DNA from: Pagrus major
Taxonomy: Eukaryota; Chordata; Actinopteri; Spariformes; Sparidae
DNA: 64,000 nucleotides
Assembly (NCBI RefSeq): GCF_040436345.1
Contig: NC_133221.1
Location: 22,516,665 to 22,580,664, forward strand
Direction: 5' to 3'
The notes under the pieces are model-generated. The model saw only the letters and a list, made by a program, of their open reading frames with translations, ran no database searches and was not told where the DNA came from. A program made the translations under genes and the position numbers. Positions 1 to 64,000 of this stretch are shown in pieces (the stretch's first letter is position 1; the number at the start of each line of letters is the position of its first letter).

Positions 1-149
1 ATTAGCTTGTAAAGACAACAAAGCTCATATTTTTTAAACATTTTTTTTCTAGTACATTCAGGTATAGAAAAAAATGTATTGTTTGATATAAGGATATTGA
101 TCCCCTCACACACGTCTTTCATTATTTGTCACATGGTGCCAGCAAGAAC

Positions 150-349
150 TCTGTCGACCAATAGAAAGTGCCGTTTTGTCCCACGTGACCAAACACGGAA
201 GTACAATCTGCCGCGGCGCCGCCACAACTTTTCATTGTGAGAAATCAAGGTCCTCGCCGCTTATTATCGCATTGTAACTACAGCGCGAGCACGATAAGGT
301 CGCTAGTTATTATTTCTGAGTATTTAGCGAATTAAACTCCGCCGTGACT
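150..349 (+). promoter_or_regulatory. actr8: actr8 promoter and 5' UTR
   Basis: Sequence just upstream of the actr8 start codon. A CCAAT box lies at 158-162, a palindromic E-box CACGTG at 182-187 and an ETS-type site CGGAAGT at 196-202, followed by GC-rich sequence (CCGCGGCGCCGCC, about 211-223). There is no TATA box. This is the usual make-up of a constitutive promoter. The transcription start itself cannot be fixed from sequence alone. Confidence 0.6.
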
Positions 350-3300
350 ATGACCCAGGCTGAAAAGGAGCAGGACAACGGGAAGGAGAAAGAGAAGGAA
401 CGAGACAAGGAGAAAGAGAAGGAGCAACAGCGCGGGGTGAAAAGACCCATCGCTCCTCCGACCATCCCTGACCCCCTGCAGGAGGTGAGAGAGCAAGCCT
501 CAACTCTGACTTAATGCTCATATTTATATAACGAAGACGAATATCCCCGTGTGAGTCCTTTTAATTCGGCCTACATAGCTTTCACGAGCACACACATTTC
601 GTGTTCTCGACTGACAGGAGCTTAATATCAGCTACTTGTTATTTCAGTCAATCAGGTAGAAGCTGCATTAGCCCCAAAGTGATGCCTTCAAATGCTACCT
701 TTGACAAACTGCTCTGTGAGAAGCTGTCAGCAGATACATGGCGTTTTCTCTCATAGTTAACAATTATAGGTCTAGTCAAACATTAGAAATACCCTTTAAA
801 TAAATACTTAAGCCTCTCTACCTCCCTTGATCAACTCTTTTGGAGGTCAGTGTCCACTGGCCAAATTGCTAGGGAATATTCAAATCCTACCAGCCACTCA
901 ATAGATGACCATTGTTATTTGGCTGGTGAGCAAAGCAAGCATTGGGCTAGTGGCTGGTGCGAATTTTAGAAGTAGTTAAGTGGCCTGCACAGATCCCTGA
1001 CCTCAACCCCAATCAGCACGTTTGGCCTCATCAGCCAACATCAGTGGTCAACCTCACTGAAGCCCTTTTGGCTTAATAGGAGATGGTCCCTGCAACCAGG
1101 CTCCAAAATCACGTGGAAAGCCTTCTGAGAAAAGTGGAGGCTGTTATTGCAGAACATGAATGTTGTGATATGGGTATAATGTTCAGGTGTCCAAATACTT
1201 TTGGCTGATCACGCTGATAATCTCTCTCTCCTCATATATTCCTCTTTTACAGCAGATACAGAGCAATTTTGTCGTTGTCATCCACCCTGGTTCAAGGATG
1301 CTGCGCATCGGCCGAGCAACAGACACTCTTCCGGTGACAATCCCACATGTGATAGCACGCAAACACAAGCAGAGTGGACAGCCCAGATATGAGGATGCCT
1401 GGCTGTTGAGAGAAGGCCTAAATGTACGTCACCACTCTGGTGTCTCCACTCTATTCAGATTAGTTTGTGTCATTTTTCATTTTCCCTCATTGCTTCTTCA
1501 CTTCTGTCCAACAGAAACCAGAGAGTAACGAGCAGAGGCAGAATGGGCTGAAAATGGTTGACCAGGCCATCTGGTCCAAGAAGATGTCGAACGGAGTGCG
1601 GAGGACGCCGGTGTCTGCTGAACAGGTGTGTGTGTTTTCAGAGAGAGAAACGGGAAGAGACAGAATTGCTGCGCCTGTAATTCTAAAATATTTACATTAA
1701 TGAAGTCAATAAATAAATGTATATGCCATTAATTGCACTATATTGCACTATAAAATATGTATGTTATATGTTCATTGAAGTATAAAATGTGACATGCATT
1801 TAGATTTGTTTTAATTTGCTTCTGTATTTATTATCTTTTCAATTTAGTCTTCCATTTTATTTATTAATTTTTAATCGATTTACATAGATATATTATTTGT
1901 ATGAAAGGTGCCACAGTAAATAAAGGGTCAACTTAAAGTAAAATGACTGACTCTTGTGTTGCAGTGTATAGTGCTGTCTATGCTTTTATTTGCAGAAATG
2001 TATAGAATGATCTATTTTTTGATACCTGTTTGTTTGTGTGTGTGTGTCTGTGAAGGCCAGAGCTTACAACTGTCAGATCCGTCCAGCTGTACTGGACAGC
2101 AGCTCCAGGGTGAAGTGGACCAACACAGCCCACCATCCCCCTCATCTGGTGGGAGAGGAGGTCAGTACATGCGCCTATAAAATAAGAGTTCTTAAACTGC
2201 ATTACCTAAACTCTTTGTTTTATCCATTTCTTTTTATCTTTTTCTCTCTCTCTCTCTCTCCCTCACCGCCTTTCCATTCGCCATCATGCAGGCTCTTTAT
2301 GTGAATCCGTCCGACTGTTACAACATTCACTGGCCTGTAGTCAGAGGTCAGCTCAATGTGCACGCCGGTCCTGGAGGCTCACTGACCGCTGTCCTGGCTG
2401 ACCTGGAGACAATCTGGGGTCACGTCATTCAAAAACAACTGGATATCCCTCTCAAAGACTTAAAGGTAGGACAAACCTCCTCATCTCTTCGTATCACTTT
2501 CTTCTGTGGGACAAAGTGAAAAAAGAAAGATAATAATAATAATAATAGTATTAACAAAAATACAAAAGAAGTACAAGATTAATGTGTGCAGACCGAGAAG
2601 ATGAGCATTTTACAAAGTAAGTCAAAGAATACAGATGAATCAGCAAGACTCAGGCAGCTCAACATTTCCTCAAAAACACACTGACCGGTCAATAAAAGGA
2701 AGTTGAAGAAGAAGAAAAACTAAAGTATTACTCTGTAAGCCTCAAAAATAAGATCAGACACTGATAGTGAAAATGTTTTTCTTTCAGTATTACAGATGCA
2801 TCCTGTTGGTCCCCGACATCTACAACAGGCAGCACATCAAAGAAGTCGTCAACATGCTGCTGCTTAATATGGGCTTCTCAGGTATTACACACACACATAT
2901 ACATACATGCATGGCCTATTCAGGGTAGGCTAAAGAATGATCCGATTTGTCTCTCTTACAATCACCTTACCCTCTGTCCTTTTTTGTCTATGGATAGCGA
3001 TCATTGTGCACCAGGAGTCAGTGTGTGCTACGTTTGGCAGTGGGCTGAGCAGTGCTTGTGTCGTGGATGTTGGAGACCAGAAGACCAGTCTTTGCTGTGT
3101 AGAGGACGGAGTGTCCCACAGGAACTCCAGGTAGGGTGTGATCTACATCTATGACATCATTTATGAATTCAAGTTATAATTCGCAGATATCGTGGATTCC
3201 TTTTACACATGAAACCCAAAAAAGTGACTTACTGACTATAATAAAAAATAGTGAGTGCCCAATGAAAAGAATGATGATTATGACTAGGATTAAATTTTAT

Positions 3301-6034
3301 GTTCTGTCTGTCTGTTGGACTTTGCAGGCTGTGTTTGGCATACGGAGGCTCAGATGTGACTCGTACTTTCTTCTGGCTCCTGCAGAGGGCGGGCTTTCCC
3401 TACAGAGACTGCCAGCTGTCCAGCAGACTGGACTGTCAGCTTCTGCAACATCTGAAGGAGACCTTCTGCCATCTAGACCAAGTGTGTGTTGGTCAGGGGC
3501 CTGTGTGATTAGAGGGAGTACTGGGGAACTGTGGCTTGTATGCCTATCCATTTAATTCAAGCGTTGGGACCTTTGGTTCTGTTAAGATTAAGTGAGGAAC
3601 AATATTATAGGCCAATGAAGGCCTTGAAAATTAAATGTTGGACTGAAATGAACATTTCTGCCGATATGATGATGCTTTTATTATGCACATGCAAAACAAG
3701 CCATGAAATTACTTATTTGAATTCATTTTAAATAGAGCCCTTTTTTTGCACTGCTTCTTAACAGGACATATCAGGACTACAAGATCATGAATTCCAGACA
3801 CGGTTCCCAGAAGCCCCAGCTCTTCTCTACCAGGTTCGACTTGGGGATGAGAAACTAGAGGTACATCGTTCAAATAATGCAAAAGTTTGCTCTTTCAGAT
3901 TGGTGCTGAAATATCTTTATTATTCTGTCTCCAGCTCGTGTAGTAGAAGTACTTCTCATCTGTGGGTCTATTTGTGTCCTCCCCCCGATGTGCATGTATG
4001 CATATGTTAGGCATCCATGGGTCTTTTCTACCCGACCACATTTGGCATCGTAGGTCAGAAGATGACATCTCTTCAGTACCGCTCCCAAGGCGACTCAGAG
4101 GATCCTCATGATGAACATTACCTGCTGGCCACACAGAGCAAACAGGACCAGGTAACGCTCAAATAGACACATGCCACACTTTGACTTAAATCACATTTCT
4201 GCTTCTCTTGTCATTTTATGAGAAATCTCCCACTTTCTTCACCAGTCCTCTAAATCAGCTGCAGACCGGAAGGCTATTTCCAGACCGGGTGGAGGTTTGG
4301 ATGGTGAGATGAGCGGTCAGGGAGGGGTCGGAGAGCTCTCTGACCTGCCCAGGGCCTGTGGGAGTGGTGGCGGTGGAGGAGGGATGAAGGGGGAGATGGA
4401 GCTTGGGCCCGCCCAAGGGGAGTGCCTGATGGGAGCAGGAGAGGTGGAGGAGCCCCTGTCTGCCCACCTCTCCAGGAAGACTGCCATCATGAGCCAGTTT
4501 GAGAGCAAAGCACTGGGCCTGGATAAGGCCATCCTGCATAGTATCGACTGCTGTGGTAAGAAAGGACGCAGGGATATGATATAGGATAGGATAGGATAGG
4601 ATAGGATAGGATAGGATAGGATAGAGGTTTGAATTTATCTAAGTGCTTTAAAAGAGTCAGTAAAAATGAAATTGTGTCACAAAATGGATTTACAAAAATA
4701 AAAAATACTATATAAAATCTTTTACATTTTCTTTACAAGTAAGTAAAAATCAAATGATGCAGAGGGAGAAAGATGATTTACGGGGCTCAGGTTGTTTGAC
4801 CTCACGTCTTCTTTTATTGACAGCATCGGATGAAACCAAGCGCAAGATGTACAGCTCCATCCTGGTAGTGGGAGGAGGGCTCATGTTCCACGGTGCTCAG
4901 GAGTTTCTGCTTCACCGCATCATCAACAAGATGCCGCCCTCATTCAGAAGGCTGGTAGACAACGTGGAAGTTATCACAAGGCCAAAGGTAACCTGGGATA
5001 TGTTGGGCACAGTCACACAGTACATACAGGGACCACTTGCCCTATCTTAAGTTTCAGAAACAGGCAAAAATCATGTCTTCTTATTACAGAAGCAATTCCT
5101 AAACTAATGGCTGTGTTCTAATCTAAAACCTTGTATCTTATCTTCAAGAATTTCTAAATTCTGTGTGTAAACTCGATTGTTGTTCAATCGGCACTCATCC
5201 TGAGTGCAGCACCACTGTTGTAAATACAAATCCCAGGTCTGTAACAATTTGTTAGATGTAATGTAGGTGCTACCTACAAACAAAACTCATTACGTCATAA
5301 CAATTTTATGTGTTGAAAACTTGTATGTTGAAGTTAACATGTATGTAACACCATTCACCCTATAACAAGACACTGTACCATCAACATGAATCTGAAGGTG
5401 ATATGTTAAGGTGAAAATGTTACATAATGTTGCTGTAAAGCTAACAACAGTGTTAGCCTCTTCGACAGCTATAAGTTATGTTCATGTTGTTTCCCATTTT
5501 CATTGTCATCAGCATACAGACCTAACAGCAGTGGTGCTGCCATGTTGGAACACATTTTAAATTGAGCACAGGGTCTATATCATCGTAATTCTATCCATTC
5601 TACTAACCTAAGGTAGGGTTTTTTCCCTAAATGCAGGTAGGAATAATGTTTCTGAAATACCAGAAATCCTAAAAGTTTATCCTAAACTGAATTAAGATAG
5701 GATTTCAGACTTGGGAGGTTTCTGTAATGAGGCCCCAGGAACTGCAGTGCAAGTAGCATGGTGTTCAGTGACCTTCATTTTTTTTAATTTGTCAAAAGTT
5801 GTGAGTTAGTATGATGATTGCTTCAGACAACAAACTGTAAATACACACAGCCCCTTTAATGTACTGTATGTTGACCTGCATGCACTCCAGGACATGGACC
5901 CTCGGCTGATATCGTGGAAGGGGGGAGCAGTGTTGGCGTGTCTGGACACCACCCAGGAGATGTGGATCCACCAGAGAGAATGGCAGCGCTTTGGTGCCCG
6001 AATGCTGCGCGAGAGAGCTGCCTTCGTGTGGTGA
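350..6034 (+). CDS. actr8: Actin-related protein 8, 13 exons, complete
   Basis: Actin-fold subunit of the nuclear INO80 chromatin-remodelling complex, where Arp8 helps bind nucleosomes and linker DNA. Exons: 350-484, 1253-1423, 1515-1625, 2056-2160, 2292-2465, 2788-2881, 2998-3130, 3328-3481, 3765-3860, 4011-4151, 4246-4555, 4824-4987, 5891-6034. All introns are GT-AG and the frame is continuous, giving 643 residues (human is 624). The N terminus is a charged Lys/Glu stretch (about residues 7-27), then the actin fold starts with QIQSNFVVVIHPGS. Family blocks seen include RIGRATDTLP, GLSSACVVDVGDQKTS, HRNSRLCLAYGGSD, YSSILVVGGGLMFHGAQEF and the C terminus MLRERAAFVW. Exon 11 holds the divergent Gly/Glu-rich insertion (residues about 445-520) that is also variable in human. 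The start was chosen because MTQAEK matches the family N terminus. Nothing is broken. Its 3' end faces selenok. Confidence 0.97.
986..1207 (+). repeat. Tc1/mariner-like transposon relic in actr8 intron 1
   Basis: The + strand translates to decayed C-terminal Tc1-type transposase sequence: DLNPNQHVW (from the DLNPIEHxW block), then PTSVVNLTEALLA, then HVESLLRKVEAVIA, ending in a GGTGTCCAAATACTTTTGGC tail typical of these elements in fish. In-frame stops and a missing stretch after HVW show it is dead. The left end cannot be seen. Confidence 0.7.
4582..4624 (+). repeat. (AGGAT)n pentanucleotide microsatellite
   Basis: About nine consecutive copies of a 5-bp unit in actr8 intron 11, 27 bp after the splice donor of exon 11. 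Probably length-polymorphic. Confidence 0.95.
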
Positions 6035-6680
6035 AACGAAACAGAATTTACTTGACTTGAAGACATTGTCTACACACGAGGTGTAGCGTGAGCAGCACGT
6101 TGGCAAAGCAGCGGCTTCAGTGCTCCGTCTGTGTCTACACAAGATTAATCCAGACAGTGTCGAGTGTTGGTCGTTTGAAAATTGAAGCGTAAAGTAAAAA
6201 CGCGGAAGTGGCATACAGGCGCGTGTATTCACTGAGAAACACATCTAAAAAGCCTCCTGTGTAGACTGACCTGAAACACATAGTGATGCACATGTTTGCG
6301 TTTGTCATAAACATGCAGGATGACTCAAAAGGATACAACTTGATTACTGTTCAGATTCATACAGTAGATAAAGCAGCGCTGTGTGAAGAAAATCTCGTGT
6401 TTTCCTCGGGGCAAACATTAAAGTCAGAACCCTCTCTGTGCATGGTAGGAAAGTATTTTGACAGTTATAGCACTGTTAAGACGATGTTGGAGATTGTCAC
6501 CAATCTTAATTTGCAGTTGTCATGGCTACGTCATCCATCAAAAACCTGAATGAGGTCATCGTTGTGTAACACTCTTAACAAAGATGGAGTTTACTTGTTA
6601 ATATTGTGTAAATATTTCTGCTTGTCCTGTTTATGGAAGTTTTGATCAGTGTAAATAAAGCCTTGGACACTTGTTTACAC
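6035..6680 (+). terminator. actr8: actr8 3' UTR and poly(A) signal
   Basis: Non-coding sequence after the actr8 stop. A canonical AATAAA lies at 6654-6659, so cleavage is expected near 6675. The antisense reading frames over the last exon and 3' UTR show no family resemblance and are chance. Confidence 0.75.
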
Positions 6681-7064
6681 AATAGATGCATTTTATTGAA
6701 ACAAACAAAATCCACCTTTCTTAGAATTCAGCCATATTGTTTTTCAGTACAAGGTTGCCTCAGGTACAACCCAAATCTCTCTTCACAAACCCAGTAACTC
6801 GATACCCTTCAACCTTACATACATTATACAACTGCAGCTAGTTAAAAGAATGAGAAAAACATTAATCTGCTCTGCAATTATATCATACACAAAATTGCCC
6901 ACTTAATAAAAATCTACTTCTTTTCAATATCTTATCACATTGTCAATATTAAAGAACAGTCAATAGTATACCATCTAATTTTTGTCAGTATTGCCCAGCT
7001 CTACATAGAGGGAAGCATTGTTGTTACAAAGTGTGACAGTAATGGAACAAGACAAACTCAGTAG

Positions 7065-7425
7065 GAATATGTTTTAACAGTTTTTATTCAAACAGGATAC
7101 AAAACAAAGATGAACTAACTTCATGATATCCCAGAGGATGATCTAACCGAGATGTCACTGACACACATCTCTAGGAGACCGGTGTGACAGGAAAGGACAA
7201 GGGCAGAAGCAGGAAGAAGGGAGGAAGTGATGCGGATAGCTGCTGAATCGGCCAATCTGGCCCCTACATGTAGGAATTCCCAGAAAGGCGTCAAAAAACT
7301 GCTTGTGGCAGTGGCAGCCATGAAGAGGAGCCTCAGCACTGTGACATCACCATTAGAAACTTCTTTAGGTTCTCAGCAGACGGACACTGTACCGGGCCCC
7401 ACGCCTACACATGCAGTATAGGCGT
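7065..7425 (-). terminator. selenok: selenok 3' UTR with poly(A) signal; SECIS expected here
   Basis: On the - strand, an AATAAA signal (complement of 7083-7088) lies about 340 nt after the stop codon. A selenoprotein mRNA must carry a SECIS stem-loop in its 3' UTR for UGA to be decoded as selenocysteine. I looked for a quartet RUGA, an apical AA and a downstream GA in this stretch and could not delimit a convincing one by eye. It should still lie here or in a longer alternative 3' UTR reaching toward 6690. Two smaller inverted repeats are visible, at 7401-7425 and at about 7149-7173. Confidence 0.6.
7401..7425 (-). promoter_or_regulatory. selenok: Hairpin just after the selenocysteine UGA / stop
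   Basis: In the spliced selenok mRNA the UGA is followed by nine nucleotides (two codons and the UAA stop), then by a perfect 7-bp stem ACGCCTA / TAGGCGT with an 11-nt loop. A stem-loop a few nucleotides downstream of UGA is where selenocysteine redefinition elements lie in some selenoprotein mRNAs such as SELENON. That this one acts in recoding is inference; 7 bp could also be chance. Confidence 0.4.
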
Positions 7426-9303
7426 TTACCTACAGAGAACAGAGGGTTATACAATTGAGGAGTAGTGTTAACCCCAAATCATGTCCAAATATTTATTGAG
7501 CAACAAGGGCTTTATCTGATAAGTAATGCTTAATTCAGAAAAAAAAAACTATTCCTTACCTTCCTCATCCTCCACCCATTGGTGGAGCGTTGGGACCTCC
7601 ACCGTGGGATATTCTTCCCATCCGTCTGCCACCAGGGGGACCTGGAGGACTGCAAAAGCAACAGATGAATGAAGAGTAGAGGAAACAATGGTATAAAATG
7701 AGTCTAAAGAAAGCTCATGAACTTCTTTATTAATGTTTGTCTTTTTCTGCTGTAGTAGGCAACAACATACGACTATATTCAAACTCTGCAGCTCTCCGGT
7801 GATGACCTTCCTTAGACTGGGAACAATTTTTAAGAACATAAACTTGTAACCAGCAGATTTCATACATGTTTCCAAAAAAAAAAAAGACATGCCGACCATT
7901 TTCTTTCAGTAAAACAGGACACCTGGTTTCAAAGAGATAGCCTTAGCTTGTTCCCTCCACACAGACTACACTCCCACCATCAGATTAAGTTACCTTTATT
8001 GTTTAGGACAGAAGAACATGTAGGGCATGTGTGTGTGACAGCAGTAATGATTGTGACTCTGGGACCTACCCTCTGCCATCAGTGAAGCCTGACGAACCAC
8101 CATTTCCTTTCTTTGTCATGTTAGGTTGAACCAATGTCCTAAAACTGGTAGAAGACAAAGAAGAACAGAGTGGACGCAGTATATGTGGTGATTTAAAAAA
8201 AACAGCGCTGTTTTTCTCAATTCTTTGGTTTATTAAAACAAAAACAAAAAAACCTGTAAAATAAATGACAGTCTCATCTTCCTTAGCATCCACCTTCAAA
8301 GTAAATGCTAGGGTTAGGGTAGGTTGGCTTTGTCAATCAGAATCAGAAATACTTCATTGATCCCATTGGGGGAAATTGCATAATGTGAACATGTTCAGAA
8401 GCTGACATTAGCATTTAGCTTTAGGTGTTGTAAGTATCTTACTATTCCACTATTCAACCATTCACTTTGCATATGTTCTACTTACAACATGGTAAGGATA
8501 TCAGACAACAGTAATCCAGTATTATGTGGCTTCTATATCACTACAGGATGACAGCTGAGGTACAGCACCTGTAGATCACATTTTCACAGTGTGATGGGTT
8601 TCACACCCATCCTAGAGAACAAAGTGGCCTTTTGGTTTTCTTGTTTTAATGCTTGTGTGGATGATTTACTTACTATAGGCCGATGAACTCCACTGCTCCC
8701 CAGAAGAGATCGACTAGTAAAGACAGTCGCCATGGCGACTGGGACCTGCTGTCCAGCACCTGACCTGAGAGGGGCAGAGATCAGGTGATGGAAGCTGACT
8801 AGCTTGTGATTTTATTCGCATTGAAAACCAACAAAAAGACTAACAAATAATGAGGACTTTAAACGAGATACAACACAACAGGGTCCTGTCTCCCAAAAGC
8901 ATCTTAAGACTGAATCCAATAGCCTGGTGGCTAAGATGCTTTGGAGATACTCGAGCCGACACAGCACACTCAACAAAACTACAAAAACGAACACTGAATT
9001 TATGAGCCGAGCAATGGGGTGAACATAATAAGATACCCTTTCATACAAGACTCGCTTGATTAATTCAGCAGTTATTCCTGCTACGCACATCCAGACAGGC
9101 TAAGCTTGGCTAACAGGCTGGCTAGCCAAGTTTAGCCAGAGGCTCTGCTAACAGTGCCATTACAACTTTCTGACGAAGTGCTGTGTTTTAACTGAAATGT
9201 TACACCGACAAAACTGTGCATAAAAGAGAGCTACATATTCGCCCTAAAGACGAGAAACGGTTTAAGACAGGCGAAACCACTCACCGTTGGACACGTACAC
9301 CAT
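7426..9303 (-). CDS. selenok: Selenoprotein K, 5 exons, complete, Sec codon UGA
   Basis: Single-pass ER-membrane selenoprotein that partners DHHC6 in protein palmitoylation and takes part in ER-associated degradation and calcium flux. Exons on the - strand, high to low: 9303-9285, 8764-8674, 8144-8070, 7649-7560, then G7429 and stop TAA 7428-7426. The product has 92 residues (human 94). It starts MVYVSNGQVLDSRSQSPWRL, then a hydrophobic membrane segment (about residues 20-40), then a Gly/Pro/Arg-rich cytosolic tail with GRGPPGPPGGRRMGRI. It ends MGGG-U-GR: the in-frame UGA at 7567-7565 is the third-last codon, exactly the family position. All introns are GT-AG. Ordinary ORF prediction would stop at this UGA. 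The pairing with actr8 matches the close linkage of the two genes in mammals. Confidence 0.95.
8325..8390 (+). repeat. LINE/SINE 3'-tail-like fragment in selenok intron 2
   Basis: The phrase AATCAGAAATACTTCATTGA followed by TCCCATTGGGGGAAATTG is the tail shared by many fish LINE and SINE copies (usually ACTTTATTGATCCC). Only this short tail is recognisable. Confidence 0.6.
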
Positions 9304-9405
9304 CTTTCAGATAGCAACACAGATTTCACAGCTGTGTTTACTACAGCCGCTGCACTTCCGGATCCGTTGTTGCTGCGTCATACTCGGACGCGCATGTGCA
9401 GTCGT
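9304..9405 (-). promoter_or_regulatory. selenok: selenok promoter
   Basis: Upstream of the selenok start codon: an ETS-type site (ACTTCCGG, 9354-9361), a CRE-like GCGTCAT (9375-9381) and an NRF1-like GCGCATGTGC (9390-9399). There is no TATA box. This combination is typical of a housekeeping promoter. The assignment rests on position and motif class only. Confidence 0.5.
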
Positions 9406-10500
9406 ACGAAACACGAGTAAGATAAATGAGACAGCATTATTTATCATACCGAGAACCTTTGATGCAATAAAAATATTAAACTCACATTTCCAATCATACA
9501 TTTTACTATATATGATGCCATTCAAATATTACTGTTCATATATAAATAATTTCACCCAGCTGCATTTATACGCAAGTGTAACACAATTCATATTTTCATT
9601 ATACATTACTCCTACTCCACTACATCTCAGAGGCAAATATTATACTTGTGCTGCATTACTTTTGTCTGACAGCTTTAGCAACTGATTACTTTCCAGAGTA
9701 CATTTTTAATACCCTTCCTGTCCAGTGAAAACCATGTATCTTCATGTATCCAATTAATTTAAATATGAATTTCTTTTATATCAAACTGGAAAGTTAAGTG
9801 TTTCTTTGATTTGAGAAAATTCTCCGACCTAATAAGCTAAATAAAATATTAAAAAATAGCTGGACTAGTTGGAAAATGCACTGTCACAATAAAAGAAGCT
9901 GAAAAGTTTAATTTTTAAGAGATGGTTCTCACAAGTCAGTGATGCTAGAAACATTAATTTATAGGATATGATTCATTGCTGTGTATTAAACTACACAGCA
10001 GTGTATAATGTAATTAAAAGGGGCAAACCCATAGGCTACACATGTATAGCAGTAAAATGCAACTAAATTAGTAGTATTATTCCTAAAAACAAATACTATC
10101 AAGATAATATATTTACATAATTTTACTGAAGTTAGGTTTGAATGCAGGACTTTGGTTCATCATTAATGTTTATTCTGGTACAAAATCACACTGCTCTTGC
10201 AGCGTGAGGTTTGGTCTTGATGGGACACAGTCTCTTGCAGGAGGGAAGTGCTTAAATTCCTTTTTGGTAGAAAAATGTTTCTGCCATCTTTTATGAGTAT
10301 AAACTGCAGACTTTTTTCTAGGGGAAGTCAAGCCTCCAGTGTATGAGCTGAAACATGCACAAGCACACTGCAGGTCCACAGGTCAGTCACCTCCTGCTAT
10401 GAAAGCTCTGTAGGAAAGAAAAAAAAGAAGAGAACATTAAAGCAACAAGAGGCACAATCTCATGTTATATAATTTTCTGTAAAAAAAAAATGAATGGGGA
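9405..10500. other. Gene-free stretch with old repeat
   Basis: AT-rich, no credible exon. The part at about 9760-10010 is a diverged copy of 20,380-20,600: both contain GAAAATTCTCC..AAGCTAAA, AAAATGCACTGT, GAAAAGTT and GGTTCTCACA in the same order. Short pieces at about 9540-9660 resemble the AAGTACTTTTAC-type repeat found elsewhere in the window. Nothing else is recognisable. Confidence 0.5.
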
Positions 10501-10504
10501 CTGG

Positions 10505-10660
10505 GGCCGCTCACAGCTCCACCATCATCAAGCTTGCTGACAACACAACCATCATCGGCCTGATCACTCACAACAATGAAACTATCTACAGAGAGGGGGT
10601 TAAGGCACTGACATCTTGGTGCCAGGACAACAACTTCAAAACAACATCAAAACTGAGGAA
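10505..10660 (+). repeat. LINE reverse-transcriptase fragment
   Basis: Translation on the + strand gives SSTIIKLADNTTIIGLI followed by YREGVKALTSWCQDNNFK. This is a decayed form of the (F/Y)ADDT catalytic block and the following WC.DNNL block of fish non-LTR retrotransposons; the catalytic ADD has become ADN. It is dead. It abuts the large minisatellite, which begins about 95 bp downstream. Confidence 0.75.
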
Positions 10661-10754
10661 CTGAATGAGGACAACAGGAAGCATCACCAGCAATAGAATT
10701 ACTGTAGAGTCAACAGCTTTCGGTTCGTCAGGGTTCCCATCAGCGAGGGCCTTA

Positions 10755-13700
10755 CACAGTAGAAACACACACAGTAGAAATACACAGCACTCAGCAGAAA
10801 TACACAGTAGAAATACACAGCAGAAATACACAGCAGAAATACACAGTAGAAATACACAGCACACCGTAGAAATACACAGCAGAAATACAGAGTATAAACA
10901 CACAACACAAAGTAGAAACACACAGCACACAGTCAAAATACACAGTAGAAATACACAACATACAGTAGAAATACACAACATACAGTAGAAATACACAGTA
11001 GGAACACACAACACACAGTAGAAATACACAGTAGGAACACACAGCACACAGTAGAAATACACAGCAGAAATACACAGTAGAAATACACAGCACACCATAG
11101 AAATATACAGTAGAAATACACAGCACACAGTAGAAATACACAGCAGGAATACACAGTACACAGTCGAAATGCACAGTTTAAATACACAGCAGAAATACAC
11201 AGTACATAGTCGAAATACACAGTATTTCTACTGGGTATTTCTGATTTGTTGAGTGTTTCTACTGTGTATTTCAACTGTGTACTGTGTATTTCTGCTGTGT
11301 ACACAAATACAGAGTAGAAATACACAGCACACAGTAGAAATACACAATAGAAATACACAGAAGAAATACACAGCACACAGTAGAAATACACAATAGAAAT
11401 ACACAGTAGAAATACACAGTAGAAACACACAACACACAGTAGAAATATACAGTAGAAATACACAGCAGAAATACACAGTACACAGTCAAAATACACAGTA
11501 TTTCTACTGTGTATTTCTAATTTGTATTTCTGCTGTGTATTTCTGCTGAGTGCTGTGTATTTCTACTGTGTATTTCTACTGTGTGTTGTGTGTTTCTACT
11601 GTGTATTTTGACTGTGTACTGTGTATTTCTACTGTATATTTCTATGGTGTGCTGTGTATTTCTACTGTGTGTTGTGTGTTTCTACTTTGTATTTCGACTG
11701 TGTACTGTGTATTTCTGCTGTGTACACAAATACACAGTAGAAATACACAATAGAAATACACAGTAGAAATACCCAGTAGAAATACACAGCACACAATAGA
11801 AATACACAGTAGAAATACACAGCACACAGTAGAAATACACAATAGAAATACACAGTAGAAATACACAGCACACCGTAGAAATACACAGCAGAAATACAGA
11901 GTATAAACACACAACACAAAGTATAAACACACAGCACACAGTCAAAATACACAGTAGAAATACACAACATACAGTAGAAATACACAGTAGAAACACACAA
12001 CACACAGTAGAAATACACAGTAGGAACACACAGCACACAGTAGAAATACACAGCACACCATAGAAATATACAGTAGAAATACACAGCACACAGTAGAAAT
12101 ACACAGCAGGAATACACAGTACACAGTCGAAATGCACAGTTTAAATACACAGCAGAAATACACAGTACACAGTCAAAATACACAGTATTTCTACTGGGTA
12201 TTTCTGATTTGTTGTGTGTTTCTACTGTGTATTTCAACTGTGTACTGTGTATTTCTGCTGTGTACACAAATACAGAGTAGAAATACACGGCACACAGTAG
12301 AAATACACAATAGAAATACACAGTAGAAATACACAACACACAGTAGAAATATACAGTAGAAATACACAGCAGAAATACACAGTACACAGTCAAAATACAC
12401 AGTATTTCTACTGTGTATTTCTTATTTGTATTTCTGCTGTGTATTTCTGCTGAGTGCTGTGTATTTCTACTGTGTATTTTTACTGTGTGCTGTGTATTTC
12501 TACTGTGTGTTGTGTGTTTCTACTGTGTATTTTGACTGTATACTGTGTATTTCTACTGTATATTTCTATGGTGTGCTGTGTATTTCTACTGTGTGTTGTG
12601 TATTTCTACTGTGTATTTAGACTGTGTACTGTGTATTTCTATTGTGTGTTGTGTGTTTCTACTGCGTATTTCAGCTGTGTACTGTGTATTTCTACTGTGT
12701 ATTTCTATGGTGTGCTGTGTATTTCTACTGTGTGTTGTGTGTTTCTACTTTGTATTTCGACTGTGTACTGTGTATTTCTGCTGTGTACACAAATAAACAG
12801 TAGAAATACACAGCACACAGTAGAAATACACAATAGAAATACACAGTAGAAATACACAGTAGAAATACACAGCACACCATAGAAATATATAGTAGAAATA
12901 CACAGCACACAGTAGAAATACACAGCAGGAATACACAGTACACAGTCGAAATGCACAGTTTAAATACACAGCAGAAATACACAGTACACAGTCAAAATAC
13001 ACAGTATTTCTACTGGGTATTTCTGATTTGTTGTGTGTTTCTACTGTGTATTTCAACTGTGTACTGTGTATTTCTGCTGTGTACACAAATACAGAGTAGA
13101 AATACACAGCACACAGTAGAAATACACAATAGAAATACACAGTAGAAATACACAACACACAGTAGAAATATACAGTAGAAATACACAGCAGAAATACACA
13201 GTACACAGTCAAAATACACAGTATTTCTACTGTGTATTTCTTATTTGTATTTCTGCTGTGTATTTCTGCTGAGTGCTGTGTATTTCTACTGTGTATTTTT
13301 ACTGTGTGCTGTGTATTTCTACTGTGTGTTGTGTGTTTCTACTGTGTATTTTGACTGTATACTGTGTATTTCTACTGTATATTTCTATGGTGTGCTGTGT
13401 ATTTCTACTGTGTGTTGTGTATTTCTACTGTGTATTTAGACTGTGTACTGTGTATTTCTATTGTGTGTTGTGTGTTTCTACTGCGTATTTCAGCTGTGTA
13501 CTGTGTATTTCTACTGTGTATTTCTATGGTGTGCTGTGTATTTCTACTGTGTGTTGTGTGTTTCTACTTTGTATTTCGACTGTGTACTGTGTATTTCTGC
13601 TGTGTACACAAATACACAGTAGAAATACACAGCACACAGTAGAAATACACAATAGAAATACACAGTAGAAATACACAGTAGAAATACACAGCACACCATA

Positions 13701-16700
13701 GAAATATATAGTAGAAATACACAGCACACAGTAGAAATACACAGCAGGAATACACAGTACACAGTCGAAATGCACAGTTTAAATACACAGCAGAAATACA
13801 CAGTACACAGTCAAAATACACAGTATTTCTACTGGGTATTTCTGATTTGTTGTGTGTTTCTACTGTGTATTTCAACTGTGTACTGTGTATTTCTGCTGTG
13901 TACACAAATACAGAGTAGAAATACACAGCACACAGTAGAAATACACAAAAGAAATACACAGTAGAAATACACAACACACAGTAGAAATACACAGCACACC
14001 GTAGAAATACACAGCAGAAATACAGAGTATAAACACACAACACAAAGTATAAACACACAGCACACAGTCAAAATACACAGTAGAAATACACAACATACAG
14101 TAGAAATACACAGTAGAAACACACAACACACAGTAGAAATACACAGTAGGAACACACAGCACACAGTAGAAATACACAGCACACCATAGAAATATACAGT
14201 AGAAATACACAGCACACAGTAGAAATACACAGCAGGAATACACAGTACACAGTCGAAATGCACAGTTTAAATACACAGCAGAAATACACAGTACACAGTC
14301 AAAATACACAGTATTTCTACTGGGTATTTCTGATTTGTTGTGTGTTTCTACTGTGTATTTCAACTGTGTACTGTGTATTTCTGCTGTGTACACAAATACA
14401 GAGTAGAAATACACGGCACACAGTAGAAATACACAATAGAAATACACAGTAGAAATACACAACACACAGTAGAAATATACAGTAGAAATACACAGCAGAA
14501 ATACACAGTACACAGTCAAAATACACAGTATTTCTACTGTGTATTTCTTATTTGTATTTCTGCTGTGTATTTCTGCTGAGTGCTGTGTATTCTGATTTGT
14601 TGTGTGTTTCTACTGTGTATTTCAACTGTGTACTGTGTATTTCTGCTGTGTACACAAATACAGAGTAGAAATACACAGCACACAGTAGAAATACACAATA
14701 GAAATACACAGTAGAAATACACAACACACAGTAGAAATATACAGTAGAAATACACAGCAGAAATACACAGTACACAGTCAAAATACACAGTATTTCTACT
14801 GTGTATTTCTTATTTGTATTTCTGCTGTGTATTTCTGCTGAGTGCTGTGTATTTCTACTGTGTATTTTTACTGTGTGCTGTGTATTTCTACTGTGTGTTG
14901 TGTGTTTCTACTGTGTATTTTGACTGTATACTGTGTATTTCTACTGTATATTTCTATGGTGTGCTGTGTATTTCTACTGTGTGTTGTGTATTTCTACTGT
15001 GTATTTAGACTGTGTACTGTGTATTTCTATTGTGTGTTGTGTGTTTCTACTGCGTATTTCAGCTGTGTACTGTGTATTTCTACTGTGTATTTCTATGGTG
15101 TGCTGTGTATTTCTACTGTGTGTTGTGTGTTTCTACTTTGTATTTCGACTGTGTACTGTGTATTTCTGCTGTGTACACAAATACACAGTAGAAATACACA
15201 GCACACAGTAGAAATACACAATAGAAATACACAGTAGAAATACACAGTAGAAATACACAGCACACCATAGAAATATATAGTAGAAATACACAGCACACAG
15301 TAGAAATACACAGCAGGAATACACAGTACACAGTCGAAATGCACAGTTTAAATACACAGCAGAAATACACAGTACACAGTCAAAATACACAGTATTTCTA
15401 CTGGGTATTTCTGATTTGTTGTGTGTTTCTACTGTGTATTTCAACTGTGTACTGTGTATTTCTGCTGTGTACACAAATACAGAGTAGAAATACACAGCAC
15501 ACAGTAGAAATACACAAAAGAAATACACAGTAGAAATACACAACACACAGTAGAAATACACAGCACACCGTAGAAATACACAGCAGAAATACAGAGTATA
15601 AACACACAACACAAAGTATAAACACACAGCACACAGTCAAAATACACAGTAGAAATACACAACATACAGTAGAAATACACAGTAGAAACACACAACACAC
15701 AGTAGAAATACACAGTAGGAACACACAGCACACAGTAGAAATACACAGCACACCATAGAAATACACAATAGAAATACACAGTAGAAATACACAGTAGAAA
15801 CACACAACACACAGTACAAATACACAGCAGAAATACACAGTACACAGTCGAAATACACAGTATTTCTACTGTGTATTTCTGCTGAGTGCTGTGTATTTCT
15901 GTGTATTTCTACTGTGTGCTGTGTATTTCTACTGTGTATTTCTACTGTGTGTTGTGTGTTTCTACTGTGTATTTCGACTGTTTACTGTGTATTTCTACTG
16001 TATATTTCTATGGTGTGCTGTGCATTTCTACTGTGTGTTGTGTGTTTCTACTTTGTATTTCGACTGTGTACTGTGTATTTCTGCTGTGTACACAAATACA
16101 CAGTAGAAATACACAATAGAAATACACAATAGAAATCCACAGTAGAAATACACAGCAAACAGTACAAATACACAATAGAAATACACAGCACACAGTAGAA
16201 ATACACAATAGAAATACACAGTAGAAATACACAACACACAGTAGAAATATACAGTAGAATTACACAATAGAAATACACAGCACACAGTAGAAATACACAA
16301 TAGAAATACACAGTAGAAATACACAGTAGAAACACAAACACACAGCAGAAATACACAGTACAAAGTAGAAATACACAGTATTTCTACTGTGTATTTCTGC
16401 TGAGTGCTGTGTATTTCTACTGTGTATTTCTACTGTGTGCTGTGTATTTCTACTGTGTGTTGTGTGTTTCTACTTTGTATTTCGACTGTGTACTGTGTAT
16501 TTCTGCTGTGTACACAAATACACAGTAGAAATACACAGCACACAGTAGAAATACACAATAGAAATACACAGTAGAAATACACAGTAGAAATACACAGCAC
16601 ACCATAGAAATATATAGTAGAAATACACAGCACACAGTAGAAATACACAGCAGGAATACACAGTACACAGTCGAAATGCACAGTTTAAATACACAGCAGA

Positions 16701-17968
16701 AATACACAGTACACAGTCAAAATACACAGTATTTCTACTGGGTATTTCTGATTTGTTGTGTATTTCAACTGTGTACTGTGTATTTCTGCTGTGTACACAA
16801 ATACAGAGTAGAAATACACAGCACACAGTAGAAATACACAGCACACAGTAGAAATACACAATAGAAATACACAGTAGAAATACACAACACACAGTAGAAA
16901 TATACAGTAGAATTACACAATAGAAATACACAGCACACAGTAGAAATACACAGCAGAAATACACAGTACACAGTCGAAATACACAGTATTTCTACTTTGT
17001 ATTTTCTGCTGAGTGCTGTGTATTTCTACTGTGTATTTCTACTGTGTGCTGTGTATTTCTACTGTGTATTTCTACTGTGTGTTGTGTGTTTCTACTGTGT
17101 ATTTCGACTGTTTACTGTGTATTTCTACTGTATATTTCTATGGTGTGCTGTGTATTTCTGCTGTGTACACAAATACATAGTAGAAATACACAATAGAAAT
17201 ACACAATAGAAATACTGAGTAGAAATACACAATAGAAATACACAATAGAAATACACAGCACACCGTAGAAATACACAGCAGAAATACACAGTTGAAATAC
17301 ACAGTAGAAATACACAGCAGAAATACACAGTAGAAATACACAGCACACAGTAGAAATACAGAGTAGAAACACACAACACACAGTAGATATACACAGCAGA
17401 AATACACAGTACACAGTTGAAATACACAGTAGAAACACACAACACACAGTAGAAATACACAGTAGGAACACAAAGCACACAGTAGAAATACACAGCAGAA
17501 ATACACAGTAGAAATACACAGCACACCATAGAAATATACAGTAGAAATACACAGCACACAGTAGAAATACACAGCAGAAATACACAGTACACAGTCGAAA
17601 TGCACAGTCGAAATACACAGCACACAGTAGAAATACACAGCAGAAATACACAGTACACAGTCGAAATGCACAGTAGAAATACACAGCACACAGTAGAAAT
17701 ACACAGCAGAAATACACAGTACACAGTCGAAATGCACAGTAGAAATACACAACACACAGTAGAAATACACAGCACACCATAGAAATACACAGTAGAAATA
17801 CACAGTACACAGTCAAAATGCACAGTAGAAACACACAACGCACAGTAGAAATACACAGCACACCATAGAATTACACAGTAGAAATACACAGCACACCGTA
17901 GAAATACACAGTAGAAATACACAGCACTCAGCAGAAATACACAGCAGAAATACAAATCAGAAATACAA
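10755..17968. repeat. 7.2-kb minisatellite with alternating orientation
   Basis: The array is built of a 13-bp unit TAGAAATACACAG, with CAGAAATACACAG variants and interspersed CACACAG heptamers. Blocks read on the + strand alternate with blocks in reverse complement. Flips of the first kind occur at CACAGTATTTCTACTG junctions (for example near 11,222, 11,500, 12,186, 12,403, 13,005 and 13,222). Flips back occur at CTGTGTACACAAATAC junctions (near 11,303, 11,725, 12,263, 12,784, 13,083 and 13,602). A higher-order period of 819 bp is clear: the same block pattern starts at 12,426 and 13,245, and again at 14,814 after a 1569-bp step. A 66-bp subrepeat is seen at about 17,580-17,745. Long ORFs on both strands (runs of CVFLLCIS or EIHSRNTQ) are artefacts of the repeat. 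Confidence 0.95.
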
Positions 17969-18078
17969 AAGATGTTATACTTAAAGATGTTTTAGATCTT
18001 TCAGATTGTTGTTTTTATTAGTGTATTTAACTGCTGCTTATAATGCTACTACCAAATTATTAGTACTGCCACTAATTA

Positions 18079-18079
<1 letters not shown>

Positions 18080-18116
<37 letters not shown>

Positions 18117-18180
18117 TTACTACTACTACTACTACTACTAGTAGTACTACGACTACTACTACTACTACTACTACTGCTAT
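18080..18180 (+). repeat. (CTA)n trinucleotide microsatellite
   Basis: About 30 near-perfect CTA/TAC triplets, with a few interruptions, about 110 bp beyond the minisatellite. A poly-Leu reading frame over it is an artefact. Confidence 0.95.
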
Positions 18181-21100
18181 TACCACTGCTAGTACTATTA
18201 CAAATGAACAAATGTTTATTTTTTAAGTTAACATATTTTTCTGGATTGCTAATTGTTTTATTTTTCTAGTCTCACTGTTGTACTGATGCCTCGGATGCTA
18301 TACCAAATTATTTGAAGTGCTACCTTGACATTTCTACTGATGCTAATGAATCAATTAAAAACTTATTTCAGGTTGATGACAACAGTCACCTATAGTGTTG
18401 AACAGAAGGAAAGGACTTTAGGAGGGTCTAACCCACCCTAATCCTCACCCTTTGACAATTTTCCATTCAAAAATTTGCTTCCTGTTTTCATAGTGGCTCT
18501 TTTCACATCGTTTCTTGGACACTGTAACTTGTTATATCATGGTTGATCCAGTGGCACAAACATGACTAGAAAGTCTATTTTCCTTCAGCCACATACACAT
18601 TTCATATTCACATATAGTATAGAAAACTATAGTTAAAGTCATTCAAAATGTATTAAAAGTTCACAATAGCAGGACACACACTTTTACTGTGTGTGTAGAT
18701 GTGGTCATGGAGGTGAGACGGGACACCACACAACTGCAAATATTAACATACAGTTTAGGAATAAATTCAACTGTATTCAACACAACTTTATTTAACTGCA
18801 GACTGAATACATGTGTAATTACTGATGAACTCACTGTAGTTTCCTTTACATAAACAAGCTATGTTCTACGCTGTATTTAAATGTCAGTTCCTTCTTTGCT
18901 GCAATGTCACATTAAACTCAATACATGACTGTGCAATATGCAACACTTTATTATTCCAAATGAGTTTTAAACAATTAAACACGCTAACAAGTCATCAGTT
19001 CAGGATTTGGCAGGGCTAGCATCACATTTCAGTGAATTTGAAGTGAAATGATGATCTCGGAACAAGTTTCACAAAGTAAACAGACTCCATAGCAACCAGC
19101 TTCTTATGTCATCAATAAAGGACGACTGTTTAAAAAATAATAATGCATTTTTATTATTATGATTATTATTATTATTAGAAGTAGTACTATTACTATTATT
19201 ATTATTATTATGGACAGGAAAAATGTTTTGTTATTATTTTCCTAAGACCTAATACACTTGTTTTTGGATTGAGGTCCACTTTACAGGCGAGGCCATATAT
19301 ATTAGCAATAACCACAGTTTACGAATTAAAAAAAAAATCTACATATATATCGCATTAAAAGTAGTTAGCTATGTTATTTGTGCATTTTAATATGTTTCAG
19401 ACAGTAGTGTGTCCTCTGGTCGGACTAATATGGCATTGTGCTGAACATACGTAAACACCATTTAATTTAAACGCTGTTACATGACTGTTACCCAGCATGC
19501 TTAGCTTCAGTGTAACTACCTTTAATATAATGCCTGGACACCTCGTGTCAAAGTAAGTCAAACTTCACTGTTAACAGCATGTTCAGCTGGTGTCTGCTTC
19601 AACGCAACTCATCTTCAGTCACCGTCATGCATCATCAGTTTTGTGTAGCAGAGCTCAGAAAACAGAAACAAGCAGCTGTTGCTCCAGGAAACATCTGGAT
19701 GAAGCTGTAAAGTCACTGGACGATCATCACATGACTTGAGCAATAATGCTGTTGCAATGCTCCTCAACAGTCCGTCCAAAAGTGACTGTGATCACTTTAT
19801 AGTCACAATGTTTTTCCAATTGCCATCTGAGCAAAGCAGGTTGCTGTGAGCCCTGGAAGCCCATTGTTCTCTGTAGAGACTTGAGTTTACACAAAACAAT
19901 AACAGTTTCTTCACAAATGTGCAGCAGCTGCTTAATAAGTATGTAGGGCCTTGACAGTCCCTGTGTTATTTTGAGAATTCAGTTTCAGTTTGACATTGAG
20001 TGTACATGATTCATCTTCCTCAAGAGGCCTGAATGTTTCATTTTTATTAATGATCTCAAACTCCACACACGTCATATGTCTGGTTATGTAGTGTTCCATC
20101 ACATCGCTGGTTGGTGTAGTACACAGAGAGGAGAGCACTTCTTCTTTCTTTCATACTTTTGAGTGCAAATCAGGATGTTTTGTTCCTCAAAAATAAATTA
20201 ATTTACTCAAGGTTTGGGTAATTCTTTTGAATTATTTTTTAAGAATAATTTATTTTTCAAAACCATTATTTTAAAAAATGACAAATAAACATACCTTGTA
20301 CCTTATTGCATTCATATTGTGATACTTTTTATTTCATTTTTCTGAATTTTTTGGATCGTCTCTCATCAGGAAGGATGAAGTGTTCCTTTATTGGTTGACA
20401 AAATTCTCCTTCATCATAAGCTAAACAAATAATCTAAAAATGCACTGTGACATGGATGAAAACAGGGTTGTTTTTCTTTTGAAAAGTTGACTTTCAAGAG
20501 ATTTGTGGTTCTCACAGGACAGCATCGCCACAAACATATTTGATGATCTTATAGAATATGATGCTTTGCTCTGGATTAAACCACCTAACACCACATCAAG
20601 TAGTTAAGAAAAGGATAGAAATTATTTTTTCCACCACTGGTCGATAGGAATTTAACACACTTGATGGAGAACCAGGCTACATGTGCTTCATTGATGTTGT
20701 CTGTCTGTCAACCAGCAGGCTGCACTTCAGTCCACTACTTTTTGTTATTGGGATTCAACCACCTTGTATTTATCATAAATGTTTAATCAAAACGAAAAAG
20801 AAAAATCACTAATCATTTTTTCCCCATACAAGGAATTCTACTACTGAATTTAAATGTGTTATACTAAGAGATGTTTCTAATGTTTGTATGTGGCCAGACA
20901 CACATCACATTTGGACTGCAAACAGATTGTGTGAATGTAACCTGCTACAGATCTGCAATGGATGCTGATAATGGTGAATTTATTAAATGCTTATACAGTA
21001 TAAATACAGGAACAGCTCACTGACTCGCATGTCTGAGTTCTCAAACAAGCTGCGGCAGATCTCTGTGAAATCACTTTATAGTATTCAGACTTTGCAGCAT

Positions 21101-21990
21101 GGTATGTTCAGCAACAATGATCATTCTTTTATCATTTGTTTGCTGATGTAGCTTTGTGTCCTGGTTGCATGAATTATGCACAGCCATAAAACAAGTTAAA
21201 CATCATCAAAGCATATTTTTCTACTTTAGCAACAGAAATTACTGACAACTTTTGTATTTCTCTGTGTACTGTTTTAATGTGTGGTGCAAACATTACATTA
21301 CAAACATTGGGAGTGATGCCTCTGTATGATCTACATAAGCAAACAAGACCATCAGTGAGAAGACTGGCTGTTTCAAATGCCTGTCATCAGGTCAGACTTC
21401 CCATGGGTCCATAAAATTTCAGGAACTGTTCATAGATTTAGCTTTCTCAACCAAATCACTCTCACTGAGCAACCAAATCTGTTAGCTGTGGGCTTACATG
21501 TAACCTAGGTGTGTGAACAGCCTCCGTCACTTTACAGTTATTAATCTTCCATAGCAACAATGTTGTGTTTAAAAATGATAATAAAGGCTGATATTTCAAG
21601 AATGTTGGTTCTTTCTTTCACTTACATCCAAACCAAATGCACACGCTAGCCAGAACAAGAGGTTTATCACAAGAGGCGGTGGTGCTGATACTGCTTTTGT
21701 CTACAGGGGCGGCCAGAATCAACAGAACATGAGCTTCATGCTTTAACTGAACTGAATTGGGCGTCTTGCATCAACTAATACAATATACTGTTAAATATCT
21801 ACAATATGGATATTCTCAACTATTACGGCTGATTCTTGACAGTATATTTAAGATATGTTTGCATGTAAATCTGACACAAATGAAAAAGCTTGGGAAAAGC
21901 CTGAATATTGCACCATGATGCACACACGCAGAATAAATAATCAAATCTAAAAACTGACATGTTATTACAAATAAGTGGGCAGTAGGCGCC
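18181..21990. other. Gene-poor stretch, no credible exons seen
   Basis: AT-rich sequence with small simple repeats ((TTA)n at about 19,147-19,215). The block at 20,380-20,600 is a diverged second copy of 9760-10,010. A 68-codon frame on the - strand at 19,932-20,138 has no resemblance to anything I recognise and no splice context. I see no RNA gene or conserved coding block here. Confidence 0.5.
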
Positions 21991-22076
21991 TTTAAGGGAT
22001 GAAGGCATTCTGTGGTTTCCCTCAACACGACCCATCTGGATTTTGCAAGGCTGAAATACAACCCAATCAGACCACA

Positions 22077-22718
22077 TTATTCCTTTTCACTTGTCTGGGA
22101 TTGAGCTCCTGTGCTCTCTCCACCAGGCTTTTCTGTGCAAAACTCTTCTCCACTGACTCGGACTTCAGGTTGTATTCTCTCTTCAGATGTTTCTGTGTTG
22201 TTCCCTTCGACACCAGCCCGAGGTTCACATATTGTTTTGTCTTCTGCAGGCTTTTGTGTGTCATTTACTGGCATTTTAGCTCTTGCGCTCACTTCACCAG
22301 ATTTCTGTGTATCAGGATCAGGTCTAGCGTTCGTTCCATCTGTGTCAGTCTCTGCTTCTGGTTTCCTAGTGGCTGCTCCTCTGAAAATACCAGCTTTGTG
22401 AAGCTCACGCCGTATCGTCTTTACCGAGACTGTGTGAGAGAGGTTTCTGTTCAGCTCTGTGGTTATTTTTGAGGCTGTGTACTCGGGGTGTTCATCAACT
22501 ATCCTGAGAAGTGTCTGTCTATCCTTTTCAGTGAGCTTTGACTTTCGCCCGCTGTTCTTCTTGGCTGATGCTGTCCGTCCGTGTTTGACATACACAGTCA
22601 TGACTCTGGAGACTGTTCCTCTGGCCACATTAAAAAGCTGGGCAGTTTTTGTGACGGATGCACCTGATAGACGTGCAGCGACTATTTGGCATCTTTCAAA
22701 CTCTGTCAGGTCGCTCAT
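22077..22718 (-). CDS. Tc1-transposase DNA-binding domain protein, locus A (213 aa)
   Basis: Intact ORF. Residues about 1-115 are a complete bipartite Tc1-type paired-like domain: first helix-turn-helix [26 protein letters not shown], basic linker [13 protein letters not shown], second helix-turn-helix with [13 protein letters not shown]. The DDE catalytic domain is absent. In its place is an acidic, Ser/Thr/Gln-rich tail of about 100 residues with degenerate repeats around DTQKSGE, DTQKPAE, ETSEE and TEKPGGE, ending QTSEKE. Immediately after the stop, in another frame, the remnant MWSD of the first catalytic block is visible. The start is the family Met (SDLTEFER). Upstream on the same strand a region ending in a GTAAGT donor (complement of 23,376-23,381) is shared with locus B, so a spliced 5' exon is plausible (acceptor CTCAAG just before the ATG). 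It may be a captured, host-used DNA-binding protein, or simply a truncated transposon. Expression is unknown. Confidence 0.6.
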
Positions 22719-22766
22719 ATTGCCTTGAGAACGCCCTTTTTAAGGCGACAGCCAATCCCAGCTGAC

Positions 22767-22769
22767 CGG

Positions 22770-22801
<32 letters not shown>
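22767..22801 (+). repeat. (GGCA)n tetranucleotide microsatellite
   Basis: About nine copies of GGCA/AGGC, 48 bp upstream of the locus A start codon and so within its putative 5' leader or intron. Confidence 0.95.
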
Positions 22802-23381
22802 CTCTGTAACTAGCTGCTCCAAGGTCCTCTGTCACATGGTGTTTGCATTATTCTGTACACTGAAGCAGGGAGGTCCAGGGGGGTTGGGCAGGGTCAGATC
22901 CCTGCTGGGCGGATGTCCAGGTGCACTGTGCCTATAAATGTATGATAAGCGGATTATAAGTAATACTACAAATTAACATCTTAGCAACATAACTCACTTG
23001 CATGCAAAGACACATGATCTGTATTTAACTATATGCAATATGGACTCACACAAGCACCTGGGAGCTAACTGTACCTGAGGCAGGAGGTAAACACAACTAC
23101 AGGGGCTGGACAAAATAAACGAAACACTTTACAGTTCAGAACAAAAAGCCCACCAGCAGCTAACACACGTCACTAGCTTTACTTACTGTTGACTGTCAAA
23201 GATGTTCAATCCGCTGGATGGTAATTACCCACGTTTAATTTAAGCTAGCCAGGTAGCAAGCTACTAGTTTAGCTTTCATCAATTAGATACGTATTCAGAA
23301 TGTAATGTTACCATTTAAATACCATTTACAGACAAGTGAAAGACATGAGCGTGTGTATTTACTGCAGTGTGTCGTACTTAC

Positions 23382-23497
23382 TACCACAATTGTTCAGCGC
23401 AGTGAGGCTGTCCGGCGGCACTTTGTCACCGAGCTGTTTGTGTCTCTCCGGCAGAGGAATGCTACTTCTGGTTGGAGCTTTTCAGAATAAAAGCCTC
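23382..23497 (-). other. Putative 5' exon of locus A
   Basis: On the - strand the segment begins GCTTTTATTCTGAAAA and runs to a strong donor GTAAGTAC (intron starts at 23,381). The same order, GCTTTTATTCTGAAA then GTAAGTAC about 100 bp later, occurs at locus B (26,133-26,237). Between exon and ORF both loci also share CTGCCTCAGGTA and a TCTTTGCATG block, about 23,010-23,080 here and 25,735-25,805 there. Conservation of the donor in both copies argues for a spliced transcript. The transcription start is not known. Confidence 0.45.
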
Positions 23498-23754
23498 ATC
23501 ACCACTACTTCACATCACTTATTGTTATTTGCATAAAAATAAAATAATTGAACAATGTGGTGTGGCACTAGCTACAAAATTTATTAACCCTATGCTTTTG
23601 CTGGAACAAGAAAATGGTGGGCAAAATTATGGGAATTCCACATTAAACATTAATTATTCTGAGGAATTAGGGCCGCAACTAATAAGTTGTCCTATTAACC
23701 AACTAATGAGACTTATAAGGAGATAACTATGCAACCACATAGTAGACTGGATTG

Positions 23755-24230
23755 AACTAAGTACCTCTACTCAAGTACTGTAGTTGAGTACAATTTGAGT
23801 TCAGTATTTCCATTTTCAGCTACTTTATACACTTCATTTTGGAGGAAAATATTGTTCTTTTACTCCACTACATTTGCTTGATGACTTGGGTTACAAGTCC
23901 CTTTGCAGATTGCATCCTGCATCTGAGCTAAAGCAGTGCATTCCTGAATGAATTCATTTTATCAGCAGCTGGATAAAAGAAAACAGAATCCGATAATCAG
24001 AAAAATGCTGAATATTGGAGCCAATAATCAGTCGACCCATAGTATCATATAATAATATTTGTATAATTTTACTTTTGATTAAGTACATTTATTGCAAGTA
24101 AAAACTATTTGCACTTACATACATTTAATATCATATACTTTTTATATGACTTTTATCCAAGTGTTATTCATATGGGTGACTTTTACTTTCACAAAAGTCA
24201 TATTTCAACATGATATCTTTCTTATAAAAT
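23755..24230. repeat. AAGTAC-type interspersed repeat
   Basis: Contains CTCAAGTACTGTAGTTGAGT and TTCTTTTACTCCACTACATT, phrases of a very common fish interspersed repeat of uncertain class. A related copy is at 26,575-27,300, with fragments near 9540, 47,905 and 52,990. Confidence 0.6.
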
Positions 24231-24660
24231 GTGGGGGAAACAAAAGAGTACACATCCAACAGCCCCCACTGACCATCAATGATTCTGCTCTGGAGAGGGT
24301 GAGCAGCACCAAATTTCTGGGCGAGAGGACCTTTCTTGGACTAACAACACTGCATCACTGACCAAGAAAGCACAGCAGCGCCTCTACTTCCTGTGCAAAT
24401 TGAGGAGAGCAAGAGCCCCGGCACCCATCATATGCTCCTACTACTGAGGCAACATTGAAAGCATCCCACCCATTTACAACAGTCGCCTAGCCCGCAAAGC
24501 AGTCAGCATTGTGGGCGACTTCACCCACACCTCACACAGCTTTTTCAGTCTCCTGCCTTCTGGGAGAAGGTACCGGAGCCTCCATGCCTCCTCCACCAGA
24601 TGGAGCAACAGCTTCATCCACCAGGCTGTCAGGAGGCTGAACTCTCTCAGACAGTCATGA
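24230..24660 (+). repeat. 3' end of a non-LTR retrotransposon (LINE)
   Basis: Decayed C-terminal reverse-transcriptase ORF on the + strand. Blocks in order, in shifting frames: SSTKFLG, TKKAQQRLYFL (as AAGAAAGCACAGCAGCGCC), RRARAPAPIICSYY, then RYRSLHASSTRWSNSFI and HQAVRRLNSLRQS followed by a stop (about 24,570-24,660). The frame is broken several times, so it is inactive. The middle of the domain is deleted between the CSYY and DFTH blocks. Confidence 0.8.
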
Positions 24661-25228
24661 CACAGACTGAAGGTCAAAGGTCAAAAGATGAAGGCAGCAT
24701 GGCAGGAAACATAGAAGTATTATCTCTTATTGAAATCATTCAACTGCTGCTCCTGTAACATAGGAATGTTGCAGTATGGACATTTCTCTCAGTGCCATTT
24801 GCTCTATATTTCGTTTCATAAAAAAATAACCAGTTTTTTAGTTGGTTTCATTGTACTAATTATGGTGCTTTATACAAAGCTGAGGAAAAAACAAGCAGAG
24901 TTCTGTGTTATTTTCCATATGAGTCCCCCCCCCCATCAATAGGTTGGACAAAAACATTTCAGAGCTGCACCCCAACATAGACAGGTGCCACTGGTTTAAA
25001 TAAAGTCACTGAAATTGATTAAACATAATCAAGAAAGCTCTGGAAATGTACACGAGTTTACAGAATAGGCTGATATTCCATGCCCATTTTCAAAATAAAT
25101 CAATAAACTAAAAAAACTTCAATGAAAATAGTCAAAAGTGGTCCGTTTGTGGTTTAACTGAAGGCATCCGGTGGCTTTATGCAAACTAAATGAAACAGTA
25201 AGTCTGGACTACAGCTCATCCGACCATA

Positions 25229-25543
25229 TTACTCCTGGTCCTTGGTTTGTGATTCTGGTCTTTTGCCCTCTTCATCTGTGTCCACCTCAGGGTCAGATAC
25301 TGGTTTCCCACTAGCAGCTCCTCCATCAGCACCAGCTTCTGTCGGTCTCATCCTTTTCTCCTGTGTCTCCTGCCTACTGTTCTTCTTTGCTGATGCAATA
25401 TATCCTTGTCTGTTATAAACACTCATGACTTTGAGGACAGTCCGACTTGATACACCACACAATTGGGCAGTTTTTCGGACCGACAGACCTCCAACTTGTG
25501 CACCAACTATTTGTCCTCTGACAAAGTCTGTTAGCTCGCTCAT
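25229..25543 (-). CDS. Tc1-transposase DNA-binding domain protein, locus B (short)
   Basis: Second copy of the locus A gene, about 3 kb away and on the same strand. The first helix-turn-helix is intact ([25 protein letters not shown]), followed by the linker SAKKNS. The second helix-turn-helix is gone: about 60 codons are missing between GAAAAGGATGAGAC and AGAAGCTGGTGCT compared with A. The tail realigns at GAASGKP and ends PESQTKDQE at the same position as the stop in A. The ATG at 25,543 was chosen because it matches the family start and is directly preceded by a possible acceptor CTCCAG; the frame extends 22 codons further up without family resemblance. Just after the stop the frame-shifted VIWSDE of the ancestral catalytic domain is still readable. 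It could be a paralogue with one DNA-binding half, or a decaying copy. Confidence 0.45.
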
Positions 25544-26132
25544 CCTGGAGGTGGATGGATGTGTTGACAGGCTCCTCAGCAGGTGGCAGACAATGAAGTT
25601 GCTTTTCATGTGGCGTTCCCTTTATTTTGTCCACTGAAAAATGGATGGAAAAAGGGAAAACTAAGAAACACCAGAAATCACCATTTCAAACATTATATTT
25701 GTTTCAACCACAATCATTCAATTACATGCAAAGACAGATGTTCTGCATCTGGGCTCACACAGCCACCGTGTGGCAGTTACAAACGTTACCTGAGGCAGGT
25801 AGAGACACAAGGTGTTCAATCCACTCAATACACCTTTTTTTTCCACAGTAGCCATTTTGACACGAAATAGTGGATAAACACATGTGTTACTAATCACAAT
25901 CATTAAAGCTTAAGGCAGCTTCACAAGACCGAGGTGGACTGTCCCGTGTGCTGTTTGACCACTGCAGGTCAAGTGAAGGAAGGAAGGAAAACATCTGGCC
26001 TGTTTCCCGACAGCGGTCCGGACCCAACACAGGAAAAGGGCTAACACTAGCTTCCATCAGCAAAATACCTGTTAAGAGTAAGGTATTATCATTTCAGTGC
26101 CACTTAAAGACAAACTGGTGTTTTGTACTTAC

Positions 26133-26237
26133 ATCTCGAGTTGTCTGTGACACTGCTGCTCTGCCACCGGGCTGTGTTTGTGTGTACTGGGCAGGAAGAG
26201 ATGCACGTCCGGTAGGGGTATTTCAGAATAAAAGCAC
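26133..26237 (-). other. Putative 5' exon of locus B
   Basis: Counterpart of 23,382-23,497. It begins GCTTTTATTCTGAAATACC and ends at a GTAAGTAC donor (intron starts at 26,132). Body similarity to the locus A segment is moderate (blocks such as ACACAAACA and GTGACA are shared), but both ends match closely. Confidence 0.4.
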
Positions 26238-26269
26238 CACGCTGTATTATGGATAAATGCATACACAAA

Positions 26270-26322
26270 TTCTTCTTCTTCTTCTTCTTCTTCATAATAA
26301 TAATAATAATAATAATAATAAA
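26270..26322 (+). repeat. Compound (CTT)n(AAT)n microsatellite
   Basis: Eight CTT triplets followed by about ten AAT triplets, directly beyond the putative locus B 5' exon. Confidence 0.95.
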
Positions 26323-26574
26323 ATTATAAATATTAAAGCGGACAGGTAGGCAATATGATGTCAATCCTACATGGAAAAAATGACTAATTTGGAAGTAACT
26401 TAATTGCAATTGCAAGATGATTTATTTGTTATCCGCTCATTTCCATGGGAGACTAATGAAATATAAAGAAGATTATCTTTGAAGATTATCTTCAGCAAGT
26501 TCATTCTTCATCTGCTGCTGCCTTTGATGCTCATGACACAGAAAGTGCATGCAAGACTGGTGTATCAGCAGAGA

Positions 26575-27300
26575 TAGAATGTAACTAAGTACTCAAGTAC
26601 TGTACTTACATACAAATTTAAGGTACTTGTACCTTACTTGAGTGTTTCCATTTTTCTGCTATTGGTACTTCCACTCCACCTCATTTATTTGCGGATTGCA
26701 TGCTGCATTAGAGCCAAAAAAGCCTTTTTTAATTATTTATTTTATCAGCAATCTGATTAAGATAATCAGAAAAATCCTTAATGATGGATCCAATAATAAT
26801 AATAATAATAAGCCAGGCCAATGTCAACCCATTGTATACAGCATATGCACATGTAAATACATGTTTAATTTACTTTTAGTTGTACTTTTGGTATGTTTAA
26901 AGGTGCACTATGCAGTTCTGGAAAAGAAAGTCAGAAAGTTTATATTTACAATATTAATACAGTTGCTAATAATACAAACTTAGTGATAGTTATTTGATAT
27001 ACTTCCCTAACTGAATAAACAAGCTGTCCTCTGAGGTGAATAAGGTCCCCAGAACACAGTTTGTCAGTTAGTCAGAAAGGAGGCTACGGAGAAGGCAAAA
27101 TATAAAGAAAGTTAAAGATTCTCTTCTCTCTCTCTATTTTCCTAAAATGTCTTCCCTAAAACTACACAGCGCACCTCTAATATCAGACTTTTACTCATGT
27201 ACTATTTGTTGGGGTGAATTTCCCTTTTACCAAAGTAATATTTGAACACAATATATTTACTTTTACTCAATTATGACTTTTGGGTATTTCATACAAGATG
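26575..27300. repeat. AAGTAC-type repeat interrupted by a MITE-like insert
   Basis: Left part (26,575-26,900) has CTAAGTACTCAAGTACTGTA and the TTTCCATTTTTCTGCTATT phrase; the right part resumes after 27,176 with CAGACTTTTACTCATGTACT. Between them lies a short element (26,901-27,176) with imperfect 17-bp inverted ends: AGGTGCACTATGCAGTT against the complement AGGTGCGCTGTGTAGTT. A target duplication is not certain. Confidence 0.6.
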
Positions 27301-27337
27301 CATCAGTCATGTTAAGCCCCTGTTAAAGTGTTATATA

Positions 27338-27343
27338 TGTATG

Positions 27344-27388
<45 letters not shown>

Positions 27389-27425
27389 ACACATATATAT
27401 ATATATATACACATATATATATATC
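27338..27425. repeat. (TA)n microsatellite
   Basis: Long alternating TA tract with interruptions by GTATAC, ACACAT and similar. The short hydrophobic reading frame over it is an artefact. Confidence 0.95.
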
Positions 27426-27889
27426 ATATTAATGCTGCTGGATGAACACGTAAGCAGCACTTTAATGCTGTAGCTTGTTGAGGTTGGACTAAAGTTAGCT
27501 GCTTTATATACTGTCCTGATGGGTAGTTTTATCTTGAGTGTTGCATCATATTTTAAAAGCTGGTCACATGATTTGTTGCCTTTGTGAAATTCTTAATAAA
27601 CCTTTATTACAAGTCAGATCTCTACTTGCACTGCAAAGGTTTGAAGCACCCACACACTTAAAATGTTGTCATGTTTTGTCTGATGTGTTGTTTTATACAT
27701 GAAAAAAATAGTTGTATTTTTAAAGTTGAAATGAGAAATAAACTTGAAACCTGAATCCATAACTGTAACTATAAAGAGGTAAAAAGTACAATCTTTCCTT
27801 CTGAAAATGTTGGTGGTGGTGGAAACAGGCAATCACTGTCTGACAAAAAAAAGATACCATTCATCTGTGAATGGCATCATAAATGTTGT

Positions 27890-28010
27890 GTTTTGATGAT
27901 AGTAGTGTCCATTGTGTTGTTAACGACATAATCATCACTGTCTCATGACGATTTCTTTAATTCATGAATAGTTTTTCTACTTCAAGGCCACCAGAGGGCA
28001 GCAGAAAAAC
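27890..28010 (+). repeat. Dispersed repeat, copy 1
   Basis: Shares with 52,095-52,190 the series TCTCATGA(C/T)GATTTCTTT, ATTCATGAATA, TTTTTC(T/C)ACTTCA and GGCCACCAGAGGGCAGCAG. The last phrase is common at ends of fish interspersed elements. Class unknown. Confidence 0.5.
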
Positions 28011-28547
28011 ACATATAAACATTTATTTTTAACATATTTTATGGAACATAAATAACATATACATATATAACAATATAACATAAATAACATATATTTAAAT
28101 ATATAACACAATATAACATAAATAACAAATATAACATGTATCAAAGTCCACTCCAGTCCAGTCCAGTCATTTATGCCGCATAGCAACGCCATTTAGGATG
28201 TCCGTGGAAGTTACCATTTATAGTTCCTTGCTGGATAAAGGGTTAAGGAACTTTACGTTCATCAATTCAATTATCAAATTCATACAGTAATAAACATTAA
28301 GCGTATTCAAAATCTTACAGCTCACAAAATACAACAGTTAGTAACTTAACTACATGAGATTTTCTCTCCTTCCATTTCTTCCTTCACAGTGTTAAAATAC
28401 TCACTTACAGTTGAAAAACAGCATCTTTTAAACATGTTTTACATTGTGACATTGAAATGATGCAGGTAAACTAGTGCTAACCTATGGAAATATCAATCAG
28501 AGCATCAAGTGATCACTACATTACACTTTTCCTCGGAGCAGAGGAGT

Positions 28548-29320
28548 TCAGTCAATCTCACACAAAGTCACAGAGCCATTCTTAAACCAGAAGCCTGGGA
28601 AGAGGGGCTCTGTGAATTTGGCCTCGAAAGTGTGTATGAGTCTCAGCTCTCCTGATGTGACACTGTAATATTTCAGAGTACCACCTTCCCAATCCAGAAA
28701 CAATGCAACCTTTTTGCATTGGGGCAATGCAACCTTTTTGCATTGGGGCAATGCAACCATTTTGCATTGGGGCGATGCAATCTTTTTGGATTGGGGCGAT
28801 GCAATCTTTTTGGATTGGGGCGATGCAATCTTTTTGGATTGGGGCGATGCAATCTTTTTGGATTGGGGCGATGCAATCTTTTTGCACTGGGGCGATTCAA
28901 TCTTTTTGGATTGGGGCGATGCAATCTTTTTGGATTGGGGCGATGCAATCTTTTTGCATTGGGGCACTATTTCTTTTTGTTTGTCTTTTTGCTTCCCATG
29001 CAAGGGAAACCATCCTTCCTTAAGGCAGAGCAGACTCCAGGACTTGTCATTGCATCCTAGGCCACCGCTACTGTCCCATTCTCGACCCACTCCTTTATAC
29101 GCCACTGCGATGCCAACCTCCCCTTTCCACTCCACCTCCCAGTAGCAGAAGCCTTTCTGGCCCTCCTCACAAAACACCTGACTCCTCTTAAACCTGTCCT
29201 CGTTTTCAGGTTGTGGCACCTTCTCCTCCACCTTCTTTACTGTTTTCACTTTCCTGTTTCCTTCGGACAGGACAAGTCTCTTGCTTGCTGTGTTTTCATC
29301 AAACTTCAGATCTGCACCAT
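28548..29320 (-). other. B30.2 (PRY-SPRY) exon of NLR-1
   Basis: Terminal exon, 257 residues. PRY part DENTASKRLVLSEGNRKVK, SPRY blocks YWEVEWKGEVGIAVAYKG, DKSWSLLCL, FLDWEGGTLKYYSV and PLFPGFWF. The ligand-binding face of B30.2 domains is formed by variable loops. Here the strand and loop before FLDWEGG is expanded by an in-frame array (separate entry). Without the array the domain matches the NLR-2 exon in length. Confidence 0.9.
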
Positions 29321-30716
29321 CTGACAGAGAAACAAATAACACATATTTTAGTGTGTAAATGTGTGTTTACTGTTTTATGTGCATTTGAAAGACGACAAAA
29401 GTAATAAAAGTATGTTTTTTTAAAATGAAATCCAAACAAAATCAATTAAAGATGAAATCTGGAGAAAAGTAAAATTGTTGAATTGTTTGTAATGTTGAAT
29501 TAGATTTGAAACCTTTAACTATTTTACAAATGTAATGAGTATGTACTGTAACAAATATATAATGGTAAAAAGTGCATACATGATAACCTATACTACCTGA
29601 GGAGTTTGGGAACGGATACATTCATTTTTAAATTTATCAGGCAACAGCTTGATTTCTAATGCTTGGTGGCAAGTGTTGGAAAAAAACAAAAAAAAAAGAC
29701 TCACACTTCTTCAGGCCTGGCTTTAACCGATGCTCTCCACTGTGGTCGAAGCTGTACAAGATGAATAAAAGTGTTGTCACAAACACTCATGTCAACCTTC
29801 AGCTTCAATGTGAAAAGACAAGAAGTGCATTTGATATGGACAGAGTTCATACAGCAGAAAAGTAGGCCTGTCTCATGAGCCCCATTTATACCTGGTATTA
29901 ATAAATGTTGTGTTATCTCGATTCTGCCAGCACTGGGACAGGATTAACTGAGTGGAGCTGGCGTTCATGTCAACAAACATGCCGCGTACCAGGTATCTGA
30001 ACTACGAAGCAGGATTTGGGGTTAGCGAGGTAATTTTAGGGTTTCAGGGTTACAACGGTGGTTCACCTCTTAATAGAGTGCATCACCATTATAACTTGCG
30101 TGCTGCACACCTCACTTGCTCCAGAGTAGATTATGTTGGAGTTAACACATCAATACGTATAGAAGCACAGCTAATCATGGCCAACCCCTTGGAAAATGGC
30201 ATCACCATTTGTAGAAGATCCTGAGGAGCTCAATGTCAGATCATGAGGGTTTCCCAGTAGGGCTAGAAAGTTCAGAAACTGGCAAAATCCATTGGCCTTT
30301 CCTGACTATGTTTTAAACGACATACAGCAGCAACTGATTTGCTTCAGCTGGATGTGGTTTACTTCTTTGGATTTATCTGGTATTGTAGCCACAGGAATAC
30401 CTGGGTTGACATATCGAGTTGATTACCACCATCTTTATGAAAACCAGCTATATACCTACACATATAAACACACATCCTGACATATTATCATACCAGATTG
30501 CCAGGCTCATATTTCGAAAAGGAGTTGTAGCAGAGAGCGTCGTCACCCCATTGACTCCTGGGTGATTGTAGCTCAGATCCAGCTGTTTCAGGGAGCAGGT
30601 CGTTTTGGACTCGAGAGCTTCGGCCAGGAATGAGCAGCCTTTCTCTGACACCTGACAACCTGACAACCTGCAGACCACACAAACATGTATGCACGCACAT
30701 CCACAGACAAACATGT

Positions 30717-30784
<68 letters not shown>

Positions 30785-33700
30785 AGAGTTATGTGATACT
30801 GAGCTTCAGGTAGAAGGGTTGTTGTTATGGTTCCTGCAGTTAAATACACATTATTTACTGATTTAGAGGGGTCATAAGATTTTTTCCTTTATTTTATTTT
30901 AATAAACATTTGTCAATCAAACATTTTCTATGGTCATTTTATAAATGTCAAAAATAAAACACTTTGATGATCAATTATATAAAAAATAAATTAATTGTCA
31001 TTACAGGCACATTTTCAATCTCAAATATTGTGGGTATTGGTTTTATCCTGGCTTTGGTGGGGGCAGGGATATATGAGAATACTGTTTTATATGGAGCCAA
31101 AGTGAAACCTGAACCCAGGTTCTGTTCCAGAGGTAAATCTTGTAAACATGGGCGAGTTAACTCCATAGAGTTGATGCAAGGACGAGTGCTCACTTGCCTT
31201 ATATGGAGTTTTTTATCATATGTTCTGAAGATGCAAACTTACTTTTACGAAATGTTTGCTGCTCTGCTTAACTGACCTTTGTTTGCAGTTTGGAATAACA
31301 ATACCTTAAACTACACACAACAACCCCCACTCCTGTTCATGATATGTACAGTATGTACATATCATTAAATACAGAGTAAATGTGATATACACTTACTTGA
31401 GAACCTCCAGTTTACAGTGTATACTCTTCAGGCCATCAGCAAGTTTCTCCACACCTGAATCCAGCAGGTCATTATGACTCAGGTCCAGCACTGTGAGATT
31501 AGAGGATGTGGAGCTGAGGACGGAGGATGTCAGACCTTTGCAGGATTCTTCAGAGAGCTCACACCAGCTCAGCCTGTGAAAATATTTGTAATCAGAAATC
31601 TGAAAAATCTGTGGTGATTGCTAAAACACCCCACTTTGTCTGGGTTCAGAAGTTTTTGCTCAGAGCTGGTTCATGTATATTTGTCTGACAGAACACCGAC
31701 AGTACAGTACACAGTACTGATGGTCTCAAAACAACCTCCCTTGGGATAAATAGGGGGGTGCCACATGGCTCTGTGCTGGGTCCTTTACCATTTACTATGG
31801 ATGTCAGGATTTTGTTCGGATTTTTGAAATCGAAACTGATTGAGATGAGTGTTCAATTTTGACTATCGACTTCAAATGCAGTATCAACAATACTGGTTTG
31901 CTCTGGACAGGTTTGAGACACCAAACTTTGTAACAATCTGGTGTTTTTTGTTGAACTCTGGAGTCTTTATATCTGTGGAATATTATTCGAACTTGTCTAA
32001 GCCTAACCTGCAAGTAGCACCAGGAATATGTTAAACTGCTGTTGTTAAATACCCCTATCTTTTAAAAGAAGAATTTGAAAAAGTAAATGACAGTCGTCAA
32101 ATCTAAGTCTAAAAATGTTTTCAAATCGAATTGTGACCTTAAAAGTGAAAGCCAAATTGAGTCGTGATTTGGAGAATTGTGAAACATCTACTATTTACAC
32201 ATAAACAATATTATTACTCCAACACAGACATTTGGCTCTTTCTTACACTCGGTGCACTGCGCAGCGTAAGTGTCATTGCTAGTTTCAGACCGATACAGTT
32301 GTCGTTTTCACGCCTAGCGCCTAAGTTGTGTAAATAGGAAATGTACCTTCGTCCACCTGTGCGCCCCTGGGGGAGTTGGTATTAAAATGAGATGTAGTCA
32401 GGCGCACTGATGCCAGATCACTATCATGAGGAAGCAGAAATTGACAGCGGCATTGACCAACAAAAAGCTGGTCTGCAGTCAAAGGCGCAGTAATTTTCCT
32501 GCTATTTAAAGGACGCATTATTCATATAGTAAGTTGTGCCTACACAGGTGGCCTCACAGGACGCGTACTCTGATTTTATGATTAGAGACACTGCTTTCAG
32601 TCATTTTAAACATTTCTATGTGTGCAGTAATGTCACTGTAACAAATACTGTGATGCATTTAATCAGCAACACTAAAAACTGAAGAGGAAACTCTCCGGAG
32701 GAAACAGAATTCATCTTTTATCTTTTGAATTAAATATCTCCGTCTTTCTAAGTGAAGCACAACTACGCAACTGTCCCACAGTAAAGACAAGTGCACCTGT
32801 TTATTAACTACAGCATGGTCCATGTTTTGGTGCACAAGGCTCTTAAAGGGAATGGGAGATGACACCCTGATTGATTTAATTTATGTTACGCCCAAAACAC
32901 ACCCATGACTAATGAAGAGTCTAAATACTTCCCTTTTACGCTGTGCATCAGACTTTGTGCCCATGTTGTCCACCATTTAACTACCAAATGGACTTGGATG
33001 CACCCTAAACGCACTTGCACCATGTGCTTTAGACTAAGCACACCATAGACCATTTGAATAGGGCCCTTGCAATCCCCCTTTTTATGCAGATGACAGTCTT
33101 GTATGCTTTTGACTCCTCTTCAATTTAAGCTATGTTAAGATTACAATCTGCCCCAAACGTTCTGCAGACATATCTTCATCATCTCAAACTTGTACTGAAT
33201 GTTGATAAGGAAAAATGTTTTATTTTTAAAGTTTGCATCTCTTTGCCATCCGCGGGTTTAATGGTACTGCAATTGAAATGTTGTAACCTTATAAATACAG
33301 GAGAAAGACTGCTTTTTAGTGCTGCAGTCTCTTGGAATCTATTGCAACATGACTTAAAACTGAATTCTCTAGTGACACTTTGATGCTTTGGGTCTTTACT
33401 AAATAACTGTTCAACATTGGCCTGTAACTGTTTTAACTGACACGTTTGTTGTTTTGTATGTTTGTATTTCTATTTTGATCTGGTTTGTTTGCTTGTCTCT
33501 GCTCATGTTCAGCATCATTGAAACTACGCTGGTCTCCACTAACAACAAGAAGAGATCTACATTCTATCATTTTTATGAGAGCATCAATTTTGAAAGTACT
33601 TACAAAGCAGTGTTGGAGACTTTGACCACCGGCAACATTCCTAGAAGAACTTTCTCTGATTTCAGGTATTTTTTTAGATCAAACACATCAAGCTCCTCAT

Positions 33701-36700
33701 CTGATGTCAGCAGCACAAAAGTCAGAGCTGACCACTCGGCGGTGGAGAAATTTTCAAATGTGACTGTTTCAGAGCGCAGGTACTTTTTGACTTCTTCCAC
33801 CAGAGAGTGGTCATTCAGCTCATTCAGACAGTGGAAGAGATTGAACTTTTTATCAGCATCACTGTTCTCTTCCTGAATCTTTTCTTTGATGTACTCAATA
33901 GTTTCCTTGTTGATCTCCTTGTTATTTTCTTTCTCTTTCAGCAGCTCTTGCAGTAGTTCCTGGTTGCTCTCCAGGGAGAGGCCTAGCAGGAAGCGGAGAA
34001 ACAGATCCCAGTCTCCATGTTTGATCTCCAAAGCCTTGTCGACTGCTGTCTTGTAGAAGTCTAAGTCTGCAACTGTCGAAGTGGGTTTGGTAAGCAGATT
34101 TTCACCTTTGTTATTGAATGTGTGAAAGACATAAAAAGCTGCCAGGAACTCTTGAATGCTCAGATGGACGAAGCAGAAGAGTTTCTGTTCGCTCACTCCA
34201 CAGCCTTCTCGTTTGATCTGCGTGAATAATCCAGAGAAAACTGCAGCCTCAGTGATGTCAAGACCGCACTCTGTCAAGTCGTCTTCAGTGAAGAGAAGGT
34301 TTCCTTCCTCGAGGCTCTCGAAGGCCAGTTTCCCCAGAGAAATGATTGTTTCCTGGTTCTTTTGATTCCAGCATGAATCTGTCTCAGACCTCTCACCTGT
34401 GTCATCTCCAGGATACTTCACGTTTGCCTGTCTGCATTGTAGCAAAAGGAAGTATATGTACATGTCAGTCAGAGCCTTGGGCATCCTTCCTTCTTGTTCT
34501 CTGTTCACAAAGTCCTCCAGGACTTTAGACGTGATCCAACAGAAGACAGGGATGTGACACATGATATAAATGCTTCTCGATTTTTTCACATATGACAAAA
34601 TTTTCTCAGCCAACTCCTTGTCACTGAATCTCTTCCTGAAGTATTCTTCCTTCTGATCATCATTGAATCCTCGCACCTCTGTAACCCGGTCAACTGTACG
34701 AGCAGGGATACGGTTGGATGCTGCAGGTCGTGAGGTGATCCAGATTTGAGCTTTAGAAAACAGATTTCCTTGGATGAGGTTTGTCAACAGAACATTCACT
34801 GAGGCTGCCTCTCCAACCTCTTTGTGAGAGGTACTTTCACTGAAGTCAAGATCAAGGCGACATTCATCAAAACCATCCAGGACAATCAGAATTCTGTACT
34901 TGTCATAGTCTGTTATTTCTGATGTCTTCATACCCGGAAAAAAGATGTTAATAAGTTCCTCCAAGCTGAGATTTTCCTCTTTTTTCAAATTCAGCTCCCG
35001 GAAAGAAAGAGGAAACATATAAAATATGTCCTCATTGGCCGTACTCTCAGCCCAGTCCAGCATGTACTTCATTGTAGCAAATGACTTTCCAATGCCTGCC
35101 ACTCCGATCGTTAGCACGGTTCTGATGGGTCCATGTTCTCCAGATGCTGGTTTGAAGATGTCCTGATATTTAATCAATGTTTCTTGTGTCACTGGTTTGA
35201 ACTTTGCATCTTGAACTTGTCTGGTCTCATGTTGTTCATTGACCTCTCCCCTCTCACCCTCTATGATGTAGAGATCTGTGTAGATCTCATTCAGAAGGGC
35301 AGAGGTTTTCTGCTTATCGATCCCCTCAGACACATGGGTGAATTGCTCCTTCAGCTGAGTTCTGAGTTTCTGCTGACTTACTATGTCAGGCTTACCTGTG
35401 GGGAAACAATTATCAAAGTTATTGTGGACAGACATTAACAAAAAGTGGCGATTAAATGTTTTGGATGCAATCAAGCAGTTAATTAAATCTAAACCATAGC
35501 ACCAAGAACAAAGTTGTGTTTTTTATGTTGCTTTTTTTGTATATGGTTTGTTTAGCTACATACAATTTAACCAAAAGTCAAGCAGGTCATGAAACATCAG
35601 GAATCGGCTCGAGAAGAGGAGCACATGCTTCATTTTTGCTGTCCTCCCATAGACCATTTTTTGGCTACACTGATCAGCCAGAACATTAAAAGGACTAACA
35701 AGTGAAGTGAATAACACAGATTATCTCGTTACAATGCAACATTCATGTGGATGCAACTTGACACTCAGCACCCACCCACACACCATTGCAGACCAAGCAC
35801 ACCTCCTCATGGTAACAACATTCCTGGATAGTGGTATCCTCCCCAGGAGGACAGTGTACCCTGCCACACTGCAAAAACGGCTGAGGAATGGCCTCAGGAG
35901 CATGACAAAGAGCTCAAGGCATCAGCCTGGGCTCCACATGTCCAGGATCTCAATATGATTGAGCATCTGTGGAACATGCTGGAACAGGTCCGATCCATGG
36001 AGGCCCGACCTCACAACCCACTGGACTCGAAGAATCTAACCCAACACCCTGGTGTCAGACACCACAGGACACCCAGAGGTTCTGTGTCTTTGCGTCAATG
36101 GGTCAAGTCCAATCCCCAGTGGGGCCTCGATGGATCGGACTGGTTCCCAGGGATGGGTGATTGGATTGTGATCTGGGAAATTTGGAGCACAGGCTAACAC
36201 TTTAAGCTCTTTGCCATTCCTCAGCAGTTTTTGCTGTGTAGTAGTGCATATTGTCCTGCCGGGAAGCCACTGCCATCAGGGAGTGCCTTTACTTGTACTT
36301 GGTCAGCAACGATGTTTTGGTGGGGTGGTGCATGACAAGTGGCATCCATTAAAAATACATGACCCAAGGTTGTTCTGGTTGATCAGTGTCTTGGTTGTGT
36401 CTAAACCAGAGTTTGATTTGGAATATCCAGGCATATTTTAGTGGATTGTTATTGGCTAAATAAAGCCGATCCTTACTTCCTACTCACTCTACTTTTGCAG
36501 TGCTGTTCTCCATTATGACAGTCTTACATGCCATTTTAATGCATTTGCGAGTGAAAAGTGTGCGACTGACTCTTGAGTCCTGATGGTGCGGCTCACAAAA
36601 TACACATACTAATTAAACTCAGAGGCTAACAATGCTGTTATTTCTCCTCTTTCTTTCTGAAGAGCAAAGAGCAGCTTTCAGGCAGTAGCGTCTCATAATT

Positions 36701-39700
36701 GCAGCAACACATAATTTTAGCTGTCACTGTCAATGTTGATTCTGTGAGAAACTTGGCAACAGAATTTCAACTTGTCCGTTGTAAACACCATAACACCACT
36801 ATGTGATCATCTTATTCTCTCAGTTAAATTTGAGCTTTACCAAATCTGAAACCAGTCTCAAAAACTGATTGAACCTAAAATACTGGATGGGTTTCTCCTG
36901 TCAATAAGTGTTATTTAAGTTGGTGGTGCTTCATTGACATACTGTTAATTTAAGATATGCTTCTTTAAAGACATAAAGCTCCATTTAGTTGTGAGTGAAC
37001 TCTCCTCTCACTTTGAGAAATGTTCAGAAATTGTTTCAGTTCGTTTAAAACTAGGCTAATCTAAAACTATTTCAAACCATGTAGTCATGAAGAGCCTGCT
37101 TGAGTTAATTTGGTTTAAAGCCTGTGCTGCTTGCTCTATAGTGCTGGCAGAAGGTAAATGAATGATTTCAACTGTATTATTATGTATTATATTGTTCTGT
37201 TGTTGTTAAACATGAAAAGTTGCACCACATGTGGTGATGACTGCCTTATGATTTATTTAACACTTAAAAGTCAATGTTAAGAAATTGGACTTGACTGTAA
37301 GCCTTGTTCCTCTCATGTAAGTTAAGGGGTTGGACGAACATTATAAAGGTCTTTATAGCATTCCAGTGCAGCACCACCTCCAACTTACAGCATACATTTG
37401 GTTTAATTAGACACCTCTCTGACATGCTGTCTATGTTAGACGCTTCTCATTTTTTTTTCATGGTTCTGTTTACATTTCACAGCAGTTTAGAGCATTTGGA
37501 TATGATTGCACCCTTATTTATGACTACCTCCATCCACACCCATGAGCTTACATCTTATTTCTGTCGTCCTGTCGACACATGTATCAGGCAACTGTTTGGC
37601 AGCTGAATGTTGGGAGGTTATCCAGAGTCGGGCAGAAGGAAACAGCTTCCCTCTGATGAGGTTTGTCAGTAGCACATCTACTGAAGCTGGCTCTCTGGTG
37701 TCAGTCAAGATGTTACAGTTGTCAAAGTCGAGAGGAGGTTGATAATCCTCCAGTCCATCCAAGACAAATACAACTTTGAACTGCTCATAGTTAGAAATCA
37801 CACACTCTTTTGTTTCCTTGAAGAAATGCTCAAGAAGTCTCACCAAACTGACTTTTGTCTCTTTTATCTTACTGAGCTCGGAGAAGTTCAGTGGAAATAT
37901 CACTTCTTCATCAGCTTTGCTCCAAAGGGACTTAACCCTTAAAAATGACCCCTTGTCATTTTTAGCCCACTCTGTTTTGAATTTCTGCGCATGGAAGGAT
38001 TTTCCAATTCCAGCTTCTCCGATAGTCAGCACAGTCCTGATTGTTTTTTCTTTTGTATCTTTGAAGATGTCAGATGTTGCATTCACTCGTGTCACAGATT
38101 TTGCCACAGGACTTCCATTTTTCTCTCCATTATCGACCTCATTACTTTTCTCCTCTCTGATGATGTGTTCTGTGTTTTGTTGGTTCGGATGATTTTTGTT
38201 TTCAACTTCAGTGTTCTCACTAAGAAATCTTCTTCTCAGGGCTGATAACAGCTGCTGCCGTCGCTTCAATGTTTCTGGATAAACAGAACAAATTTCAGCA
38301 CATTATTGATGATGAAGGGTAGATGTAATTACCTTTAAGTCAGCTAAAGTTATATATGATACAACACAGTGAACAAGTTGCACCACAACAATAGTTTAAA
38401 GTTACCAGTGTTAAGAATTATGTCACTGTTGTTGAAACACATAAATTCAGTTTAGTAATGTTTATAAAATCTGCAGTAACATTGTTATATGTCATGGTTG
38501 CAACTTACAGTATTTCCTACCCATAATTTTACAATCTAACAGAAAAAGTGACACAGAGTTATGAAAATAAGTTATTGTTATTGTTTCATACCTCGACATT
38601 CTGTCTGTTTCTGAATATATTCAGAGGGAATCTTATGAACTCCTGAAGGTTGAGAGACGATCCAGAGACGAGCGGAGGGAAGCAACTTCCCCTTGATGAG
38701 GTTTGTTAGCAGCACATCCATCGAGGCTGGCTTGTGCATATCAGTCAGGTCCTCGTTCTTTTCAAAGTCCAGAGGAAGTTTACATTCTTCCAAACCATCG
38801 AGGACAAAAGCTACTTCACATTTGTTGTACTTGCAAGCTTTTCTGTGTTTTCTGTCATTGAGGGAATGACGAAGCAGATCTTTCATGCTTTGATCTTTTT
38901 TTCTTCTTGAATTCAGCTCGCTGAACTTCAATGAAACTATAAAGTCTATGTTCTTGTTGGACTTTCCTTTTGCCCAGTCTACCATGAACCTCCTTGTTTG
39001 AAGTGTTTTACCAACACGAGGAACTCCCTTCATTAGCACTGTTCGCACTGTCTTTTGCTCTGAATCGAGAAATAATCTACTATAAGTTTGTTTTTTATCT
39101 TTGTTTTCTTCTCCCATCTCATAGAGTTCTGTGTCAGTTTCAAGTTTACTCAGTTCCTCTTCATGCTGACGGCAGATTGTTGCCTTCAGATCTGCTGTCA
39201 GTTCGTGTTTGAAATCTTTGTCTAAAGAAATGATAAAGACATTATAGAGAAAACAGAGTACAGTGACTGCAAAAAATAGAGTGTCACATTATGCATTTTG
39301 TTACACCAGCAGTTAAAGCCCAGAGAGGAAAATGGCAGTAATACACAAAATGTAAGTAGGAATTTGCAATGACATTAATATAGTTGAGTTTATGAAACAT
39401 CTTCCATTAAAGTGATGTATGTCATGGTTTCAGCTTTTACAGTATTTCCTGATCAACATCAACATCAGAAATGACACATGATACAGATCTCACGATACAT
39501 AATATGAGTTATGAGACTAAGTTATTGTTATTGTTTCATACCTCGACATTCTGTCCGTCTTTTAATATATTCAGAGGGAATCTTCTCAACTCCTGAAGGT
39601 TGAGAGACGATCCAGAGATGAGCGGAGGGAAGCAAATTCCCCTTGATGAGGTTTGTTAGCAGCACATCCATCGAGGCTGGCTTGTTCATATCAGTCAGGT

Positions 39701-42700
39701 CCTCGTTGTTTTCAAAGTCCAGAGGAAGGTCACATTCTTCCAAACCATCAAGGACAAAAGCTATCTTACATTTATCAAACTTGCAAACTTCTGGGTGTTC
39801 ATCATCACTGAGGGAATGACGAAGCAGATCTGTCATGCTTTGAACTTTGTCTTCCCATGAATTCAGCTCGCTGAACTTCAGTGAAACTATCAAGTCTATG
39901 TTGTTGTTGGACTTTTCTTCTGCCCAGTCTACCATGAACCTCCTTGTTTGAAATGTTTTACCAACACCAGCAGCTCCTGTCATTAGCACTGTTCGCACTG
40001 TCTTTGGCCAATAAGTTTTAAATAATCCATCATAGGTTTGTGCTTTATTTTCTTTTCCTATATCGTAGAGTTCTGTGTCAGTCTTAAGTTTCTTCACTTC
40101 TTCATGCTGACTGAGGATTCGTTTTTTCAGGTCTGCTGTGAGTTTGGGATTGACGGCTTTCCCTAAAGAAACAATAAAGACAATACAAACAGAGCAGAAT
40201 GCAGTAATTTCAATAAGTGTCACATTCCTAAACAATTAAATGGCAAACATGAAAAAGTTTTGTCACGTGATGTTTTGTGTTATACCTGCAATCAAAGCTG
40301 AGAGATTCAAAATGTATGAGAATAAAGAAATGTATCTATGAGTTTGCAAGAAAGAAATAAGTGTTGAATAGCTCTATATTCCAGCAGTAACCACTGTTAT
40401 AGTGTTTGGTCAGTAACCATGTCTCTCCTCCTCTTGCTCATGCTGTGGAATAGAAAATTAATTTTCTGGTATCCCTGCCCACTTCATCCAATCAGGATAG
40501 AGAACTCCATAAAGGGGCGGTCCTGTCTGCTTGTGAACGCACAGAGAGCAGGATCCTCCTGTTTGCTGCTCTGTCTAGCGATTAGCACTCTACGTACATG
40601 TGGCGACGTAAAGAGCAGAGAGGGGATTGCTAACTGCAAAACAGACGTTAGCTAAAATGATAAAAAAGTTTACAGCAGCTTTAAGCTGATAAAAGTTTCT
40701 GTGTTGCTTATTCTAACCTTTGCTCGAGGTGTCCACACTGCTGGGCGTAGTGGTGTCTGGATTCTGATTGGGTGAACTTCAACACAAACACAAAACATTT
40801 ATTACATATTTGTGTTAATAATATATTAGATACATTTACTCTAACAAAGATTTATATTCATGTTTGAGGTAAAATGCATCTTCGGGCCTTCACTGCTCTG
40901 CTTCTTCATTTCATCCTCATATTGTTACTCCATCTTATTATCTGTTACAGCTGTAATAGTATGCAAACATAAGTTGTTTGTCCTACCTTAGCTCAGACAT
41001 GAAGTCGAGAGGATCATCCTTGGGAACTTTCCTGGATGCAGGGGAGACTCATGAGGGCTTTAAAACATATTTATTTGAGTGATTTCACAAAAACAAACTC
41101 TAAAATGTTTAACATCTAAAAAAAACCTTTTAGCTTCAAGGTGGAAACTGCAGTAAAGTCTGAATACTCTGATAGGTCGTTCTCTTCGTTTTTGTCTTCT
41201 GCTCTCTGAACATATCAAACAAAGAACATGACCAAAATATCTTACCCTGGTTCTCCTGTACTGAAGTTGAGAGGATCATCCTTGGACCTGTCACTTCTCA
41301 TAGACACACTGCTGGGTACAGGAGAGACTGATCTGTCTTGGTCATGCGGACTGTAAGACAGATACAAAATGTTTTAAAATTGACAAACCATTACACTTTT
41401 AACATCTTAAAAAGGTGCATTATACATTAGATACATTTACTCTAACAAAGGTTTATATTATTTATGTTTGAGGTAAAATGCATCTCCGGGCCTTCACTGC
41501 TCTGCTTCTTCATTTCTTCCTCATATTGTTACTCCATCTTATTATCTGTTTTAGCTGTAATAGTATGCAAGCGTAAGTTGTTTGTCCTACCTTAGCCCAG
41601 ACCTGAAGTCGAGAGGATCATCCTTGGGAATGGTCCTGGATGAAGGGGCGACTGGTCTTCTAGGCTCATGAGGGCTTTAAAACAAATTTATTTGAGAGAT
41701 TTCACAAAAACAAACTTTAACATTTTTAATATCTGGGAAAAAAACTTTTTAGATTCAAGGTGGAAACTGCAGGAAAGTCTGAATACTCTGATTAGTCATT
41801 CTCTTCATTTTTTTCTTCTGCTCTCTGAACCTATCAAACAATGAACATGACCCAAAACATCTTACCCTGGTTCTTCTTTACTGAAGTTGAGAGGATCATC
41901 CTTGGACCTGTCACTTCTCATGGACACACTGCTGGGTACAGGAGAGACTGATCTGTCTTGGTCATGCAGACTGTAAGACAGATACAAAATGTTTTAAAAT
42001 TGACAAACCATTACACTTTTAACATCTTAAATGTTCATTTTGAGCTTCAAGGTAGTATCTACAGTTTATGTTTTCCTTTACTGTGAACCTCTCTGTATCA
42101 AAGTACCATCATAACTAAAATATCTTACCCTGGTTGTTCTTTACTGAAGTTGAGAGGATCATCCTTGGACCTGTCACTTCTCATAGACACACTGCTGGGT
42201 ACAGGAGAGACTGATCTGTCTGCCTCAAGCTGACTGTAAGACGGATATAAAATGTTTTAAAATTGACAAACCATTACACTTTTAACATCTTAAATGTTCA
42301 TTTTAAGCTTCAAGGTAGTATCTACAGTTTATTTTATCCTTTACTGTGAACCTCTCTGTATCAAAGTACCATCATAACTAAAATATCTTACCCTGGTTCT
42401 TCTTTACTGAAGTTGAGAGGATCATCCTTGGACCTGTCACTTCTCATGGACACACTGCTGGGTACAGGAGAGACTGATCTGTCTTGGTCATGCGGACTGT
42501 AAGACAGATATAAAATGTTTTTAGATTCAAGGTGGAAACTGCAGGAAAGTCTGAATACTCTGATTAGTCATTCTCTTCATTTTTTTCATCTTAAATGAAA
42601 AATAAGACGGATATAAAATGTTTTAAAATTGACAAACCATTACACTTTTAACATCTTAAATGTTCATTTTGAGCTTCAAGGTAGTATCTACAGTTTATGT

Positions 42701-44541
42701 TTTCCTTTACTGTGAACCTCTCTGTATCAAAATACCATAACTAAAATATCTTACCCTGGTTGTTCTTTACTGAAGTTGAGAGGATCATCCTTGGACCTGT
42801 CACTTCTCATAGACACACTGCTGGGTACAGGAGAGACCGATCTGTCTTGGTCATGCGGACTGTAAGACAGATATAAAATGTTTTAAAATTGACAAATCAT
42901 AACACTTTTAACATCTTAAATGTTAATTTTACCAAAGTCACCTTAGTCATCATCATAACAGTTGCCCCCCTGAGGGATTTGGCAGCAGCCACCACTGCTT
43001 GAACCTTTTAGTTGAGAGGTTCACAAAAACATTTTGAGCAGCAACATTTCAGAGTAAAACCTGTTAATTTCAATGGAATTTCTGCCATCACATAGTCGAG
43101 GAGGGAAAAAATGTGGCTTCACTTCAGAATCACTTTGTTGAGTTGAAATGCATCTGTGTCACTTTTACAATAATAGTAAATTAAAGCTGCTGTAAATTTG
43201 ATATATTTTTTATAATAATCGTTAAATAGCTCTGTATTCCAACAATAGTCATTAGCCCTTTTCACACAGAGGCGCCGCATTATCTCCGCAGCGGAGGTTC
43301 ACCATTCTCCGCCTAATTCAAACAGCACGCCGGCGCTGCGGCTCCAAAAGAGGCGTCATCATGATGATGACGTCTGTGTTTTTTTCAACACGTTTCCCCG
43401 GTGTCCTCCTGTTAATCTAAACTTGTACCCGCTGACTGTTTATAATCATATGGATGCAGTTATAATGTGTTGTGATTTAGATCCTGACCCATCAAACATC
43501 CTGGAAAGTGACAGAGTTACGTTTTTCTCTTAATTAAATAATTACGTAATCGCCATCAGCAAACAGGAGACTGTCTGACTCTCTCACTCGCTGGGGGGGA
43601 GGCTGTTTTCTGGGGGAAAGTTCACTGAAGTCTTGGTCGGGAGGGCTGACCGTCGCTGTGATTTTTTTTCAAGACAGTGACTACACCAACACATAGTGGA
43701 AGGAGACAAACACATGGTGAGTTTCTTGCCGGGGACAGACGCTGTTTTTCAGGCAGAAATGCGTCAGAGTCATTAGGACAGACAGGATGACAGGCACTTC
43801 TTCACGTATAACTGCGGTATTTTTTTCCTAATATAAGTTGCCAAAGACACTACCAGTTACTACATTACTGTTGGTTGGTCATGTAACGTTGCTTTGTGGG
43901 ACATTTTGTTACACTTCGTTATGATTTAAGGGGAAACGAGATGAGGACCCAAACGCAGACAACACACGGGAGGCAGTATAGGGGAACAAAAGGCAAGCTT
44001 TAATAATTAAAGCTGAATATACAAAAAAATGGACCAAAAACAAAGTAGCAACATAAAGCTTAAACAAAGTCCAACAAAGCAAAGTACAAATCAAATGAAA
44101 AATCAAGGAATCAAAATCCAAACACACCAATGGGGAGACACTGGAGGAAACACTGGAGAAGAGTGCTGGGAGGCAACACGGGGGAAGACAGACCAAGACG
44201 GAGTAACATGGGACAACACGGAACGAACTGACAAAGACATGAGGGAGAACAAAGACTATATACACAGACACACTAACGAGGGAATCAGGAACAGGTGGAG
44301 TTAGGGGGGAAGAAGATCCTCCTGTTTGCTGCTATGTCTGGTGATTACTGCTGCATGTTCATGAGGTGAAGCAGAGGGGAGGGAGGGGACTGCTAATTGC
44401 AAAACGGACAGCAAGTTAGCTAAACGAGGACAATGCTTAAAGCAGCTTTAAGTATGAAGAGTGTGCATGGTACGTAGTGTATCCCAAATAAACTTCTACT
44501 TACTTCAGTGTTGATGAGGCTTCAGTCTGCTCCTCAGACAT
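28548..44541 (-). CDS. Fish NLR, NLR-1: N-repeats, 3 half-NACHTs, FISNA-NACHT, LRR, B30.2
   Basis: Probable cytosolic innate immune sensor of the large fish-specific NLR family. Exons, high to low: 44541-44504 (MSEEQTEASSTL), 42859-42755, 42496-42392, 42233-42129, 41970-41866, 41674-41591, 41350-41246, 40776-40718, 40162-39542, 39221-38592, 38274-37552, 35395-33604, 31573-31397, 30667-30494, 29751-29705, 29320-28548. All junctions are GT-AG with matching phase. The sum is 5643 nt, 1880 residues plus stop. A ninth candidate exon (41057-40987) is frame-breaking and was left out. Domain order: short Ser/Pro-rich repeats, three truncated NACHT modules, FISNA plus full NACHT with winged helix and HD2, two LRRs, linker ending KPGLKKY, PRY-SPRY. 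No PYD or CARD is seen, although many relatives have none encoded here either. Whether all upstream exons really join this gene, or some belong to alternative or separate transcripts, is inference. Confidence 0.75.
28701..28965 (-). repeat. In-frame 24-bp coding minisatellite inside B30.2
   Basis: Eleven tandem copies of a 24-bp unit encoding PQ(C/S)KKIAS, with the three copies nearest FLDWEGG reading PQCK(M/K)VAL. The ancestral single copy is visible in NLR-2 as PQCEKIAL. The frame stays open throughout. Opposite-strand ORFs over it (FCIGAMQ, LGRCNLF) are artefacts. Confidence 0.95.
29705..29751 (-). other. Linker exon of NLR-1
   Basis: 47-nt exon encoding FDHSGEHRLKPGLKK(Y), the conserved short exon that joins LRRs to B30.2 in fish NLRs (usual form KPGLKKY or RPGLRKY). 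Donor GTGAGT after AAGAAGT gives phase 1, which fits the B30.2 exon exactly. Confidence 0.85.
29870..30440. repeat. Unidentified intronic sequence shared by both NLR copies
   Basis: The intron between LRR exon 2 and the linker exon holds about 570 bp beginning TGTCTCATGAG and including GTACCAGGTATCTGAACTA. It is repeated nearly unchanged at 57,980-58,545. Short frames over it show no family resemblance. It could be an old interspersed element carried in the duplication. Confidence 0.4.
30494..30667 (-). other. LRR exon 2 of NLR-1
   Basis: 58-codon LRR exon: LSGCQVSEKGCSFLAEAL..LKQLDLSYNHPG, the ribonuclease-inhibitor-type repeat of NLRs. Its last third (VTTLSATTPFRNMSLAIW) has lost the usual LRR pattern, so the repeat is degenerate at its end. 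The phase is 2 at both ends. Confidence 0.85.
30724..30781. repeat. (CA)n microsatellite in NLR-1 intron
   Basis: About 29 CA dinucleotides, 56 bp upstream (on the gene strand) of LRR exon 2. Absent from the NLR-2 copy. Poly-CysVal frames over it are artefacts. Confidence 0.95.
31397..31573 (-). other. LRR exon 1 of NLR-1
   Basis: 59-codon LRR exon: LSWCELSEESCKGLTSSVLS..LTVLDLSHNDLLDSGVEKLADGL..CKLEVLK. A canonical full NLR leucine-rich repeat pair, phase 2 at both ends, so LRR exons can be added or skipped in frame. Confidence 0.9.
31640..33480 (+). repeat. LINE relic split by a nested non-LINE insertion, in NLR-1 intron
   Basis: The left piece (31,640-31,810) reads GVPHGSVLGP, the RT block GVPQGSVLGP. 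The right piece (33,085-33,480) reads FYADDSLVC, then LHHLKLVLNVDKEKC, then LLFSAAVSWNLLQHDLKLNS, the catalytic and C-terminal blocks of the same ORF. The intervening 1.27 kb (31,815-33,080) is unrelated and rich in GCGC-containing phrases (CACGCCTAGCGCCTA, ACGCCCAAAACACACCCATG), resembling fish non-autonomous DNA transposons. The same nested arrangement is in NLR-2 at 60,010-61,640. Confidence 0.75.
33604..35395 (-). other. FISNA-NACHT exon of NLR-1
   Basis: Large exon of about 597 codons. FISNA (about residues 1-70: LRTQLKEQFTHVSEGIDKQ..LLNEIYTDLYI), then NACHT with Walker A GVAGIGKS, Walker B LIVLDGFDECR, sensor 1 WITSRPAASNRIPA, winged helix CFVHLSIQEFLAAFYV, and HD2 up to EWSALTFVLLTSDEELDVFDLKKY. 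All catalytic motifs are present, so ATP binding is expected. It starts at GTAAGCCTGAC after a CCCCACAG acceptor. Phase 1 in, phase 2 out. Confidence 0.95.
35650..36165 (+). repeat. Tc1-like DNA transposon relic, + orientation
   Basis: Begins with the fish inverted-end phrase CTGATCAGCCAGAACATTAA. Then decayed transposase: blocks ADQAHLLMVT, CPATLQKRLRNGL and NMIEHLWNMLEQVRSMEARP, a form of the NPIEHLWD catalytic block, followed by the terminal SLRQWVKS remnant. The internal part is heavily deleted. The start of a second copy lies at 63,835-64,000. Confidence 0.75.
36205..36400 (-). repeat. Same Tc1-like family, inverted fragment
   Basis: The - strand reads GTTGCTGACCAAGTACAAGT, CCTGATGGCAGTGGCTTCCC and TGCTGAGGAATGGC, matching the part of the neighbouring + element at about 35,780-35,890. 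The two make a loose inverted pair. Confidence 0.65.
36440..37500. other. Intronic stretch, nothing recognisable
   Basis: AT-rich NLR-1 intron sequence between the Tc1-like relics and the half-NACHT exon at 37,552. No motif, exon or clear repeat was recognised. Confidence 0.4.
37552..38274 (-). other. Half-NACHT exon C3 of NLR-1
   Basis: 241 codons, phase 1 at both ends. Walker A GEAGIGKS, Walker B FVLDGLEDYQPPLDF, sensor 1 LWITSQHSAAKQLPD, then the exon stops at a GTAAGC donor right after TTEIR. The winged helix and HD2 that follow in the full exon are missing. The N-terminal part (ETLKRRQQLLSALRRRFL) is longer and more divergent than in C1 and C2. Confidence 0.85.
38592..39221 (-). other. 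Half-NACHT exon C2 of NLR-1
   Basis: 210 codons, phase 1 at both ends. Walker A is GVPRVGKT (the GxxxxGKT pattern holds, but Arg is unusual), Walker B FVLDGLEECKLPLDF, sensor 1 LWIVSQPSGVHKIP, ending TECR before a GTATGA donor. The Walker A Arg and the loss of Arg after sensor 1 (SQPS instead of SRPA) could alter nucleotide handling. Very similar to C1. Confidence 0.85.
39542..40162 (-). other. Half-NACHT exon C1 of NLR-1
   Basis: 207 codons, phase 1 at both ends. A shortened FISNA-like start (LKKRILSQHEEVKKLKTDTELYDIG, residues about 12-36), Walker A GAAGVGKT (residues 63-70), Walker B FVLDGLEECDLPLDF, sensor 1 LWIVSQPSGVEKIP, ending TECR. Near-duplicate of C2, including intron flanks. Confidence 0.85.
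40395..40690. repeat. Interspersed repeat in NLR-1 intron, copy 1
   Basis: Shares GATCCTCCTGTTTGCTGCT, GAGAGGGGA.TGCTAA.TGCA and GCAGCTTTAAG with 44,310-44,460. It is an interspersed element of unknown class, probably two partial copies. Confidence 0.55.
40718..42859 (-). other. N-terminal repeat exons R1-R8 of NLR-1
   Basis: Short exons encoding Ser/Pro/Asp-rich repeats typical of fish NLR N termini. Five are 105 nt (R1 42859-42755, R2 42496-42392, R3 42233-42129, R4 41970-41866, R6 41350-41246) and read RSVSPVPSSVSMRSDRSKDD then PLNFS. R5 (41674-41591) is an 84-nt variant with VAPSSRTIPKDDPLDF. R7 (41057-40987) is R5 minus 13 bp and breaks the frame. R8 (40776-40718) reads SPNQNPDTTTPSSVDTSSK and changes phase from 2 to 1, which sets up the NACHT exons. 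R1-R6 are phase 2 at both ends. Introns are as alike as the exons, showing very recent tandem duplication. Confidence 0.85.
43255..43810. repeat. Interspersed element, related to 50,010-50,480
   Basis: Starts CCTTTTCACACAGAGGCGCC and carries GCCGGGGACAGACGCTGTTT, TTTTCAGGCAGAAA and GGACAGACAGGATGACAG. The distal copy has GCCGGGACAGAAGCTGTTTT, TCAGGTGGAAGTG and GGACAGACAGGAAGACAG. Possibly a non-autonomous DNA transposon; the ends are not resolved. Confidence 0.5.
43914..44305. repeat. Interspersed repeat in NLR-1 intron 1
   Basis: GAGGACCCAAACGCAGACAA at one end, GCAAGCTTTAATAATTAAAG, then many CAAAGTCCAACAAAG and GGAACAGGTGGAG phrases. This polypurine-rich pattern is a common fish interspersed repeat; I cannot assign its class. 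The reading frames on both strands are by-products. Confidence 0.55.
44310..44460. repeat. Interspersed repeat, copy 2 (see 40,395-40,690)
   Basis: Matches 40,550-40,686 over GATCCTCCTGTTTGCTGCT, TGCTAATTGCAAAACGGACA and AAAGCAGCTTTAAG. It lies 45 bp downstream (gene strand) of the NLR-1 start exon. Confidence 0.55.
44504..44541 (-). other. Start exon of NLR-1
   Basis: ATG at 44,541 opens MSEEQTEASSTL and runs into donor GTAAGT (44,503-44,498) in phase 2, which fits the repeat exons. Short Glu/Ser-rich start exons of this type (MS-D/E-x-E-E) are usual in fish NLR and TRIM genes. A possible acceptor GAAAACAG lies 22 bp upstream of the ATG, consistent with a spliced untranslated leader. Confidence 0.75.
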
Positions 44542-45159
44542 GTTGATTTTATGGTAGATTGACCTGTTTTCTCATTTCCAGTGAGTAGTAAGGCAGTCTG
44601 TCTCCACACTGACTTATGTCATCGTCCTCTCGGTCCCCAGACCCACTCATTACTGGGCAAATACCTTAACACAAATATGTTTACTTTCATCTGAGAGACA
44701 AAGGCTGGACAGTACGGCTTCAAGCCTTTAAATCCAGTCGACAAGTCACCAACCAGAGTGAAGTATTCCCTGAATAAAATAGAAAAATGCAATGATTAAC
44801 GTCAGTATGACTGTAACATGTGGACCATGATGTTGATGTGAGCTTGATACATAAAATATGGTATGATTAAAAATAAATGCCTGGCAGCCATTAGCCCAAA
44901 GGCTTGTATAAATCAATATAATACAGTACATATACAGTATATGCATACAAGTATAATAATAATTTCCATTTGCAAAACCATAAATGTTTAGCCCAACCTG
45001 CAGCTTAATATTATGCTAAGCTAGAAATGTATAAGGGTTAGTAACATGTTGGCCTTGTTAGTGACAGGCCAACATGATGGCAGGTTAATAAATCAGAAAC
45101 ACATTAAAGACATGATTAAGTACACAGGGTTAGGGTTATCATCGTCTTATCAATCTTAC

Positions 45160-45290
45160 CGGTACAAATGACGTTAAAATCCATTTGTTATTCACACAGT
45201 TGTTCTCTCAGACGCAGGTTTTATTCTGTCTGTGCTTTCCTCCCTCTCTGCAGAGCTGACAGCTACACTTTCACTTTAGCTCAGCAGCAA
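45160..45290 (-). promoter_or_regulatory. Candidate NLR-1 promoter with IRF element and untranslated exon
   Basis: On the - strand AAAGTGAAAGTG (complement of 45,266-45,277) matches the interferon-regulatory-factor core of PRDI/ISRE sites. About 40 bp downstream is a TATA-like GAATAAAA (45,226-45,219), then about 60 bp further a strong donor GTAAGA (45,159-45,154). A short untranslated first exon ending at 45,160 would fit. It holds a small upstream ATG in a different frame from the NLR-1 ATG. All of this is inference from motif order. Confidence 0.45.
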
Positions 45291-45299
45291 ACCCCCTCC

Positions 45300-46645
45300 C
45301 CTCTGAGAGCTACTGAACTTTATCCAGTGATTATATAAGGAAATAAATCATTACCGTATATGAGATACACAGGTTCTGTATATGTGCATATGTAATTTGT
45401 GCTTCTTTCATTATTGTCTTTCTCCTCATATTCTTGTCTTCAGTTACACCCTGTGTGGCAATTTTTCACCGCTTTTTTTTTACAAGGTCTTTGACTCTCT
45501 GGACCAATCACAAGCTGCGTTTCTGGGCGGTGAACCATGCAGCTGAGCCAATGAGATTTGAATCCCTGACCCTCAACCATGATTGGCAGTGAAGGTGTCC
45601 AGACAGAGCACTCTACTGCAGCAGGGATGCTGACGTAGCTCCAAAGATGAAATACATTTGAAGATGGTTATCTGCAGTTTGTCAGAAACTGTTGTAGCAT
45701 GCTGCCATGATCTTTACAATGAAAACATGAATGGACACAGTGAAACAGATTGTGAATAGATTAATATGTCTGAACTCATTCCCTGCAGACTTGGGCTGCA
45801 GCTTTGATGACAATAAATACGTAGAAATAGTTATTTTGTGATGGAAAATGAATTAAATATTGCATTAATTGTGTTGTATTTCTGTTCTGTACCTATTTAC
45901 ACCTCATTACAGCATACATGTTAAGTTAGTGCAGTATTTGGTGAAAAACAACAAACACAAAATGTACACAAGTTACTTGCTTGTGCCAAATGTTTACACA
46001 GAAAGTGATCCAAGGAACAAATAATGGGAAAAATCTGTTCAGCTTCTCATGAATTATATTTAAATTCACTGCTCGTCAATAAGTGGGGTTTGGGGTTGTT
46101 AATTGGATTGTGTTGGATGATGAAGTATTCTTGTTTTGAAAAATATGTAAGTGTGAGGCAGCAATTACATTGTAACTCGAGTATGATATCTTAGACACGA
46201 TTAATTAAATGTGTTTGATGCTTGTTGTGAGAGAATTCATGTTTTCTCTCTGGAAGCCATCTCTTTAAACCTGGTGTTGGTAAGATTGGAAAACCAGCCA
46301 GAGAAAGCTACATTTTTTAAACTATTCAACTGAAAAAGTCCCACATCCTCCCTTCAGGCCTCTCCCCAGAGCCACTCCTACAAAACATATACGTGCACTG
46401 CTTGATTACACTGACACCAACTGCACCCTTACTTTCTAGAAAGCTGGGAGATGTGTTAGCGGCTAGTTCACTAGACGTTCCAACAGCTCTCTTAACATTT
46501 TTAGTCAAATAAATACATGAATAAACAACTCTGCCACAAATGTCACAAACGTACCTCAGTCCGAAAAAGGCTATCTGGTGCAGCAGTCACTTTTTTGTTG
46601 CTGTGGCTGTGTTCTTTGTGCTAACTGGGTTAGCTGCTGTACAAG

Positions 46646-46681
<36 letters not shown>

Positions 46682-48120
46682 CTTGTCAATGATCAAATAA
46701 GCAGATTTTTGTTTGTTGAGACTGAGGATATTTTTTTAATTGTAAGGACATTTGTTTTGTCTGTTAGCATTAGGTTTTGGTTAAGTTTAGGATGTGGGTT
46801 AGGGGCTAAGGAATGCTGTTAACAAGGGTCCATGTATAAGTAAAGGAGTGACACACACATGACCCGGCAGACCTGTGCTGTGTTTTGTCCAGCAGCGTGT
46901 GTGTGGGAGTGGCAGAGATTCAGTATGTGTGCGACTTCACAGCCTTCACACTGTGTACACATGGTTAACACCTGTTCGCTGCTCCCCTCCATGTCTTTTT
47001 ATTACCCATGCAGCTCATTGAACCTTCATTACCCTTCCACCCTGACTCGATCCTTCCCACCCAACCTTCTCTCTCATCTCTTTGTGTCTCCGTACTGCTC
47101 TCAAACTTCTGCCTACCACCCATCAAACAGTAACTTCCCCATCTGCAGAACAAACTAACTGGACAGCTTCACAGCCAAGACGCTGACAGCACTAAGCTCG
47201 AGGTGAAGCCATGTTGTGCTGTGAAACATGGTGACGTGTGATATGTTACTGGTCACGTCTTGACTCTGAGGTGAGCGAGGATTTTAAAGGATTAAGAGTG
47301 ATGAATGAGCAGGGATTTAAGAGGGAAGATTCAACTTTAGACTGACACATTTCTAGTGTGTTTGAACTGTTCAGTCCAGACTGATCAACATGAGGCGCAG
47401 CTTATGCTCACCAGAGGGGAAGAGAGCTATAGAGAGTAAGTGATGTGTAGATATCTACTGCTTTACACAAATCATACAGAAAAGTCCACACAATGTTAAT
47501 TCATTTCTGCTTGATCATCATTTAAAGTAACTGGGAGTTGAAGACAAAACAATATAAATCATATGAAAAGGATTTTTATACACACCTTTCAGTGACAGTC
47601 TAATGTTTAAAGGAACAGTTCACCCAAAAATTAGTTTTGTATTCCACAAAACATTTGTGGAGCTTCACAGCAAAACAGTGTTGCAGGGGTTTGTGACACA
47701 GCTCTTCTTCTTTTTTAATCTGATTGTTGATTAAATACGTTAATTGAAACATGCACTCATTTGGCTCTGATGCAGCATGTTATCTGAAATGTAACTTGTA
47801 ACTAAAGTTATTACATTAATGTAGTGGTTAAAAAGAACAATATCTTCCTCCAAATGCAGTGGAGAAGAAGGATAAAGTCCCAGAAAATGGGAATATTCAA
47901 GAAAAGTACTTAAGTACAGTACTTAGTAAATGTCTACTTAATGAGATTCCATCAGTGATTTTGAATGAACATATGCTTAAACGCATTTCATCTAAACTTT
48001 GTGTTGGACTTTGTATTTTTCCAGTTTCCAAATATTTAAAACAAGTTTTGCATTCCTGCCATAAATGCATAACGGTTCCACATGTCCATTATCTGTCTTC
48101 TTGATTACTAATAATCGGTA
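45300..48120. other. Intergenic, no credible gene
   Basis: Holds a (CTG)n tract (46,650-46,680) and a fish interspersed repeat phrase TTAAAGGAACAGTTCACCCA (47,607-47,627). An AAGTACTTAAGTACAGTACT repeat remnant lies at 47,903-47,922. ORFs here (for example 46,859-47,158) show no family resemblance. Confidence 0.5.
46650..46680 (+). repeat. (CTG)n microsatellite
   Basis: Ten uninterrupted TGC/CTG triplets. Not inside a recognised exon. Confidence 0.95.
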
Positions 48121-48128
48121 TTGGACCT

Positions 48129-48258
<130 letters not shown>

Positions 48259-48747
48259 GACCCCTAATCCATTGTATGTGTTGAATCTTTTAGACTATAG
48301 ATACTAACCAGAATTTAAAAAGTGGATGTGTTATCATTTATGCACACTTTGACCAGTACTGTGTTGTAAGGTATCCAAAAGACGTTTCAGGTCATTGAAG
48401 GTGTACAAGATGCTTTAAAGTGTTCTGAGTGACTGTATTCAAGTTTTATGTTGTGCTATAACGAGGCTAGTTATCGTTATAGATACAATTTTGATATTTA
48501 GGTAATTTATGAAAATACTAATATGCTACAATTTCTCCATTTACAAAACATTCTAATATCTGGTTCCTTCATAGTTATGAAGTACAAAGGGTAACAGTCA
48601 CACACAGGCTATGCTATATTCATGGTTTTTAGTAAAAAAGAGTGAAGTTTTGTTTGTTTTTTTCCTTTCCTTTCCTCCTATTTTAAATCTGATTGAATGT
48701 GTTGTCATGATTAGTGACTGATGGGTTGGATGCTTTTAATGTGATTA

Positions 48748-48823
48748 GGTACAATCTTCAGTGTGTTCTTGATGCTATCACTCCCCCTAGTGTTAGCATC
48801 AAGAACACACTGAAGATTGTACC
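48748..48823. repeat. Perfect 30-bp inverted repeat (76-nt hairpin)
   Basis: Arm 48,748-48,777 is the exact reverse complement of 48,794-48,823. After one mismatch the stem continues for four more pairs (CACT/AGTG), leaving a 6-nt loop CCCCCT. No flanking target duplication was obvious. It could be a minimal fold-back transposon or a precursor of small RNAs. Confidence 0.9.
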
Positions 48824-49967
48824 AAAGTCTAACGTGTAAATCTAAAGGCCTTTATCTAAATGTCTGTATAACAGACAGACTGATTGTGTTGTGGCTTGAA
48901 TGACTTTAATTTAGCTTAAAGTCCGCCTCAACAATCAGAACATAACTAATTAATAGGCATACAATATTGATATTAATATTAATAATCATCATCATCATGT
49001 CATGCTGTCAAATGACATAAATAAAGTAAAGAAGATTCAGAGCTTAAGACTAGACAAGATGAAACTTTGAATTTATAAAATGCCTATTCAATGATTGGTT
49101 ATGAGAATTCTTTCAAGGTTATCTCGGCCACATAGAGGCCAATAATTTGAAGAGTAAAGTGATTTCAAATCTGAAAACTGGCTGGCGAGTCAGTATTGGT
49201 TGGCAGAGTGTGTCAGGCATAATATTTCCCCAAAAAGTTAATTTGGCACCATCAGTGAGACGAGGTCGACGCTGGAGCCCTTTAAATAGCCCTGAAATTC
49301 TCTAACAATGTGTAGCGAGCTGGAGCCACGAAGGCACAGTGAGTCTGTACTGACAGTGACGCTCCCCTGCCATGAGACCAACACACTGAACCTGAATCAG
49401 TGTGGCTCGGCTCGACTCGACTCTGGCAAGTTACATTAGCAGGCTGAAAGTAAGGAAGAGGTGTGACGGCTTGACTTGAAAAGTGAGGTTCCCCTGCGGA
49501 AAGATGGATACAGTGAAGTGGACTGAGAGGAAAACAGTGAAGTTGACTAAGACAAATAAATACACTGTAGCTGAATAAAATGAATACAGTGAAGTCGATT
49601 AAGAGGAAAACAGTGAAGTTGAATCAGTGTGAGAGAGTGCACACTGAAACTCTCATCAGCTGGCTATATATTTTGTATTGTACTGTCTTTTATGAGTTTG
49701 ACAAAAAACCCAAAACAAAATGACAAAACCATCCATTTCAATATTTTAGAATTTCACAACAGCCATCAATTACCAGCATTTCATTTTGTATTTGAATTTA
49801 TTGATTGATTTGTTCCCCTTTTTCCTTGAAATAACGCTAACCCATAGATTGGTTGCAGTGAAACAAAGCACAGGTTTTGCTCTATACGACCTGTTGTCTC
49901 ACTGTAAGTGTAAACGGTTCTAAGTCGGCAAATAACTTTTTAGGAGTTTAGAAATATGCATCAAGAC

Positions 49968-49993
49968 ACTTACTTACTTACTTACTTACTTAT
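49968..49993 (+). repeat. (ACTT)n microsatellite
   Basis: Six to seven tandem ACTT units. Confidence 0.9.
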
Positions 49994-50009
49994 TTATACT
50001 TAATATTTC

Positions 50010-50480
50010 GTCCTCCATAGGCCAAAGACGGGATCAACAATAATACAATCGTGGATGGCGACAGACACGTAAGTTTGAGGTTTTTGCTAGAAATCACATC
50101 ACATAATCACTGGCAGTAAACAGCAGGAGCTGCCTGGCTCTTGCTGCCGGGACAGAAGCTGTTTTTCAGGTGGAAGTGTGACGGAGAGTCTGTAGGACAG
50201 ACAGGAAGACAGTGTGGGACATTTCTCTTGTATTTGATGAGTAAAGGATGTGTTCAGTTGCCGGACTGTGAACGGCATCAGACCGGCTTACACTACCACA
50301 CAGTGGGCGACTCGCCTCTGTTTCCTCGTATTGATCCAGTGTTTTGTTATCTGGTAAATGATATTTTACGCCTCCAAACTTGATCAGGAAATCAGTGTGG
50401 CCGGTTGATGTCACTGTCTGCCACCGTGTCTCCTTGATGCAACCACTGGGGGGCACCAGATGTGTAAATCCAAAGGCCTT
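50010..50480. repeat. Interspersed element, copy related to 43,255-43,810
   Basis: See the partner entry. The shared core is at about 50,148-50,225. The distal part contains GATGCAACCACTGGGGGGCA, a phrase frequent at the edges of fish repeats. Confidence 0.45.
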
Positions 50481-52094
50481 CACTCAGTGACTTTCATATG
50501 CATGGAACCGTGCACTGAAAACTGACAGACTCCTCGTGGTAACGTGTAGTTTATTTTCACAGTGAACAATAATTAGAGGCAGAAATAGGAATAGATGGCT
50601 GTGGGAAATTGAGCTTATTATGAGCAAACTGTAAGAAATAGATATGTTATATTCAGTTATAAATTAATAAACAATAGCTTTATTTGAGAGGAATATATCC
50701 AATAGTGGCATTAATTTTGGTTGATTTCATTTAATCCACAAAATTTGTATGTGCTCAACCTGAAAAAGTACACAAGATGGATAAAAAGAGGAATATAACA
50801 GTGCTAGCCAGCTATCTGATTATGGCACGTTTCCAGATATCCCAGTTATATTTCTTGCTGCTTTGAGGTCAGTTGCCATAGTGACAACATTGTTGTGATA
50901 GCATTATAAGTGACAACATCATATACATTTGATTATGACATTTGTTTTGTTAATCAATCTGTACACTAGACACTTTAAAGATAATTTACTCAAGCAGCAA
51001 ATTTAATTTTCAATGCTATCCTCATAATCATTAATTGCCTTTTATACAATATAATAAATGTTATACGTATATCGAGAAGTTCAGCAACACTGAGGCCTGT
51101 GTTTAGACTGAATTATTATAGAGGCTACACACACTGTTACCTTTCCCATAAAGCAATGGTTCTCAAACCTGAACAGAAGTACTAATTAAACTGAGCAAAC
51201 ACTTGTTTTCATGCAATGCTACAAAGATTTATGCCAACCAACATTTATTCAGACAGGAAAACAATATGTAGAGTATAAAAGATGGGCAGATCTGGTAAGT
51301 GTGTTGAAAGTGATCGGTGCCGTAAAACTTACACTAATGCAAAAGTATCGTGTGTCCTGTATTTGTAGCATGAAAAAAAAAATGCTCAAAAGAAAACATG
51401 AATAGAAGGTGTTTCTTGTTGTGAAGTGAAAGTTGTCTCAAAACAAGTCACTATATCTCACTGAAATGTTGCCTTCAGGTGATTGTGTCTCCTATTAGCT
51501 GTAGAAATTAGACAAATATACTTGACAAGACTTTGAGTTTTTGCCATAATCTCACCTTGGAGCAGCTTTAGAAATCTTAACAGACAGAAGCACAGAAGAT
51601 TACAGGTAAGTACAGTGAGCTGATGCACAAGTAGACACAGAAATTATTGTTAAAACAGAAGTGCAGTGCAGTCTGATTAGAAATAAATGTTTGGGGGTGA
51701 TGAGAAATCACATAACACCTCTCAGAATTTGGAAATATGTCTAGTGTGTGAAAGTATACAGATACAGTTCTACAATCCAGTACGTTTGCATCTTTATTAG
51801 GTTTCTGAAGATTCAGACTTACCATTATAACAGGATTATTACACGTCACAAATACTCAATACTGCTGTCTATTTCAATAGTGATATTGGAGTGTCAGCAA
51901 TTTTTGAATGTTTTTTTCCTACCCTCCATTGTTGTCCACTCATTTCCATATGATATGAAAATCATGTGGCACACTCGCTTAAGTTGTTTAATGTGTTAAA
52001 CTGAACACCAGGACTGCACTATTTTTTTTCTAGAATATTGTGTAATGTTGAGACTTTTCAAATCAGACTGAGCTTAAAAAATGTAGACTATATG

Positions 52095-52190
52095 GTCACT
52101 GTTATGGACAGTATGTCTCATGATGATTTCTTTTCATTCATGAATAATTTTTCCACTTCATGGCCACCAGAGGGCAGCAGAGACAGCAGA
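52095..52190 (+). repeat. Dispersed repeat, copy 2
   Basis: Partner of 27,890-28,010, with the conserved end phrase GGCCACCAGAGGGCAGCAG (about 52,160-52,180). Confidence 0.5.
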
Positions 52191-54356
52191 ATGACAAAAA
52201 TGAAGGTCAAAGTTCAAAAGTTCAGACAAAACAGCGCTGTACTTCTGAGGGCTGACCCATGCAGGGGGTCAAAGGTCATACGCGAACAGAACAGTGATCC
52301 CATGTAGAACCATGAGGAGCAAGAGAGCTGATAAGGAAAGTGTAAATGGGGTGTGTTTTTCCTTATTTCAGTTAGTATTTATTGCATTTGTTATGTAATT
52401 TAACTGATACTGAAGCACACAGCGAGGTGAAATTATGGCCCGCAGCTGGATAAATAACTTCAAATTCTTTTCTCCACCGTCAGCACTTCTTCCTTCTGCT
52501 TCAGGCCTTTCCAAGTTGTCTCTCTGAGCCCATATCACCACCCTCCTTTCCCCAACTGATCGAGCATTCACACTCCTCAGACACACCCAGGAACAGATAC
52601 ACAAAGTTGGAAGATGTGGTGGGATTGCAGCAGCCAGCGTGCAGTTTTCAGCTTCATGTCGACAGATGTCAGTGAAGCTCAGGGAAACACTCGGCGCTTG
52701 TCGACTGTTGATGTATATTTTTGTCATGGGGTTTAGCACATTTTCTGTAATAAAACATCTGAAAGCAAAGTGCTCATCAGATGGTGAAACATTAAGAGAA
52801 ACATTGCTTTGGATTATATGATTATCTTATAAAATATCATTCAGATATATAAACTATCCTATAACTATAGCCCCACCATGAACAGCTACAACAGTAAAAT
52901 ACTATAATGCATCAGTGATAATAATTCACTTTATAATATCGAACTCCCAGGAACTATTTTCTTTTAAAATTCAACAACAGCTATTTTAAAGTACATTTTG
53001 CTGATAACATGCACTTTTACTTAAGTGGCATTTCTAATGAAGAACTTTCAGTTGTAAACATGTAGCAGTATTTTTATCTTATCTTGCTGTTTTTACTGAA
53101 GCAGAAGAGAAACATAGAAAAATGCTAAAACAAACACAATCTGAAGCAATTTCTACAGTTTCTATTTAGTCTAGATAATTTCCCAGGATGTGGTTTGTAA
53201 TTTTATTAAAGCAGAAACTCTTTTGTGTGAGAATAAGAGAATGTGGGATTTTAATCTGAGGGTTTCTCAGCTTGTCTGTTTGAGCTCAAGAATTATTGCT
53301 CTCACATTTATATTGTTTTCAAATGGAGAGATTCTTCTAGTATTGGGTTTAGTCAGACATCGAGCACTTTGGGGTCAGAATTGCAGACCTATGACAACCT
53401 CTAATCAGCATCTTATGTAAGAAATCATAAAGATCTGTTTGTGTTTGTTTGTGTTTCTTGTATGTCGAAATGACCAAATGTCTGAGGGGTCTGATCGCTC
53501 TTTTTCTGTCAGATCAGCCAATTAAACATGATTAAAGGCTCCATTAGCTGCCAGAGTGATATAAATTACTAAAAATAACACCAGCATGAAGCTTTGAAAC
53601 AGTATTTCCTCATCACGTTCAGTTCACACACAAAGTGCCTTGTCTCCATTCAGTAAACCCACACAAACACTCATTCATTCAGCTCGAATAGGCTCGCACA
53701 GGCGGCTCTCTAATCAAAACAAATCCTCAGAGACGGAGGCAGAGTGAGACAGAAAGAGCGTGAGGCGCTCTGAATGTGTTGTCAATTAGCAGCAGCAGAT
53801 CAATGGTGCGACGTAAGAGAAACCCAAACAGGAAAGATCCTGAGTGAATCAAACAGGTCTGTTGCTTTTACGAGGTCTCTGATGTGGACCCAGAACTAAA
53901 TGTTCAATTGTGGGTTTTTCATCCTCTTCAAAGATTTGGTCAAGAATTAGGTTCATAGAAACAAAAAGGCCGCTTGTGCAAAGAAACCCTGTTTGCTGGT
54001 TGCTGCATTGTGCTGGACATTTCCATTCAGCACTAAGTTTCCCCTCTTTTTGCTCCAGCTTTCATTCCGGTCTGTCCTTCATGGGTGTTGTTCTTTACCT
54101 CCTACACTCAGATGCTCACACCCATGCACACAGACTAACACACACATGCAAGCATGCACATACATGTGGCTGTGAAAAGGCCATGAAGGAATGAACGTTT
54201 GCATTAAGTGTTTAATGAACAGGTTCAAGTCTGAGTGCATGTGACAGAATACAGAATAAACACACAAATAAAAGGCAAGTCTTTTCTCTTCTCTCTACAA
54301 TGTGAAGGACGTTAATGGGACTAATTTTTCCCATCAGGCTCAATCACTGCAACTAT

Positions 54357-54934
54357 TACGGAGCCCTGTAAGGGACATGGGGGGAAAAAAATTGATGGGT
54401 GAAAAAAAAACCAAAAAAACGTACTTTTGCGACATCTCGCAAAAATGTTTTGATTTAGGTCCATGTATTTCCAGGTCAGGGAAACCGAAAGAAGATTGGC
54501 CTCAAATATAAAGACATTAAATCAGTGCTTGGCAGTAGACACAGTTTTCTCATAAGTGAGAGACATCTAAAGAGACTACTTAACGCAAGGGGACTCTTTC
54601 GTCGCAAAGGGTACTCTGACCTTGTATTAGTCACTATCCCAGGCTCTGTGTTGTTACGTCAATTTATTGAATGAATTTTATGCCCACCTTGTCTCTTTGC
54701 ATACGCATAATGTCCTCTTTTGGGACAAAATCCTCCGCCATGACTCATACTTTTTGCTGATTCCCAAATGGCCAAGTGACAGCAAGCGACCAGCAGTGTT
54801 ACAGCTTTTGCGGGATCTCGCAAAGGTTTGCGAGATCCCGCAAAAATCTTTGCGAGATCTCGCAAAAAGGACATCTTTTTTTTTTTTTTCACCCATCAAT
54901 TTTTTTCCCCCAATGTCCCTTACGGGGCTCCGTA
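54357..54934 (+). mobile_element. DNA transposon, 578 bp, ~50-bp TIRs and 6-bp target duplication
   Basis: The ends are near-perfect inverted repeats starting TACGGAGCCC(T/C)GTAAGGG and continuing through GACAT, poly-G, AAAAAAATTGATGGGTG (about 50 bp). The element is flanked by identical 6-bp direct repeats AACTAT (54,351-54,356 and 54,935-54,940), the hallmark of transposition. Inside, one + frame reads SERHLKRLLNARGLFRRKGY then SDLVLV, resembling the helix-turn-helix region of integrase-type transposases of animal IS3EU-like elements, which also make 6-bp duplications. No full transposase is present, so it is non-autonomous. Near the right end GCGAGATCTCGC and GCG(G/A)GATC motifs form nested palindromes. 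Confidence 0.85.
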
Positions 54935-54944
54935 AACTATAACT

Positions 54945-56414
54945 ATATCTGTCAGTCTAAATATACTGTTTCAACATCACAACATGTGTGTGGGTGTCCA
55001 TGTAGAATGTATGAATGTAGAACCCACTTATTTATCTCCGTTCACCAGGCTTCTCTCTACGTAACTCAGTGCAACAAAACCCACGGCACTTTTCATTTGG
55101 ATCAAGATGGAAGGAAAATAAAATAAATCTGCTTGACTGATCTGAGAAAGACATGGAGACACAAAGTGAAAGGAATGATTTGGCTCTCTTTAACAGCTGA
55201 CTATTTCACTTTGAACTTATGATGATGATGATGCCTTTTGAACAGGTGTGGTCTTAATGACACATCATACACTCTGGTTCTTTGGTACATGTACATGATA
55301 CAATCAGGTACATTTCAACCATCGACTTGCTGTAATAATTCCTCCTGATCAGACCGGCCATCAAGAGATCGCTTCCTCATGTGCTTCCAATGGGAAGCAG
55401 TATGGGACAAAATCCACAGTCCTCATCATGTTCAACGATAAATCTCAAAGCTGAGCTGAAGATAATATTTAACAGTGAGATAGACAAATAAAGTAGATAT
55501 TTTACAAAGTGTCAGTTACAAAATTCCCATTTTTGTTGTTATTCTCTGCAATTCAGCATAAAAACACTGTCCATTAAAATGAAAACAGGAAATTCTGTCA
55601 TAAAAAGACTGTAACTGTGGAAAATACCCACTTTATTTAATACAGTAAGTTATATATAATATTTTGTTCTGAATGAGAACTGTGGAGTTTTTCTTCACTT
55701 ACATTGGAAGCATGTTAAATGGTCAGTATGAGCAGGAGGGATGATTACAGCAAACAAAGATTGTACATATGGGCATGTGACTATTGTTTTAAGACAAATG
55801 TGAACCTACTTTAAGTACTTCTAATGCAGTTCAAGGTTCAGCTTTACTCTTATAGGTAGATTTTATTTTCAACATGTAAAAACAAAAGAAAACAAAGAGT
55901 CAAATGAAAGCTTTCAAAAAACAATTGAACAACAAAATCTTGATATATATGCTGTCTTACAATAAAATACAGGATTGCACAATGTTATCATAAAAACATT
56001 ATACAACAAATAGAACAGTTATGTACATGTTCTGTATATACAGTATACACACACTATGTTATCTGTACATAGCAACATGAATGCCAGTAAACAACAACTT
56101 TTCAGTATCGCTGCATCAGAAGCACATTAGTCGACATATTTCAATCTTAAGTCTCTTCAATATAAGATACATGCGTTTTCACACCAGCGGGTGACTCTGG
56201 CATCCACGCATTAGTAATAAGATAAAAAATGAGATCATATTATGGCAGTAGTACAGTGGTTCCCTGCTAACAGACTGTGGGTTAACATACAGATGTATTC
56301 TATGACACTTTAAATTAAAACCCATGTTAATGTGTTCTTACATGAAATACAACCTTGTGTTGTGCACATATGCTCATATCTCTGGAGCATGTTTGTCCCT
56401 CCTGCTCCAACAAG
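54945..56414. other. Intergenic, nothing recognised
   Basis: AT-rich sequence between the transposon and the NLR-2 duplication. No exon or repeat family was recognised by eye. Confidence 0.4.
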
Positions 56415-56926
56415 TTTAAGGAACTTTACTTTCATCAATTCAATTATCAAAATACATTATTCATACACTAATAAACATTAAGCGTATTCATAATTTTACA
56501 GCTCACAAAAAACGACCTGTCAAAGAGGACTCTGTCCAAGTAGTTGTCCTCTGCAGTATCAGAATGACATATTAGTAAAATAATAAAACATATCAGTGAA
56601 AAAAAAAAAGTTGACTAGGAACATTTTGTATGTTAGGACAGTTAACTAAATGAGAAACAGGTCAAGTTTGTATTTAACATTTTTACAGAAATCAATAATT
56701 ATTTTCTTCATCACATTAGTAACTTAACTACATGAGATTTTCTCTCCCTCCATTTCTTCCTTCACAGTGTTAAAATACCGACTTACAGTTGAAAAACAGC
56801 ATCTTTTAAACACATTTTTACATTGTGACATTGAAATGATGCAGGTAAACTAGTGCTAACCTATGGACAAATCAATCAGAGCATCAAGTGATCACTACAT
56901 AACACTTTTCCTCGGAGCAGAGGGGT

Positions 56927-59900
56927 TCAGTCAATCTCACACAAAGTGACAGAGCCATTCTTAAACCAGAAGCCTGGGAAGAGGGGCTCTGTGAATTTAG
57001 CCTTGAAAGTGTGTATGAGTCTCAGCTCTTCTGATGTGACACTGTAATATTTCAGAGTACCACCTTCCCAATCCAGAAACAATGCTATTTTTTCGCATTG
57101 GGGCACTTTTATATATTTTGGTTTGCCTTTTTGCTTCCCATGCAAGGGAAGCCATCCTTCCTTAAGGCAGAGCAGACTCCAGGACTTGTCATTGCATCCT
57201 AGACCACCACTACTGTCCCATTTTCGACTCACTCCTTTATACGCCACTGCGATGCCAACCTCCCCTTTCCACTCCACCTCCCAGTAACAGAAGCCTTTCT
57301 GGCCCTCCTCACAAGACACCTGACTCCTCTTAAATCTGCCCTCGTTTTCAGGTCGTGGCACCTTCTCCTCCACCTTCTTTATGGTTTTCACTTTCCTGTT
57401 TCCTTCGGACAGGACAAGTCTCTTGCTTGCTGTGTTTTCATCAAACTTCAGATCTGTACCATCTGATAGAGAAACAAATGACACATATTTTAGTGTGTTA
57501 ATGTGTGTGTTTACTGTTTTATGTGCAATTGAAAGACAATAAAAGTAATACAAGTATGTTTTTTAAAATGAAATCCGAAAAAAATCAATTAAAGATGAAA
57601 TCAGAGAAAAGTAAAATTGTTGAATTGTTTGTAGTTTTGAACTATTTTACAAATATAATGAGTATGTAGTGTAACAAATATATAATGGTAAAAAGTGCAT
57701 ACATGATAACCTATACTACCTGAGGAGTTTGGGAACAGATACATTCATTTTTTAAATTAAACAGGCAACAGCTTCATTTCTAAGGCTTGGTGACAAGTGT
57801 TGGAAATAAAAAAAAAAGACTTACACTTCTTCAGGCCTGGCTTTAACCGACGCTCTCCACTGTGGTCGAAGCTGTACAAGATGAATAAAAGTGTTGTCAC
57901 AAACAGACAAGTCAACAGACATGACAAGAAGTAAGTGCATTTGATATGGACAGAGTTCATACAGCAGAAAAGTAGGCCTGTCTCATGAGTCCCATTTATA
58001 CCTGGTATTAATAAATGTTGTGTTATCTCGATTCTGCCAGCACTGGGACAGGATTAACTGAGTGGAGCTGGCGTTCATGTCAACAAGCATACCACGTACC
58101 AGGTACCTGAACTATGAAGCAGGATTAGGGTTAGCAAGGTCATTTTAGGGTTTCAGGGTTACAACGGTGGTTCACCTCTTACTAGGGTGCATCAACATTA
58201 TAACTTGCGTGCTGCACACCTAACTTGCTCCAGAGTAGATTATGTTGGAGTTAACACATCAATACGTATAGAAGCACAGCTAATCATGGCCAACCACTTG
58301 GAAAATGGCATCACCATTTGTAGAAGATCCTGAGGAGCTTGATGTCAGATCATGAGAGGGTTTCCCAGTAGGGCTAGAGAGTTCAGAAACTGGCAAAGTC
58401 CATTGGCTTTTCCTGACTATGTTTTAAATGACATACAGCGGCAACTGATTTGCTTCAGTTTGATGTGGTTTATTTCTTTGGATTTATCTGATATTGTAGC
58501 CCCAAGAATACCTGGGTTGACATATCGAGTTGATTATCACCATTGCTTAGCGAGGTTGCCATTAAGAAGCCAGATAATGAAAAGATATCCTTGGTATGTA
58601 GAACTTGAATTATAGTACAGGCCTGTGGCCAAGGACAGCAATGCTATGGATAGGCATCACTCATTGTTGAATTACTTTTTGCATGGGAAAACCTGCTAGC
58701 TACTAGCTTTTGCCAGGCTTGTATAGGCTTGTTATAAGAGGTGGGGGTTGGGTGACTGTCAGCTTGTTGGATAGATTTCTTTCTTAAGAAGTGGCCGCAC
58801 TGTAAAGATTGCAGCGATGTGTTCTGTGTGCATTTACATCTTGCATTGATATGCGTTTTTCTTTATCCAGATAAATCGGGTTTGATTGAGGCCGCTTGTT
58901 TTGCACAATTTCTCTTATCAACACCAAGGTGATCCTTGAGTTTTGGTAACTAGCCTGCTAGCTAATAAGATAAAATATTGAGTTTAGATTTTACCTTAGT
59001 GTAGATGCACCATCATTATGAAAACCAGCTATATACCTACAAACACATATAAACACACATCCTGACATATTAACATACCAGATTGCCAGGCTCATATTTC
59101 GATAAGGAGTTGTAGCAGAGAGCGTTGTCACCCCATTGACTCCTGGGTGATTGTAGCTCAGATCCAGCTGTTTCAGGGAGCAGGTCTTTTTGGACTGGAG
59201 AGCTTCAGCCAGGAAAGAGCAGCCTTCCTCTGACACCTGACAACCTGACAACCTGCAGACCACACAAACACGCACGCACGCACATCCACAGACAATTATT
59301 TTAAATATTTTAATGAACATTTGTCAATCAAACATTTTCTATGGTCATTTTATAAATGTCAAAAATAAAACACTGATGATCAAATATTATACTTTCTGGT
59401 GACTGCCTTTATCCTACTTTTTACAAAATATTTTTTTTATGTGAAAAATAAATTAATTGTCATTACAGGCACATTTACAATCTCAAATAGTGAAACCTGA
59501 ACCCAGGTTCTGTTCCAGAGGTAAATCTTGTGAACATGGGCAAATTAACTCCATAGAGTTGATGCAAGGACGAGTACTCACTTGCCTTATTTGGAGTTTT
59601 TTATTTTATGTTCTGCAGACACATTTTACTTTTACGAAATGTTTGCTGCTCTGCTTAACTGACCTTTTTTGCAGTTTGGAATAACAATACCTTAAACTAC
59701 ACACAACCCCCCTGTTCATGATATGTACAGTATGTACATATCATCAAATACACAGTAAATGTAATGTACACTTACTTGAGAACCTCCAGTTTACAGTGTA
59801 TACTCTTCAGGCCATCAGCAAGTTTCTCCACACCTGAATCCAGCAGGTCGTTATGACTCAGGTCCAGCACTGTGAGATTAGAGGATGCGGAGCTGAGGAC

Positions 59901-62900
59901 GGAGTACGTCAGACCTTTGCAGGATTCTTCAGAGAGCTCACACCAGCTCAGCCTGTGAAAATATTTGTAATCAGAAATCTGAAAAATCTGTGGTGTCAAA
60001 GTGTGTTTACTAAACACACCACTCTGTCTGGGTTCAGAAGTTTTTGCTCAGAGCTGGTTCATGCATATTTGTCTGACAGAACACCGACAGTACAGTACAC
60101 AGTACGGTCTCAAAACAACCTCCCTTGGGATAAATAAGGTGGTACCATGTGGCTCTGTGCTGGGTACTTTACTATTTACTATGGATGTCATGATTTCGTT
60201 TTTAAAATCAAAAACTGATTGAGACGAGTGTTCAATTTTGACTATCGAATTCAAATGCAGTATCAACAATACTGGTTTGCTCTGGACAGGTTTGAGACAC
60301 CAAACTATTTGAACTTGTCTAAGCCTAACCTGCAAGTCGCACCAGGATGAAGTCAAACGGCTGTTGTTAAATACCCCTATCTTTTAAAAGAAGAATTTGA
60401 AAATGTAAATGACAGTCATCAAATCGAAGTCTAAATTTTTTAAAATCGTTAATCAAATCGAATTGTGACCTTAAAAGTGAAAGCCAAATTGAGTCTTGAT
60501 TTGGAGAATTGTGAAACCTCTACTATTTACAAATAAACAATATTATTACTCCAACACAGACATTCGGCTCTTTCTTACACTGCGCAGCGTAAGTGTCATT
60601 GCTAGTTTCAGACCGATGGAGTTGTCGGTTCACGCCTAGCGCCCAAGTTGTGTAAATAGGAAATGTACCTTCGTCCACCTGTGTGCCCCTGGGTGAGTTG
60701 GGACTAAAATGAGGTGTAGTCAGGTGCACTGATGGCAGATTGCTTTAATGAGGAAGCAGAAATTGACAGCAGCATTGACCAACAAAAAGCTGGTCTGCAG
60801 TCAAAGGCGCACTCATTTTCCTGCTATCTAAAGGACGCATTATTCGTATAGTAAGCTGTGCCTACACAGGCGGCCTCACAAGACGCGTACACTGATTTTA
60901 TGATTATAGACACTGCTGTCATTTTAAACATTTTCATGTGTGCTGTAATGTCACTGTAACAAATACTGTGACACATTGAATCAACAACACTAAAAAGAAA
61001 CTCTCCGGAGGAAACAGAATTAATCTTTTATCTTCTGAATTAAAATTTTCTGTCTTTCTAAGCGGAGCACAAGTCCCAGGCCCCAGAGTACAGACAAGTG
61101 CCTCTGTTTATTAGCTATAGCACGCTCCATGTATTGGTGCACAAGGCTCTTAAAGGGAATGGGAGATGACACCCTGATTGGTTTAATTTATGTTACACCC
61201 AAAACACACCCATGACTAATGAAGAGTGTAAATACTTCCATTTAAATAGGGACCTTGCAATCCCCCTTTTTATGCAGATGACAGTCTTGTATGCTTTTGA
61301 CTCCTCTTCAATTTAAGCTATGTTAAGATTACAATCTGCCCCAAACGTTCTGCAGACATATCTTCATCATCTCAAACTTGTACTGAATGTTGATAAGGAA
61401 AAATGTTTTATTTTTAAAGTTTGCATCTCTTTGCCATCCGCGGGTTTAATGGTACTGCAATTGAAATGTTGTAACCTTATAAATACAGGAGAAAGACTGC
61501 TTTTTAGTGCTGCAGTCTCTTGGAATCTATTGCAACATGACTTAAAACTGAATTCTCTAGTGACACTTTGATGCTTTGGGTCTTTATTAAATAACTGTTC
61601 AACATTGGCCTGTAACTGTTTTAACTGACACGTTTGTTGTTTTGTATGTTTGTATTTCTATTTTGATCTGGTTTGTTTGCTTGATGTCTCTGCTCATGTT
61701 CAGCATCATTGAAACTACGCTGGTCTACACTAACAACAAGAAGAGATCTACATTCTATCATTTTTATGAGAGCATCAATTTTGAAAGTACTTACAAAGCA
61801 GTGTTGGAGAATTTAACCACCGGCAACATTCCTAGAAGAACTTTCTCTGATTTAAGGTATTTTTTCAGATCAAACACATCAAGCTCCTCATCTGATGTCA
61901 GCAGCACAAAAGTCAGAGCTGACCACTCAGCGGCAGAGAACTTCTCAAATGTGACTGTTTCAGAGCGCAGGCACTTTTTGACTTCTTGCACTAGAGAGTG
62001 GTCATTCAGCTCATTCAGACAGTGGAAGAGATTGATCTTTTTATCAGCATGACTGTTCTCTTCCTTAATCTTTTCTTTGATGTACTCAATAGTTTCCTTG
62101 TTGATCTTCTTGTTATTTTCTTTCTCTTTCAGCAGCCCTTTCAGGAGTTCCTGGTTGCTCTCCAGGGAGAGGCCTAGCAGGAAGCGGAGAAATAGATCCC
62201 AGTCTCCATGTTTGATCTCCAAAGCCTTGTTGACTGCTGTCTTGTAGAAGTCTAAGTGGCGCGCAACTTTCGAAAGGGGTTTGGTAAGCAGATTTTCACC
62301 TTTGTCATTGAGTGTGTGAATGACATAAAAAGCTGCCAGGAACTCTTGAATGCTCAGATGGACGAAGCAGAAGAGTTTCTGTTCGCTCACTCCACAGCCT
62401 TCTCGTTTGATCTGCGTGAATAATCCAGAGAAAACTGCAGCCTCAGTGATGTCAAGACCGCACTCTGTCAAGTCGTCTTCAGTGAAGAGAAGGTTTCCTT
62501 CCTCGAGGCTCTCGAAGGCCAGTTTCCCCAGAGAAATGATTGTTTCCTGGTTCTTTTGATTCCAGCATGTCTCAGACCTCCCACCTGTGTCATCTCCAGG
62601 ATACTTCACATTTGCCTGTCTGCATTGTAGCAAAAGGAAGTGTATGTACATGTCAGTCAGAGCCTTGGGCATCCTTCCTTCTTGTTCTCTGTCCATAAAG
62701 TCCTCCAGGACTTTTGACGTGATCCAACAGAAGACAGGGATGTGACACATGATATTAATGCTTCTTGATTTTTTCACATATGACAAAATTTTCTCAGCCA
62801 ACTCCTTGTCACTGAATCTCTTCCTGAAGTACTCTTCCTTCTGATCATCATTGAATCCTCGCACCTCTGTAACCCGGTCAACTGTACGAGCAGGGATACG

Positions 62901-63583
62901 GTTGGATGCTGCGGGTCGTGAGGTGATCCAGATTTGAGCTTCAGAAAACAGATTTCCTTGGATGAGGTTTGTCAACAGAGCATTCACTGAGGCTGCCTCT
63001 CCAACATCTGTGTGAGAGGTACTTTTACTGAAGTCAAGATCAAGGCGACATTCATCAAAACCATCCAGGACAATCAGAATTCTGAACTTGTCATAGTCTG
63101 TTATTTCTGATGTCTTCATACCCGGAAAAAAGATGTTAATAAGTTCCTCCAAGCTGAGATTTTCCTCTTTTTTCAAATTCAGCTCCCGGAAAGAAAGAGG
63201 AAACATGTAATATATGTCCTCATTGGCCGTACCCTCAGCCCAGTCCAGCATGTACTTCATTGTAGCAAATGACTTTCCAATGCCTGCCACTCCGATCGTG
63301 AGCACGGTTCTGATGGGTCCATTTTCTCCAGATGCTGATTTGAAGATGTCCTGATATTTAATCAATGTTTCTTGTGTCTCTGGTTTGAACTTTGCATCTT
63401 GAACTTGTCTGGTCTCATGTTGTTCATTGACCTCTCCCCTCTCACCCTCTATGATGTAGAGATCTGTGTAGATCTCATTCAGAAGGGCAGAGGTTTTCTG
63501 CTTATCGATCCCCTCAGACACATGGGTTAATTGCTCCTTCAGCTGATTCCTGAGTTTCTGATGACTTCTAATGTAAGGCTTAC
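56927..63583 (-). CDS. Fish NLR, NLR-2: FISNA-NACHT, LRR, B30.2 (5' end outside window)
   Basis: Paralogue of NLR-1. Exons, high to low: 63583-61795 (FISNA-NACHT, about 596 codons), 59952-59776 (LRR 1), 59252-59079 (LRR 2), 57871-57825 (linker FDHSGERRLKPGLKK), 57462-56927 (PRY-SPRY with stop). All splice sites are GT-AG and phases match those of NLR-1 exactly. Walker A GVAGIGKS, Walker B LIVLDGFDECR, sensor 1 WITSRPAASNRIPA and winged helix CFVHLSIQEFLAAFYV are intact, so it looks functional. Compared with NLR-1 there are scattered substitutions, a 2-residue deletion near RSETCWNQ and a single PQCEKIAL unit in B30.2 instead of eleven. The N-terminal exons, including any repeat or half-NACHT exons, lie beyond 64,000. 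Confidence 0.88.
58544..59013. repeat. 470-bp segment present only in the NLR-2 copy
   Basis: Breaks the otherwise colinear intron of NLR-2. It is flanked by the 6-bp direct repeat CACCAT (58,538-58,543 and 59,008-59,013), whereas NLR-1 has a single CACCAT at the same place. Either an insertion here or a repeat-mediated deletion in copy 1. Confidence 0.7.
60010..61640 (+). repeat. Split LINE relic with nested insert in NLR-2 intron
   Basis: Same structure as 31,640-33,480: GGTACCATGTGGCTCTGTGC (RT block) on the left, the YADDSLVC and LVLNVDKEKC blocks on the right, about 1.07 kb of non-LINE sequence between. Its presence at the same place in both copies shows the insertions predate the duplication. 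Confidence 0.75.
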
Positions 63584-63834
63584 CTGTGGGGAAACAATTT
63601 TCAAAGTTATTAACAATATGGCGATTAAATGTTTTGGATGCAATCAAGCAGTTAATTAAATCTAAACCATAGCACCAAGAACTAAGTTTTTTTTGTTGTT
63701 TTTTTTTAAAATTTTGTATATGGTTTGTTTAGCTACATACAATTCAGCCAAAAGTCAAGCAGGTCATAAAACATCAGGAATCAGCTTGAGAAGAGCAGCA
63801 CTTGCTTCATTTTTGCTGTCCTCCCATTTTTCGG

Positions 63835-64000
63835 CTACGCTGATCAGCCAGAACATTTAAAGGACTAACAAGTGAAGTGAATAACACAGATTATCTCGTT
63901 CCAATGCAACATTCTGCCGTGAAACCTTAGGTTCTGACATTCATGTGGATGCAACTTGACACTCAGCACCCACCCACACACCATTGCAGACCAAGCACAC
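63835..64000 (+). repeat. Tc1-like relic, start of second copy
   Basis: CTGATCAGCCAGAACATTTA then AGTGAATAACACAGATTATC, equal to 35,670-35,800 except for a 28-bp insertion (CTGCCGTGAAACC..) near 63,914. Cut by the window end. Confidence 0.75.

Follow-up and report, generated by a model that had tools for sequence, protein, structure and literature searches.

Truncated NACHT exon arrays as candidate multiplied, non-switching modules in NLR-C genes of Pagrus major

Animal NLRs are modelled as oligomerising receptors with one NACHT per chain. A gene of Pagrus major places three truncated NACHT exons ahead of a full FISNA-NACHT exon, and so raises the question of what such exons might contribute to an NLR. 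On balance we favour the reading that arrays of truncated NACHT exons, lying between the N-terminal repeats and a normal FISNA-NACHT exon, would provide multiplied, non-switching modules in NLR-C genes.

Gene 1 and its relationship to NLR-C

All positions refer to the window, the whole 64-kb stretch of Pagrus major contig NC_133221.1 that was analyzed, in forward-strand numbering (Table 1). A preliminary description had placed three half-NACHT exons at 37552-40162, fully open and freely includable, and this is borne out. Each of C1, C2 and C3 has AG/GT borders, a single open frame with phase 1 at either end, and a match to Pfam NACHT (E = 4.2e-22, 2.4e-20 and 6.3e-20, respectively). R8 exits in phase 1 and F1 is entered in phase 1, and all eight subsets of C1-C3 join the two without a stop; from the ATG exon to F1 the frame is likewise open for all eight, giving 848-1506 aa. 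Scored with a consensus matrix, the acceptors of C1, C2 and C3 rank 9, 18 and 17 among the 1181 AGs of the minus strand between 28.3 and 44.7 kb, and their donors 28, 29 and 40 among the 1024 GTs. C1 and C2 had also been called near-duplicates, introns included. The exons are 85% identical, but the introns match closely only over 34 aligned bases beside the donor (94%), and elsewhere are 53-62% identical.

Table 1. Features of genes 1 and 2 in window coordinates.
Feature	Position	Strand	Details	Walker A, Walker B, sensor 1
Gene 1 start exon, MSEEQTEASSTL	44504-44541	minus		
R1-R7, seven N-terminal repeat exons	40987-42859	minus	phase 2-2; R7 acceptor 41031	
R8 adapter exon	40718-40776	minus	phase 2 in, phase 1 out	
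C1 half-NACHT exon, type A	39542-40162	minus	621 nt, phase 1-1, 206 complete codons	GAAGVGKT, VLDGLEE, SQ
C2 half-NACHT exon, type B	38592-39221	minus	630 nt, phase 1-1, 209 complete codons	GVPRVGKT, VLDGLEE, SQ
C3 half-NACHT exon, type C	37552-38274	minus	723 nt, phase 1-1, 240 complete codons	GEAGIGKS, VLDGLED, SQ (SQHS)
F1 full exon, gene 1 (FISNA, NACHT, winged helix, HD2)	33603-35395	minus	acceptor 35395, phase 1 entry	
Gene 1 PRY/SPRY (B30.2) exon	28548-29366	minus	carries repeat insert	
F2 full FISNA-NACHT exon, gene 2	61791-63583	minus	acceptor 63583	
Gene 2 ten half exons, past window end	65837-77417 (continued coordinates)		G000:C7:22582501-22594081	
Gene 2 PRY/SPRY exon	56927-57562	minus		

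Judged by sequence, gene 1 and its two sister genes are NLR-C (fish NLR-B30.2) genes, of a variant rather than a standard kind. FISNA, NACHT, winged helix and HD2 all exceed the Pfam cut-off in 33600-35522 and 61791-63728, and the N-terminal repeat exons of gene 1 can be read in frame from the ATG to the NACHT exon. A C-terminal B30.2 occurs in part of the family: PRY and SPRY are both above cut-off in gene 2; in gene 1 PRY is above it, while SPRY, split by the repeat insert, scores 24.5 bits against a cut-off of 26.3. In the one open reading frame scanned for LRRs, LRR_6 scored 15.3 bits (cut-off 23.4); one motif, LTVLDLSHNDL, lies near 31497. The genes resemble zebrafish NLR-C/NLR-B30.2, as far as the account of Howe et al. 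(2016; PMC4852459) was drawn on here, in their N-terminal peptide repeats of ~30 aa, a large exon encoding FISNA, NACHT, winged helix and superhelical domains, a C-terminal B30.2 and exon shuffling. That account describes a uniform exon structure throughout the family, with NACHT in the largest exon and each other domain in a single exon. In contrast, where NLR-C has one NACHT exon per gene, the Pagrus major genes place 3, 10 and 5 extra half-NACHT exons before the full one. The round goby has a similarly large FISNA-NACHT repertoire, most of whose NLR-C exons are frameshifted or carry a large insertion, possibly including new introns according to the authors; in the portion of that paper considered, the features described do not include truncated NACHT exons arrayed in frame (PMC6988351). 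An NLR with a tandem array of half-NACHT exons was not found in the literature searched.

Three sister genes and the coding status of the half exons

How widespread are the half exons? Protein searches of the genome, in which the best 150 of 320 (types A and B) and the best 150 of 317 (type C) candidates were scored, gave 18, comprising 12 A/B-type and six C-type exons. All lie in one 86-kb cluster on contig C7, made up of three sister genes with 3, 10 and 5 copies in repeating A-B-C cassettes, in agreement with the earlier suggestion of a continuing expansion. The introns within cassettes are short (302-321 nt). Each gene has one start exon, N-terminal repeat exons and an intact full exon, to which its half exons can be joined without a stop. 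Since only the best part of the candidates was scored, a divergent half exon elsewhere in the genome could have been missed. A Pfam search of the genome, with 98 of 362 scored, is blind to half exons because all of these have E < 1e-29 and frames of at least 600 aa. The two outside matches with the shortest frames, on C17 (426 aa) and C19 (335 aa), were considered as half exons, but both frames run on beyond the half-exon end and these are therefore broken full exons. The read-through check covered these two; a further outside match, on C24, has a 536-aa frame. No relatives were found in viral contigs.

The extra cassettes of genes 2 and 3 might be haplotypes or mis-joined repeats, given that their last B and C exons are near-identical between the two genes and that NLR clusters assemble poorly in many fish, as noted in the part of PMC5894186 used here. 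We regard this as very improbable. The remaining copies differ by several percent, the joined stretch of 141 kb contains no N, and C1-C3 lie within the window itself whatever the state of its flanks.

In a tree, the half exons group together in a single clade (SH-aLRT 91.4, bootstrap 87) separate from F1-F3, and C1-C3 share only 36-43% identity with their own gene's full NACHT. An ancestral FISNA-NACHT exon of a different NLR-C lineage may have acquired a donor just before helical domain 1 (HD1) and then been duplicated to give types A, B and C; the A-B-C cassettes would have spread subsequently, probably through unequal crossing-over.

All 18 half exons are open, a multiple of three in length, in phase 1-1 and bounded by AG/GT, a preservation of frame and length that exceeds chance. 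No indel within the exons disturbs the frame (0 of 13 are out of frame, compared with 14 of 16 in the flanking introns; Fisher P = 1.8e-6), and for this reason we consider the half exons almost certainly coding; their translation is well supported by the same sequence comparisons. In neutral simulations, which presume tree-like change although the copies exchange sequence, all 12 A/B copies remained open in none of 2000 runs and all six C copies in 3.6%, so that type C taken by itself gives weak evidence (P = 0.036). The view that they are skipped, untranslated leftovers of duplication gains something from a dN/dS near 1 in every type, but appears very unlikely in the face of the open frames, the bias of the indels and the splice signals preserved in 18 of 18.

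The dN/dS analysis suggested at the outset could be performed, and gave no proof of coding by purifying selection: for C1-C2, counting puts it at 0.96 (bootstrap 0.59-1.64), YN00 at 1.36 and maximum likelihood at 1.20. Coding status rests instead on maintenance of the frame. In no type is the departure from 1 significant (twice the log-likelihood difference is 0.7 for A, 2.6 for B, 2.7 for A+B and 0.1 for C); amino acids change about as fast as silent sites overall in all three, which is also compatible with relaxed constraint. The severity of C1-C2 replacements (BLOSUM62) is indistinguishable from neutral (P = 0.16-0.20). A contrast with the full exons was set aside because omega for F1-F2 depends on the method (0.61 by counting, 0.82 by YN00, 1.58 by maximum likelihood).

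Relative to introns, exons change at rates of 1.87 (95% 1.41-2.50) for A, 1.36 (1.00-1.84) for B and 0.96 (0.69-1.33) for C. We do not claim positive selection on the fast exon A, because its synonymous sites are raised too and exchange between A and B is visible, the first A exon of gene 3 being an A/B hybrid. In type C the ratio is 0.14 for the P-loop region, which appears conserved, and 3.0 for the N-terminal part, which does not; this contrast (P = 0.010) is between regions picked after the data were seen and is absent from the A/B exons, where even the P-loop region is unconserved (1.22).

A NACHT core lacking the elements of a switch

Each half exon encodes the P-loop-to-sensor-1 core. 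The NACHT profile matches of C1, C2 and C3 end at positions 139, 140 and 146 of 167. FISNA goes unrecognised in C1-C3 even with the Pfam threshold relaxed to E = 10, and there is no Pfam match to winged helix or HD2. The exons had been expected to stop before these last two domains; they do, but the stop falls earlier still, just before HD1. HD1 with its GxP, the winged helix with its His, and HD2 are thus absent from C1-C3. The remaining 15 share this end point, and every half exon finishes one base past the homologous Arg codon.

Walker A (GxxxxGK[ST]) and Walker B (VLDGLE[ED]) are kept in all 18. The change at sensor 1 reported for C1 and C2 is present in both but not limited to them: C3 shares it, and the Arg is replaced by Gln in 18 of 18, while it is present in F1-F3 and in 19 of 20 chosen full exons (the other, L035, has Thr). 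Lacking this Arg, HD1, GxP and the winged helix, the half modules as predicted cannot act as complete ADP/ATP switches. The odd Walker A of C2 was read correctly; the second P-loop glycine, mostly kept in types A and C, is R or H in five of the six B-type exons. Together with the unconserved P-loop region of A/B exons, this suggests that B-type modules may have lost nucleotide binding. An alternation of charge between A and B seen in gene 1 (A -7, B +13) was dropped, as gene 2 has +7, -4 and +2 for A and +6, +2, +2 and +3 for B.

The mammalian NLRP3 and NLRP9 share the core from P-loop to sensor 1, as shown by matches to PDB sequences (C1 to NLRP3, E = 7e-17; C3 to NLRP9 and NLRP3, E = 1e-8 to 2e-8). 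Unlike them, the half exons lack HD1, winged helix and HD2, and have Gln for the sensor-1 Arg.

Predicted splicing and protein product

The exon phases fit either of the products first proposed, a single multi-module NLR or isoforms differing in module number. The simplest splice path would run from the half exons into the full NACHT exon, since each is in phase 1-1 and the internal copies of R8 are out of phase with a weakened donor. An internal R8 following a C exon would break the frame, with a stop 30, 30 or 41 codons on, and its donor reads GTTACA in place of the GTTAGA of the first R8, losing the +5 G. It seems reasonably likely from these features that several half exons occur together in one mRNA. 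Proteins of genes 1, 2 and 3 would then contain up to 4, 11 and 6 P-loops.

Alternatively, each transcript might take one or a few half exons by exclusive or stochastic splicing, so that isoforms differ in one variable module, with the internal R8 copies offering the repeat exons alternative points of entry. We judge this less likely, but it has points in its favour. The exons are homologous, tandem and of the same phase, with short introns; the frame of gene 1 survives any subset; and the internal R8 copies retain the 2-to-1 phase that suits the repeat exons. Tandem exon duplication is often linked to mutually exclusive choice, in the part of PMC9013439 relied upon, and such arrays likewise set homologous exons of one phase within a single gene. 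The half exons differ in that all are multiples of three and compatible with multiple inclusion; phase therefore forces no exclusion, and the loss of the +5 G also counts against entry through the internal R8 copies.

A truncated protein of repeats and half-NACHT, acting as a dominant-negative partner, would result if transcripts ended in or after the half exons. Hexamers resembling polyA signals do lie between C3 and F1 (ATTAAA at 37407, AATAAA at 37257 and ATTAAA at 36540), but chance often yields these in so AT-rich an intron, the good C3 donor is in phase with F1, and none of the three genes has a damaged full exon. We think such a product quite improbable.

The half modules would most likely be folded, diversifying surfaces for interaction, or decoys, ahead of a single real switch. 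This is speculative, and a role as decoys or interaction surfaces is put forward only tentatively. It is possible that gene 2 encodes a single polypeptide with eleven NACHT cores, of which the first ten are truncated, non-switching and diversifying, and the last a complete switch. Its product would be a covalent chain of nucleotide-binding modules within one receptor, whose length rises and falls through cassette duplication and may therefore vary between individuals; the number of modules in an innate immune receptor would itself be a trait that evolves.

There is a consequence for counting. To size the NLR repertoires of fish, NACHT/FISNA matches covering >75% of the domain length have been counted in six-frame translations, according to the part of PMC5894186 consulted. 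A count of this cluster by NACHT alone would give 21 NLRs, but there are three genes.

If several NACHT cores, of which one is complete, were covalently linked in one NLR, the rule of one NACHT per chain would be broken. Such a receptor would allow one to ask, in a natural setting, whether contacts between NACHTs can regulate or nucleate an NLR in cis. It would also serve as a test, given that the half modules change at about the speed of neutral DNA while staying in frame, of the idea that NACHT surfaces are themselves targets in an arms race.

Half-NACHT exons in a three-gene cluster

The array of half-NACHT exons, each a NACHT core running from the P-loop to sensor 1, has grown within one cluster of three sister genes. 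C1, C2 and C3 of gene 1 represent types A, B and C. In a search of the 786-Mb assembly (25 contigs; window at G000:C7:22516665-22580664), 12 of the best 150 of 320 candidates for C1 had 72–100% identity, all within C7:22555257-22640303 in open frames of 232–250 amino acids, while the remaining 138 had frames of at least 426 amino acids. With C3 as query, six of the best 150 of 317, all in that cluster, had 92–100% identity, against at most 58% identity and frames of at least 335 amino acids for the remaining 144. The cluster was mapped with 77 kb added past the window end. Each gene has an identical start peptide, a full FISNA-NACHT exon (F1–F3; F below) and a SPRY exon. In transcription order gene 1 reads A-B-C-F, gene 2 A-B-C, A-B-C, A-B-B-C, F, and gene 3 A/B hybrid-C, A-B-C, F, giving 18 half exons: six A (including the hybrid), six B and six C.

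By their FISNA, NACHT, repeat exons and B30.2 the three genes belong to NLR-C; LRRs are only weakly seen. FISNA and this NLR-C architecture also suggest a fish genome. The 138 matches to C1 outside the cluster (among the best 150 of 320) lie on contigs C1, C19, C24 and others, almost every one within an open frame of some 600 amino acids or more, and the NLR-C repertoire of this genome appears heavily expanded. For the zebrafish family Howe et al. (PMC4852459) report a single exon structure, with NACHT within one large exon, whereas here extra half-NACHT exons precede it. No NLR with two or more NACHT domains was found by phrase or title in openly available papers; the sole text match to multiple NACHT was a figure legend for an oligomer model.

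Features of the window and of the adjoining cluster (continued window coordinates)
Feature	Position	Strand	Observation
Start exon, gene 1	44541-44504	-	Sequence MSEEQTEASSTL; upstream of C1
R7 (repeat exon), gene 1	40987-41057	-	13 nt present in gene 3 missing here
C1	39542-40162	-	621 nt, AG/GT borders, one open frame, phase 1-1
C2	38592-39221	-	630 nt, AG/GT borders, one open frame, phase 1-1
C3	37552-38274	-	723 nt, AG/GT borders, one open frame, phase 1-1
Full NACHT exon, gene 1	acceptor 35395	-	FISNA, NACHT, NOD2_WH, NLRC4_HD2 (Pfam); next after C3
SPRY exon, gene 1	28548-29366	-	Carries 8-residue repeats of SPQSKKIA type, inserted in tandem and in frame; SPRY score just under cut-off
SPRY exon, gene 2	56927-57562		Largely without the SPQSKKIA-type insert
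Last B and C exons, genes 2 and 3	65837-67495; 117317-118975		Near-identical; dN 0.004 and 0.005, dS 0 and 0.012; suggests that the two genes exchanged sequence very recently
Simple-repeat array	10500-18000		Long; several reading frames hold long, overlapping open stretches; probably satellite or microsatellite expansion
Open reading frames	22077-22739; 25229-25621	-	By eye, resemble DNA-binding part of Tc1-type transposase

Reading frame and splicing

Pfam finds NACHT in C1, C2 and C3 (E = 4.2e-22, 2.4e-20 and 6.3e-20), the matches stopping at profile position 139–146 of 167. As the preliminary description had held, neither winged helix nor HD2 is matched in these exons; nor is FISNA, even with E up to 10. 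Upstream of C1, besides the start exon, gene 1 has seven phase 2-2 repeat exons as well as R8, an adapter exon converting phase 2 to phase 1. The earlier proposals that C1–C3 are open in phase 1-1 and that any subset keeps the frame are both borne out: all eight subsets are open from the ATG right through the full NACHT frame, encoding 848 to 1506 amino acids, provided that R7 uses its inner acceptor (41031), the outer one (41057) breaking the frame.

All 18 half exons are free of stops, have lengths divisible by three (612–738 nt) and phase 1-1, and are bordered by AG and GT. None of 13 exon gaps in the DNA alignment is out of frame, against 14 of 16 intron gaps in the same cassettes (A-B-C units; Fisher P = 1.8e-6). 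In none of 2000 neutral simulations along trees did all 12 A/B copies stay open, and all six C copies did so in 3.6%; these simulations assume tree-like evolution of the copies, an assumption that exchange between them violates. Taken by itself, the C1–C2 pair would escape a stop with a probability of about 0.03–0.04, and a frameshift with one of 1.5e-4 to 3.8e-4 at the gene 1–gene 2 rate (21 frame-shifting indels per 245 substitutions, from blocks that include some coding exons). The half exons are almost certainly coding.

An R8 copy lies upstream of each of the three extra cassettes, and each of the six copies has phase 2 at its start and phase 1 at its end. A path from C to A by way of an internal R8 loses the frame and meets a stop after 30, 30 and 41 codons, while direct joining of C to A is open. 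The donor is GTTACA in the three internal copies and GTTAGA in the first R8 of each gene. Together, the broken frame and changed donor suggest that internal copies would normally be skipped, or would offer other points of entry from the repeat exons. Read straight through, the half exons and full exon of genes 1, 2 and 3 give 1255, 2796 and 1709 amino acids without a stop, containing 4, 11 and 6 P-loops, and we infer joint inclusion of half exons in one transcript.

Exchange and amino-acid constraint

C1 and C2 had been taken for near-duplicates, introns included. This stands for the exons (85% identity) and fails for the introns, which are 94% identical across 34 aligned bases at the donor and 53–62% elsewhere. 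Silent divergence between C1 and C2 is 0.45 over the first 52 codons and drops to 0.10 beyond them, which points to a conversion tract covering their 3′ part. In gene 3 the hybrid exon, 81% identical to C1 and 80% to C2, has a core that groups with B and is followed by one 311-nt intron and a C exon, the arrangement expected after an A–B crossover.

Taken overall, the half exons show no constraint on their amino acids, with a pooled pN/pS of 0.96 for A, 1.28 for B and 0.88 for C, and for none of these types did models with omega free and omega = 1 differ significantly. The full exon gives 0.61 by counting and 0.82 and 1.58 by two other methods, and with a value so dependent on method we draw no conclusion from a contrast with the half exons. 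Among C-type exons the P-loop part appears to be conserved (one nonsynonymous, two synonymous changes; ratio 0.14), but the N-terminal part does not (22 and two; ratio 3.0); the N-terminal part differs from the P-loop and Walker B-to-end parts combined with Fisher P = 0.010, for regions picked post hoc. No such contrast is seen in A/B exons (P-loop part 1.22, N-terminal part 1.14). Between cassettes, divergence in exon A is 1.87 times that of the introns; its silent sites are elevated as well, so exchange with B suffices to explain this fast change.

Nucleotide-binding motifs, origin and possible role

Walker A (GxxxxGK[ST]) and Walker B (VLDGLE[ED]) are present in all 18 half exons. The P-loop is GEAGIGKS in all six C exons, GAAGVGKT (four), GVPLVGKT or GDPLVGKT in A, and GVPRVGKT (four), GVPHVGKT or GVPGVGKT in B. 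The sensor-1 change reported for C1 and C2 is confirmed in both and extends to C3: all 18 half exons carry Gln at sensor 1, compared with Arg in F1–F3 and in 19 of 20 picked full exons (Thr in the other). A published comparison (PMC2323615) gives sensor-1 Arg in all but four of the NLRs it covers, and describes GxP and the winged-helix His; the half modules are missing both of these parts. The half modules may bind nucleotide but cannot act as complete switches.

The half exons fall into a single clade (SH-aLRT 91.4, bootstrap 87) in a tree of 41 NACHT cores, made up of the 18 half exons, F1–F3 and the 20 picked full exons, the last on 15 contigs. The closest neighbour of this clade is the sample's main NLR-C clade (87/77), and F1–F3 stand apart from it. 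All 18 end one base past a homologous Arg codon. At that point the full exons have GG (12) or GC (6), the motif being located in 18 of 20, and F1–F3 have GA; none of these has GT. Most simply, a single donor gain would have preceded the A/B/C split.

The resulting protein would carry a truncated, fast-changing nucleotide-binding core ahead of one intact switch. Speculatively, such a core is most readily pictured as a decoy or a docking surface, or else as restraining the switch in cis.
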